Shown: piece after piece, positions 1 to 64,000 of the stretch | Position numbering within the stretch: position 1 is the stretch's first letter | How the letters are laid out: each line of letters opens with the position of its first letter | Assembly: GCA_964019135.1 (NCBI GenBank) | Contig: OZ025258.1 | Span: 32,544,186 to 32,608,185, forward strand | DNA length: 64,000 nucleotides | DNA from: Arenicola marina | Taxonomy: Eukaryota; Annelida; Polychaeta; Arenicolidae | Direction of reading: 5' to 3' | Notes under the pieces: model-generated | What the model was told of the DNA's origin: nothing | Seen by the model: only the letters and a program-made list of their open reading frames with translations | Database searches by the model: none | Translations under genes and position numbers: made by a program

Positions 1-1110
1 AGAGTATGACGGCTATGAAACTGCCAGGTGGGAGGTAACTCACAGAGCATGACGGCTATAAGACTGACAGGTGGGAGGTAACTCACAGAGCATGGCGGCT
101 ATGAGACAGACAGGTGGGAGCTAACTCACAGAGAATGGCGTCTATGAGGCTGACAGGTGGGAGGTAACTCACAGAGCATGACGGCTATAAGACTGACAGG
201 TGGGAGCCAACTCACAGAGCATGGCGTCTATGAGGCTGACAGGTGGGAGGTAGCTCACAGAGCATGGCGGGAGACTGACAGGTGGGAGGTAACTCACAGA
301 GCATGGCAGGAGACTGACAGGTGGGAGGTAACTCACAGAGCATGGCGTCTATGAGGCTGACAGGTGGGAGGTAACTCACAGAGCATGGCGGCTATGAGAC
401 AGACATGTGGGAGGTAACTCACAGAGCATGGCGGCTATGAGACAGACATGTGGGAGGTAACTCACAGAGCATGGCGGCTATGAGGCTGACAGGTGGGAGG
501 TAGCTCACAGAGCATGGCGGGAGACTGACAGGTGGGAGGTAACTCACAGAGCATGGCAGGAGACTGACAGGTGGGAGGTAACTCACAGACCATGACGGCT
601 ATGAGGCTGACAGGTGGGAGATAACACAGAGCATGGCGGCTATGAGGTTGAAAGGGGGGAGGTAACTCACAGAGCATGGCGGCTATGAGGCTGACAGGTG
701 GGAGGTAAATCACAGAGCATGGCGGCTGTACGACGGACAGGTGGGAGGTAACTCACAGAGCATGGCGGCTATGAGGCTGACAGGTGGAAAGTAGCTCACA
801 GAGCATGGCGGCTATGAGACTGACATGTGGGAGGTAACTCACAGAGTATGGCGGCTATGAGACTGACAGGTGGGAGGTACCTCACAGAGCATGGCGGCTA
901 TGAGGCTGACAGGTGGAAAGTAGCTCACAGAGCATGGCGGCTATGAGACTGACAGGTGAAAAGTAACTGATAGAGCATGGCGGCTATGAGGCTGACAGGT
1001 GGGAGGTAACTCACAGAGCATGGCAGCTATAAGACTGACAGGTGGGAGGTAACTCACAGAGCATGGCAGCTATAAGACTGACAGGTGGGAGGTAAGTCAC
1101 AGAGCGAGTA
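1..1110. repeat. 43-bp minisatellite, orphan exon/donor array, copy 1
   Basis: Tandem 43-bp unit (with shorter 38-bp variants) running in from the left edge. Read on the minus strand each unit contains GCCATGCTCT|GTGAGTTAC, the 3' end and splice donor of a domain-2 second-half exon as seen intact at 54032-54180. No such exon adjoins this array; the nearest upstream exon (1687-1841) is a domain-3 type with a different end. The array is therefore separated from its parent exon. It is repeated almost unchanged at 2957-4070. Confidence 0.95.
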
Positions 1111-1429
1111 GGAAAGCTGACTATATACATCGGCTCTACTTAGCGGCGTCATGAGGCCTTCGGCGTGATACCATTGCCAGCTTAGGGTAGACATTTCGTT
1201 GTGAAACATCACCGCAGCTCCAAACAGATATATCTACAAGGCGACCTGTATATGACTGAATAGCGAAGAAGGCCCGCGTGTGTCTTTTATTTCGGTCACT
1301 ATTTATGATCACGTTGCAACAATGCCCATGCAGAAACATGATCAGCAGGACCGGGGCCAGTAAGTTAAAGACAATTCCACGGTCATGTGCTAATTCAAAG
1401 GCGTTATTATTGAGGGCAACTCTTGTAGC

Positions 1430-1640
1430 GAACGGGTCCAGGGGTTGTATTCATAGTCGCCAATTAGGCTACGCCGCTAGACTTATTGCTAAGTGGAAGG
1501 TTTGTCGAGCAATTATCGTGTTCAAAATACATAAGTAGTCACCCAAGAAGGAGATTTTCGGAATTAAGAAAGTGCTAAAATTATATTAAAGAAGATTTCT
1601 TAATCATGAACACCACAACAAGCTGGTGAGGCGAAGACAA
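1430..1640. mobile_element. MITE-like fragment (copy also at 4391-4600)
   Basis: The segment matches, in reverse orientation, 49440-49640. Shared features include the end motif GGGG(CC/TT)GTATTCATA and a stretch around CTTTCTTAATT and CTTGGGTGACTA. It lies between exon 1687-1841 and the array. The second copy at 4391-4600 comes from the 2,961-bp duplication. No coding capacity. Both ends are not preserved in any single copy, so the full element length is unknown. Confidence 0.55.
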
Positions 1641-1686
1641 AAATGGACTACTGCCTGACCATTATCTGTGTTCTGGAGCAACTCAC

Positions 1687-1841
1687 TGATCACGGTGTCG
1701 ATGTACTGTGCGGTGTTGTCGTTACAGCCCTCGCTGTCGCAATAGTAAGCACACTTCGACGTGTCGCCATTTTGGCAGTCGGCTTTGTCCAGCGCTGGGG
1801 CAACGGAGGACCCTACACATCCCTTCTTCATCAAACTTTTG
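1687..1841 (-). CDS. Domain 3' second-half exon of gene 2
   Basis: 155-nt exon, acceptor TTTCAG and donor GTGAGTTG, phase 2 to 1. It encodes the C-terminal half of a Ly6-like domain: MKKGCVG near the start, then six Cys including KC-x3-C-x4-CN (KCAYYC, CDSEGCN). It is identical at the protein level to exon 4648-4802, so it belongs to the recently homogenised part of the duplication. The following exon of the gene lies beyond the left edge. Confidence 0.85.
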
Positions 1842-4800
1842 CTGAAATACATGGCACAAGATTCGCTATTTTTCCCACGCCAAGTGAATCTGGATCTAAG
1901 ACGTAACATGACACTACGAGAAAACTGTCCGAACATCAAAATTTTCACAAATTATTCTACTAAACTTACTGCAACAAGCAGGGACCAAATCCGTACATAT
2001 ATCCTGTCATGATGTATTTGAACAGCTGCTCCTCGATTTATATGCTAACAATGCAAGATCCGATGTTTGGAGATTCTTCATGGCGACTTTAGGCGACCAT
2101 CACTCAAACAATCGTCGCCATGGACACGTACGTGGGTCATGCAGTTAGGTCACCTTAATTGTTGCATATGGCAGTTGGGATGAAACGTGCGGGTTAATGA
2201 GCCTGGCCTGGTTTGCTGGCGCTTACCCTCCACTTTGGCATCGGATGCTGGTCCGACACACTTGGCTGGGGTTGCACTGCTCTAACGGACCCTGGTCACA
2301 GGTGGCCTCGTCCGGGGCGTCTTTGCACGATCGACACTTAATGCCTGAAAAAAGCGTAACCACATGTCGGCGCTCAGCTCTTTTTCCGGTGTTTAGTTTA
2401 TGGTATTACATTAAAGTAAGATAGAAGAGATATATAACAAGAGGTAATTGTCTCACATTGAGTGGGTGAGGTGGGGTGGCGGGGTGGACATGTTATTAGG
2501 AGGCGATTCTCGCTTAAGTAAATAATAGAGGATGACAGCAATATTGTGAATTGTAATCATTCTACTTGAAGAATGTAAGTTTTTGATTAATGCATCTGTC
2601 TGACAGGGACTTTCCAACGCGATAGTTCCGTAATGACGTATGACTCACCAGGCGGTTGCTGAGGGCAATCTGCAAAGCAAAAGAGAAAATGATATATAAA
2701 CAAAGTCAGAAACAATGAGAACGACGGTGACACTTACAAACAATAATATTGCTGTGTGAAACACTGCCATCTTTAATACACCTCAGACTGCATTGATAGT
2801 ATGTAGTGCTGCGTTCAACATTATTGAGAGAACTAGAATATCCTGGAAAGGCGGCAAAAAGTATCGTTTTTCACACCGATACATATTTGTAGCGCTATAA
2901 GGAATCATTGCACCTCCATATCTTAGTAGCGATGAAGCCCTACTCACACTCGAAATGCATGGCGGCTATGAGACTGACAGGTGGGAGCTAACTCACAGAG
3001 AATGGCGTCTATGAGGCTGACAGGTGGGAGGTAACTCACAGAGCATGACGGCTATAAGACTGACAGGTGGGAGGTAACTCACAGAGTATGACGGCTATGA
3101 GACTGCCAGGTGGGAGGTAACTCACAGAGCATGACGGCTATAAGACTGACAGGTGGGCGGTAACTCACAGAGCATGGCGGCTATGAGACTGACAGGTGGG
3201 AGCTAACTCACAGAGAATGGCGTCTATGAGGCTGACAGGTGGGAGGTAACTCACAGAGCATGACGGCTATAAGACTGACAGGTGGGAGGTAACTCACAGA
3301 GTATAACGGCTATAAGACTGACAGGTGGGAGCTAACTCACAGAGCATGGCGTCTATGAGGCTGACAGGTGGGAGGTAACTCACAGAGCATGGCGGCTATG
3401 AGACAGACATGTGGGAGGTAACTCACAGAGCATGGCGGCTATGAGGCTGACAGGTGGGAGGTAGCTCACAGAGCATGGCGGGAGACTGACAGGTGGGAGG
3501 TAACTCACAGAGCATGGCAGGAGACTGACAGGTGGGAGGTAACTCACAGACCATGACGGCTATGAGGCTGACAGGTGGGAGATAACACAGAGCATGGCGG
3601 CTATGAGGTTGAAAGGGGGGAGGTAACTCACAGAGCATGGCGGCTATGAGGCTAACAGGTGGGAGGTAAATCACAGAGCATGGCGGCTATACGACGGACA
3701 GGTGGGAGGTAACTCACAGAGCATGGCGGCTATGAGGCTGAAAGGTGGAAAGTAGCTCACAGAGCAAGGCGGCTATGAGACTGACATTTGGGAGGTAACT
3801 CACAGAGTATGGCGGCTATGAGACTGACAGGTGGGAGGTACCTCACAGAGCATGGCGGCTATGAGGCTGACAGGTGGAAAGTAGCTCACAGAGCATGGCG
3901 GCTATGAGACTGACAGGTGAAAAGTAACTGATAGAGCATGGCGGCTATGAGGCTGACAGGTGGGAGGTACCTCACAGAGCATGGCAGCTATAAGACTGAC
4001 AGGTGGGAGGTAACTCACAGAGCATGGCAGCTATAAGACTGACAGGTGGGAGGTAAGTCACAGAGCGAGTAGGAAAGCTGACTATATACATCGGCTCTAC
4101 TTAGCGGCGTCATGAGGCCTTCGGCGTGATACCATTGCCAGCTTAGGGTAGACATTTCGTTGTGAAACATCACCGCAGCTCCAAACAGATATATCTACAA
4201 GGCGACCTGTATATGACTGAATAGCGAAGAAGGCCCGCGTGTGTCTTTTATTTCGGTCACTATTTATGATCACGTTGCAACAATGCCCATGCAGAAACAT
4301 GATCAGCAGGACCGGGGCCAGTAAGTTAAAGACAATTCCACGCTCATGTGGTAATTCAAAGGCGTTATTATTGAGGGCAACTCTTGTAGCGAACGGGTCC
4401 AGGGGTTGTATTCATAGTCGCCAATTAGGCTACGCCGCCAGACTTATTGCTAAGTGGAAGGTTTGTCGAGCAATTATCGTGTTCAAAATACATAAGTAGT
4501 CACCCAAGAAGGAGATTTTCGGAATTAAGAAAGTGCTAAAATTATATTAAAGAAGATTTCTTAATCATGAACACCACAACAAGCTGGTGAGGCGAAGACA
4601 AAAATGGACTACTGCCTGACCATTATCTGTGTTCTGGAGCAACTCACTGATCACGGTGTCGATGTACTGTGCGGTGTTGTCGTTACAGCCCTCGCTGTCG
4701 CAATAGTAAGCACACTTCGACGTGTCGCCATTTTGGCAGTCGGCTTTGTCCAGCGCTGGGGCAACGGAGGACCCTACACATCCCTTCTTCATCAAACTTT

Positions 4801-7800
4801 TGCTGAAATACATGGCACAAGATTCGCTATTTTTCCCACGCCAAGTGAATCTGGATCTAAGACGTAACATGACACTACGAGAAAACTGTCCGAACATCAA
4901 AATTTTCACAAATTATTCTACTAAACTTACTGCAACAAGCAGGGACCAAATCCGTACATATATCCTGTCATGATGTATTTGAACAGCTGCTCCTCGATTT
5001 ATATGCTAACAATGCAAGATCCGATGTTCGGAGATTCTTCATGGCGACTTTAGGCGACCATCACTCAAACAATCGTCGCCATGGACACGTACGTGGGTCA
5101 TGCAGTTAGGTCACCTTAATTGTTGGACATCGCAGTTGGGATGCACCGTGCGGGTTAATGAGCCTAGCATGGTTAGCTGGCGCTTACCCTCCACTTTGGC
5201 ATCGGATGCTGATCTGACACACTTGCTTGGGGTTGCACTGCTCCAAAGGACCCTGGTCACAGGTAGCCTCGTCCGGGGCGTCCGTGCATGACCGACAACT
5301 AATTACTGGAACAACGCGTAACCACATGTCGGAGCTCAGCTCTTCTTCCGGTGTTTAGTTTATGGTATTAAACAAAAATTAAGTTCAACGGAATGCATGA
5401 CAATTGGGAATTTTCATCGTTACATTGTTTGGTTGAGGTGAGGTGGGCGGGTTATTACAGGGGCATGCATCGAATATCAGCGAATACCGAATAGCGGGTG
5501 AGGGCCCGATCGTAAATTGTAATCATTCAACTTCAATAAATTCATGATTTATTAAAAATGTTTGATCAATGCATCTCTCCGACGGGGACTTGTCAACATA
5601 ACAGTTTGGTATTGAATTAGGACTCACCAGGTTTGGCACACGCTGTGAAGGCAAGATAGAAAATAGCTTGTTGATATATGGACAAGTTAGAAACAATGAT
5701 AACAACGGCGACAGATAGGAACAACATATTAGTGTGGGGAACCAGAAACCCAACGACATCATTGATACCACTTCGTGCTGTCATCAATGTTATGGAAATG
5801 ACTATAACATGCTAGCTAGGGATGAGCAGGGAAGACTACCCTTGCTAACATAGATACACATCTATAACTCTATAACAAATCATTTGAAGTAAACAGTGAG
5901 GCGAAACTGCGGTATGCAGAAGATACTGCTTAAAGTAATAAGTACAAACCCTCCATAGCGCACACTTCTCATCAACCCATCATAACGCAAACAAAATCAT
6001 GGTTCTCGCCTATTAGTCTGAATTAATATACCCGTGAGAACTGACAGGTCGGCGGTAACTCACAGAGCGTGGCTTCGATGAGACTGGCGGTATCGTCGTT
6101 ACAGCCATCGCTGTCACAGACCATGCTGCACTTCTTGTTGTCCGAACTGTCACACGTCACGACATTGACTGCCGGGCCTTCACCCACACACCCCTTGCTT
6201 ATCTCACTGGCCCTGCAAGGTCAGCAAAGGAGATTCAGAGGCAGCTGGAACATTTGGGGGATCAATCAGTGTCAGGCAGAGGAGGTAAAAGTTTGAAAAC
6301 TTGTGGGTCCACTTTGCATGAGATGAAAGCTTAGGATGGGGGGTGTGGTGGCGGGGACTGTTAGAAAACTGACGACGAGCGTACCCAAATAAGGAGCAGT
6401 GAAGCGGGGGAGGGGGCACACCTAAATATACAGCACAATTTACGTTTAATTGGGCCTCTATGCTCGCAGTTTTAGACACGTGAACCCCCCCCCCATACAC
6501 CCATTCCCTATATCCGCCAGCGCTATTCACGCATATTCGTGTGTATGCATGTCGTCTATTTACCCTCCGGAGGTACACCGCATTTTCGTCCGACACACTT
6601 GGTAGTCTTTGCATTGCACTAGTTGTCCCTGCCCGTCACAAGTACCCTCATCGGCAGAGGCATCGCAGCTGCGACACTTGGGTCCTGAAAAGATAATTGT
6701 GTTGCCATTGGAATCACATGCGGTGCATGTGAATGCAGCGCACTGGCTATGATGTGTTCAATTAAACGACTATACTAGCGTGCCATGTCATTGTAAAAGA
6801 GAGTTTAATTACAGGATCAGTTTGTTGGTGTCTCAAAGAAGACTACGTTAACTGGCGGCATAGCGGCCACGGCATAGAGAACTCACCAACATCTTTGACC
6901 GCACACGCTGCAAGAAATAATAAGAAAGTCAGTAATGTCATCATTACAGGAGCAGCCAGCAATAATTAGTAGTACTAGTAATGTTATGACTACTACTACC
7001 GCTACCACCATATAATAAGTGTAATTTTATTAAAGTTCATAATATTTTTAATAATAAAGATACAAGTTTCGAAAATGAGTAGTATTTGCATCCATTTATC
7101 GAGCAAAGAGCTTTAAATTGACAGCTAATATTCTACAGCTAGAAAGTAACATTTCAAACGACGAGAAGTGTGACTCATGCAAATGTCTAATGAGTGGCAT
7201 ATGTGTTACTGCGTCTGACTTAGACGTCCAGGTTTCGCCCCGAATGAGATATGGGAGGCCAAGGCCCTGGCGCCATTAATAAAGTTAGGTCACATTAGTT
7301 CTTTGCCTCAGGACGCTAAAAACAATAGCTGGATAAGTTGATCGTACGGAGGAGAGATGCATTCAAACTCGGTTAGCGCATAACGGTAAAGTGAGAAAAT
7401 AAATGGACCTGGACGATGTATGTGTCTTTAGGCCACTATGAAAAGAGTGGGGTTGGGTGTGAATGGTAGATAAGTATACGGTTGATGGTGGTGCATGATC
7501 GGGTAAGCTGCCAGTCACCAATATAACAATCTGTAGCTGTAGGCTGTAGCTGTAGCTGCCAGCCAATTTTCATTATCCGCCCTGGGCCGCAAGGATAATG
7601 AAACTGAAGGGCTGCAACAGGTTGATGAAGGTTCCATAAAATGTCTAACGCCATGCAAAACTCGTTCTATTACTATTACTGCGAGTTGAATTTAAATCCA
7701 ACTTTACCTCACATATGTGCTGGGCGTTAACATGTCTCCTTGCTTCTTTGGACAAACTTTCTTATACAACGTTCAAAGTTATCTCGATAACTTGGGACAT

Positions 7801-10800
7801 GATTTTACTGTATATGCTTTGAGTGAGACGTGGTTTAACGATGTTAACGAAGATCTCTATGGCTTTGATGGTTATTCTGCAGTTAATAATTACCGTAGTG
7901 ACCGACGAGGAGGTGGCGTCTCACTGTTTGTGAAGGAAGGTGTTAATTTTACTCGCAGAGATGAATTAGAAGTGTTTGATGCGAATATGGAAGCTTTGTT
8001 TATTGAAATTGACAAAAGTGCAACCACAAATGATAAAGAAGTTATTATAGGAGTGATATATCGCCCACCCGATACGCATATTGAGTCTTTTAACGAGCTA
8101 TTGACAGAGGTGCTACATAAATTAGTCTCTGAGGAAAAAACCATCTACCTAACTGGCGATTTTAACATTAATCTTTTAAATAATCCAACACACAGACCTA
8201 CGGCTGACTTCGTTAATACCATGTTTAGTCATTCTTTAATGCCAACTATTAGTAAGCCAACTAGAGTCACAAGTAAAACTGCAACCCTAATTGATAATAT
8301 ATTTACAAATGAAAGTGATATTAAGTCTTTTCAGGGTATTATGTACACTGACATCACGGATCACTTTCCTATATTTTATGTATCAAAGCATATTGAAGTG
8401 GATACACATGTTAAAGTTTGTAGTAAAAGAAAATATTCAAATGAAAATAAGGAAGCCTTTTGTAACAGGTTGTCAGAGTATAACTGGGGTAGGGTATTGG
8501 AATGCTCGAACACCCAAGATGCATTTACTGAGCTACATGGTGCTATTGATAAGTTTCATAAAGAATGTTTCCCAGTTATTGTGTCGAAATCAAAATTTAA
8601 AAATAGAAAGCCATGGCTTTCAAGTGGGCTTAAACAATCTATAGCTTTAAAGAATAAACTTTATCTGAGATGCAAAAAAACAAAGAATGATACTTATATG
8701 CAAGAATATAAGAAGTATAAAAACATGCTGCTTATTACTATCAGAAATGCGGAAAAACTGTATTACCAGAACTTAATTAAGCAGAACCAAAATAATTTAT
8801 TCAAAACCTGGAACACCATTAAGGAGGTCATTAACAGGAACAAATCTAGGCACACACAAACGACATTTCTCTCTAATGGCACAGCTCTTTCTGACCGAAA
8901 TCAAGTCGCTAACGGATTTAATGACTTTTTTGTTAACATTGGTAAAACTCTGAGTAAGTCTATTCCCAAATCTAAGGACTCCCCCTTAACGTTTCTGCCT
9001 AATACTCTTGTTAACAGTTTCTTTCTAGATCCGGTTAACAAAGAAGAAGTCAGACAGGTGATAGGATCTTTAAAAAACAGTTCTTCAGGGTGGGACTCGT
9101 TGACGGCCAAGACCATTAAGCCTGCTATAAATACAATTATAGAACCTCTGACTCATGTAATTAATATGTCGTTCAAAGAGGGACATTTCCCGAGTGAGCT
9201 AAAACTAGCTAGAGTAATTCCCATCTTTAAAGGAGGTAACGATAAACTTTTTAGCAACTACCGTCCCATTTCTATTCTTCCTACTTTTTCAGTTTCTTTG
9301 AACAGTTAATGTACAAACGACTGATAGGTTACATTAACAAGTATAATTTGCTTTATGAGAATCAATTTGGTTTTCGAGCTAACCACTCCACCACATTGGC
9401 GCTAGTGCTTTTAACAGATCGAATAGCCTCTGCAATAGATAAGGGTGAGTTCACATTAGGGGTATTCTTAGACTTCTCAAAAGCCTTCGACACGGTTTAT
9501 AACGAAATTCTTTTATTGAAACTCGAACGGTATGGGATTCGGGGAGTAACTCTAAAATGGCTTGACAGTTATTTAGATTCAAGGTACCAGTATGTGGAAT
9601 ATAACCACACTAAGTCATCAAGGTCAAAAATCAACTGTGGGGTGCCTCAAGGATCTACTCTTGGTCCCCTGTTATTTTTAATTTATATTAATGATATTGC
9701 CCAGGTCAGTGCGAAACTATTCAGTATTTTATTTGCTGATGACTCCAACTTTTTTATATCGGGTAAAGATATTGCCGATGTGACTTCTACCCTGAATTCT
9801 GAACTGGAAAAAAATAGATACTGGCTGCAATTAAACAAACTCACGCTCAACCTTGGGAAGACAAAGTTCATGATATTTAAATCTCCTCGTAAAAAAATTA
9901 CCATGCAGAGCGAAATCGTGATGGCAGGAGAAATCATTACACAAGTAAATACTATAAAATTCCTTGGGGTTCAACTTGACTCTGGTTTACTTTGGAAAGA
10001 CCATGTACACTATATAAAGGGCAAAATAGCTAGGGGGTTAGGAAACCTTACAAAGGCCAGAAAGGTGTTTAAAAGTGAAACCTTACGTATGTTATACTAT
10101 AGTTTTATATTTCCATATCTTTCGTATGTTATCGAATTATGGGGAGCTGCATTTGAATCCTATGTTAAGCCATTGAATACTCTGCAGAAAAGAGCTATCA
10201 GAATCTTATATGGTGCTCCTAAACTTGCTCATACTAAACCACTTATTGTCTCCAATAATCTTCTACCCTTAGCCTCCCTGTATGAATATAAGATGTTAAT
10301 TTTTATGTACAGGCAATACCATGAGATACATCCAGAAATTATAAAGAAAATGTTTGTCCGAAACCAAGATGTTCATAAGTATGCAACAAGAGCGTCCAAT
10401 AACCTACGAGCGCCACAATATAGAAATAATTGTATGAAGATGTCAGTTAGAAATATGGGAACGCGTGTATTTAATAAGTGGTTTACCAGGCTTAACTTTC
10501 TATGCTCTATACATGTTTTTAAGAGAACGGGAAAAAGTATGTTGTTAAAAGAAATTACCTAACAATATCTGAGTGATTAAACAGTTATTTTGTGTACGGC
10601 ATTATTATGGAAAAATCTGTTTAATTTTACATATATATATATACTTTTTTTTTGTTGTTGCGGGGGTGGGGGGTATTCATTTTGTTCATTTTGTTCTTTT
10701 TGTTCCTGTTGCACAAGCATATAAGCACCGCTTCAGCTCTGTTTGCACATGAAGATGTAATGTACATGTTTTTTAGATGCAATAAACCTATTATTAAAAA

Positions 10801-13800
10801 TTTTAAAAAGTAAAAATTTTAGCGCTTACAAGCCTTTCAGATCTTATGAGCTCTTTCAGCCAGTCGCCTTCTTTGCACCATATCGGTACATATCTATGAG
10901 GCGCCATGAGGGTCCAAAGTCGATGTTGAATGCGTTCAATATTGAACGCGTAAGTGGCACTGACGCGTTCAATATCAAACGTGAAAGCCGCCTTACGCGT
11001 CTAATATTGAACGTGTCAGTGCCACTTACGCGTAAGTTGGCGTTCACGCACCCTGGCCTACGCGCAGGTAAGGCTGACTTACGCTTACAAATATAACATG
11101 GTCTATATCTTGTCTTCTAACACGCACGTTGACCCCCCTAAAGAAAAAAAAACTGTTTTCACCAAAAATGTCTTCGTTTGTCATACATTTTATGATTTAA
11201 ACCATACAAGTCTTCTTTGATGCAGCGAATTTACAATATGTAAGTCTAATATTATTCAATAAATAAATTTTCCCATCACTTGTTCCATAATTTGGATTTA
11301 CCTGCCCATCAACTTATCAACTTTAGGGTCAAATTTAGGGTCAACTTATCAACTTTAGGGTCTATAAAGTAAAAAGTTCGATTACGTGTGTGTGAGGCTT
11401 ATGGCATAATATACTTTTTTCTATTACGTGCCCCCCCCCCCCTTCTCCCCCCATCACAGCAATTGATGACGGTACGAACCTGAAAATAACAGCCGACATC
11501 GTTGCTTCGCTGATGTTTGAAGAATACAAAACATTGCACAGGCAACCCTCAAATTTTGACTTTACGTCACGAACGAATTGGGTGGCCATCTTTTTTCAAC
11601 GTAAATTGAAAGGATTTACCGATATATATTTAGCGGGGAAAATGAAAGCGTGATTCTGATTGGATGACCAGGTTACGCGTTAATCACCGTAACTTACGCT
11701 TCTGTCAGGGTGTGTGAAGGCTAGCTTACGCGCGTAAAAAGACTAACGCGTTCAATATTGAACTCGTAAGTGGGTTTTCACGTTCGATATTGCACGTGAA
11801 AGTCGACTTACGCGTTCGAACGCGTAAATGGCACTAACACGTTCAATACTGAACACGTAAGTCGCCTTTCACGTGCGATACTGAACGCGTAAGTCTCCCT
11901 TCACGTTGGATATTGAACGCGTTCAAACGTCGACTTTTGACCCTAATGGGGCCTCATACTTATCGGTATATCGTGGCCAAGAAACGGCACGCGCAGCTTG
12001 GCAACTAGGCAGCGAGGAGAGCCATTTAAATCGATAACCACAATTCATTTGTGTGTGACGTCATGTTTCGTTGTTCTATGCCATGTAACTATGGCAACGA
12101 TTGCTTATTGAAGAGGCAACAGGGTGGTTTGGGTCAGATTACAGGATTTTAGTGGCATTCAGATGCTATTGTAATATTAATTGTAATTATATTATTAATT
12201 GTCTCGCTCGCCAAGACTTTCGGTTTACTTATTTTGGGGACAACTTACGGCTGAGAAACTACCGTTTTTTTGCATTTCCTACGAAAACGAGCCATTATGA
12301 CGTCACAAGGATCTTCCCGTTGACAACGATGGCGCAACGCTTAAAACAGAAAACTTGCAAAGAAGGAAGAAATTTGCCTTTTAGTGATCATAAAGGGATA
12401 CGAAAACATCCAACTGGTCTTCTTTTACCTTCACCATGTGGTTTAATGACGCATCAGTGTGTTGTTACTGCATGCACTTGAAAATTTTGACAGCGGAATA
12501 GTTAATTAAGTCGATCACTTGCTCTCGCCAATTTGCTCATCGCGGAGGAACGCGACACTCTATGACGTCACTTCCCGATTGGAGAACTCGGGAGAGGCCG
12601 GATGCAACTCCAAATATTTTAACGTATACCTCCCATAGCCATGTTTAGTGACATGGGACTCATATTCTCCATTTAGAAATAAATCTGGAAAGAGATTGAC
12701 TTACAGCTGCCTATACTTCAACATGTGTTTGTTTGTCCCCAAAACTGAAGTCTCACAGCCCAATCGCGAGAACTGTATAGCCCTATAATGAGAGACCCCA
12801 TCTGAATATATATTTTTCAAATCGCACCGCCCCCCCCCCCCCTCCGCCCCCTCCCACCCAACTCCGACCCAATCCCAATTTCCTTCCCCCGTCTTAAATG
12901 AGAGGGGCTCATGTGGACTATAATTACGGCGGTTAAGACTGATGACGTAGGTGTTAATTATTTGCCCGTTCTGTCGTTTAAGGTGAGTAGAATTATTCGG
13001 GAAATAAGGACGGTGTTGGCTGCTCACATAGGACGGTGTTGATCTGATCCACGTCGTCACCGTTACACCCGTCGGAATCACAGTAGGTCATACACTTGGT
13101 GTTGGTAGAGTCTGTACACGTGGGACCTCCATTGATGTCAGTAGCGGTTTTAGAGCCAATGCAACCTTTCTTTACCATGACGCTGGAAAGTAATCGTCGC
13201 ACATGTATGTCAAGGTCACAACGGTAAGGAAAAACGGCGTACTGGGTAATTTTCGTCAACAATTGCATTATATTGATATGCAAAACGCTTATATTTGAAC
13301 ACTGATTGTTTTCACCTATACCCATAACCCCCTCCCCCCCCTCCAACCCCCACCCTCGGCCCCCGCCTTGCCATCACACAGAAAAATGTTTGCATATTTA
13401 TATATTACACATTAACACATGGCGGTATAGGGGGTCGGCGTCATTCGATGTCGACACAAGATGCTGAGTACTTGTGACCAGTTCCCCTTTCCTCTCCCTC
13501 GACCGAAAGACCCACTTGACGACGGTCTGGCAGATATGTGGAGGTCACAACCTACCCATTGGTGAGACATTGACGACGGTCTGGCAAGTATGTTGAGGTC
13601 ACAACTTACCCATTGGTGAGACACTTGACGACAGTCTGGCAGATATGTTGAGGTCACAACCTACCCATTGGTGAGACACTTGACGACGGTCTGGCAGATA
13701 TGTTGAGGTCACAACCTACCCATTGGTGAGACACTTGACGACGGTCTGGCAGATATGTTGAAGCCACAACCTACCCATTGGTGCGACACCGGACGACGGT

Positions 13801-16023
13801 CTGGCAGACCTGGCTGGAGCGACACTGACTCGTCTTCCCGTGTGCCAGGCAGAGAGCCTCGCTATCGGAATCGGAGCACTCGTGACACGTGGGTCCTGTC
13901 AATCAATCAGAAAGAAGTCGCATTGAGTCGTGATACAATGGAGCATGTCAGCTCTCGCGGGTTCAACTTCCGGCCTGGCAGGTTGTAGACAAATAAACGA
14001 ACACGTGTTTTCTGTTCTCTGCGCAGTTTAACTAGTTTCAACTCGCTGGACTCTGCAGTCTGCTCTTATTCGGTTCCTCCAACATAAATCTTGAAGATCA
14101 TATTAAATTATTTAAAGCAGTACAAACTTTTATTTCTGGAATAGGCCGATTCATCTAAGGAATGCTGTCTATTTCATTTTCAGTGTTGTATGCCACTCAA
14201 TCTTTGTCACTGTATTGAATTTGAACTTTCTGTATATTTGATCAACTGTACTTGTTAATGACTTAACCTCAACTCCACCACTATAATTTTATTACATGTT
14301 GAGGTGGCCGTTGATATGTGTATTTGCTATCGGTAATCTCGTTAAATAAATAAAGTTTATACAAAAAAAGGCTTTAACTCGTACCCTGCGTAACTATGGA
14401 TACCAAGCGCAGAGGGCTGCCATATTACTGGTGACATAGGACGTGGAACCACGCGAGCTAGGGGTGGGTCACAATTTGTCTTACGTGCGACTTAAATAAA
14501 GTTAACTTATTAGTGTCAATATATTCGTAGATGATACTTTGGGCTTGTGTAGCATTTCTAAGTTAAATTGGGGATGCCAACTTACTATTCAATAAATGTA
14601 TACATTTGTTTGCTTCGGTCATACCTCAGTTAAATTGGTCCTGAAATATTTGCTAGCATGAATAGATAATATATGCTTTCTCTATATGGGAACGTCGAAA
14701 TTAAGCCTTAAGTTATAAGAAACAGAAGTTGTTTTCTTTTTCAACTGGAAACTTGTGTTGATCAACAATAATAATTCTATCAAGAATTTGCAAATGTAAT
14801 ATACAGAATGAATATTAATTTAGTGCATCATCTTTATTGTTCGCTACTTCTTGTTCATACGTTGCATGACAAATTTCTACTAGTCACACAACATATCTTT
14901 TTCATAGTTCATCTTCATAACATGTCTTTTTTAAGGTTGTCGAACTTAATTTTGATTAAATTGTACCTTTTTGTGCTACTTTTGTCCTGGCGTCTAATCA
15001 TGTGAACTATGTATAATAATAAAACCACTAACTATTACAATATCGATACCAATTAACCCACAAGGAAGCCAGTAATATTAGGAAATTATGGCAGGTTTAT
15101 ATATAGAGATACGTTCTTTTAGCCATCATAAACATCACAAAAAACAATAAAGGTATCATCATATATCTCTGTTATGTCAATGACGTCTCTTCTCCTACAA
15201 TGAACTACAATTGTGACAAAGGCATGTTCCCGTGTTAATGAATCCTGTGTGCCGTACTAAATAAATGTGTGTCATAATTACTGTTTTTAAACTTGTTTTT
15301 GTGACTTTTAAAATAAAATTTGACATTACGGTTTAATATATCACCAACTCTATTCTACATTAAGTTCACCCTTGGTGAACGTGTAACAACTGTTTTATTT
15401 AAATGGTGCTTTTTAGGGTTTTGATGCAGTCTGTTTCATTCATCTTCTTCATTTAGTCATAGATATGTTAATTGACCTTTTCAGCTGCATTGTGCTGATG
15501 ACTGGATTTATAATTAACGCTGCATGACCCTTTAATGATAATTACATTTCCTTTTTAGGTTGTCTGTCTAAGTGTTGATCAAAAAATGTAACTTCTACAG
15601 GTCGAGACCTAAACATTCATCGGTTTGGATAATGTATCCGGCATTACTGTGGTATATTGAGCTACTCGTTGGTGGGTACAATAAGTGCGTCAGCCTTGCA
15701 GTAGAAACAGGAAACGACCTGAGTGATAAACGTTGCACTATTGTCCCCAATCCAGCTTCGGAGGAGGTACCTAACATTTATTGTTGGGACTGTTGGAAAC
15801 CTATTCTACTACAATCGCAACAGAAAAAAGATACACTGTTTCGGTCGACATCGTTCACGAACAACGTTTATATCTCAATATTTGCACCCTCACATATCCT
15901 CCTCATCCTATTGCACCTCCTAGGTGTAATATGCCAGAGAGAGCAATTTTAGTTTAACTTACCGGCAGCAAACACGCTGTTCGCTATCAGCAGTAAGCCG
16001 ATCGCCAAAGTCCACGTGGTCAT
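1687..16023 (-). CDS. Gene 2: multi-domain Ly6/uPAR-like secreted protein, 5' part (exon model)
   Basis: Joined exons on the minus strand: signal 15963-16023; domain 1 13775-13895 and 13028-13182; linker 6887-6907; domain 2 6564-6684 and 6064-6212; linker 5628-5642; domain 3 5188-5305 and 4648-4802; linker 2649-2669; domain 3' 2227-2344 and 1687-1841. The model then runs off the left edge. All junctions have GT/AG sites and compatible phases, and the reading frame is open throughout. Each domain has 12 Cys, the last supplied by the following linker. From family knowledge, Ly6/uPAR domains are extracellular disulphide-rich three-finger modules; ligand and anchoring cannot be told here. The exon order parallels gene 1 at 45-57 kb, and some introns are also similar. 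The LINE and a foldback element lie in the intron between domains 1 and 2. An alternative is several one-domain genes, but three of the five linker positions upstream of a possible start lack an in-frame ATG. Confidence 0.7.
2227..2344 (-). CDS. Domain 3' first-half exon of gene 2
   Basis: 118-nt exon, phase 1 to 2, between TTTTTTCAG and GTAAGCGC. It encodes IKCRSCKDAPDEATC and then QCNPSQVC...RC, the first six Cys of the domain. It differs from its duplicate at 5188-5305 at several residues, in contrast to the identical second-half exons. Confidence 0.85.
2649..2669 (-). CDS. 21-nt linker microexon before domain 3'
   Basis: Flanked by CTTTGCAG and GTGAGTC, phase 1-1. It reads x-C-P-Q-Q-P-P-G, giving the closing Cys of the preceding domain. 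No in-frame ATG precedes it: the hydrophobic-looking upstream ORF that starts near 2773 enters in the wrong frame. This argues for a microexon rather than a signal-peptide exon. Confidence 0.65.
2957..4070. repeat. 43-bp minisatellite, orphan exon/donor array, copy 2
   Basis: Same 43-bp unit as at 1-1110, including short variants and the same internal landmarks (a GATAACACAGAG unit, AAAGTAGCTC units). It sits in the intron between domain-3 exon 4648-4802 and linker 2649-2669. The minus strand of each unit carries GCCATGCTCT|GTGAGTTAC. Its neighbouring exon is not the exon it derives from. Confidence 0.95.
4648..4802 (-). CDS. Domain 3 second-half exon of gene 2
   Basis: 155-nt exon, phase 2 to 1, acceptor TTTCAG, donor GTGAGTTG. 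The translation is identical to 1687-1841 (KKGCVG, KCAYYC, CDSEGCN). The same type occurs in gene 1 at 50831-50985. Confidence 0.87.
5188..5305 (-). CDS. Domain 3 first-half exon of gene 2
   Basis: 118-nt exon, phase 1 to 2, acceptor TTCCAG, donor GTAAGCGC. It encodes ISCRSCTDAPDEATC, then QCNPKQVC and IRC. It is closest to exon 51399-51516 of gene 1. Confidence 0.86.
5628..5642 (-). CDS. 15-nt linker microexon before domain 3
   Basis: The shortest linker: TTCACAG|15 nt|GTGAGTC, phase 1-1, reading x-C-A-K-P-V. It is two codons shorter than the other linkers. An in-frame ATG at 5727 gives a 33-codon hydrophobic reading, so an alternative signal-peptide start cannot be excluded. The related sites at 2.7 and 51.9 kb do not keep that frame. 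Confidence 0.6.
6064..6212 (-). CDS. Domain 2 second-half exon of gene 2
   Basis: 149-nt exon, phase 2 to 1. It encodes ISKGCVGEGP, then VTCDSSDNKKC and CDSDGCNDD, and ends with CTCT|GTGAGTTACC. This is the same exon end that is multiplied in the 43-bp arrays. Here it is a single copy with only about half a unit of array-like sequence (CTGACAGG at 6039) beyond the donor. Confidence 0.85.
6564..6684 (-). CDS. Domain 2 first-half exon of gene 2
   Basis: 121-nt exon between TTTTCAG and GTAAATAG, phase 1 to 2. It encodes PKCRSCDASADEGTC, then QCKDYQVC and RC. The donor is weaker (GTAAAT) than in the paralogous exon 54471-54588. Confidence 0.84.
6887..6907 (-). CDS. 21-nt linker microexon before domain 2
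   Basis: TTCTTGCAG|21 nt|GTGAGTTC, phase 1-1, reading x-C-A-V-K-D-V-G; the 54.8-kb paralogue reads x-C-P-V-K-D-V-G. In both, the pyrimidine tract upstream also happens to read as Met-Met plus Leu/Phe codons, so a signal-peptide exon (ATG at 6944) is a possible alternative. Confidence 0.62.
7717..9309 (+). pseudogene. LINE endonuclease and N-terminal RT part
   Basis: 530 codons. Residues from about 25 carry apurinic-endonuclease-like motifs: ALSETWF, GGGVSLFVKEG, GVIYRPP, LTGDFNINLL and TDHFPIFY. The C-terminal third holds the RT lead-in, with GSLKNSSSGWDSLTAKTIK, ARVIPIFKGG and NYRPISILP. The frame breaks just after ILPTFS and meets a stop at 9307-9309. The first EN strand (usual N-x-R-S region) is missing. 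The product would lack RT catalytic motifs. Confidence 0.9.
9309..10562 (+). pseudogene. LINE reverse transcriptase, catalytic and C-terminal part
   Basis: 417 codons from an ATG that is simply the first Met after the frameshift; coding similarity begins slightly upstream (FFEQLMY). RT motif A is LDFSKAFDTV, motif B CGVPQGSTLGPLLFLIYIND and motif C FADDSNFF. A following thumb/connection region contains TKFMIF and KFLGVQLD. The catalytic Asp residues are intact, so the element decayed recently or the frameshift is an assembly error. Confidence 0.9.
10877..11990. mobile_element. Foldback element with sub-repeated terminal inverted repeats
   Basis: The outer ends are inverted copies: left ATCGG...TATGAGGCGCC...AGGGTCC AAAGTCGA against right TCGACTTTTGACCCTAATGG...CCTCATACTTATCGG. 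Inside both ends lie several copies of a palindromic motif, CGTTCAATATTGAACG, joined by CGCGTAAGTGGCAC-like spacers. The 0.6-kb centre (11.1-11.66 kb) has no recognisable coding sequence. This resembles non-autonomous foldback DNA transposons; no transposase is seen. Confidence 0.7.
11990..12990. other. Intron sequence, no supported gene
   Basis: It holds a 126-codon plus-strand ORF at 12101-12481 without recognisable motifs, a poly-C run near 12827-12842 and AT-rich sequence. I see nothing else. Confidence 0.5.
13028..13182 (-). CDS. Domain 1 second-half exon of gene 2
   Basis: 155-nt exon, acceptor TTTCCAG, donor GTGAGCAG, phase 2 to 1. It encodes VKKGCIG, then INGGPTC, NTKCMTYC and CDSDGCN. 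INGGPTCTD is shared only with the domain-1 exon of gene 1 (55378-55532), tying the two genes together position by position. Confidence 0.86.
13497..13774. repeat. 55-bp minisatellite made of exon end plus 5' splice donor
   Basis: About five units (54-55 bp) directly abut exon 13775-13895. On the minus strand each unit holds CTGCCAGACCGTCGT... ending CACCAATGG|GTAGGTTG, i.e. about 35 nt of the exon's 3' end plus its donor. Donors start at 13555 (GTAGGT), 13609 (GTAAGT), 13664, 13719 and 13774. Each unit also has an acceptor-like TATCTGCCAG. Copies are less conserved away from the exon. Confidence 0.92.
13775..13895 (-). CDS. Domain 1 first-half exon of gene 2
   Basis: 121-nt exon between GATTGACAG and GTAGGTTG, phase 1 to 2. 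It encodes PTCHECSDSDSEALC, QCRSSQVC and VVRC. Its last 35 nt are repeated in the adjacent array, so the exact donor used is not certain. The donor chosen keeps phase with exon 13028-13182; any later donor would read into TAG at once. Confidence 0.84.
13990..15950. other. AT-rich intron 1 of gene 2
   Basis: No supported exon. The stretch around 15770-15960 resembles 56780-57030 in gene 1 (shared GGTCGACATCGTT), so it is a conserved intron of the paralogue pair. Confidence 0.6.
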
Positions 16024-16044
16024 TCTGGTGAATGAAGGTCTCAC
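15963..16044 (-). CDS. Signal-peptide exon of gene 2
   Basis: Coding part 15963-16023, 20 codons plus one base: MTTWTLAIGLLLIANS, then VFAAG, a typical secretory signal with a probable cut after Ala. The start is the first ATG after an acceptor CTCCACAG at 16045; a 21-nt 5' leader precedes it. Donor GTAAGTTAA. It joins exon 13775-13895 in phase 1 to give AAGPTC. Confidence 0.85.
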
Positions 16045-16150
16045 CTGTGGAGGAAACAACAGATAGGCAGTCATTTATGTTAAGCGTACTTCTTGCGGTA
16101 AATTCTCGGTTAGATGCCATGCAGGAGGTATATTGTGAGACAGCACTTAC

Positions 16151-16340
16151 CAGTAATATGTCTATACTTGTGAGGTTCGACCTTCGAGTGCAAGCAGCGT
16201 CCTGTGGTGTGCTCCCCCGGCGCCAAACGAGCCTTTATGGACCGCGCGGTGCTTCCATATGCCGCCTCAATGTCGTAATAATAAACGGGCGAAAAAGACG
16301 ATGTCTATAACCCGTGCTTGGATGGTAATTGAAATTGCCT
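16151..16340 (-). promoter_or_regulatory. Promoter and 5'UTR exon of gene 2
   Basis: About 190 bp nearly match 57413-57600. The proximal part ends with a donor (ATTACTG|GTAAGTGC at 16150), so it is a non-coding first exon. A TATA-like CATAAAGG lies at 16232-16239 on the minus strand, about 80 bp above the donor, placing the start near 16205. Flanking sequence diverges sharply, so the block is under constraint or converted. Confidence 0.7.
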
Positions 16341-16344
16341 GCAT

Positions 16345-17835
16345 TGCATATATGTGCCATATGTGACGGAGTGTTCCAGTGTGTTGCAGCTAAAGCGCCG
16401 CAAAAACATTAGGTATCGTAAACTGTTATAACTGATGGGGAAATATTGATAAGATGAGAAGATAATGGCTTTTCCATTACGTGCGGCTACAAAGCCATCC
16501 CGAACCATCGAACAAGACGCCAAACTCATAAAAAAACTATATTTACTATCGTATTATATGATATCATATTATATTAATGGTGCACCAGTTATGAAGCAAT
16601 CGACAAATGTTAAAAACATATCACTTAATGGAAGAAAGTTATGAACCTCACAACGCAGCAGGGATCCAACCTACATAAAACGAGCATTATGCATCATTGT
16701 GCTGCCAATTCTGTACCTGAGTACAATATAAATATAATTATATATACTATAACGTTCATTTCTTACGTTACTTTTCGTTAATTTTACGTTGGAACCCTTG
16801 GTCGTCGTACGGCTCACAACGGTTTTTGAATAGATGAATATCGTAATTTGTGATTAACCGCTGACAGTGGTATACGTGGCAATAATTATATATAGATACT
16901 TTATTTACAAGCGACGAGATGAACCGTTCTAAACAAGATACCTTAAAGCCATATACCGGATGAATAGCTTCACCCATGGAGATGAGCCCGTTTTAAAAAT
17001 TAGGTGATATTCGAACTCCTATTTGTGCTGCTTGAATGACGACTTTAACATATCTCCATATGGCAAAAATATTGACTGCTGTCATCGCCTATTTGTTATT
17101 ATATAAGGGGTTACGCCAATATCTAATCTATAGTGTTACATAGGGTATAGGGTTGTACAACATAGACGCCACCATCTTCCTTTACACAGTTTATTGAACA
17201 TGAGCAATGTATGATGTTCTCGCACTCTGTTGTCTGTGGCTAATGTTGACACCAATTCCGGGAAAAATCCATCCCGCGTGTCAGCTATTGAGATTTTATC
17301 ATATTTTGTTACAGTTTGACAAATTGGTTTATGTGGCGAAATTTGGAGGCTTTAAAGCTGAAACTTTAGATCCATTTTAGTTTTCCAATCGTGCCTTGTT
17401 TTGCTGCCGCCATTCACGTTACATGCAGATCTTGTCACTCAATGGTTATCGCGGTATCAATGCGCGTAACTGATATTTACATAAATAGTTCCAACAAACC
17501 CACCGAACTTAATAGCTATAGACCTGAATCATATGAACTCCAACTATAGAAATACAGCCACAATTTACAAAAACTAAAGGTTCATTTAACAAATAGATAC
17601 CATTATGCCTAAAACAATATGTTCGTTAGACCTATCTCCGCCGCAGAGGCGTAATCACTTTGACGACGTCATATCTCAAAGGAAACACGTCGCGCGCAAC
17701 ACTTAGTTACTGGTGCTATTGAGCGCCACTGTTATGATTTCGACCAAATATTTAGGTGCAGTTGTGAGTATCATTGTCATCGTTAGATCTCCGTGTTGAC
17801 TTAATGGCGACGTTTGAAGTTCTATTCGAGCGAGA
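16345..17835. other. Intergenic, no supported gene
   Basis: AT-rich sequence upstream of gene 2. I see no exon of the Ly6 type, no RNA gene and no tandem array. Confidence 0.5.
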
Positions 17836-17840
17836 AAATA

Positions 17841-17980
17841 CATATGGCATTGCTTCTCGTGCGAGATGGGTTTATCTCAGCACGCATCTCCGAAATCCTG
17901 CCTTCGCCTAAAGGCTCAGGCAGGATTTTGGAGACTTGTGCTGAGATAAACCCATCTCGCACTCGACGCAATGCCATATG
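17841..17980. mobile_element. 140-bp near-perfect hairpin (foldback MITE)
   Basis: It begins CATATGGCATTGC and ends with the complement GCAATGCCATATG. Arms of about 65 bp pair with few mismatches (GCGAGATGGGTTTATCTCAG with CTGAGATAAACCCATCTCGC, then CCTGCCT with AGGCAGG) around a loop near TAAAGG. There is no coding content. It may be a foldback transposon or a structured locus. Confidence 0.8.
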
Positions 17981-18067
17981 CATATCATAAGCAACAAACG
18001 CAAAGATATCGTGATGGCGTCAAAGGTCATCTATTGCTGTTCGGTCGCCTTGTGCTGTCATAACTTA

Positions 18068-18685
18068 TTATTGTAGTAATGCCACACAGATGTGATATGT
18101 GATGTGATACACATATATATAATGAAATATATCATGATCAACATGCATTATTAAGTCACCAGCCAACAAATTCCCACCACTATCACACTGATAGTAAGTC
18201 TTACTATAGAGAAGCCCCCCCCCCGGTGCCCACACACAGTTGCAGTTGGTGTCATGGCGCCGGATTATCGAAGTAAAATAATTATGTATGCATATGTTTG
18301 CATTTAGTTCTGCAGAAAAACATTCCGGCACAGCAATGCACCTGGTGATAAGTAATTACGTTTCAGGCATTATTTATCTCAAGAACCAGGGAGAAAGAAC
18401 GTCAAATGCACGATGAAATGGTGATCTAAAGGCAGCGCCTTCGCCCTCAGCTGGATGTCTGCACCTGACAGATGCACGTAGCTACCGCCCCGCGGTCGCT
18501 ATCCTTACCCAGAAAACATAACATTCGCTCTGCGGTGTTGCATCGCTCACTTGATAACGTCGAACGCGCTAACCGTCACATACAAACGTCAGGTCTTCCA
18601 ATAAACAAATGATTAATTTATCTGTTTACTCTCCGTTAAAGCGAAAGAAATAAAATACTTTGCAACAGCCGGTATCTCGATGATA
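18068..18685. other. Unique flank of the 22-bp satellite
   Basis: No supported gene. A C-run occurs near 18216 and otherwise the sequence is unremarkable. Confidence 0.45.
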
Positions 18686-18796
18686 TAATCCATCCTCTCC
18701 CTCCAGTTAGCCTTGTCTCTCTAGCCACTTAGCCTTGTCCTTCTCGCCACTTAGCCTTGTCCCGCTCTTCAGTTAGCCGTTGTCCCTCTCGCCACT
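18686..18796 (-). repeat. Inverted starter units of the 22-bp satellite
   Basis: About five degenerate 22-bp units (CCACTTAGCCTTGTCC type) are the reverse complement of the main satellite unit. They meet the main array at 18797 in a head-to-head palindrome (TTGTCCCTCTCGCCACTTGA against GAGGGACAAGG). The array therefore has an inversion point at its left edge. Confidence 0.85.
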
Positions 18797-21700
18797 TGAG
18801 GGACAAGGCTCGGTAGAATGAGCGAAAGGGCTCTATGGAGAGAGGGACAAGACTCTGTGGAGAGAGGGACGAGGCTCTGTGGAGAGAGGGACGAGGTTCT
18901 GTGGAGAGAGGGACGAGGCTCTGTGGAGAGAGGGACGAGACTCTGTGGAGAGAGGGACGAGACTCTGTGGAGAGAGGGACGAGGCTCTGTGGAGAGAGGG
19001 ACGAGGCTCTGTGGAGAGAGGAACGAGGCTCTGTGGAGAGAGGGACGAGGCTCTGTGGAGAGAGGGACGAGGCTCTGTGGAGAGAGGGACGAGGCTCTGT
19101 GGAGAGAGGGACGAGGCTCTGTGGAGAGAGGGACGAGGCTCTGTGGAGAGAGGGACGAGGCTCAGTGGAGAGAGGGACGAGGCTCTGTGGAGAGAGGGAC
19201 GAGGCTCTGTGGAGAGGGAGACGAGGCTCTGTGGAGAGAGGGACGAGGCTCTGTGGAGAGAGGGACGAGGCTCAGTGGAGAGAGGGACGAGGCTCAGTGG
19301 AGAGAGGGACGAGGCTCTGTGGAGAGAGGGACGAGGCTCAGTGGAGAGAGGGACGAGGCTCTGTGGAGAGAGGGACGAGGCTCAGTGGAGAGAGGGACGA
19401 GGCTCTGTGGGGAGAGGGACGAGGCTCTGTGGAGAGAGGGACGAGGCTCTGTGGAGAGAGGGACGAGGCTCTGTGGAGAGAGGGACGAGGCTCTGTGGAG
19501 AGAGGGACGAGGCTCTGTGGAGAGAGGGACGAGGCTCTGTGGAGAGAGGGACGAGACTCTGTGGAGAGAGGGACGAGACTCTGTGGAGAGAGGGACGAGG
19601 CTCTGTGGAGAGAGGGACGAGGCTCTGTGGAGAGAGGAACGAGGCTCTGTGGAGAGAGGGACGAGGCTCTGTGGAGAGAGGGACGAGGCTCTGTGGAGAG
19701 AGGGACGAGGCTCTGTGGAGAGAGGGACGAGGCTCTGTGGAGAGAGGGACGAGGCTCTGTGGAGAGAGGGACGAGGCTCAGTGGAGAGAGGGACGAGGCT
19801 CTGTGGAGAGAGGGACGAGGCTCTGTGGAGAGAGGGACGAGGCTCTGTGGAGAGAGGGACGAGGCTCTGTGGAGAGAGGGACGAGGCTCTGTGGAGAGAG
19901 GGACGAGGCTCTGTGGAGAGGGAGACGAGGCTCTGTGGAGAGAGGGACGAGGCTCTGTGGAGAGAGGGACGAGGCTCAGTGGAGAGAGGGACGAGGCTCA
20001 GTGGAGAGAGGGACGAGGCTCTGTAGAGAGAGGGACGAGGCTCTGTGGAGAGAGGGACGAGGCTCAGTGGAGAGAGGGACGAGGCTCAGTGGAGAGAGGG
20101 ACGAGGCTCTGTGGAGAGAGGGACGAGGCTCAGTGGAGAGAGGGACGAGGCTCTGTGGAGAGAGGGACGAGGCTCAGTGGAGAGAGGGACGAGGCTCTGT
20201 GGGGAGAGGGACGAGGCTCTGTGGAGAGAGGGACGAGGCTCTGTGGAGAGAGGGACGAGGCTCTGGGGAGAGAGGGACGAGGCTCTGGGGAGAGAGGGAC
20301 GAGGCTCAGTGGAGAGAGGGACGAGGCTCTGTGGAGAGAGGGACGAGGCTCTGTGGAGAGAGGGACGAGGCTCTGTGGAGAGAGGGACGAGGCTCTGTGG
20401 AGAGAGGGACGAGGCTCTGTGGAGAGAGGGACGAGGCTCAGTGGAGAGAGGGACGAGGCTCTGTGGAGAGAGGGACGAGGCTCTGTGGAGAGAGGGACGA
20501 GGCTCTGTGGAGAGAGGGACGAGGCTCTGTGGAGAGAGGGACGAGGCTCTGTGGAGAGAGGGACGAGGCTCTGTGGAGAGAGGGACGAGGCTCTGTGGAG
20601 AGAGGGACGAGACTCTGTGGAGAGAGGGACGAGGCTCTGTGGAGAGAGGGACGAGGCTCTGTTGGAGAGAGGAACGAGGCTCTGTGGAGAGAGGGACGAG
20701 GCTCTGTGGAGAGAGGAACGAGGCTCTGTGGAGAGAGGGACGAGGCTCTGTGGAGAGAGGGACGAGGCTCTGTGGAGAGAGGGACGAGGCTCTGTGGAGA
20801 GAGGGACGAGGCTCTGTGGAGAGAGGGACGAGGCTCTGTGGAGAGAGGGACGAGGCTCAGTGGAGAGAGGGACGAGGCTCTGTGGAGAGAGGGACGAGGC
20901 TCTGTGGAGAGAGGGACGAGGCTCTGTGGAGAGAGGGACGAGGCTCTGTGGAGAGAGGGACGAGGCTCTGTGGAGAGAGGGACGAGGCTCTGTGGAGAGG
21001 GAGACGAGGCTCTGTGGAGAGAGGGACGAGGCTCTGTGGAGAGAGGGACGAGGCTCAGTGGAGAGAGGGACGAGGCTCAGTGGAGAGAGGGACGAGGCTC
21101 TGTAGAGAGAGGGACGAGGCTCTGTGGAGAGAGGGACGAGGCTCAGTGGAGAGAGGGACGAGGCTCAGTGGAGAGAGGGACGAGGCTCTGTGGAGAGAGG
21201 GACGAGGCTCAGTGGAGAGAGGGACGAGGCTCTGTGGAGAGAGGGACGAGGCTCAGTGGAGAGAGGGACGAGGCTCTGTGGAGAGAGGGACGAGGCTCTG
21301 TGGAGAGAGGAACGAGGCTCTGTGGAGAGAGGGACGAGGCTCTGTGGAGAGAGGGACGAGGCTCTGTGGAGAGAGGGACGAGGCTCTGTGGAGAGAGGGA
21401 CGAGGCTCTGTGGAGAGAGGGACGAGGCTCTGTGGAGAGAGGGACGAGGCTCAGTGGAGAGAGGGACGAGGCTCTGTGGAGAGAGGGACGAGGCTCTGTG
21501 GAGAGAGGGACGAGGCTCTGTGGAGAGAGGGACGAGGCTCTGTGGAGAGAGGGACGAGGCTCTGTGGAGAGAGGGACGAGGCTCTGTGGAGAGGGAGACG
21601 AGGCTCTGTGGAGAGAGGGACGAGGCTCTGTGGAGAGAGGGACGAGGCTCAGTGGAGAGAGGGACGAGGCTCAGTGGAGAGAGGGACGAGGCTCTGTGGA

Positions 21701-24700
21701 GAGAGGGACGAGGCTCTGTGGAGAGAGGGACGAGGCTCTGTGGAGAGAGGGACGAGGCTCAGTGGAGAGAGGGACGAGGCTCTGTGGAGAGAGGGACGAG
21801 GCTCTGTGGAGAGAGGGACGAGGCTCTGTGGAGAGAGGGACGAGGCTCTGTGGAGAGAGGGACGAGGCTCTGGGGAGAGAGGGACGAGGCTCAGTGGAGA
21901 GAGGGACGAGGCTCTGTGGAGAGAGGGACGAGGCTCTGTGGAGAGAGGGACGAGGCTCTGTGGAGAGAGGGACGAGGCTCTGTGGAGAGAGGGACGAGGC
22001 TCTGTGGAGAGAGGGACGAGGCTCTGTGGAGAGAGGGACGAGGCTCTGTGGAGAGAGGGACGAGGCTCAGTGGAGAGAGGGACGAGGCTCTGTGGAGAGA
22101 GGGACGAGGCTCTGTGGAGAGAGGGACGAGGCTCTGTGGAGAGAGGGACGAGGCTCTGTGGAGAGAGGGACGAGGCTCCGTGGAGAGGGAGACGAGGCTC
22201 TGTGGAGAGAGGGACGAGGCTCTGTGGAGAGAGGGACGAGGCTCAGTAGAGAGAGGGACGAGGCTCAGTGGAGAGAGGGACGAGGCTCTGTGGAGAGAGG
22301 GACGAGGCTCTGTGGAGAGAGGGACGAAACTCTGTGGAGAGAGGGACGAGGCTCTGGGGAGAGAGGGACGAGGCTCAGTGGAGAGAGGGACGAGGCTCTG
22401 TGGAGAGAGGGACGAGGCTCTGTGGAGAGAGGGACGAGGCTCTGTGGAGAGAGGGACGAGACTCTGTGGAGAGAGGGACGAGACTCTGTGGAGAGAGGGA
22501 CGAGGCTCTGTGGAGAGAGGGACGAGGCTCTGTGGAGAGAGGAACGAGGCTCTGTGGAGAGAGGGACGAGGCTCTGTGGAGAGAGGGACGAGGCTCTGTG
22601 GAGAGAGGGACGAGGCTCTGTGGAGAGAGGGACGAGGCTCAGTGGAGAGAGGGACGAGGCTCTGTGGAGAGAGGGACGAGGCTCTGTGGAGAGAGGGACG
22701 AGGCTCTGTGGAGAGAGGGACGAGGCTCTGTGGAAAGAGGGACGAGGCTCTGTGGAGAGAGGGACGAGGCTCTGTGGAGAGAGGGACGAGGCTCAGTGGA
22801 GAGAGGGACGAGGCTCTGTGGAGAGAGGGACGAGGCTCTGTGGAGAGAGGGACGAGGCTCTGTGGAGAGAGGGACGAGGCTCTGTGGAGAGAGGGACGGG
22901 GCTCTGTGGAGAGAGAGACGAGGCTCAGTGGAGAGAGGGACGAGGCTCTGTGGAGAGAGGGACACAGCTCAATGGAGAGAGGGACGAGGCTCTGTGGAGA
23001 GAGGGACGAGGCTCTGTGGAGAGAGGGACGAGGCTCTGTGGAGAGAGGGACGAGGCTCTGTGGAGAGAGGGACGAGGCTCTGTGGAGAGAGGGACGAGGC
23101 TCAGTGGAGAGAGGGACGAGGCTCTGTGGAGAGAGGGACGAGGCTCTGTGGAGAGAGGGACGAGGCTCTGTGGAGAGAGGGACGAGGCTCTGTGGAGAGA
23201 GGGACGAGGCTCTGGGGAGAGAGGGACGAGGCTCAGTGGAGAGAGGGACGAGGCTCTGTGGAGAGAGGGACGAGGCTCTGTGGAGAGAGGGACGAGGCTC
23301 TGTGGAGAGAGGGACGAGGCTCTGTGGAGAGAGGGACGAGGCTCTGTGGAGAGAGGGACGAGGCTCAGTGGAGAGAGGGACGAGGCTCTGTGGAGAGAGG
23401 GACGAGGCTCTGTGGAGAGAGGGACGAGGCTCTGTGGAGAGAGGGACGAGGCTCTGTGGAGAGAGGGACGAGGCTCCGTGGAGAGGGAGACGAGGCTCTG
23501 TGGAGAGAGGGACGAGGCTCTGTGGAGAGAGGGACGAGGCTCAGTAGAGAGAGGGACGAGGCTCAGTGGAGAGAGGGACGAGGCTCTGTGGAGAGAGGGA
23601 CGAGGCTCTGTGGAGAGAGGGACGAGGCTCTGTGGAGAGAGGGACGAGGCTCTGGGGAGAGAGGGACGAGGCTCAGTGGAGAGAGGGACGAGGCTCTGTG
23701 GAGAGAGGGACGAGGCTCTGTGGAGAGAGGGACGAGGCTCTGTGGAGAGAGGGACGAGGCTCTGTGGAGAGAGTGACGAGGCTCAGTGGAGAGAGGGACG
23801 AGGCTCAGTGGAGAGAGGGACGAGGCTCTGTGGAGAGAAGGACGAGGCTCTGTGGAGAGAGGGACGAGGCTCTGTGGAGAGAGGGACGAGACTCTGTGGA
23901 GAGAGGGACGAGGCTCTGTGGAGAGAGGGACGAGGCTCAGTGGAGAGAGGGACGAGGCTCTGTGGAGAGAGGGACGAGGCTCTGTGGAGAGAGGGACGAG
24001 GCTCTGTGGAGAGAGGGACGAGGCTCTGTGGAGAGAGGGACGAGGCTCTGTGGAGAGAGGGACGAGGCTCTGTGGAGAGAGGGACGAGGCTCAGTGGAGA
24101 GAGGGACGAGGCTCTGTGGAGAGAGGGACGAGGCTCTGTGGAGAGAGGGACGAGGCTCTGTGGAGAGAGGGACGAGGCTCTGTGGAGAGAGGGACGGGGC
24201 TCTGTGGAGAGAGAGACGAGGCTCAGTGGAGAGAGGGACGAGGCTCTGTGGAGAGAGGGACACAGCTCAATGGAGAGAGGGACGAGGCTCTGTGGAGAGA
24301 GGGACGCGGCTCTGTGGAGAGAGGGACGAGGCTCTGTGGAGAGAGGGACGAGGCTCTGTGGAGAGAGGGACGAGGCTCTGTGGAGAGAGGGACGAGGCTC
24401 TGTGGAGAGAGGGACGAGGCTCAGCGGAGAGAGGGACGAGGTCCTGTGGAGAGAGGGACGAGGCTCTGTGGAGAGGGAGACGAGGCTCTGTGGAGAGAGG
24501 GACGAGGCTCTGTGGAGAGAGGGACGAGGCTCAGTGGAGAGAGGGACGAGGCTCAGTGGAGAGAGGGACGAGGCTCTGTGGAGAGAGGGACGAGGCTCTG
24601 GGGAGAGAGGGACGAGGCTCAGTGGAGAGAGGGACGAGGCTCTGTGGAGAGAGGGACGAGGCTCTGTGGAGAGAGGGACGAGGCTCTGTGGAGAGAGGGA

Positions 24701-27700
24701 CGAGGCTCTGTGGAGAGAGGGACGAGGCTCTGTGGAGAGAGGGACGAGGCTCTGTGGAGAGAGGGACGAGGCTCTGTGGAGAGAGGGACGAGGCTCTGTG
24801 GAGAGAGGGACGAGGCTCTGTGGAGAGAGGGACGAGGCTCTGTGGAGAGAGGGACGAGGCTCAGTGGAGAGAGGGACGAGGCTCTGTGGAGAGAGGGACG
24901 AGGCTCTGTGGAGAGAGGGACGAGGCTCTGTGGAGAGAGGGACGAGGCTCTGTGGAGAGAGGGACGAGGCTCTGTGGAGAGGGAGACGAGGCTCTGTGGA
25001 GAGAGGGACGAGGCTCTGTGGAGAGAGGGACGAGGCTCAGTAGAGAGAGGGACGAGGCTCAGTGGAGAGAGGGACGAGGCTCTGTGGAGAGAGGGACGAG
25101 GCTCTGTGGAGAGAGGGACGAGGCTCTGTGGAGAGAGGGACGAGGCTCTGGGGAGAGAGGGACGAGGCTCAGTGGAGAGAGGGACGAGGCTCTGTGGAGA
25201 GAGGGACGAGGCTCTGTGGAGAGAGGGACGAGGCTCTGTGGAGAGAGGGACGAGGCTCTGTGGAGAGAGTGACGAGGCTCAGTGGAGAGAGGGACGAGGC
25301 TCAGTGGAGAGAGGGACGAGGCTCTGTGGAGAGAAGGACGAGGCTCTGTGGAGAGAGGGACGAGGCTCTGTGGAGAGAGGGACGAGACTCTGTGGAGAGA
25401 GGGACGAGGCTCTGTGGAGAGAGGGACGAGGCTCAGTGGAGAGAGGGACGAGGCTCTGTGGAGAGAGGGACGAGGCTCTGTGGAGAGAGGGACGAGGCTC
25501 TGTGGAGAGAGGGACGAGGCTCTGTGGAGAGAGGGACGAGGCTCTGTGGAGAGAGGGACGAGGCTCTGTGGAGAGAGGGACGAGGCTCAGTGGAGAGAGG
25601 GACGAGGCTCTGTGGAGAGAGGGACGAGGCTCTGTGGAGAGAGGGACGAGGCTCTGTGGAGAGAGGGACGAGGCTCTGTGGAGAGAGGGACGGGGCTCTG
25701 TGGAGAGAGAGACGAGGCTCAGTGGAGAGAGGGACGAGGCTCTGTGGAGAGAGGGACACAGCTCAATGGAGAGAGGGACGAGGCTCTGTGGAGAGAGGGA
25801 CGAGGCTCTGTGGAGAGAGGGACGAGGCTCTGTGGAGAGAGGGACGAGGCTCTGTGGAGAGAGGGACGAGGCTCTGTGGAGAGAGGGACGAGGCTCTGTG
25901 GAGAGAGGGACGAGGCTCAGCGGAGAGAGGGACGAGGTCCTGTGGAGAGAGGGACGAGGCTCTGTGGAGAGAGGGACGAGGCTCTGTGGAGAGAGGGACG
26001 AGGCTCTGTGGAGAGAGGGACGGGGCTCTGTGGAGAGAGAGACGAGGCTCAGTGGAGAGAGGGACAAGGCTCAGTGGAGAGAGGGACGAGGCTCAGTGGA
26101 GAGAAGGACGAGGCTCAGTGGAGAGAGGGACGAGACTCTGTGGAGAGAGGGACGAGGCTCTGTGGAGAGAGGGACGAGGCTCAGTGGAGAGAGGGACGAG
26201 GCTCTGTGGAGAGAGGGACGAGGCTCAGTGGAGAGAGGGACGAGGCTCAGTGGAGAGAGGGACGAGGCTCTGGGGAGAGAGGGACGAGGCTCTGTGGAGA
26301 GAGGGACGAGGCTCTGTGGAGAGAGGGACGAGGCTCTGTGGAGAGAGGGACGAGGCTCTGTGGAGAGAGGGACGAGACTCTGTGGAGAGAGGGACGAGGC
26401 TCTGTGGAGAGAGGGACGAGGCTCTGTGGAGAGAGGGACGAGGCTCTGTGGAGAGAAGGACGAGGCTCTGTGGAGAGAGGGACGAGGCTCTGCGGAGAGA
26501 GGGACGAGGCTCTGTGGAGAGAGGGACGAGGCTCTGTGGAGAGAGGGACGAGGCTCTGTGGAGAGAGGGACGAGGCTCTGTGGAGAGAGGGACGAGGCTC
26601 TGTGGAGAGAGGGACGAGGCTCTGTGGAGAGAAGGACGAGGCTCTGTGGAGAGAGGGACGAGGCTCTGCGGAGAGAGGGACGAGGCTCTGTGGAGAGAGG
26701 GACGAGGCTCTGTGGAGAGAGGGACGAGGCTCTGTGGAGAGAGGGACGAGGCTCTGTGGAGAGAGGGACGAGGCTCTGTGGAGAGAAGGACAAGGCTCTG
26801 TGGAGAGAGGGACGAGGCTCTGTGGAGAGAGGGACGAGGCTCTGTGGAAAGAGGGACGAGGCTCAGTGGAGAGAGGGACGAGGCTCAGTGGAGAGAGAGA
26901 CGAGGCTCTGTGGAGAGAGGGACGAGGCTCTGTGGAGAGAGGGACGAGGCTCTGTGGAGAGAGGGACGAGGCTCTGTGGAGAGAGGGACGAGGCTCAGTG
27001 GAGAGAGGGACGAGGCTCAGTGGAGAGAGGGACGAGGCTCTGTGGAGAGATGGACGAGGCTCTGTGGAGAGAGGGACGAGGCTCTGTGGAGAGAGGGACG
27101 AGGCTCTGTGGAGAGAGGGACGAGGCTCTGTGGAGAGAAGGAGAAGGCTCTGTGGAGAGAGGGACGAGGCTCTGTGGAGAGAGGGACGAGGCTCTGTTGA
27201 GAGAGGGACGAGGCTCAGTGGAGAGAGGGACGAGGCTCAGTGGAGAGAGGGACGAGGCTCTGTGGAGAGAGGGACGAGGCTCTGTGGAGAGAGGGACGAG
27301 GCTCTGTGGAGAGAGGGACGAGGCTCTGTGGAGAGAGGGACGAGGCTCTGTGGAGAGAGGGACGAGGCTCTGTGGAGAGAGGGACGAGGCTCTGTGGAGA
27401 GAGGGACGAGGCTCTGTGGAGAGGGAGACGAGGCTCTGTGGAGAGAGGGACGAGGCTCTGTGGAGAGAGGGACGAGGCTCTGTGGAGAGAGGGACGAGGC
27501 TCTGTGGAGAGAGGGACGAGGCTCTGTGGAGAGAGGGACGAGGCTCTGTGGAGAGAGGGACGAGGCTCTGTGGAGAGAGGGACGAGGCTCTGTGGAGAGA
27601 GGGACGAGGCTCAGTGGAGAGAGGGACGAGGCTCAGTGGAGAGAGGGACGAGACTCTGTGGAGAGAGGGACGAGGCTCTGCGGAGAGAGGGACGAGGCTC

Positions 27701-30700
27701 TGTGGAGAGAGGGACGAGGCTCTGCGGAGAGAGGGACGAGGCTCTGTGGAGAGAGGGACGAGGCTCTGTGGAGAGAGGGACGAGGCTCTGTGGAGAGAGG
27801 GACGAGACTCTGTGGAGAGAGGGACGAGGCTCTGTGGAGAGAGGGACGAGGCTCAGTGGAGAGAGGGACGAGGCTCTGTGGAGAGAGGGACGAGGCTCTG
27901 TGGAGAGAGGGACGAGGCTCTGTGGAGAGAGGGACGAGGCTCTGTGGAGAGAGGGACGAGGCTCTGTGGAGAGAGGGACGAGGCTCAGTGGAGAGAGGGA
28001 CGAGGCTCTGTGGAGAGAGGGACGAGGCTCTGTGGAGAGAGGGACGAGACTCTGTGGAGAGAGGGACGAGGCTCAGTGGAGAGAGGGACGAGGCTCTGTG
28101 GAAAGAGGGACGAGGCTCAGTGGAGAGAGGGACGAGGCTCTGTGGAAAGAGGGACGAGGCTCTGTGGAGAGAGGGACGAGGCTCTGTGGAGAGAGGGACG
28201 AGGCTCTGTGGAGAGAGGGACGAGGCTCAGTGGAGAGAGGGACGAGGCTCAGTGGAGAGAGGGACGAGACTCTGTGGAGAGAGGGACGAGGCTCTGCGGA
28301 GAGAGGGACGAGGCTCTGTGGAGAGAGGGACGAGGCTCTGCGGAGAGAGGGACGAGGCTCTGTGGAGAGAGGGACGAGGCTCTGTGGAGAGAGGGACGAG
28401 GCTCTGTGGAGAGAGGGACGAGACTCTGTGGAGAGAGGGACGAGGCTCTGTGGAGAGAGGGACGAGGCTCAGTGGAGAGAGGGACGAGGCTCTGTGGAGA
28501 GAGGGACGAGGCTCTGTGGAGAGAGGGACGAGGCTCTGTGGAGAGAGGGACGAGGCTCTGTGGAGAGAGGGACGAGGCTCTGTGGAGAGAGGGACGAGGC
28601 TCAGTGGAGAGAGGGACGAGGCTCTGTGGAGAGAGGGACGAGGCTCTGTGGAGAGAGGGACGAGACTCTGTGGAGAGAGGGACGAGGCTCAGTGGAGAGA
28701 GGGACGAGGCTCTGTGGAAAGAGGGACGAGGCTCAGTGGAGAGAGGGACGAGGCTCTGTGGAAAGAGGGACGAGGCTCTGTGGAGAGAGGGACGAGGCTC
28801 TGCGGAGAGAGGGACGAGGCTCTGTGGAGAGAGGGACGAGGCTCTGTGGAGAGAGGGACGAGGCTCTGTGGAGAGAGGGACGAGGCTCTGTGGAGAGAGG
28901 GACGAGGCTCTGTGGAGAGAGGGACGAGGCTCTGTGGAGAGAAGGACGAGGCTCTGTGGAGAGAGGGACGAGGCTCTGCGGAGAGAGGGACGAGGCTCTG
29001 TGGAGAGAGGGACGAGGCTCTGTGGAGAGAGGGACGAGGCTCTGTGGAGAGAGGGACGAGGCTCTGTGGAGAGAGGGACGAGGCTCTGTGGAGAGAAGGA
29101 CAAGGCTCTGTGGAGAGAGGGACGAGGCTCTGTGGAGAGAGGGACGAGGCTCTGTGGAAAGAGGGACGAGGCTCAGTGGAGAGAGGGACGAGGCTCAGTG
29201 GAGAGAGAGACGAGGCTCTGTGGAGAGAGGGACGAGGCTCTGTGGAGAGAGGGACGAGGCTCTGTGGAGAGAGGGACGAGGCTCTGTGGAGAGAGGGACG
29301 AGGCTCAGTGGAGAGAGGGACGAGGCTCAGTGGAGAGAGGGACGAGGCTCTGTGGAGAGATGGACGAGGCTCTGTGGAGAGAGGGACGAGGCTCTGTGGA
29401 GAGAGGGACGAGGCTCTGTGGAGAGAGGGACGAGGCTCTGTGGAGAGAAGGAGAAGGCTCTGTGGAGAGAGGGACGAGGCTCTGTGGAGAGAGGGACGAG
29501 GCTCTGTTGAGAGAGGGACGAGGCTCAGTGGAGAGAGGGACGAGGCTCAGTGGAGAGAGGGACGAGGCTCTGTGGAGAGAGGGACGAGGCTCTGTGGAGA
29601 GAGGGACGAGGCTCTGTGGAGAGAGGGACGAAGCTCTGTGGAGAGAGGGACGAGGCTCTGTGGAGAGAGGGACGAGGCTCTGTGGAGAGAGGGACGAGGC
29701 TCTGTGGAGAGAGGGACGAGACTCTGTGGAGAGAGGGACGAGGCTCTGTGGAGAGAGGGACGAGGCTCAGTGGAGAGAGGGACGAGGCTCTGTGGAGAGA
29801 GGGACGAGGCTCTGTGGAGAGAGGGACGAGGCTCTGTGGAGAGAGGGACGAGGCTCAGTGGAGAGAGGGACGAGACTCTGTGGAGAGAGGGACGAGGCTC
29901 AGTGGAGAGAGGGACGAGGCTCTGTGGAGAGAGGGACGAGGCTCTGTGGAGAGAGGGACGAGGCTCAGTGGAGAGAGGGACGAGGCTCAGTGGAGAGAAG
30001 GACGAGGCTCAGTGGAGAGAGGGACGAGACTCTGTGGAGAGAGGGACGAGGCTCTGTGGAGAGAGGGACGAGGCTCTGTGGAGAGAGGGACGAGGCTCTG
30101 TGGAGAGAGGGACGAGGCTCTGTGGAGAGAGGGACGAGGCTCAGTGGAGAGAGGGACGAGACTCTGTGGAGAGAGGGACGAGGCTCTGTGGAGAGAGGGA
30201 CGAGGCTCTGTGGAGAGAGGGACGAGGCTCTGTGGAGAGAGGGACGAGGCTCTGTGGAGAGAGGGACGAGGCTCTGTGGAGAGAGGGACGAGGCTCTGTG
30301 GAGAGAGGGACGAGGCTCTGTGGAGAGGGAGACGAGGCTCTGTGGAGAGAGGGACGAGGCTCTGTGGAGAGAGGGACGAGGCTCTGTGGAGAGAGGGACG
30401 AGGCTCTGTGGAGAGAGGGACGAGGCTCTGTGGAGAGAGGGACGAGGCTCTGTGGAGAGAGGGACGAGGCTCTGTGGAGAGAGGGACGAGGCTCTGTGGA
30501 GAGAGGGACGAGGCTCAGTGGAGAGAGGGACGAGGCTCAGTGGAGAGAGGGACGAGACTCTGTGGAGAGAGGGACGAGGCTCTGCGGAGAGAGGGACGAG
30601 GCTCTGTGGAGAGAGGGACGAGGCTCTGCGGAGAGAGGGACGAGGCTCTGTGGAGAGAGGGACGAGGCTCTGTGGAGAGAGGGACGAGGCTCTGTGGAGA

Positions 30701-31595
30701 GAGGGACGAGACTCTGTGGAGAGAGGGACGAGGCTCTGTGGAGAGAGGGACGAGGCTCAGTGGAGAGAGGGACGAGGCTCTGTGGAGAGAGGGACGAGGC
30801 TCTGTGGAGAGAGGGACGAGGCTCTGTGGAGAGAGGGACGAGACTCTGTGGAGAGAGGGACGAGGCTCTGTGGAGAGAGGGACGAGGCTCAGTGGAGAGA
30901 GGGACGAGGCTCTGTGGAGAGAGGGACGAGGCTCTGTGGAGAGAGGGACGAGGCTCTGTGGAGAGAGGGACGAGGCTCTGTGGAGAGAGGGACGAGGCTC
31001 TGTGGAGAGAGGGACGAGGCTCAGTGGAGAGAGGGACGAGGCTCTGTGGAGAGAGGGACGAGGCTCTGTGGAGAGAGGGACGAGACTCTGTGGAGAGAGG
31101 GACGAGGCTCAGTGGAGAGAGGGACGAGGCTCTGTGGAGAGAGGGACGAGGCTCTGTGGAGAGAGGGACGAGGCTCTGTGGAGAGAGGGACGAGGCTCTG
31201 TGGAGAGAGGGACGAGGCTCTGTGGAGAGAGGGACGAGGCTCTGTGAAGAGAGGGACGAGGCTCAGTGGAGAGAGGGACGAGGCTCTGTGGAGAGAAGGA
31301 CGAGGCTCTGTGGAGAGAGGGACGAGGCTCTGTGGAGAGAGGGACGAGGCTCTGTGGAGAGAGGGACGAGGCTCAGTGGAGAAAGGGACGAGGCTCTGTG
31401 GAGGGAAGGACGAGGCTCTGTGGAGAGAGGGACGAGGCTCTGTGGAGAGAGGGACGAGGCTCTGTGGAGAGAGGGACGAGGCTCTGTGGAGAGAGGGACG
31501 AGGCTCTGTGAAGAGAAGGACGAGGCTCAGTGGAGAGAGGGACGAGGCTCTGTGGAGAGAGGGACGAGGCTCAGTTGGAGAGAGGGACACGGCTA
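18797..31595 (+). repeat. 12.8-kb satellite of a 22-bp unit
   Basis: About 580 copies of a 22-bp unit containing GGCTCTGTGGAGAGAGGGAC. Common variants are GGCTCAG, GGCTCTGGGG, GAGACT for GAGGCT and AGAGGGAGACGAG. As 22 is 1 modulo 3, each forward frame reads the same 22-residue peptide in turn and the unit lacks stops, giving open frames of up to 2,612 codons. These are not credible genes: there is no start context, no splice sites and no constraint on codon position. Higher-order copies are visible, for example variant blocks repeating at 2,310 bp (105 units) between about 26.8-27.2 and 29.1-29.5 kb. Confidence 0.97.
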
Positions 31596-32639
31596 AATGG
31601 AGAACGGAACTTTCAGTATATTAAACCCAGTATATTGCTCCATGAAAATAGAATAGCCGTTAAATTTAATGCCGGAGTGATAATATGACACGCTAAAACA
31701 TCACAAAATAGCGGCGATCATTGGATGTTGCATGACGTAATTGTAGGTTCCCGTTTGAACAGCTGGAGAACAGTACGCATCAGACGGACAGTCATGATAT
31801 TACTTTTGTTAAAAACATCGCAGGTTAAATGTCTATTCTAGATAGGATAAAACCAACATATCGAACACCTGCCAGTTACCTCCTTTCTCCCAAATGTCAA
31901 TTCATCTGAATATCTACATACACCCTACACCTGTCTACATTTTTAGCGTGATCAACAGTTGCATCTACGTCACTGTGCGAGAAAGTTACGGTTTTGTTCG
32001 TTGAGTTGACGGCTGAGTTCTTTTTTACAGGTTTCGTGACAAATACTTACCACACGTTCCTAAATATGAGCCATATATTTTGCATGATCCCTTAGATTGC
32101 TTAATAATGTACTCTTCTCTAGATTTATTATATTAATTTTGCGAATTAATTCAACCCGAAACTGGCCTTTAACAGTCGAACATAGTAATCAGTCGACACT
32201 TAGGTGATCTAATACAAATACAACCAAATTCGCTACTGTAGCACACTCGCATAGGATATGGTACGCATCTTCAACTTTAATTGTCAGATCACAAACAATC
32301 TGAGGTTGTCTGATTGCTGCAGTTATCCGCGAAAAGGGCTATGGGGGTGGGTCCTCTGTATAACACCTATATACTCTGTGGTATACATCCAGTGTTAACA
32401 TTGAATAATTTATTCGTTAATTTTGTCGGGCAGCTGATTTAATTATTAAAGACATGACATCAATGGCTTCGACCTCTCTTTGCTTGAATACATTTATGTA
32501 CAGCTGATATTTACTCCGAATCCGAAAACGTCTCATGGGGGTTGTTACGCGAAATGAAAGTCCTAAGCCTATGCTTGAAATGGACTTTGAATATGCATGC
32601 ATGTTACCTTAAGAGCTCGCTCGCTCTCGCTATTATTGA
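31596..32639. other. Unique flank right of the satellite
   Basis: AT-rich sequence without a supported gene or repeat. Confidence 0.5.
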
Positions 32640-33340
32640 CAGGTTCGATTCTCTCAAGGATTGTGGTGTTATATGTTAATGACATGTTCGATATGCTTCA
32701 TGACTGTGGTGTTATATGTCATGACATGTTCGATATGCTTAAGGACTGTGGTGTTATACGTTATTGACATGTTGGATGTGCTTAAGGACTGTGGTGTTAT
32801 ATGCTAATGAGATGCTCGATATGCTTAAGGACTGTGGTGTTATATGTCATGACATGTTCGATATGCTTAAGGACTGTGGTGTTATACGTTATTGACATGT
32901 TGGATGTGCTTAAGGACTGTGGTGTTATATGTTATTGACAGGTTCGATGCTCTCAAGGACTGTGGTGTTATATGTTATTGACATGTTCGATGTGCTCAAG
33001 GACTGTGGTGCTAAATGTTATTGATATGTTCGATGTGTTCAAGGACTGTGGTGTTATATGTTCATGACATGCTCGAAATGATTAAGGACTGTGGTGTTAT
33101 ATGTTATTGACATGTTCGATGTGGTGTTATATGTTATTGGGATGTTCGATGTGTTCAAGGACTGCGGTGTTATATGTTATTGGGATGTCCGATGTGTTCA
33201 AGGACTGCGGTGTTATACGTTATTGACATGTTCGATGTGCTCAAGGACTGTGGTGTTATATGTTATTGACATGTTCGGTGTGCTCAAGGACTGTGACGTT
33301 ATATGTTATTGACATGTTCGATGTTCTCAAGGACTGTGGA
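32640..33340. repeat. 43-bp minisatellite
   Basis: About 16 units built on GACTGTGGTGTTATATGTTA then TTGACATGTTCGATGTGCTC. Unit sequence is unrelated to the splice-junction arrays despite equal length. No adjacent exon was found. Confidence 0.9.
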
Positions 33341-33454
33341 TGGTATTGATATCGCTGCTGTTGTGTAGGCCGGTGTAACACAGAACCCAATATGCCATAC
33401 ACGAAAGGAGACCGTTCTGACATGGAGTTGTGAAGCTGGTCCTTTATTTAACAA

Positions 33455-33630
33455 TATCTGAGATACACCGTCTGTCCGGGACTTCCCAGACCGTGAAGCG
33501 GGATACACCGTCTGTTTGGGACTTGCCAGACTGTGAAGCGGGATACACCGTCTGTCCGGGACTTGCCAGACCGTGAAGCGGGATACACAGTCTGTCTGGA
33601 ACTTGCCAGACCGTGAAGCGGGATACCGGA
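33455..33630. repeat. 40-bp minisatellite, four units
   Basis: Direct repeats of GGGATACACCGTCTGTCCGG followed by GACTTGCCAGACCGTGAAGC. No link to an exon could be shown. Confidence 0.85.
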
Positions 33631-34387
33631 CTCGCCCGTTGTTCAGCCTGATCGTCAGTCAGCGCGTTTCCTGAGCAAGAGTGACACAAGTCAGGGCATG
33701 ACATTCAAAATGACGGTATTACATACACTTTTAATCAAATATCGAGATCATTCACCAAACACGCAGGGGTCATTGACCTTATGTCGGGATAAGATAAAAC
33801 TTTCAAGTCACTCATAAACATGAACATGAATATAATCGCGACTTAACATTGTCGAGGAAGGGTGGATACTTAATGGTCTAGGTTAGAATACTAGTTTTAT
33901 TAGAATTTATTCGAATTATTAGACATGTAAAAAATGGCTCATTGACATTAGACGGCGAGCTTGGGGTACGGCTCGATAGATTTACTTGACACTTACCGAG
34001 TAAAATAAATTCCTTGCGCAGTCCCAAAGGCGCGGTCGCAATACATGTCATAGCCATGTGTAATAAACGCCCTTCTCAGCTGAAATGACAAGCAAACAAG
34101 CTTCTCCAACCCACTCGGGGTCGCCATGTTGTTATCATGGAACTTACAGCACTAAAGCACATCACAAACATAGTCGGATCGAATTCGATATGGCTAGTCA
34201 ACTTCTCGTTGACCAACCATGATCCAGTTCAATGCGATCATGTCAAGTTACATCGACGACATAAACGACGTACCTGTCTGCCGTCAATCGCCGCCACTCC
34301 CTCCTCCCTCCACCTACGGCTAGGACTGACTTACCTCATGGCCAGGGTGACCGCTCACTGTGAATTACTAGTGTTAACATGTCTTAC

Positions 34388-34432
34388 CATCCGTGGGGCT
34401 TGTCTGGGTCAAGGCGGCTTGGCCCTCACACC
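34388..34432 (-). CDS. Linker exon 4 of gene 3
   Basis: 45 nt, TTTTTACAG to GTAAGACA, phase 1-1, reading G-C-E-G-Q-A-A-L-T-Q-T-S-P-T-D. Its Cys sits where the linkers and stalk exons of the other genes also start (x-C). The downstream exon is not identified. Confidence 0.6.
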
Positions 34433-37199
34433 CTGTAAAAAGAAGAAATGTGTCAAAATAATAACTACGACGACGTGAACCATGTGCAGTCAATCTCACT
34501 TATTGGTCTATTCGGCACTGCCAATTTTTAACTCAAATTTCTTGTTCACACTCGTCAGTGGCTGATTTCACGCACGCAGTTTAGCCGACTACGAAGCTTA
34601 ATCGGCTGAAGTTACCATGTAAATGATGGAAGATTGTAAATTATGTACATGAAATAATAGGGCACCATGTCGCCGGGTAAACTATATACGTGAAATAGGC
34701 CAAACTGAAGGCTTGCCCATCCACGATACTTTCAACAGGAATAACTACTTCCGATAGCTCCTTACAGCATAGTTTATTTATTTTTTATTTTTTATTTTTC
34801 ATTCATTTTTTGTGACAAGATGGCGTCAATGCACTAACGTGTTGCAAAAGTTTACTGCATAGTGTTTCAGTGGCTGCGAGGAGCACTGTGCCGTATTTGC
34901 CGCAAGGACGCAATGCATGCTTGACGAGGTAGTTCCACTTACCAGTTTGCAAGATGAGGCGAGTGACGTCGTTGTTACAGTCCTCGCCATAGCAAGCAAA
35001 TTCGCATACGTTCGGTTTAGAACAGACCACATATCCTAGTCTCAATTCGTCATCCAAGCTGCTCACAGGCGCACACCTCTTTGTGAATCTAAGCCTGCAA
35101 ACATATGTTCATTTTGGTAAGAGAGCATATCCAGATTCCTGGGGTCGTGTACCGCGGGATACTTGGTGGTGAACATACATCGTAATACCTAAAGTAATCA
35201 AGCAAATTATTTGAGCGTTATACAAAGAAGCGTTAATAATACAATACGACAATAAGTGTTCCTACATGCCCGGGGCAATACAACTGTTCCTAGATGCCCG
35301 GGGCGATACAAGTGTTCCTACATGCCCGGGGCAATACAAGTGTTCCTACATGCCCGGGGCGATACAAGTGTTCCTACATGCCCGGGGCAATACAAGTGTT
35401 CCTACATGCCCGGGGCAATACAAGTGTTCCTACATGCCCGGGGCGATACAAGTGTTCCTACATGCCCGGGGCAATACAACTGTTCCTAGATGCCCGGGGC
35501 AATACAACTGTTCCTACATGCCCGGGGCGATACAACTGTTCCTACATGCCCGGGGCGATACAAGTGTTTCTAGATGCCCGGGGCAATACAACTGTTCCTA
35601 CATGCCCGGGGCAATACAAGTGTTCCTAGATGCCCGGGGCAATACAAGTGTTCCTACATGCTTAGGGCAATACAAGTGTTCCTACATGCCCGGGGCGATA
35701 CAAGTGTTCCTACATGCCCAGGGCAATACAAGTGTTCCTACATGCCGGGGGCGATACAAGTGTTCCTACATGCCCGGGGCAATACAAGTGTTCCTACATG
35801 CCCGGGGCAATACAAGTGTTCCTACATGCCCGGGGCAATACAACTGTTCCTACATGCCCGGGGCAATACAAGTGTTCCTACATGCCCAGGGCAATACAAG
35901 TGTTCCTACATGCCCGGGACAATACAAGTGTTCCTACATGCCCGGGGCAATACAAGTGTCCCTACATTGCCCAGGGCAATACAAGTGTTCCTACATGCCC
36001 GGGGCAATACAAGTGTCCCTACATGCCCGGGGCAATACATGTGTTCCTACATGCCCGCGGCAATACAAGTGTTCCTACATGCCCGGGGCAATACAAGTGT
36101 TCCTACATGCCCGGGGCAATACAAGTGTTCCTACATGCCCGGGGCAATACAAGTGTTCCTACATGCCCGGGGCAATACAAGTGTCCCTACATTGCCCAGG
36201 GCAATACAAGTGTTCCTACATGCCCGGGGCAATACAAGTGTTCCTACATGCCCGGGGCAATACAAGTGTCCCTACATGCCCGGGGCAATACATGTGTTCC
36301 TACATGCCCGCGGCAATACAAGTGTTCCTACATGCCCGGGGCAATACAAGTGTTCCTACATTGCCCAGGGCAATACAAGTGTTCCTACATGCCCGGGGCA
36401 ATACAAGTGTTCCTACATTGCCCAGGGCAATACAAGTGTTCCTACATTGCCCGAGGCAATAAGGTAAGCGTGCTTACGTTCCGGAGGCAGCATTACAGGC
36501 GACCTTGGCTAGGCAATAGTGGTTCTCTGAGTTGCATTCCTCGTCCAGACAGTCTTCTTCGCTATAGACGTTCCTGCATGTCTTACAGGTAATTCCTGGA
36601 ATACATCGAAGAAGATCACACTGTGTTGAATATAATAACAATGGAAGTACATAGATTTGCTTCTCCCGGTTGCTGCCTACAATGCGACTGGTAGGGTTTA
36701 AGGTGTCTTACAGCGTCAGGTCTCACAACAATGGCTTCTGAGCGTAACGACAAAAGCGTCTACATAGACAACATTTCGTTTTTAATCTTCAAATAACTTG
36801 ACCATAAGGAAGAGACTAGCAGTAAACCATAGACGCCATGAATGGCGGGTTGTGGACTGTGGTAAATATGACAGAGAAACATTCCCCTTGGCAAAGAAAA
36901 GTTGATCTATTACCGTAACGGATATACAGTCGCCGGGGGCCGATGCGAAACACTGCATTACTGGGATAAATCAATGCTACATAGAAGTCTTCATATAATT
37001 ATTCACGCAATAGCAAAACTTTGTAATGTGATGAAATTGAAGACGAAAGGTTCAGCTGTAATAATTCAGTCGGTTCAAAAATTGGATCCTCTCTAGTGTT
37101 AATAGACTGGCGCTACCATGGAGACCAGAACTTACCCACGCTGAGTCCTATGGAGACCAACACGACCAGAGACCCCAGAAGGGCGGCTGAACACTTCAT
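34388..37199 (-). CDS. Gene 3: single-domain 12-cysteine Ly6-like secreted protein (exon model)
   Basis: Exons: signal 37136-37199, domain 36478-36595 and 34943-35094, linker 34388-34432. Phases join cleanly (1, 2, 1). The mature domain starts ITCKTCRNV and ends CYGEDCNND, with 11 Cys, and the linker exon supplies the twelfth (GCEGQ). Ly6-like proteins of this size are usually secreted or GPI-anchored; I could not find a hydrophobic C-terminal exon, so anchoring is open and the 3' end is unresolved. The promoter has a TATA box and a CRE-like palindrome. This domain is distant from those of genes 1 and 2. Confidence 0.72.
34943..35094 (-). CDS. Domain second-half exon of gene 3
   Basis: 152 nt, acceptor TTTGCAG, donor GTAAGTGG, phase 2 to 1. 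It encodes FTKRCAP, then YVVCSKPNVCEFACYGEDCN. The C-x3-C-x4-CN ending matches the family. Confidence 0.84.
35255..36462. repeat. 28-bp minisatellite at the start of a gene 3 intron
   Basis: About 43 units of ATGCCCGGGGCAATACAAGT plus GTTCCTAC. It begins about 15 bp beyond the donor of exon 36478-36595. On the minus strand TTGCCCCGGGCATGTAGG resembles the exon end TGCCTCCGGAAC|GTAAGC, so it may be a decayed exon/donor array. Variant sub-blocks (TGTCCCTACATTGCCC) recur at about 240-bp spacing. Confidence 0.9.
36478..36595 (-). CDS. Domain first-half exon of gene 3
   Basis: 118 nt between TATTCCAG and GTAAGCAC, phase 1 to 2. It encodes ITCKTCRNVYSEEDC, EEC, HYC and KVAC, the first six Cys. Confidence 0.85.
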
Positions 37200-37217
37200 G
37201 TTGAATCTGTTGCCTGT
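37136..37217 (-). CDS. Signal-peptide exon of gene 3
   Basis: Coding part 37136-37199: MKCSAALLGSLVVLVSIG, then LSVG; donor GTAAGTTC. An acceptor TTACTTACAG at 37218 marks the exon start, with an 18-nt leader. The signal is hydrophobic and joins ITCKTC directly, with no linker microexon. Confidence 0.87.
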
Positions 37218-37574
37218 CTGTAAGTAAAGTAAGAAACTCAGTCACATCTATGAACGTTGGAGCTTAGTCACTTGAAAGAGATCATGCAGTTATTATCTAA
37301 CAATATAGATCAAGCAAATAACATACATACAAATGGCAAACCAGCATCGCATGAGCGAAAGTCATTACAAATGCATAACATTACTCTTCGCAGTTATACT
37401 TTTCGATCGTAAATACTAAGAACAACAATCAAAAGCGCTAAATATCGATCAAAGACTTTGAACGAATAGGCGATGGTCAGTATGATACCGTTAGAAAAAA
37501 AGTAGTCTGCATGTAAGAACACACATGAATGTATCAGCGTATTCTTAGTGCTAGCGGAAATAATATCAACTGAC

Positions 37575-37665
37575 CTCGTACGGCAGAAGTCCCGAGGATA
37601 CGATCTCTGGTAATGTGATGGCATTTTTATACCCTCCCCGAGAACGCATGTTGACGTCATGGTAA
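37575..37665 (-). promoter_or_regulatory. Promoter and first exon of gene 3
   Basis: On the minus strand TATAAAAATGCC lies at about 37623-37634, with a perfect CRE palindrome TGACGTCA at 37652-37659 just upstream. A short 5'UTR would run to a donor GAG|GTCAGTTG at 37574. All three are correctly ordered for the signal exon at 37.2 kb. Confidence 0.6.
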
Positions 37666-38104
37666 GTGGGCTGATGGACAGAGGTCGATCAGCAGTGTCA
37701 GCTCCCGTGATAGCTATTGATTGCGCTTCAGAACAGCCTACCCTATCCACCCTAAAACTGAAGTGCACACGTATGATTTTGAAATACGGCTCATTTACTT
37801 TCTATTGACCATAGATGAAATATGTTCAATAGAAGGTGGTTAGGGAGATATTCTTCGTCTCTTTTTGGGTATCTCTTGACAGGATGTTTAGGCGAGTGAC
37901 GTCAGATATTGTCAGCCGCTGCAGCTGTTGCCAGGGGTGACACATCTCAAGTGCCGTGTTTTGCTTCCCCTTCGGACGACGCTTGTAAATAGCTCAATCA
38001 CAGAGACTCGGACCAAAATAAATCGATATGAAATAGAAGATTCAGTTGACCCGTGGACGACCTCACTAACCCAATGTTTCTGCTAACGCAGGTCTGATTT
38101 TGGG

Positions 38105-38780
38105 GTGCGCATCCTCCATACATTACACCCGCTCTCCATACACAACACCCGCCTTCTATGCACCACACCCTCCTTTCATACACTACACCCGCTGTCCATA
38201 ACTACACCCGCCCTCCATACACAACACCCGCTTTCTATACACTACACCCTCCTTCCATACACTACACCCGCTCTCCATACACTGCACCCGTCCTCCATAC
38301 ACTACACTCGTCGTCCATGCGCTAAACCCGCCTTCCATACTCCACACCCGTCCTCCATCCACTATACCCGTCCTCTATCCACTACACCCGTCCTCCATCC
38401 GCTACACCCATCCTCCATACACTACACTTGTTCTTCATACATAACACCCTTATTTCATACATTACACGTGTCCTCCATACACTACATCCTACTTCCATGC
38501 ACTACCCCCGGACTCTAGACACTACATAGTCCTTCATCCAGTACGCTGGTATTTCAGACACTACACCCGTCCTCCGTACACTAAACCCGTCCTCCATACA
38601 CTACACCCGTCCTCCATACACTACACCCGTCCTCCATACCCTACGCCCGTCCTACATACACCACACCCGCTTTCCATACACTACGCCCGTCCACCATACC
38701 CTACGCCCGTCCTCCATGCATTACACCCGCTATTCATACACTACACCCGGCCTCCATACACTACACCCGCTTTCCATACA
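38105..38780. repeat. About 19-20 bp minisatellite (ACACTACACCCGTCCTCCAT)
   Basis: Roughly 34 degenerate units of 18-20 bp. It passes directly into the related array at 38780 by substitution of TACACTACACCCGTC for TACTCTGTCCCCGCC. Long open frames here follow the repeat and are not genes. Confidence 0.88.
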
Positions 38781-39545
38781 CTTCTCCCATCTTCTATACT
38801 CTGTCCTTGCCTTCCATAATCTGTCCACACCTGCCATATATTTCGTGCCCGCCTTCCCTACTCTGTCCCCGCCTTCCATACTCTGTCCCCGCCTTTCATA
38901 CTCTATTCCCGCCTTCCATACTCTGTCCTTGTCTTCCATACTCTGTTCCCGTCTTCCATACCCTGCCCCCCGCCTTCCATACTCTGCCCCTGCCTTCCAT
39001 ACTCTGCCCCTGCCTTCCATACTCTGTACCCGCCTTCCATACTCTGTCTCCGCCTTCTATAATCTATTCCCGCCTTCCATACTCTGCCCCTGCCATCCAT
39101 ACTCTGCCCCAGCTTTCCATACTCTGTCCCCACCTTCTATAATCTATTCCTGCCTTCTATACTCTGTACCTGCCTTCCATATTCTGCCCCTGCCTTTCAT
39201 ACTCTGCCCCCGCCTTCCAGACTCTGTCCCCGCCCTCCATACTCTTGTCCCGCCTTCCATACTCTATCCCCGCCTTCCATACTCTATTTCCGCCTTCCAT
39301 ACTCTGCCTCCTCCTTCCATACTCTGTCCCCGCCTTCCATACCCTACCTCCGCCTTCCATACTCTGTCCCCGCCTTCCATACTCTGCCTCCGCCTTCCAT
39401 AATCTGCCCCCGCCTTCCATACTCTGCCCCTGCCTTTCATACTCTGTCCCCGCCTTCCCTACTCTGTCCCCGCCTACCATACTCTGTCCCCGCCTACCAT
39501 ACTCTGTCCCCGCCTTCCATACTTTATCCACGCCTTCCATAGTCT
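38780..39545. repeat. 20-bp minisatellite (CTTCCATACTCTGTCCCCGC)
   Basis: About 38 units; the unit is a derivative of the preceding array. Strong strand asymmetry (C/T-rich on plus). Confidence 0.92.
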
Positions 39546-39849
39546 GTCCCCTTATGTACTCCGTCCTCGCAATGCATGTTTTGTGCGTAAGCTATGTGGT
39601 GTCGTTGGTAATTGTGTTGTTTGTTAATTGTTTTTAGCAACTCCCAATTTACTGAAAGTAATAGTTACACGGTCTACATCCCTCGTATATAGGATATGTA
39701 AATCTACGCGAGACTTACAATACACTGCGGTTGTGGCGTTTTGTAACCGCGATTTGCCATGGTATATGACCATCGTATACCTTGATAAATGACCATGCTG
39801 TACGATGATAAATGACCATGCTATTACCATGGCTCATCGTGGTAGTTTG

Positions 39850-40460
39850 CCAATAGTAATATGAATAGTACTAAGTTGTAACTTGAATGAAAATTTAATA
39901 TATTCTGTGAAACATTAATATTAGCAATGTGACATATTGCACTAGTTCTCCAAACCAGAAGCAGTTTAGTACAAGATGTCTGTGCGTGCACAGTTACAGC
40001 ATATATATACGCTATGTGGGTTGTTTCGTACAAACGGTATGAGCAAGTACGCTTGCTGAACCGCAATTGTCAGCGTAATTTTGGACATGTATTCAAAAGA
40101 AAGCAAAGCATTTACGTAATTAGTAGAGTAGAATTAAGTAATCTTATGCTGATTTTCCCTCATTGAATAATACCTTGGTGCATATATAAACCATAGATAT
40201 ATACATGTTACACTTAATTTATTTACACTCATATCACGTATTAACAATATATGGGAATAACAGTAATGCAAATGGCTAAGTTAAGCCCACTATTTTGATC
40301 ATCAAGACGATCTGGATGAAACGACAGACGATTTTCTGCAACAGACAACGTAATGAAATGCCCCATAAACATAGTGTATTACCTGATTACGTAAAGCATT
40401 GAACGATACAGGTATATGTAATAATGATGTTTCCATAGTCAATTTGAGTCGAGTGGAATT
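39850..40460. other. AT-rich, no supported gene
   Basis: I see no exon, RNA gene or array here. Short CCATGGT-type precursors of the next arrays occur at 39757-39836. Confidence 0.5.
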
Positions 40461-40464
40461 GTGC

Positions 40465-40735
40465 AACAGTTTACCATGTAAATATACCACAGTTTACCAT
40501 GGTAAATATACCACAGTATACATTGGTAAATATACCACAGTTTACCATGGTAAATATGCCACAGTTTACCATGGTAAATATACCACAGTTTACCATGGTA
40601 AATATACCAAGGTTTACCATGGTAAATATACCGCAGTTTACATTGGAAAATATACCAGGTTACATTGATAACAGTTTACATTGGTAAATATACCACAGTT
40701 TACATTGGTATATATACCACAGTTTAGATTAATAC
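40465..40735. repeat. 24-bp minisatellite with palindromic CCATGG core
   Basis: Units of TTTACCATGGTAAATATACC plus ACAG. TTTACCATGGTAAA is a perfect palindrome in each unit, so the array can form serial hairpins. Confidence 0.9.
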
Positions 40736-40739
40736 CATA

Positions 40740-40950
40740 GTTTTTCATGGAACAATATACCACAGTTTAACATGATAATTGTAGCACAGTTTGCCATGGT
40801 AATTGTAGCACAGGTTGCCATGATAATTGTAGTACAGTTTGCCATGGTAATTGTAGCATACTTTGCCATGGTAATTGTAGCACAGTTTGCCATGGTAATT
40901 GTAGCACAGTTTGCCATGGTAATTGTAGCACAGTTTGCCATGGTAATTTG
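40740..40950. repeat. 24-bp minisatellite, second family (TTTGCCATGGTAATTGTAGC)
   Basis: About nine units sharing the CCATGG core and the length of the preceding array but with a different spacer. It appears to be a sister family, replaced abruptly at about 40740. Confidence 0.88.
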
Positions 40951-40959
40951 TATTATCCG

Positions 40960-42415
40960 TGACCACGATCTATCAGTAAATGTATCAGATATGGCAACAG
41001 CAGAATGAACTTTTATTGGTCAATATCTTTCACAATATTGTCTTCTGGTATTTATAATGCAGTTATTTCTCTAAAGAGGAAGCCCTTTTTCGGTGCCAAC
41101 CCCTGCTGAGAACCCCCAATGACCTTTGTGCACCTCTTCATTTCCAAGGTATCATACCAATCACACTAGTATCGAGGAGAGAGATGCGTCCAGAGGGCTC
41201 CGTGATATTGGAGATTAGAAAGCTAGACCTACAGAAAGATGGCATTTGATAGGGTACTGCATCCCAGGTAACCATATCGTGTGGCACGTTTCGTGGCACC
41301 CACGTTACATCGCAAGGTAACCACGATGTTGTATGGCAGTTTGAACATTGCTACTAAGTTGCGAAATACCCAGCAAACACGCCGTCTATGCCTCATCCAT
41401 ACCACTTTCGGCTGCGTTAAATTTATATAATTGCCCGTTATTCTCGTTATATCGTTATTGATTCTAGAATATCCATATATGCCACGCTTCGCGTGAAAAA
41501 GACAGCAGTGAGTACAGCGTGCTCAGATAAGACACATTTTTATTCGTTTAAAGATCCCTACGACTCTCGATCCCTGTGGACTGTCTTTCTTCCAGGCCGC
41601 ATTATACCAAAACTCACACGAGTGGCAATAATTCGATAGGCAAGAAAGCCTTATAAATCACATCGCTAAGGAGTACCAAGCGTAGAGCCGCAGTACGCAT
41701 GCGCGAATTTGAAATACAGCTGGCGCAATTCGCGGTACACAAATGCACCTGAACATTTTACAAATTAATCCAAAACAGTCCGTGAGGCATGTCTTGAAAC
41801 TAGTTTATTATACGAAAATTATATATGAAAGTGTCAATGTGAGTTTATTATGCGAAAATAATTCGTTTACATTCGTTTGCCACGTGGTCAGCACGTGGTT
41901 GGTTGTCTGCTGTGTATTTAAACATACATCGTACAACGAATGTTTAAATACACAGCAAAAACTATTATAATCGTTGCCATCGTTTTAAGAACCGTATAAC
42001 TGGGACGTATGACGTTGATATGGACATGTCTAATTCATGCCCTGTGGTAACCACATGGCAGTTCATCACTTCCCCAAAACACCCCATTTCGGTACGTGGC
42101 TGCAACGTAATGTGATAGCAAGGTTATACCCTCAATTAGTTCAATATAGCCCCAAATACCTCAATTCAACCGGGCACAACATCCGGCGATAGTAGAGCCC
42201 GAGTCACGTTATAACCGCCTCCTTTAAAATGATCGCCTTTTCACCGAAATATGTCATCTTGAAGACTTCTACCAGATTATCTGCGGCATAGCAAGCTATA
42301 ACTCTGTACAGTCACTGCGGGATTTGATCGAGAACTCACGAGACAGTAATTACTTATATGCTCCAGCATGAACGGCCTGTACGTGCTACCTACCTTCCGG
42401 TTGTTTAATTGCCTT
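40960..42415. other. Intergenic; one perfect inverted repeat at 41908-41957
   Basis: No supported gene. At 41908-41925 TGCTGTGTATTTAAACAT is followed after 14 nt by its exact complement at 41940-41957, an 18-bp perfect stem. Confidence 0.6.
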
Positions 42416-42419
42416 CACT

Positions 42420-43300
42420 CACTTCACACACCAAATCGGCTAAATCTATCATTGGATGCATAACTATCCACTGTTCTGTGCATATCTGAATTATAACCAT
42501 CAGAGTAGATTTATATAATATATGAGAGGTTAGGCAGTTGATAAACCAGAATGCGGTTGTCTCACTGGTGACTGTCAGTGTCAGGTGATCGTATGTGCTG
42601 CTCGGGTTTTTCCATGTCGTATGACGTAATAATAATCATGACTCACATGTTTTCGAGTCATTTTTTTTCTGCTTTGGTCTAGGCATTTCTAACTATAAAA
42701 TAATAATAATGAGAGATAAGACATTGATCTCTTCATGAGGAATGCGGTTCGTTCGATCAGACCTTTGAATGCGACGTATTTCGAGGATAATCATAGTAGT
42801 TTACCTTTCTGCGACACACGGATCGAGCAACTGTTCTCGCCTGATCAGTCCATATAAGGAGCGTTCCAACGTAACCATAGATACCGCGCGCAGACATTAG
42901 TTTCATGATAACATACTTCATAATGCGACGAGAAACCCCACAAACTATATCAGCACATCAGCCGTGATGCCGTCACGTCGAGAGTCTAGTGGGTCTTTAA
43001 TCGACATTGTGGTTAAAATGATCCCTGATTACCAATATAACGAAATGAAACGATGATAGTATTACTTTGATTTTGTAAACTGACTAATAGAGGCTCGAGA
43101 AATACAACTGGACGTTGTCTAACGGGGAACATTCTGCCCTAGCATTTATATCAGGGGTTGACAGCCCGCCTGACATTGATATCAAACAGCCACATTCGAA
43201 TTTATCAACTGTCTAACCACTCATATATTACATAAACCAATTTCGATGGTTCTAACTCTGATACACGCATTGAATTCGGTGGTTCGTTTTGCATCTAGGG
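42420..43300. mobile_element. Candidate element with inverted terminal blocks
   Basis: 42.42-42.62 kb is the inverted counterpart, and 43.14-43.30 kb the direct counterpart, of 62.43-62.57 kb (shared GTTGATAAACCAGA, TAGATTTAT, CTGACATT). The two blocks thus form a degenerate inverted repeat of about 150 bp around a 0.5-kb centre. No transposase. Confidence 0.45.
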
Positions 43301-44100
43301 GTATCTTTTTCAGATATCGCTCTTTCAAAACACGGTGCTTAAAACACGGAGTAAATTGGTGCTTACAGTACGCAAGGACGGTTTTATTTCCATTCCGGCA
43401 AATGATTTATATTATTATCTAGAAAGCACACCTAATATGATATATTACATTCCTGTCGTTTTTCAAGACCCACTTTGCCCCCGGCCGACAGCGGTATGCG
43501 CGGAGAAACGGAGATCTTCCAAACGAATTGGTTTACACCCCTGCTAAAACACATTTCGTTCATAATGTTACAAAGACGATATCTTCTTTTGTTTTTCACA
43601 CAGGCAAGTTAAGTTGTACTGAATTCGATGCACCTTTCGTGTGGCAAACGTGTCTGTCCCCGGACACCACAGAACACTGTCGCGGCGCTGCTACTTATAA
43701 CAAAGCATCGCGAAGCACACAAACTGATGACGTGTACCACTTAGTTGTAATCCTGGGGTTAATTGATATCACGGGCAAGGACTTCATTTGTCAGTCTGGC
43801 ATGCGTAGAATATAGACAAAAGAATTTTTTGATGATTCAAGGACTGATTCTTGTTTGTATTTTGAACTCTTTTTGGCGGGAACGAGCTTGATATGCAACA
43901 TTAAGTATGTAAAGTAGAAATATCACGCTTTTATGAACCGTTTCTGATTTCATGTTGTCAGTGAAGTAACTGTCTGTTCGTACTCATCATATCGCAAACC
44001 AGGATCAGTTCTGTTGTGCATACGATACCAAGTTCTAGCAGGCCTACTTCTCTTTGCATCAATGAACAGAACTGGACGCAGTATCATCGTGCTTACAACA

Positions 44101-44106
44101 TATTTA
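44101..44106 (-). terminator. Probable poly(A) signal of gene 1
   Basis: AATAAA on the minus strand (plus TTTATT inside CATATTTATTCC). It is conserved at the matching place in the gene 4 copy (about 62977), downstream of the terminal exon candidates. Confidence 0.5.
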
Positions 44107-44407
44107 TTCCACAGGACTCGAGCAATACAAATGGTCTTCGTCTTGTCCGCCAGAGGTCGCCGCAGGTGTCGTCACCACTGGTTTACCAGTCGTTTCTATA
44201 ACCAAACACTTCACCGGGTCATGTATCGCTATTTATTGACTTAAGTTATATAGTTTTAGACGAACAATTCCGGTAGAGCCTTAGTCGCTGTTCCGAAATA
44301 CAACGTTGGTTGTGGTTTAGTTGACTTAATACTACAGTCGTTTTCTGTAATTTTCGATAGCTGTGAAAAAGCTGTCGAAGATGAATTTATATATGTGGTG
44401 CTCACCC

Positions 44408-44509
44408 GCAGCATTCAACGCCCAGGCCTGCGTGATACGTGGCTGTGTAACTGATCCACAAGGATGTCCAGCTGGATGAGGTCCTCTCTGTTGTCTCTCG
44501 GGGTTGAAG
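44408..44509 (-). CDS. Candidate terminal exon of gene 1
   Basis: Acceptor CATTGCAG at 44510; conserved with 63244-63345. If read in the phase left by 44665-44715 it gives RGPHPAGHP, a string also produced at the gene 4 copy. A GTGAGC donor follows at 44407, or the exon may simply continue to the poly(A) signal. The frame is uncertain and no GPI-type tail is visible. Confidence 0.3.
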
Positions 44510-44664
44510 CTGCAATGAGAAACCCGCACCCACCCACCCATCCACAGTTCTGTGGCCAGAGGGAACGATAGGTATCAGTGGATCGCTTCGCATATCTCAG
44601 TCAGGGATAGAATGAGGAAGGTGACTCCACTCACCTGCTCCGTGGAGCGTGGCTCCGCACTTAC

Positions 44665-44715
44665 CGTGAAGGCATAGAACCCACTTCGCAGACCGGCAGC
44701 AGCGGTCCGCATAAA
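44665..44715 (-). CDS. Candidate penultimate exon of gene 1
   Basis: 51 nt between GATGTCCAG and GTAAGTGC, conserved with 63497-63524 except for a 23-nt length difference that would shift frame. The product is not recognisable. Splice sites are good; coding status is doubtful. Confidence 0.35.
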
Positions 44716-44832
44716 CTGGACATCACGGAATGAGGGTTACCTACCCGCCACGCCCCACTGGATTCACCACACGGCACCGCCCCCCCCCCACCACCAACCA
44801 ACCCACCCCCTCGCTTAGTCCCCACACAGCAC

Positions 44833-44946
44833 CTGAGCCTCCTGGCGTCCCGTCCGGTCCCTCGGGAATGAGGTCCACGGCAGGGGGCGTGGTCGGCTCC
44901 GGGGGTTCCACCTCAGTTGGCTCCGGCGTGGGCCCCACTGTACAAG
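44833..44946 (-). CDS. Pro/Thr/Glu-rich stalk exon of gene 1
   Basis: 114 nt, GCCGCAG to GTGCTGTG, phase 1-1. It starts A-C-T-V-G-P, supplying the last Cys of domain 5, and continues PTPEPTEVEPPEPTTPP, a likely O-glycosylated stalk. The counterpart is 63627-63755. The donor is moderate. Confidence 0.65.
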
Positions 44947-47900
44947 CTGCGGCGGTAGTCAGACAACCTCTATTAATTACATTGCTCCCCAGATACAGCC
45001 TTAGATCTTACTGTCACAGACACCACTATTAATATAGCCCGAGATCTTACCGTCACTGACACCACTATAATAACATTGCTCCCCAGATATAGCCCCAGAT
45101 CTTAATGTCACAGACACCACTATAATAACATTGCTCCCTAGATATAGCCCGAGATCTTACCGTCACTGACACCACTATTAATAACATTGCTCCCTAGATA
45201 TATCCCCAGATCTTAATGTCACAGACACCACTATTAATGACATTGCTCCCCAGATATAGCCCCAGATCTTACCGTCACTGACACCACTATTAATGACATT
45301 GCTCCCCAGATATAGCCCCAGATGTTACCGTCACAGACACCACTATTATTGACATTGCTCCCTAGATATAGCCCCAGATCTTACCGTCACTGACACCACT
45401 ATTAAATACATTCGTATTACTTAAAGCTGTTTCATGCTGATCTACTTATTATTCTCCTTTACCTCAGCTATTTGAGGATTTTATTCCTGACATTATAATC
45501 TCTATGAATATGTCTTGTCCATGCACCCAAAAATCATCAGTCGTGATCGGGGCATGCACTGCCGTCAATCCTATTAGGTGTTCACCCATGTGCCAACTCG
45601 GAGGCTCCGAAACCTTCGACAGTGTGTGAACGCAATCACCAGGCTGATCGCACTAACAAACTACAGATAACGGGCTGTATTTATAGGAATGGTGTTAAAC
45701 AAATTATGCACGTAAGACGTGCTCTCTTGTAGTCTCTCACACTCCTGGCGGCGATATTCTAAGTATTGTCACTTGGGGTTTATGTGTGCCACTGCTGAAG
45801 TTTTTGGGTCATCTTACCCAGGGCGTCAATGACAATCTGGGCGTCAACGTTGCAGCCGTCCTCCCCACAGGTCATCTCACACTTGGTGTCCTTGGGGCAG
45901 ACCGGGTTGTCCAGCATGGTGGGGTCGGCGACAGTCTCACGCTTGCATCTCTTGGTGATGCGAGTGCTAAAACAAGGTAACAGAAAACAAATGCCATTTC
46001 ACCAGATGCACGGGTAACCCATACCATGTGGCCAATAGTGTACGTTCTGTGTAGACCTGTGTATCAGCTCTGTAGACAGTATTATATGTTCCGCATACAC
46101 TCAGTTGGTAAGCATACTGAGCAGCAAATCAAAAGGTCGTGGGTTCATTATATCTGAATATCTGGTATTACATCCGGGGCAAGTCCAACTTCATTTCAGT
46201 GTCCCTGTGAATTTATTTTTGACTGTCTACTGACAGACGACACGAAACACTGCTATTTACAGACCACACGAAACATTGCTACTTACACACCCCATGAAAC
46301 ATTGCTACCTACAGACCACACGAAACACTGCCTACCGACAAACCACACAAAACCAGGCTACTGACAGACCACACGAAACACTACTACTTACAGACCCCAT
46401 GAAACACTGCTACTTACAGACCCCATGAAACATTGCTACTTACAGACCACACGAAGCACTGCCTACTGACAGACCACACGAAACAATGCTACTGACAGAC
46501 CACACGAAACATTGCTACTTACAGACCACACGAAACATCGCTACTTACAGACCACACTAAACATCACTACTTACAGACCACATTAAAACTGCCAACGTAG
46601 AGACCACACGAAACATTACTACTGACAGACCCCAAGAAACATCTCTACTTACAGGCCCCACGAAACTGCCTACTTACAGACCACATAAAACACTGCGTAC
46701 TTACAGACCACACTAAACACTGCCTACTTACAGACCACTATCGCGTTCACAGATGACCTTGGTGTAGCAGAGGTTGCCAGCGCGACACCTGATGTCTTCG
46801 CATTCACTCTCGTCGTACACGTCAGTACATTTCTGGCAGTCAATTCCTGATTTAGACGAACGGTTTAAATATCAGAAACAATAAAATGACGATTTGTTGT
46901 TTTGTAGGTACAAATATTGCATTAATATCGACACGTATATGTTACAAAAGACAAATATAATAATTATGTGTATCAACAAATGTTGAATATTAAAATAGGG
47001 CACTGTATAGGACCGAATTATTGGTAATACCATACATTGAGATATGATATGCTCGGACCTAATATTAGATGTCATAAATAAGAATGGCGATGAAATTTTG
47101 TGACTTCTTACCTGGAGGCCTAACTGGGCAATCTACAAAACAATGAAATAATAAATAAACACATAGCAAGGCGACAGACGAATGCTTTTAGTTTCAGGAT
47201 TGCGAAATAACACACAAAGACTCGATATATATGTAGCTTTAATCATCACGCACGTCAATGTATTGCATCAAATGTATATAGGTAAATAGCCACATCAAAG
47301 TTCTTAAATGGCGGACATTTGGTTATTGAGAGCCTGAAAGATGGCTGACATATAGTTATTGAGAGCCTGAAAGATGGCTGACATCCAGTTATGAGAGAAT
47401 GGAAGAGGGCTGACAGCCACTTATGAGAGCCTGGAAGAGGGCTGACATGTACTTACTGAGAGCCCGGAAGAGGGCTGACATGTACTAACTGAGAGCCTGG
47501 AAGATGGTTGATATGTACTGACTGAGAGCCTGGAAGAGGGCTGACATGTACTCACTGAGAGCCTGGAAGATGGTTGATATGTACTGACTGAGAGCCTGGA
47601 AGAGGGCTGACATGTACTCACTGAGAGCATAGATGAGGGCTGACATGTACTCACTGAGAGCCTGGAAGACGGCTGACATGTACTTACTGAAAGCCTGGAA
47701 GAGGGCTGACATGTACTTACTGAGAGCCTGGAAGAGGGTTGATATGTACTGAATGAGAGCCTGGAAGAGGGTTGATATGTACTGACTGATAGCCTGGAAG
47801 AGGGCTGACATGTACTCACTGAGAGCCTGGAAGAGGGCTGACATGTACTTACTGAGAGCCTGGAAGAGGGTTGATATGTATTGACTGAGAGCCTGGAAGA

Positions 47901-50900
47901 GGGCTGACATGTACTCACTGAGAGCATAGAAGAGGGCTGACATGTACTCACTGAGAGTCTGGAAGAGGGCTGACATGTACTTACTGAAAGCCCGGAAGAG
48001 GGCTGACATGTACTCACTGAGAGTCTGGAAGAGGGCTGACATGTACTTACTGAGAGCCTGGAAGAGGGCTGGCAAGCACTTACTGAGAGCCTGGAAGAGG
48101 GCTGACATGTACTTGCTGAGAGCCTGGAAGAGGGCTGACATGTACTTACTGAGAGCCTGGAAGAGGGCTGACATGTACTTGCTGAGAGCCTGGAAGAGGG
48201 CTGACATGTACTTACTGAGAGCCAGGAAGAGGGCTGACATGTACTTACTGAGTGCCTGGAAGAGGGCTGGCAAGTAGTTACTGAGAGCCTGGAAGAGGGC
48301 TGACATGTACTTACTGAGAGCCTGGAAGAGGGCTGACATGTACTTGCTGAGAGCCTAGAAGAGGGCTGACATGTACTTGCTGAGAGCCTGGAAGAGGGCT
48401 GACATGTACTTACTGAGAGCCTAGAAGAGGGCTGACATGTACTTACTGAGAGCCTGGAAGAGGGCTGACATGTACTTACTGAGAGCCTGGAAGAGGGCTG
48501 ACATGTACTTACTGAGAGCCTGGAAGAGGGCTGACATGTACTTGCTGAGAGCCTAGAAGAGGGCTGACATGTACTTACTGAGAGCCTGGATGAGGGCTGA
48601 CATGTACTTACTGAGAGCCTGTCTTTGCGATGTTGCAGCGCATATGTTTGCGCACAGTTTTTAACTAGCCGACAAAATATGGATCTTTCCAGAATCCTTA
48701 TGCAATTTACTGACCTGGCGGAAGGAAAATACTTTGATTTATTGTCCTAACTTGCAATGTCAGGGCTTTTTCTGGGCACATTTATTCGATCAGCGCCAGC
48801 CCGCGCCATTATGCGCTGCAACACCGCAAAGACAGCAAATGCTGCCTGGCTCTAACGGCACCCCGTGATGCGTTAGAGACAGGCCTGGTAAAGAAGAGGG
48901 CTGACATGTACTTACTGAAAGCCTGGAAGAGGGCTGACGTGTACTTACTGAGAGCCTGGAAGAGCTCGGCTGTGTCTGTGTTACAGTAGTCAGTGTCACA
49001 GGCCAGGGAGCAGTTGTCGATGTTCTCACAGACCATGTTGTTGAGGCTGCTGAGATCGGCGACGGCCGCTATGTTCATGCATCGCTTCTTATAACGCGCT
49101 CTGAAGAAATGGAATCATGAATAAATCATAGGAGTGTTGTTATTGAAATTAGTGTGGGAGGCACAAAAATTTTTTCCACAAAAACCTGAAAATAATGCTT
49201 GTGAAACCCTGACATGTAGGCGACCGTGGTGCACGTTACGTACTATTTGCACACTATAATCGTTGGTAAACACATAAGAGGGCCAGAGGCACAGATATAT
49301 ATTAGGTTCTACAAGGGGGGCACGTGCTACCCTGTACCCCCCCTGGACACGCCCACGTCAAGACCTGATAGAATACGTGCCCAGTTGATGGCTTGCGTGG
49401 GGAGTTAGTTACGTCTGCAAGCCTGCCCTCACGTCCAGGGGCCGTATTCATAATCCCCTCGGAAGTTATGCACGAAAAGTGTGTTTTCGTCTTATCCTCA
49501 CCAGCTCATTGTGGTGCTGCTCATGATTATGAAAATCCCTTCGATATAATTTCAGCACTTTCTTAATTAGGAAAATCCACTTCTTGGGTGACTATTTATG
49601 TATTTTTAACCCGATAATCGATCGACAAATCTTACCCTCTGTCTGATGTTAGGAAAAGAATGACCACTACAGAAAATCTCCAGTGTGTTTGATATTAGAA
49701 AAAGACTGACCACTACAGACATTCTCACCATGTAAGCTGATGCATGACACACTCTAATGCTGAGTGACTTATGAGAATGCAATTTTAGCAAAACCAAACA
49801 ACGTTGGGACTGTCCAGATGCAGCTATGGCACCACATTGCTCTGAAAGAATAATCTTAGGACAATGGTGAGCACCAGACTTACGTCTCATTGGGCCGATC
49901 GCAGAGCACTTTGGCGAAGCAGACCTCACTTTCGCGACAAGTCTGAGGTTCATTCTGAGTGTTGCAGTCTCCTTCGTTGTCCACGTCATCACACACGGTG
50001 CAGATGGGTCCTGGAAAATGGGCTGAGTAATGTAGGCGACTGCTACATCACATCTCTTGCTTAAAGGACAACGAAGTTAGGCGAGGTTCGCCGTCACTGA
50101 AGTTACTGAGTATTGAGTAAACAGTACGCCGCCGAATCAAACTGTTATTGCTCATATATAGAATGAGCGATAAGGAACTGAATATTCGACACACAAACGA
50201 GAAGGTGGAATATTTAAAGGGACAAAGCTGACTTACCCACTCCCCTGGTAGGACAATCTGAAAGGTAAATGGAAGTAGCAATCAATAACGCGTAGGATAC
50301 CAACAATGTAGACCTGGACTTGATGGAGAGCATATGGTATTGTGTAGACAAGGCACCGGTGGTTAGTAGTAATGTCAGCTAAGCGATATATACTGTCAGC
50401 CAGCAACAAGGATAACGCCGTAACATTTGAATAGGGTGTGAGAATGATACAGTACTTTGAGAACATCGACAAAAACATTTATATTTCCACAATGAACGAA
50501 GCGACAGCTATCTTTCTATTAATATATATTCGACAATGATATAGATTTTTTCTGTGAGCTCTTTCTGTGATATTACGATATTTGTTCTGTATCTTTTCCC
50601 CCTCCTTTTTTGTTTACTGATACATGTTCTGCAAAAAGGATGTTATGTGATGAAACAGGAAAAATTATTTATTAAAGAAAAAAAAAACGCATGACCTGCA
50701 TAACAGGTAAGACAGCCCGTAAATTCAAAACAACCCCTCGCTCATGCACTATTATAGGGTGTTATATTTTACGCCAACGTTTTCTAACTTACTTAGTCCA
50801 GACCATTATCTGAGCCCTGTAGGAACTCACCAATCACGGTGTCGAGGTACTGCGCGGTGTTGTCGTTACAGGCCTCGCTGTCGCAGTAGTAAGCACACTT

Positions 50901-53900
50901 CGAAGTGTCGGCATTCTCGCAGTAGGGGGTGTCCAGCGCTGTGTCAGTGGGGGCACCTACACATCCCTTCTTCATCAAACTGTCTCTGAAATATATGTCA
51001 AAAGAGTTTAAAACGAGTAATTATATTCCCATGCCAGGTGGGGCCAGATCTTAGAGAAGCCAACATAATGTTATTCGACCAGCCAAAGATGGGTCGGCTA
51101 TGTAACTTCTTAGCATAATGCAATTGTGTCACCGGGTTGGACGCCTGGACCATTTAAATATGAACCGTGACGATTCAAATGGTCCTCTGGACGTGATATA
51201 ATTAATTAAATATGACGTTGGCGATAACATGCATCCAGAGATTGGAGTTGTGGACGCTGTAATGTAAGGTGTGTACAGGGTGATGGTAAAGTATGTATAT
51301 ATATAAGTTACGTATTTATATATTGTGACAAGAAGGCAGGGCATTTGGTAAAAAGAATAATCGTAATTTAATTAGTTATTAACTTTACTGGCGCTTACCC
51401 TCCACTGGTGCATCGGATGCTGATCTGACACACTTGGTTGGGGTTGCACTGCTCCAACGGACCCTGGTTACAGGTCGCCTCGTCCGGGGCGTCCGTGCAT
51501 GACCGACAATGAATGCCTGGAACAAAGCGTAACCACATGTCAACTCTTCTTCCGGTGTTTAGTTGATCGTATTAAACACAATAAAAATCAATGGGATATA
51601 TAACAAGTGGTAATGTTATCTATTACACGGCTACGGCTAGATAGGAGGTGGGGTGGATATGTTATTATGGTACAGTAGGGGTGTCAGCACATCGGGATTA
51701 GTGCACTATTTGAATTGTAATAATTCTTGAAGAAACTAATGGCTTATTATATTTTATGTTCATTGCATCTATCCGATAGTGACTGTTCGGAGCGACAGTT
51801 CGGTAATGAATTATGACTCACCCACGGCTCTGACTGGGCACGCTGTGAAGACAAGAAAAAGGAGGACGTATTGGTACACAGACAAACAATGATGACAACG
51901 GCGACAGATGCAACCACCTTTATGACACCCAAATACTGCATTAATATTGTGAAAAGACTAGAATATGCTGGGTATGGTTGTTCAGGAATGACCCCCCCCC
52001 CCTCCCCCTGTTTACATAGATACGTATATATGTAACGCGATAAGGAATCATTTTACGTAAACATTGAGGCAAAACACGCATCAACCTTCCACAGTACCAG
52101 TAATCAACGCATCATAACGCACGCAGAATAACGGAATCACCCAACTACTATCCTGAGTCACGTACCCGAGAGAACCAGCCATGCTGGACACATGGTCCCG
52201 CAAAACCACCCAGAAAATAAATAATTTATCATTCAGGTAACACAGGTGGGAGGTAACTCACAGAGCAGGGCGGCTATGAGGCTGACAGGTGGGAGGTAAC
52301 TCACAGAGCATGGCGGGAGACTGACAGGTGGGAGGTAACTCAGAGCATGGCGATTATGAGACTGACAGGTGGGAGGTAACTCACAGAGCATGGCGGCTAT
52401 GAGACTGACAGGTGGGAGGTAACCCACAGAGCATGGCGGCTATGAGACTGACAGGTGGGAGGCAACTCACAGAGCATGGCAGGAGACTGACAGGTGGGAG
52501 GTAACTCAGAGCATGGCGATTATGAGACTGACAGGTGGGAGGTAACTCAGAGCATGGCGATTATGAGACTGACAGGTGGGAGGTAACTCACAGAGCATGG
52601 CGGCTATAAGACTGACAGGTGGGAGGTAACTCACAGAGCATGGCGATTATGAGACTGACAGGTGGGAGGCAACTCACAGAGCATGGCAGGAGACTGACAG
52701 GTGGGAGGTAACTCAGAGCATGGTGACTATGAGACTGACAGGTGGGAGGTAACTCAGAGCATGGCGATTATGAGACTGACAGGTGGGAGGTAACTCACAG
52801 AGCATGGCGGGAGACTGACAGGTGGGAGGTAACTCACAGAGTAGGGCGGCTATGAGGCTGACAGGTGGGAGGTAACTCAGAGCATGGGGGCTATGAGACT
52901 GACAGGTGGGAGGTAACTCACAGAGTATGGCGACTATGAGGCTGACAGGTGGGAGGTAACTTAGAGCATGGCGGCTATGAGGCTGACAGGTGGGAGGTAA
53001 CTGAGAGCATGGCGGCTATGAGGCTGACAGGTGGGAGGTAACTCACAGAGTATGGCGGCTATGAGGCTGACAGGTGGGAGGTAACTCAGAACATGGCGGC
53101 TATGAGGCTGACAGGTAGGAGGTAACTGAGAGCATGGCGGCTATGAGGCTGACAGGTGGGAGGTAACTCACAGAGTATGGCGGCTATGAGGCTGACAGGT
53201 GGGAGGTAACTCACAGAGCATGGCGATTATGAGGCTGACAGGTTGGAGGTAACTCACAGAGCATGGCGGCTATAAGACTGACAGGTGGGAGGTAACTCAC
53301 AGAGCATGGAGGCTATGAGGATGAAAGGTGGGAGGTAACTCACAGAGCATGGCGGCTATGAGGCTGACAGGTTGGAGGTGACTCACAGAGCATGGCGGCT
53401 ATAAGACTGACAGGTGGGAGGTAACTCACAGAGCATGGCGGCTATGAGGCGGACAGGTGTGAGGTAACTCACAGAGCATGGCGGCTATGAGGCTGACAGG
53501 TGGGAGGTAACTCACAGAGCATGGCGATTATGAGGCTGACAGGTGGGAGGTAACTCACAAAGCATGGCGGCTATGAGACTGACCGGTGGGAGGTAACTCA
53601 CAGAGCATGGCGATTATGAGGCTGACAGGTTGGAGGTAACTCACAGAGCATGGCGGCTATAAGACTGACAGGTGGGAGGTAACTCACAGAGCATGGAGGC
53701 TATGAGGATGAAAGGTGTGAGGTAACTCACAGAGCATGGCGGCTATGAGGCTGACAGGTTAGAGGTGACTCACAGAGCATGGCGGCTATAAGACTGACAG
53801 GTGGGAGGTAACTCACAGAGCATGGCGGCTATGAGGCGGACAGGTGTGAGGTAACTCACAGAGCATGGCGGCTATGAGGCTGACAGGTGGGAGGTAACTC

Positions 53901-56900
53901 ACAGAGCATGGCGGCTATGAGGCTGACAGGTGGGAGGTAACTCACAAAGCATGGCGATTATGAGGCTGACAGGTGGGTGGTATCTCACAGAGCATGGCGG
54001 CTATGAGACCTACAGATGGGAGGTAACTCACAGAGCATGGCGGCTATGAGACTGGCACTTTCGTCGTTACAGGCATCGCCATCACAGTACATTCCGCACT
54101 TGGTGTTGTCCGCACTCTCACACGTCACGACGTTGAGCTCCGGGCCTGCGCCCACACACCCCTTCTTCATCTGGCTGTCCCTGCAAGGTCAGCAAGGACG
54201 CTTTTGATCGGCCATGAGCGAATGCAAGATTTTAAAAAGGAAACTAGAGGTCTATATTGGATGAGTTCTCCGAAAATCTTGTCAGCGGCGTCAAGGAATG
54301 AATAGATACATTATCGACAATTGTCATATCGTAATTTGTATCAAATAAAAAATAATAACTCCTTAATACTGTTGAAATCAATGCGCGTCTCAGTTGATCT
54401 GGCGTTTGTTGTTGTGAACTATTTGTTCAGCTAGTTGCCCTCTTGCAATGATTTTGTTCTTCATACTTACTCTCCTATGATGCAGCGGATGCTGGTCTGA
54501 CACACTTGATTGGGATTGCATTGCTCCAGTGGTCCCTGGTCGCAAACATTCTCATCCGTCTCTTCCACACAGGTGCGGCACTGGGGTCCTGAAAGGATAT
54601 GGGCCTTACCATTGCAATCACATGAGTCGAAAAGCGGCTCAGTGGCAGCTGTGCAGCGAAATGATTATAATAGTAGCGTGCCAGGCCATGCAAGAGAGTT
54701 TAATTACAGGATCAGTGTATCTCTGCCTCGAGGAGACAACGTTAGTTGGCGGCTTCGGAATAGAGAACTCACCCACATCTTTGACCGGGCAAGCTGCAAG
54801 AAATAAGAAAAAAGTAAGTGACATCATCTTTACAGAAGCAGCTTCTAGTACAAGTAGCATTTATAGAAGTAAGACTATCCATGCATTACAATTAATACAA
54901 CAATAATAGTAATAATATTTTTGAGAATAGTAAAAATATTAAATAATACTAATTATAATAAAATTAATAATATCATTAGTATTAAAAACATATATCTAAC
55001 AACTGTGATTTTAGCATTTTATTCCATCAATCTATCTCTTTCTGTGAATCAGGGCGATATTAACAGTAACAGGGGGGTGAGCAAGGGGTATTTGCGTTCC
55101 GTGCCAGGGTTGATTCTGCGGAGGAGAGATGCCTTGCAAATCGATTAGCTCATAACTTGCGGAGAGAAAATAAGTGCTTCAAGCCCGAACAGGATTCTAT
55201 ATACACTTTAGGCCAAAATCGAGGGAAAGAGGGTGGGGTGAGGATGGTGAGAAGGGCTCACGCCAACCATTAGTATGAAGATTCAAGACTGATGACATAG
55301 GTGTTAATTGCATCCTGGTTTTGCCGTTAAGCTGAGTAGAATTATTCTGGGAAATGAAGAAGTTGTTGACTGCTTACTTAGGACGCTGTTGATCTCGTCA
55401 TAGTTGGCAGCATTGCACAGCTCGGAGTCACAGTAGACAGCACACTTGGTGTTGGTGTTGTCTGTACACGTGGGACCTCCGTTGATGTTATTAGCGTTAC
55501 TAGCGCCAACGCAACCCTTCTTTATCATGATGCTGGAATATAATCGTCGCGCATGTGTGTCAAAACCCACAACATTAAGCAAAACCAGCGGCTAAGTAAT
55601 TTTGCTTTGAACCTTATATTATACTTATTTAGAAGCCTGTATATTTAAAAAACAATCATTTTCAACTATACCCTTGCCGCCCGCCCCCCCTCCCCCGCAC
55701 CCCTGCCACGCCGGCGAGCACAGGAAAGTTTGCTGAGTCCCAAACGCATTAAATTTTATTTAATACATAGTGGTCAGTCGTCAATTCATAATTATATCGA
55801 CGGAAAAAGCGCGGGGTATTTGACCTCAATGACTACCCACCCCGTCGGGGAGACGCATCGAACGACCGTCTGGCATATCTGGTTATTGTTACACTCGTCC
55901 GTGGTCCCCTGCGACATGCACTCCTCCTCGCTGGCAGACTCCGTGCATTTGTGACACGTGGGACCTGTTCACCATGCAATCAAATAGAAGTCGCATTGAG
56001 TCGTGATACAAGTGCGTCGGGCTTCCTTACATTACTAGCTGATATTGTATTTGATTTATACACTATTAATCATCATAAGTATAACAACTGTTAAAAAATG
56101 TATTGCTTAACAACAGAGCTGTAATATGAAATACATTATTCTAAAAAAAAGAAAAGGCAGTTGTGCCTATCAAATTTCGTAATTGTCTTTCCTGTAACAT
56201 GTATTTCATTTACAATTTTGCTTTTTCTAAAGTATTTTCCTTTATTTCTGCTCATAGCAGTCAACAATTCTTCAGGTAGTTCCAGTAATCCATTACAGTG
56301 AAACCATGGTAGTAGCTATTCAATTTGACAAAAATCTTGTGCATTAATGCAATCAGTACTCCTTGTATTACAAACATAACTATAGCCTCATGCACAAAGT
56401 TGACGTGTTGTACCAAGTCTTGGAATGAATAGCACAGTAAATGTTACCATACGACAATGCGTATCTACAGAGCGAGACTAAAAGACAACAAAGGCACTAA
56501 CATTTCAGCAAAATGCAAACAAGAGAAACGGCGTGGCCATCTGAATTAATGTTCCTATTGGGTCTTCAAATAAATGATTACCATTGCGGATTATTATCTT
56601 CTTATGTGACTATGGTAAGTAGATCACCATTTTCATACTAAATAAAGGTTGCTGACCTTAGTACATGAAAAAAATAAAATGAGACAAAATTCCCCCTGCT
56701 TCTAAACTCATGAACAATCTGCCAAATTTGACCCCTCCCCCACTCCTGCAGTGTTGTCCCCAAGGGAACTTCGGGTATCCACCAATCTCAAATCTCAAAT
56801 GTACTGTTAGTGACGATCTGTTGAAAGCTTATTCTACTAATATCGAAATAGACAAGAGAAATAAACTGCTTAGGTCGACATCGTTTAGCAAAAACTGCTA

Positions 56901-57091
56901 TGCCTCAAAATCCCCCCCTCCCCCCATGCCCTCTTTATCTGTCCTTTATAAAACCTTCTGGGAGAAGGCATGTTTGTTTTGTAGGCGTGTTTTAGTTGGG
57001 CATTGGTTGATGGGGTGTGGTTGGCATTACCGGCAGCGTTCACACCGCTGATAACCAACAGCAGGGCGACAGCCAACGTCCCCATGATCAT
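44833..57091 (-). CDS. Gene 1: five-domain Ly6/uPAR-like secreted protein (exon model)
   Basis: Exons: signal 57031-57091; domain 1 55841-55964 and 55378-55532; linker 54773-54793; domain 2 54471-54588 and 54032-54180; linker 51822-51842; domain 3 51399-51516 and 50831-50985; linker 50237-50257; domain 4 49884-50010 and 48949-49100; linker 47112-47132; domain 5 46732-46846 and 45818-45966; stalk 44833-44946; 3' exons unresolved. Every junction is GT/AG with matching phase and the whole is open, about 570 codons. All five domains have 12 Cys including the linker Cys. Multi-domain Ly6 proteins such as uPAR work at the cell surface; here the Pro/Thr stalk after domain 5 suggests presentation away from a membrane or matrix, but no anchor was found. 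Four arrays lie in its introns, three of them repeating the adjoining splice donor. It may instead be several genes; only RNA data can decide. Confidence 0.72.
44960..45415. repeat. About 57-bp tandem repeat just upstream of the stalk exon acceptor
   Basis: About seven to eight units containing ATTGCTCCCCAGATATAGCC and GATCTTACCGTCACTGACAC, with alternating CTGACACC/CAGACACC and GATCTTACCG/GATCTTAATG subtypes. At the gene 4 locus the corresponding place (63783-63840) holds a single diverged unit, so the expansion is specific to gene 1. Confidence 0.88.
45818..45966 (-). CDS. Domain 5 second-half exon of gene 1
   Basis: 149 nt, TGTTTTAG to GTAAGATG, phase 2 to 1. It encodes ITKRCKRE, then NPVCPKDTKCEMTCGEDGCN. 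No array at its donor. Confidence 0.85.
46085..46165 (+). mobile_element. tRNA-related SINE head or tRNA pseudogene
   Basis: CACTCAGTTGGTAAGCATAC resembles a tRNA A box and GGTCGTGGGTTCA a B box, at roughly tRNA spacing. The flanking stems do not pair into an acceptor arm, so it is not a working tRNA. A short SINE-like tail (TATCTGAATATCTGG) follows. Confidence 0.5.
46225..46731. repeat. 26-27 bp minisatellite of exon end plus 5' splice donor
   Basis: About 20 units directly abut exon 46732-46846. On the minus strand each unit is GTGGTCT|GTAAGTAGGCAG followed by TGTTTAGT or TGTTTCGT. The exon itself ends AGTGGTCT|GTAAGTAGGCAG. The four units nearest the exon all keep GTAAGT; farther ones drift to GTCAGT, GTAGGT, GTAAAT or CTACGT. 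Each unit also has an acceptor-like GTTTAG or TTTCGTG. Confidence 0.93.
46732..46846 (-). CDS. Domain 5 first-half exon of gene 1
   Basis: 115 nt, TAAATCAG to GTAAGTAG, phase 1 to 2. It encodes IDCQKCTDVYDESEC, IRC, NLC and KVIC. Its final 7-8 nt and donor are repeated in the adjoining array. The first donor is chosen because reading past it meets TAA at once. Confidence 0.85.
47112..47132 (-). CDS. 21-nt linker microexon before domain 5
   Basis: TTTTGTAG|21 nt|GTAAGAAG, phase 1-1, reading x-C-P-V-R-P-P-G. The upstream frame is open and hydrophobic for about 18 codons but has no ATG, so a signal peptide is excluded unless another exon supplies the start. Confidence 0.68.
47308..48948. repeat. 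33-bp minisatellite of exon end plus 5' splice donor, with an insertion
   Basis: About 42 units in two blocks (47308-48620 and 48895-48948). The minus-strand unit is CTTCCAGGCTCTCA|GTAAGT plus ACATGTCAGCCCT; exon 48949-49100 ends CTTCCAGGCTCTCA|GTAAGT. Most units keep GTAAGT; others have GTGAGT, GTCAGT or the rarer GCAAGT. Each unit also holds CCCTCTTCCAG, an acceptor-like site. As 33 is divisible by 3, reading past the first donor stays in frame and adds KYxSALFQAxS repeats. Confidence 0.94.
48621..48833. mobile_element. 213-bp MITE inserted in the 33-bp array
   Basis: Terminal inverted repeats of 22 bp with one mismatch: GTCTTTGCGATGTTGCAGCG at the left and CGCTGCAACACCGCAAAGAC at the right. 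No coding content. A further 60 bp (48834-48894) of unrelated sequence separates it from the last two array units. The insertion shifts the reading frame of the array relative to the exon. Confidence 0.75.
48949..49100 (-). CDS. Domain 4 second-half exon of gene 1
   Basis: 152 nt, TTCTTCAG to GTAAGTAC, phase 2 to 1. It encodes YKKRCMNIAAV, then NMVCENIDNCSLACDTDYCN and ends AELFQAL. If later donors in the array were used the exon would lengthen by 33 nt per unit without losing frame, up to the insertion. Confidence 0.85.
49440..49640. mobile_element. MITE-like fragment
   Basis: It begins AGGGGCCGTATTCATAATCC and shares an inverted match of about 150 bp with 1430-1640. It lies in the intron between the two halves of domain 4. 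Confidence 0.55.
49884..50010 (-). CDS. Domain 4 first-half exon of gene 1
   Basis: 127 nt, TTTTCCAG to GTAAGTCT, phase 1 to 2. It encodes PICTVCDDVDNEGDC, QTC, EVC and KVLC. The longest first-half exon of the set. Confidence 0.85.
50237..50257 (-). CDS. 21-nt linker microexon before domain 4
   Basis: CCTTTCAG|21 nt|GTAAGTCA, phase 1-1, reading x-C-P-T-R-G-V-G. Here an in-frame ATG at 50333 would give a 32-codon signal-like leader (MLSIKSRSTLLVSYALL...), so this is the best case for a separate gene start. Its exon phase and Cys still match the other linkers. Confidence 0.6.
50831..50985 (-). CDS. Domain 3 second-half exon of gene 1
   Basis: 155 nt, ATTTCAG to GTGAGTTC, phase 2 to 1. It encodes LMKKGCVGAP, then TPYCENADTSKCAYYC and CDSEACN; closely matches 4648-4802 and 1687-1841 of gene 2. 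Confidence 0.87.
51399..51516 (-). CDS. Domain 3 first-half exon of gene 1
   Basis: 118 nt, TTCCAG to GTAAGCGC, phase 1 to 2. It encodes IHCRSCTDAPDEATC, QCNPNQVC and IRC. Confidence 0.86.
51822..51842 (-). CDS. 21-nt linker microexon before domain 3
   Basis: CTTCACAG|21 nt|GTGAGTCA, phase 1-1, reading x-C-P-V-R-A-V-G. The ATG-initiated frame upstream (51941) reaches the donor in the wrong phase, so a signal-peptide reading fails here. Confidence 0.68.
52243..54031. repeat. 43-bp minisatellite of exon end plus 5' splice donor, next to its parent exon
   Basis: About 42 units (43 bp, with 38-41 bp deletion variants) run directly from exon 54032-54180 into its downstream intron. On the minus strand the unit is CTCCCACCTGTCAG, then TCTCATAGCCGCCATGCTCT, then GTGAGTTAC. 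The middle part is the exact 3' end of the exon, the last is its donor and the first is a pyrimidine-rich acceptor-like site. Higher-order copies occur (53.2-53.5 and 53.6-53.9 kb). Confidence 0.95.
54032..54180 (-). CDS. Domain 2 second-half exon of gene 1
   Basis: 149 nt, CCTTGCAG to GTGAGTTA, phase 2 to 1. It encodes MKKGCVGAGP, then VTCESADNTKCGMYCDGDACN and ends SLIAAML. This is the parent sequence of all 43-bp splice-junction arrays. The first donor is chosen; reading on reaches a stop within about one unit. Confidence 0.86.
54471..54588 (-). CDS. Domain 2 first-half exon of gene 1
   Basis: 118 nt, CCTTTCAG to GTAAGTAT, phase 1 to 2. It encodes PQCRTCVEETDENVC, QCNPNQVC and IRC. Confidence 0.86.
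54773..54793 (-). CDS. 21-nt linker microexon before domain 2
   Basis: TTCTTGCAG|21 nt|GTGAGTTC, phase 1-1, reading x-C-P-V-K-D-V-G. An in-frame Met-Met at 54827 with Leu/Phe codons mimics a signal peptide, as at 6.9 kb; those codons are the polypyrimidine tract of the acceptor. Confidence 0.62.
55378..55532 (-). CDS. Domain 1 second-half exon of gene 1
   Basis: 155 nt, ATTCCAG to GTAAGCAG, phase 2 to 1. It encodes MIKKGCVGAS, INGGPTC, NTKCAVYC and CDSELCN. The paralogue of 13028-13182. Confidence 0.86.
55841..55964 (-). CDS. Domain 1 first-half exon of gene 1
   Basis: 124 nt, GAACAG to GTGGGTAG, phase 1 to 2. It encodes PTCHKCTESASEEEC, DEC, QIC and VVRC. Unlike its gene 2 counterpart (13775-13895) it has no splice-junction array at the donor. 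Confidence 0.84.
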
Positions 57092-57115
57092 CTTGATGAC
57101 GGGAAGCGCTCTCAG
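57031..57115 (-). CDS. Signal-peptide exon of gene 1
   Basis: Coding part 57031-57091: MIMGTLAVALLLVISGVNAA plus one base; donor GTAATGCC. The start is the first in-frame ATG after acceptor CTCCACAG (57116), 24 nt into the exon; a second Met two codons later is equally possible. It joins domain 1 as AAGPTC. Same layout as 15963-16044. Confidence 0.86.
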
Positions 57116-57412
57116 CTGTGGAGGAAACAACGGGCAGGAATTCATTTCCGTGCGCAAGGGATAGCGTGGTCCATAAACCTGGAAGGTGACGTTATGTCTA
57201 TCTGGCAATGCCTGTGTCATGGCCGAAATCATTATTACCGACTGAACGTGTCATCACTTGCGTCAACAGCAACTTACTCCTTACTAATTTTATTACGAAA
57301 TCTTGTAGTTTTTAAATAGCAACAGTTTACCGTGCAGTGTTAGAGGCACAGAAAATAGCGTGTTTCTTGTGGTAGGTTCCACGCAGGGGGTTTATCGCGA
57401 AGCGGTACTTAC

Positions 57413-57600
57413 CAGTAATATGTCTATACTTGTGAGGTTCGACCTTCGAGTGCGAGCAGCGTCCTGTGGTGTGCTCCCCCGGCGCCAAACGAGCCTTTAT
57501 GTACCGCGCGGTGCTGCCATCTGCCGCCCCAATGTCGTAATAAACAGACACGAAGACAATTGCGACGTCTATCACCTGTTCTTAGACGGTAATTGAAATG
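57413..57600 (-). promoter_or_regulatory. Promoter and 5'UTR exon of gene 1
   Basis: Nearly identical to 16151-16340. It has a donor ATTACTG|GTAAGTAC at 57412, a TATA-like CATAAAGG at 57494-57501 and a GC-rich CGCCGGGGGAGCACACC between them. Shared regulation with gene 2 is likely. Confidence 0.7.
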
Positions 57601-57619
57601 AAATAGATGTCATGCAGAA

Positions 57620-59515
57620 ATGAAGAATGTCCCGTGACCCACAGCTGTGTGTGTCAGGCGGCTAACGATCCGTAAATGTTTCAATATTGGGTGTCGTCAG
57701 CGCTTGTAACTGAGGACACATTTAATGCTATTGTGGTATTACTATAGAGCAACCCTGAAAAGATAATAGGTTCTCCGTGACATGAGGTAGCAAGTCGCCA
57801 TCCTGGGCTTACTTTTCTATATTTTTGGACCACACGGTATAGTGCATCACAGTATTGTAATCGTGGACCGATGAGAAGCATATCATGTGCACAATTGCAT
57901 ATAGGATTACGATGTGAAAAAAATCCATATAACAGATCATATAGCAATGTAAGGCCATAATAGTGAATATGCGTTTCTTTTTGGGGGATTTAGTTAGCCT
58001 ACTTTCTCATCTTTAGGCTGGGTATCTTCTCATTTGTGTTGGTACCAGGCCTGATGTCTATGCTATGCTTATGTTGTCTTTCTAGGAAACGGCTTTACGG
58101 CAGATGGCGGCATGGACTTTTCACCACTGTTCAGTCAGCGCAAACCTCCTCAAGGTCGGATCCAGGGGGGCGGGGTAGGATCCGGCCTCCCCCCCCCCCC
58201 TTTTAGGAAGAATGCCGCTTTTCAATGCAAAATTTAGGCCATCTAACGTGTGGACCCCCCCCCCCCCCTCCAGCTTTTTTTTTTAAGAAGAACGCTATCT
58301 AATGCGGTGCGGACCCGCCCCCACTCCTGGTCGTCAAAAAATTGATGGATCCCCCGGTTCCAAGTTCGGACCCCTTCCTTTTCAAATTCCTGTATCCGGC
58401 CCTGCTCCTATCCTGCTACACACATTACCGTCTGTATGGCCCTGCTCCTGTCCTGCTACACACATTACCGTCTGTATGGCCTTAGACCTTTCCTGCGTAT
58501 ACTTAGCGCACAACATTGCTCTGTATGATATCGAGATGAGGAAAATTGATTGTCAATGACTAAGGTTGTAGATTTCATGCATTTCGCTGAAGCCTGTTTA
58601 TAATACACCTGCATTAATAACGTGCATCAATTAACTTGGACTGGCCTCCCTAGAAGTTTTCGGAAGTGAACAATACGAACCTGCCCCCGCTGCTGGAGTA
58701 TTCTTACATTCTCCTCCGACAGAGGCTAGACGTGCCTGATGGATATTGACACGTCGATAATGAATCAACAACAGCATTTTAATTTGATATCGTTTTTCAA
58801 TAATCGTAGCAAATATGCGAAACTTGTTGAGTTGAAATAGATAGATGAGTCTGAAAATGCATATGGCCTTGTGCTAGATGCGCTCGCCAGTATACATGTC
58901 TCACCCTGAGATGCGGAGTCAACAATGTCAAGCTCACTGTTTATCACCATCTTTCGCTTCTCGGCTCAGAAAGTACAGTACAGGTGCAGCAAGTACACTC
59001 TTCCAGCTCCTTCCTAGAAAACTCTGGGTCAGATGCCATAATCCAGAACCTAGACCGGTCTTCATTAAATAACTTTAATGAGAAACGTTCTCGTGTAAAC
59101 CACAAAGAAGCCAGTAGGCTTACAGAGGCTAAGCTCCGATAAGTTCCACACATGATTTCGAAATTTCTTGGCACCCAATCCTATCCCTTGATAAAAGAAG
59201 TATTGACTAAGGTATACCAGTGGAAAACGTTTGTATTATATTATTTTATTTTGAAAGGCCCTAATTTAGCTCCCACGCCCTACTTGCCTGCAACGCAAGT
59301 GGTAAAGCTAAACCTGTATATGACCAAGGTAATGGCGCAAATAGACATGTGGTTCTCAGAAGTTTTGTCCAACCCATACCATTCTACCGGGATGTATTGT
59401 GGCCTGACCTACCATATGCACAAAACTCGCCTAGAGCAGCCACATTTAATGTGTTCTGTTTCCGCGTAGAGAGTTCATGGACATTGCCGTTGTTTCGGTG
59501 GTTCGTCCGTCGTGT
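57620..59515. other. Intergenic between genes 1 and 4
   Basis: No supported gene. Poly-C runs occur at about 58190 and 58255, with a diverged direct repeat around 58160-58400 (GGATCC...TTCGGACCCC) and two 51-bp copies of CCTGCTACACACATTACCGT at 58412 and 58453. Confidence 0.5.
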
Positions 59516-59520
59516 CTCTC

Positions 59521-59880
59521 GTTAAAGCCATGTCCAGACGACATGATTCCACCTATAGGTCACAACTATTTCACGCGAGTCATGACCTATAGATCTTACC
59601 GTCTGGACAGGCGATTGAACAAGCCCATAGGCTATTTTATGACCAATAGGTCTTGTCGGGTGCCATGAAACATGCTCTATTCGTTAGGTCAAACCTATAG
59701 GTCATAGAATCTCTGGCCATTATTGCATGTCTTTGTGTCACGTGATTGAAACTCCCGTGGTTCGGTAACAAAGATTTGACCTATGGGATAATCGCGCCGT
59801 GTGGACAGTGATGTCTCGTAGGTCAAAAAGCTCACAGGAAAAACCTATGGGAAAAACCTACCGTTTGTACGGGGCTTAAC
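59521..59880. mobile_element. 360-bp MITE
   Basis: The ends are inverted: GTTAAAGCCATGTCCAGACG at the left and CGTTTGTACGGGGCTTAAC at the right. The interior is full of CCTATAGGTCA/TGACCTATAGG motifs in both orientations. No ORF. A terminal GTTAA-type inverted repeat with a GTCCAGACG-like subterminal is common in animal MITEs. Confidence 0.7.
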
Positions 59881-60740
59881 TGTAAGAACTGCATGGATCA
59901 GTTACATGCCTGGATCAATGGAAGTCATTACCACGGCTAGCTTGTCATCAACCTGTCCGTTGCACATGTCATAGACATATTATTGTAATTTGCGGGGTTG
60001 TGTGCAAAATAATATCTTGCCAACTGTATTCACCGACTATCAATACCGTTGCTGGCATCGGGGACAAGCTGAACCCAAACGATCTATTATGCTTGCTTGT
60101 CATAAGGTCATAATAAGATGAGGCGATTGGCCAGGCAATCAATGGATGCGTGATGGGTGTGTGATGGAGGTGCCATCATTTTGCTGTCAGAGATTCCAAC
60201 CAAGCTATAATTGTATTGCCTTGCCGCTCCGTTCCGTTCTTTTAGGTAGCATAAGGGAGAATTATCCACCGTTGCAATATATGCGGTTTTCGCAACAACT
60301 GCGCTGGGAAAGTTTTGTTGCATTGTAGGGGGAGGGGGGGAGGGGGGCCTGAGTTGTGTGCGATCCCTCTCGAGCAATGAATACGGTTTTTGAAAACTCA
60401 GTTGAAGATACAATCAACGATTATTCATTGTGGAAAATTATCAAATTCACGATAAGTTATTGTGTGTATAAAAAGAAACAGTATCGAACAGAGGAAGAAA
60501 ATAAGGTCTCTAAGTGACGCGTAGCCTTGAATATGCAATGCAAATAAAAATTCAATCTGTGTTATACACAGTCAGCATTTAATTAAGTGCATTCCGAAAG
60601 GCGATAAGAAAAGATAATATTTGAAGTATTGGAGGCTAATGACTGTTGAATGCATATTAGAAACGTATATAAAGTTATCAGGTGTCGTCGTAAGACGTTT
60701 CAATGCGTCGCGGCCCAGAATAATAAGATGATGAAGATCA
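59881..60740. other. Intergenic, no supported gene
   Basis: A poly-G run near 60329-60347; nothing else recognised. Confidence 0.45.
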
Positions 60741-60744
60741 AAAA

Positions 60745-61170
60745 GGTTTCTTGAAGGGTCGATTTATTGGCCAAAATGTCGATTGATTGCCATCTCATAA
60801 TTTCCGTAGTCAGTTTATACAAGATCTTGTGTTCCTATATGAAGGAGCACGCTCCTGCGTTGTTACCAATGGACACTGTTCACTATATTTTGAGATGGGA
60901 AGAGGATGCAGAAAGGGAGACCCTTTAGTCTCCTTATATATTTATGTTAGTTATAGAACCACTGCATGGCCATGGCAATAACAAGTGATTCTGACATCAA
61001 GGGCATTTTGGGGACGGGAGTACAAGATAGGGCACTCCGCCGACGGTACTTCTGTGCTTCGTAATGATTCGGAAAGTTCGTTTAGAAGAACATTTCATGT
61101 GTTCTCCATTTATATAACTTTTGCAAACTTAACACTGATTGTATTAGTCACAAAACCTTCACTTATAGAA
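60745..61170 (+). pseudogene. LINE reverse transcriptase relic (L1/Tx1-like)
   Basis: Broken fragments in one orientation: FLKGRFIGQNV (about 60750), LYEGARSCVVTNGH and GRGCRKGDPL (60830-60930, RT motif B region), then, after a frame change, EYKIGHSADGTSVLRNDSE (about 61020-61080), where the usual motif C YADDT has decayed. The motif style differs from the 7.7-kb element, so it is a second, older LINE family. Confidence 0.7.
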
Positions 61171-61226
61171 CCACTCTCCACGGCCTTGGTTCCCGTCAGG
61201 CTCATGACGGATCCGCTTAAGCTATA

Positions 61227-61680
61227 GTCCCTCTGCCCCACTTTACATTTAACCATCAGAATTATTTTTCATACCCAAAAACTGAATATGGCTCTAATCG
61301 GAGATATATTCGCAGTTTTGCGTAATGCCGTAGTATCGTAGCGGACGAATTAATTCAATTTTGATTAATTACACGGCATTTTACTTTGTTTTTGAGTTCG
61401 ATCAAGGTCAAGGTTTTTTATTCACTCTTCCATTGTGATCGTACGACAACGAAATGTCAATTTTTATCAAATTCTGCATCGAAAATATAAATTTCAACCT
61501 AAACAACCCTGTAAAACTACTCGTGACCTCAGCACCTTAGAGGTCAACCGTGAGGTTGGCGGTTACCAGGTCGCGCCGCTGACTTAGGCCGTACGCACCT
61601 CGAAGGTGGTTCGGCCCTAAATCGAGGGTCGGGCGACCCGAAAAGGCAGTACCTGGTTACGTGGGGCAGAGGTTATGTGA
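61227..61680. mobile_element. Possible element with CCTCTGCCCCAC inverted ends
   Basis: CCTCTGCCCCACTTTACAT at the left and ACGTGGGGCAGAGG at the right form a 12-13 bp inverted pair. The right third is GC-rich and hairpin-prone (AGGTCAACCGTGAGGTTGGC, GGGTCGGGCGACCCG). No coding content. Confidence 0.4.
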
Positions 61681-61689
61681 AGAACGAGC

Positions 61690-62160
61690 TCCCTCTGATG
61701 GCAGAGTGCACGTCTTGATCATAGTGCACAAACACGCAGTGAGACATGTTGCGATCACCACGTGTTTGTTGTTGTTTGTGCTCAAAATCTGACGACGCGC
61801 CGGATGTGGAGGGAGAACTGACCATGCCTTTCATGTTATGAAACAAGCAGTTAATAATAACGTTAGGGATTGGGACCCACCATTAGAATCTTTAAACGGA
61901 AAGCGGCTAAAAAAAATTTAAAATATAAAATATATAAGTAGCAACAATTCTAAAATAAAGCATGTTGGTTTAAAAAAAAATCTTTCCAACTCTAAAGGTA
62001 GAAAAACAATATTTTAACAAGCCAGTTTGTTGCCAGACGATTGGCATTCCTATTCAATCCTGTTATTCGGGAGTATTATTTTTATTTCATCTGCAAGTAC
62101 ACCCGGGGGGAAGGAATCGTTAATACATTGCAGCGTTCGGAGGGGGGGGGGGGGCATTGC
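61690..62160. other. AT-rich intergenic, no supported gene
   Basis: Only homopolymer runs (poly-A at 61972, poly-G at 62141) are seen. Confidence 0.45.
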
Positions 62161-63243
62161 TGACTATAAAGTCATAATATAGTTAAAGATAAGACATTTA
62201 TCTTTCCATAATGCATGTGGTCCGTTCTTTTGTCGAGACTGTTGGAAGCGTTGTATTTTGAGGCAAATCGTCGATGTTTACACTTCTGCGACAAACGGAA
62301 CACCATAGGGTATGCTCCTCGTCTGGTCAGTCTAGATAAGGAGTGTTGTTATGTAACCATAGATACCCCTCGAAGACATGCGAGTCATGATTATTATGTT
62401 ACGTCATACGCCATGTAAAACCCCGCGCGGCACATACGATCGCCTGACATTAACAGTCAGTCATGAGACAACCGCAGTCTGGTTTATCAACTGTCCAGCC
62501 GCTCGTATGTTACATAAATCTACTCTGAGAGTTATAATTCTGATATGCACAGAAGTTCAGTGATTAGTTGTACATCCACGGACAGCGTTAGCCGATCTTG
62601 TGTCCGAAGCGAGTGAAGGCAAACAACCGGCATATAGGTAGCACGACCGTTGATGGTGTTGACATGGAGCATAAATATCCCTGTCTCGTGGAGTCTCGAT
62701 AAGATCTCGTATTGACTGTACAGCCCTATACACTGTAAAGTCTCCGTCCACTGGAGGCCGCGAACCTTATCATTAAGTGCATGTTGTTTTCAACACGTTT
62801 TAATACGGCTGTGAGGCAGGGGTGGTGTGTAGCTTACTGCGGGTAGGGCGAGACATCCTAACAGTCGCAAGCCAGGTTCCGTTCTGTTGCAATACGATAC
62901 CAGAAAGTTCTCGCACACCTACATCATCCTGTTGCCACGAACAGAGCTGGAGGCCGTATCATCGTGCTTAAAACATATTTATTCCACGTGACTCAAACAA
63001 AATAAATGTTCTTCATCTTGTCCACAAGAGGTCGCCGCAGATGTCCTCCATAGTGGTTGACCAATCTTATCTGCAATCAAACACGTTTTCGGGTCATTTA
63101 CGGATACTTATCCACGTAACTTGTAGAGTTTTAGGCAATTCCGTTGTGCTCAAATTCGATGTTTGTCATAGTAGATATGCCTTTATACTGCAGTCATGTA
63201 ATGTCTCATAGCCGTGTATAATGTCTTTCGGTTGTACTCACCC

Positions 63244-63345
63244 GCAGCATTCACCGCCCAGGCCTGCGTGATACGTGGCTGTGAAACCGATCCTCAAGGA
63301 TGTCCAGCTGGATGAGGTCCTCTCCGTTGTCTCTCGGGGTTGGAG
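63244..63345 (-). CDS. Candidate terminal exon of gene 4
   Basis: Acceptor CATTACAG, counterpart of 44408-44509 with a 2-nt length difference. Read on from 63497-63524 it gives RRGPHPAGHP then a stop. Low certainty. Confidence 0.3.
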
Positions 63346-63496
63346 CTGTAATGAGAAACCCGCACCCACCCACACACAGCCCCGTGGCCAGAGGGAACGA
63401 TAGGTATCAGTATATCGCTTCGCATATCTCAGTCAGGGATAGAAGGGGGAAGGTGACTCCACTCACCTGTTCCGTGGAGCGTGGCTCCCCACTTAC

Positions 63497-63524
63497 CGTG
63501 AAGGCATAGAACCCACTTCGCAAG
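63497..63524 (-). CDS. Candidate penultimate exon of gene 4
   Basis: 28 nt between GCGTCCAG and GTAAGTGG; from the stalk phase it reads ACEVGSMPS. The counterpart in gene 1 is 23 nt longer. Confidence 0.33.
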
Positions 63525-63626
63525 CTGGACGCCATGACGGGATGACATGCGGAAGACACGTCTCCTCCTCTGGCTCCCACACATCACCCCCACCCCCGCC
63601 GCTGCCCCTGCCACCCAATTCATCAC

Positions 63627-63755
63627 CTGTGCCGTTCGGCGTCAGCGTTGTCTGCTGTCCCGGTGCCGAGGTTGTCTGAGGAATGAGGATGTCCACGTTT
63701 GGCGTGGTGGCTTCCGGCGGATCCGTGACATTCACCGGGGGTCCGATTGTGCAAC
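63627..63755 (-). CDS. Gene 4: Pro/Thr-rich stalk exon of a Ly6-like gene (3' part only)
   Basis: 129 nt, ACGCTGCAG to GTGATGAA, phase 1-1. It reads C-T-I-G-P-P-V-N-V-T-D-P-P-E-A-T-T-P, with one N-glycosylation sequon (NVT) and a Gln/Thr-rich end. It is the paralogue of 44833-44946. By analogy the Ly6 domains of this gene lie beyond the right edge of the window. Confidence 0.62.
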
Positions 63756-64000
63756 CTGCAGCGTAGTAAGACATATTCTATAGGTAGTATTGCTCCTTAC
63801 AGTAATCCCAGACTTCACCTTGACCGCCATTGAAACCGCTTAAACTGGTAAATCTTACTTAAACTGTATAATCGTTATTAGGAATAATACTATATACGAG
63901 TGCATCCATTATCACTTTAGTCATACTTTTGTCAGTACAAATGACAAATGAGTTTTCTACCACAGCGATTAGTCTCTTTACTTCGGCCTGTATCGTGCAG

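Follow-up and report, generated by a model that had tools for sequence, protein, structure and literature searches.

The 64-kb stretch analysed here (the window; C11:32544186-32608185, in an 867-Mb genome) lies in a region where multi-domain Ly6-like genes are clustered in tandem on the minus strand, and we examined it together with 100 kb on either side. These 264 kb contain 120 exon matches, arranged in super-repeats that are spaced 59-72 kb apart and each hold three genes: gene A, with five two-exon domains; gene B, related to it and variable in the number of its domain-3 modules; and the diverged gene C. Outside the tandem arrays described below, the four copies of gene A are 0.27-0.45% apart (8.0-8.1 kb compared). 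Exon edges, placed by an automatic motif score with a donor consensus, may be wrong by a few bases (55841 and the signal-peptide exons are examples), and every count is exclusive of microexons of ∼21 nt, three of which were spotted by eye near 50249, 51838 and 54771.

The Ly6/uPAR three-finger motif has ten cysteines, a C-x2-C start and a C-N end. An alignment of seven of the encoded domains showed ten invariant cysteines and the C-N end, and the domains open with C-x2-C as well. The top PDB match was LYPD6 (E = 0.0078). As all Pfam models stayed below the cut-off when five domains were searched, our label ‘Ly6-like’ denotes this cysteine pattern together with a weak LYPD6 match. Searching the genome with the Ly6 Pfam model yielded 16 candidates and no match, probably because every domain is split across exons.

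Four tandem arrays (TRF), made of head-to-tail units of 55, 43, 33 and 26 bp in 5 to 48 copies per array, extend from the interior of a Ly6-like exon past its 5′ splice site, so that each unit is another copy of the donor. An earlier note, made by reading the letters of the window, had placed such exon/donor arrays at 13497, 46225, 47308 and 52243, and TRF confirmed all four near these positions. All lie on the minus strand, as do their exons. At exon 1a of gene B (13775..13895; donor at 13775, by tblastn and splice motifs), 5.4 copies of the 55-bp unit occupy 13513..13808. The other three host exons belong to gene A and were placed by protein similarity and splice motifs: exon 2b (54032..54180; donor at 54032) is joined by 43 copies of the 43-bp unit at 52242..54054, exon 4b (48949..49100; donor at 48949) by the 33-bp array at 47323..48964 and exon 5a (46732..46846; donor at 46732) by 19.7 copies of the 26-bp unit at 46222..46738. 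Judged by protein similarity and the splice-motif score, 34, 23, 16 and 7 bp of the 55-, 43-, 33- and 26-bp arrays, respectively, are exonic. The 33-bp array is reported in two pieces, 47323-48621 and 48893-48964 (39.4 + 2.2 copies), and is interrupted by an insertion at 48619..48835 (strand unassigned, outer limits approximate), the inverted 26-nt ends of which lie at 48619-48644 and 48810-48835. A search of the whole window against Rfam gave no match.

Arrays that stop short of a splice site also occur in the cluster. In gene C, a 28-bp array (35254..36461, minus strand) in the intron after exon 36478-36595 begins 17 bp into the intron and excludes the donor, with the same start in all four copies of the gene. 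Separately, we observed that a 56-bp array ends 14-24 bp upstream of the last-exon acceptor in three of the four copies of gene A.

The near-identical gene copies expose the turnover of the donor arrays. Across the four copies of gene A, the 43-bp array holds 15, 40, 43 and 38 full copies of its unit and the 33-bp array 39.6, 32.6, 39.4 + 2.2 and 47.6, while the 55-bp array has 5.4 copies in the gene B of the window and 7.4 in the remaining three copies of that gene. Length is thus unstable in three of the four arrays. The exception is the 26-bp array, the length of which is equal (512 bp) in all four gene copies, so that not every array is turning over.

Throughout the 264 kb, in which the main gene is present four times, arrays run across the donor of 20 of the 120 exons and across the acceptor of none (0/120). 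The donor arrays recur in equivalent exons, being present at 1a of gene B in 4/4 copies, at 2b of gene A in 4/4, at 4b of genes A and B in 8/8 and at 5a of gene A in 4/4. When the arrays of the window (18 after merging) were relocated relative to its 22 placed exons, 0.59 spanned donors were expected compared to the 4 seen, with a P value of 0.0014 that is optimistic because the window had been selected on account of its arrays; for acceptors, 0.57 were expected and 0 seen. Capping the exon overlap at 40 bp gave an expectation of 0.31 donor-spanning arrays, and none of 5000 relocations reached the 4 of the window. Array ends behave alike, five lying near donors (1.1 expected) and none near acceptors (1.1 expected). 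The donor excess would fit the possibility that 5′ splice sites are a mutational hot spot, at which transcription-coupled breaks or slippage would raise the duplication rate of the donor, akin to a mechanism that the earlier note had suggested.

SRCR exons served as control for this possibility. We used ten 10-kb stretches (100 kb) around such exons, selected by their SRCR matches and not by arrays, in which 138 similarity hits gave 103 exons after removal of the hits lying wholly within arrays and of one at 7185-7253 of stretch L030, a degenerate repeat of a donor region, absent from the TRF output; exon edges in this set follow the similarity hits instead of mapped splice sites. The 36 arrays of the control span 4 donors (3.5 expected, P = 0.47) and 2 acceptors (3.5 expected). 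Two of the four donor cases sit in paralogous exons with homologous 102/104-bp units, and the four therefore represent three or four origins; one SRCR donor carries 64 copies. Among the first 39 SRCR exons, retrieved by the family search, there were 0 donor-spanning arrays and 1 acceptor-spanning array, and the four donor cases appeared once the other SRCR half-exons were included. Near donors, 8 array ends were found compared to 6.7 expected (P = 0.35), and near acceptors 3 compared to 6.8. With the Ly6-like window and the SRCR set pooled, the numbers become 13 versus 7.9 expected at donors (P = 0.034) and 3 versus 7.9 at acceptors, and the difference between donors and acceptors has a P value of 0.0027. 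The two intron ends hence differ by a deficit at acceptors, and the mild surplus at donors comes mostly from the window. Selection against damage to the branch point and the polypyrimidine tract would produce such an acceptor deficit. In our reading, donors tolerate such arrays and selection opposes change at acceptors, and the local surplus in the Ly6-like genes may perhaps be due to ascertainment.

Seven units compared for strand skew have nothing in common (range −0.36 to +0.53), nor do they share an RNA fold, only the 33-bp unit and an SRCR 46-bp unit folding better than shuffles (z below −2). We also looked for enrichment of donor-like motifs, using general donor weights that were not derived from this genome. 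Among the Ly6-like region's 17 array families, 9, 5, 4 and 2 carried such motifs at four thresholds, compared to 6.5, 4.3, 2.6 and 1.4 expected from dinucleotide shuffles, and this excess was not significant. In the SRCR arrays, 6 of 26 did so at the highest of the four thresholds (2.5 expected), with 7 of 300 shuffles as high, which together with the donor excess of the window and the pooled surplus of array ends in the donor zone speaks for a hot spot. The SRCR positions and array ends, both close to expectation at donors, the seven units with neither skew nor fold in common and the Ly6-region families devoid of a significant motif excess argue against it, and we regard a hot spot at donors as unlikely. 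The proposed mechanism tied to 5′ splice sites is accordingly not borne out in the control, where donors are spanned at about the random rate and two acceptors are spanned as well, nor does the count over 100 kb of SRCR sequence reveal a clear excess of arrays at 5′ splice sites. By themselves, these arrays do not demonstrate a donor-specific mutation mechanism.

If donors are tolerant of duplication, the extra copies may be inert, or they may have been put to use. In four of five array sets, we saw no sign of purifying selection on the distal donors, the conservation of donor columns compared to other columns being 0.940 versus 0.975, 0.927 versus 0.934, 0.894 versus 0.925 and 0.748 versus 0.758. 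The fifth set, that of the 26-bp array, keeps its donor columns slightly better than its other columns (0.918 versus 0.878), the two GT columns being conserved at 0.95 and 1.00. When the coding frame is read on past the proximal donor, a stop is reached after 1 bp in the 55- and 26-bp arrays, after 44 bp in the 43-bp array of gene A and after 23 bp in the 33-bp array of three of the four gene A copies. The frame of exon 4b remains open beyond the first donor for 137 bp in the window copy and in three copies of gene B, and for 113 bp in the fourth copy of gene B, and a few distal 4b donors could therefore be used without a stop in these five copies. The 33-bp unit reads LFQALSKYMSA in the frame of the exon, and 33 is divisible by three. 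Such an open, in-frame repeat, along with the slightly better kept donor columns of the 26-bp array, would suit arrays that are functional, the extra donors yielding isoforms or regulating splicing and being kept by selection. The unconstrained donor columns of the four other sets, the early stop in most gene A copies of 4b and the lengths of the remaining units (55, 43 and 26, none a multiple of three) point the other way, making a selected function distinctly improbable. The suggestion that extra donors are tolerated is supported, and the exon-proximal donor is presumably the one used.

Paralogous exons shed light on where the units came from. Exon 2b of gene B (6064..6212, minus strand) is free of an array and has the 43-bp unit once, with 36 of 43 bases equal across its exonic and intronic parts. 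In the right flank, exon 5a of gene B holds a single 27-bp unit and then part of a second, a state that may represent an early or a contracted array. As these paralogs carry a single or near-single unit, we take the arrays at 2b and 5a to have arisen in place. Exons 1a and 4b lack such a single-copy control, since exon 1a of gene A (55841..55964, minus strand; donor maybe a few bases below the automatic call) aligns poorly past the exon, and 4b bears arrays in both genes. The earlier note had proposed the exons at 6064 and 55841 as natural controls: TRF indeed reports no array at either donor, the first having the 43-bp unit once and the second aligning poorly past its exon. The 33-bp array also occurs at exon 4b of the paralogous gene B, in all four of its copies, and so would predate the A/B pair.

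The data support an independent start of the arrays in each of four Ly6-like exons (1a, 2b, 4b and 5a). That the units differ and each matches only its own exon holds in part. Most pairs are unrelated, but the similarity between the 33- and 26-bp units exceeds that of shuffles (none of 200 reached it), which we attribute to common donor letters, and the pairs 43/33 (0.05) and 43/26 (0.045) are borderline; moreover, besides the 33-bp array shared by both 4b exons, the 43-bp unit recurs away from donors in gene B, at 1..1105 (beginning in the flank) and at 2957..4066 (both minus strand; TRF). A genome-wide search with the 43- and 55-bp patterns (≤2 mismatches) returned 708 and 384 matches, respectively, all on one strand, and since the first matches listed for each all fall within C11:32.20-32.84 Mb, inside the cluster, the two units are local as far as seen. 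Among the 55-bp matches listed is a dense run of ∼3.5 kb at C11:32837182-32840635, compared to the 5.4-7.4 copies in the gene copies examined. A dispersed satellite older than the exons and inserted at donors, for which the off-donor 43-bp arrays might be taken, is largely contradicted by the single-strand occurrence of the 43- and 55-bp patterns, by the position of their listed matches inside the cluster and by the match of the 43- and 26-bp units to the exon end and donor of a paralog that is (nearly) array-free, and is very improbable.

The explanation that best fits these results, to which we would give a probability of roughly 0.75, is that the arrays are intronic minisatellites derived from exon-end/donor duplications and persist by neutral tolerance. 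Each would have begun when a short segment, by chance straddling the 3′ end of an exon and its donor, was duplicated in tandem, and would then have grown and shrunk by unequal exchange or slippage; it would persist as the exon-adjacent copy retains the original donor, further copies being plain intron. The geometry of the arrays, the paralog controls for two of the four, the copy-number differences, the little constraint on distal donors and the presence of the same class of array in an unrelated family, at donors as well as acceptors, were all observed. What plain neutrality fails to explain, ascertainment aside, is the donor excess of the window and the pooled surplus of array ends.

One array may be more than inert intron. 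The two 43-bp arrays of the window's gene B lie between domain-3 modules, 582 bp downstream of the donor of the preceding exon, and throughout the gene B copies such arrays are found ∼580-610 bp past each domain-3b exon but the last, that is, at each domain-3 junction, with 2, 4, 5 and 5 modules accompanied by 1, 3, 4 and 4 arrays in the four copies. The module between the two arrays of the window is 97.5% identical to the next (1.3 kb), and on the other side the identity is 96% (1.3 kb) and 92% (0.5 kb). This arrangement, a positional correlation, suggests that the 43-bp array may be an exchange point for the gain and loss of gene B domains. We tentatively consider, at odds somewhat below even, that an array with its origin at the 2b donor was recombined to every domain-3 junction, where unequal exchange between arrays sets the number of domains. 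If so, minisatellites born at splice sites would be a route to the amplification of exons and domains.

Units that carry a donor are also found in a human minisatellite with multiple donors, reportedly that of IFI6 (6-16). The human repeat, going by the title of the report cited in PMC2572611, supplies multiple splice donor sites to a transcript. Tandem duplication over an exon-intron boundary is likewise known as a source of intron gain, and PMC4974935 gives the RdRp gene of potato as a case; in the Ly6-like genes, by comparison, only donors were multiplied, none of the 120 acceptors being spanned.

Tandem arrays at exon boundaries are not a new phenomenon, since they have been described as ‘mirages’ in amphioxus genes, at 5′ and 3′ boundaries (PMC3087553), and PGBD5 has been added to the cases, with TnC cited (PMC3902484). 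A further mark of mirages is that normal splicing is left undisturbed. A GFP family search, meant as a lineage marker for a cephalochordate host, gave no match here or in the control genomes and is therefore uninformative. Like the mirages of Adh3, the globin genes, TnC and PGBD5, the arrays reported here are head-to-tail repeats of short units that join an exon end, a splice signal and the start of an intron, are unstable in length and affect several unrelated genes. The host exon-intron boundary lies within the unit, and both boundaries and several genes are involved once the SRCR exons are included (of 103, 4 have the donor and 2 the acceptor spanned), while the Ly6-like genes have arrays at donors only. 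The copy numbers are higher, with up to 48 at Ly6-like donors and 64 at one SRCR donor compared to the 2 to 7 given for cases in globin genes and PGBD5, and the arrays recur within one gene cluster. This cluster thereby offers mirage-type arrays in a dense and well-resolved setting, with four origins in one cluster, two single-copy controls and near-identical copies that expose turnover; it allows donors, which are about neutral with perhaps a mild surplus, to be told apart from acceptors, which show a deficit, and it hints that boundary minisatellites may be linked to the number of domains.

The 33-bp array across the 5' splice site (donor) of exon 4b is interrupted, in the window's copy of the Ly6-like gene A, by a MITE-like insertion with 26-nt inverted ends (48619-48835). 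The array sequence entering this insertion recurs as the third copy in the 33-bp arrays of all four copies of the neighbouring gene B, but does not appear among the leading units of the array in the remaining three copies of gene A. Such a distribution may reflect exchange between genes A and B. Near the end of gene A, a 56-bp array (45032-45412) lies upstream of the 3' splice site (acceptor) of the last exon, the acceptor itself falling outside the array.

Across positions 1-5305 of the window and the 100-kb flanks on each side (L001-L020), the four copies of gene B carry 2, 4, 5 and 5 domain-3 modules, and each module junction bears a 43-bp array. Between its exons 1b and 2a, gene B also harbours a LINE-like element on the plus strand (7696-10562), which encodes endonuclease-type and reverse transcriptase domains. 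The interval between genes B and C holds an array of a 22-bp unit (18703-31588; 12.8 kb, ∼581 copies with 96% matches by the tandem-repeat finder TRF); the counterparts of this array in other super-repeats are 1.8, 4.9 and at least 7.4 kb long.

Among the SRCR exons, our control family, the donor-spanning arrays include one of 64 copies of a 46-bp unit (L026 2959-5912), and two arrays span acceptors (66 bp x 4, L022 7229-7498; 43 bp x 17, L027 8670-9394). An SRCR donor region is also present in two degenerate copies at L030 7044-7253, a duplication that lies under the TRF threshold and has stops in its second copy. In a class III alcohol dehydrogenase gene on another contig of the same genome (G000:C4:7083599-7084454), residues ∼90-113 match three successive places, two of which contain stops. 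Judged from the match coordinates, this looks like duplication of an exon boundary of the kind reported for amphioxus Adh3.
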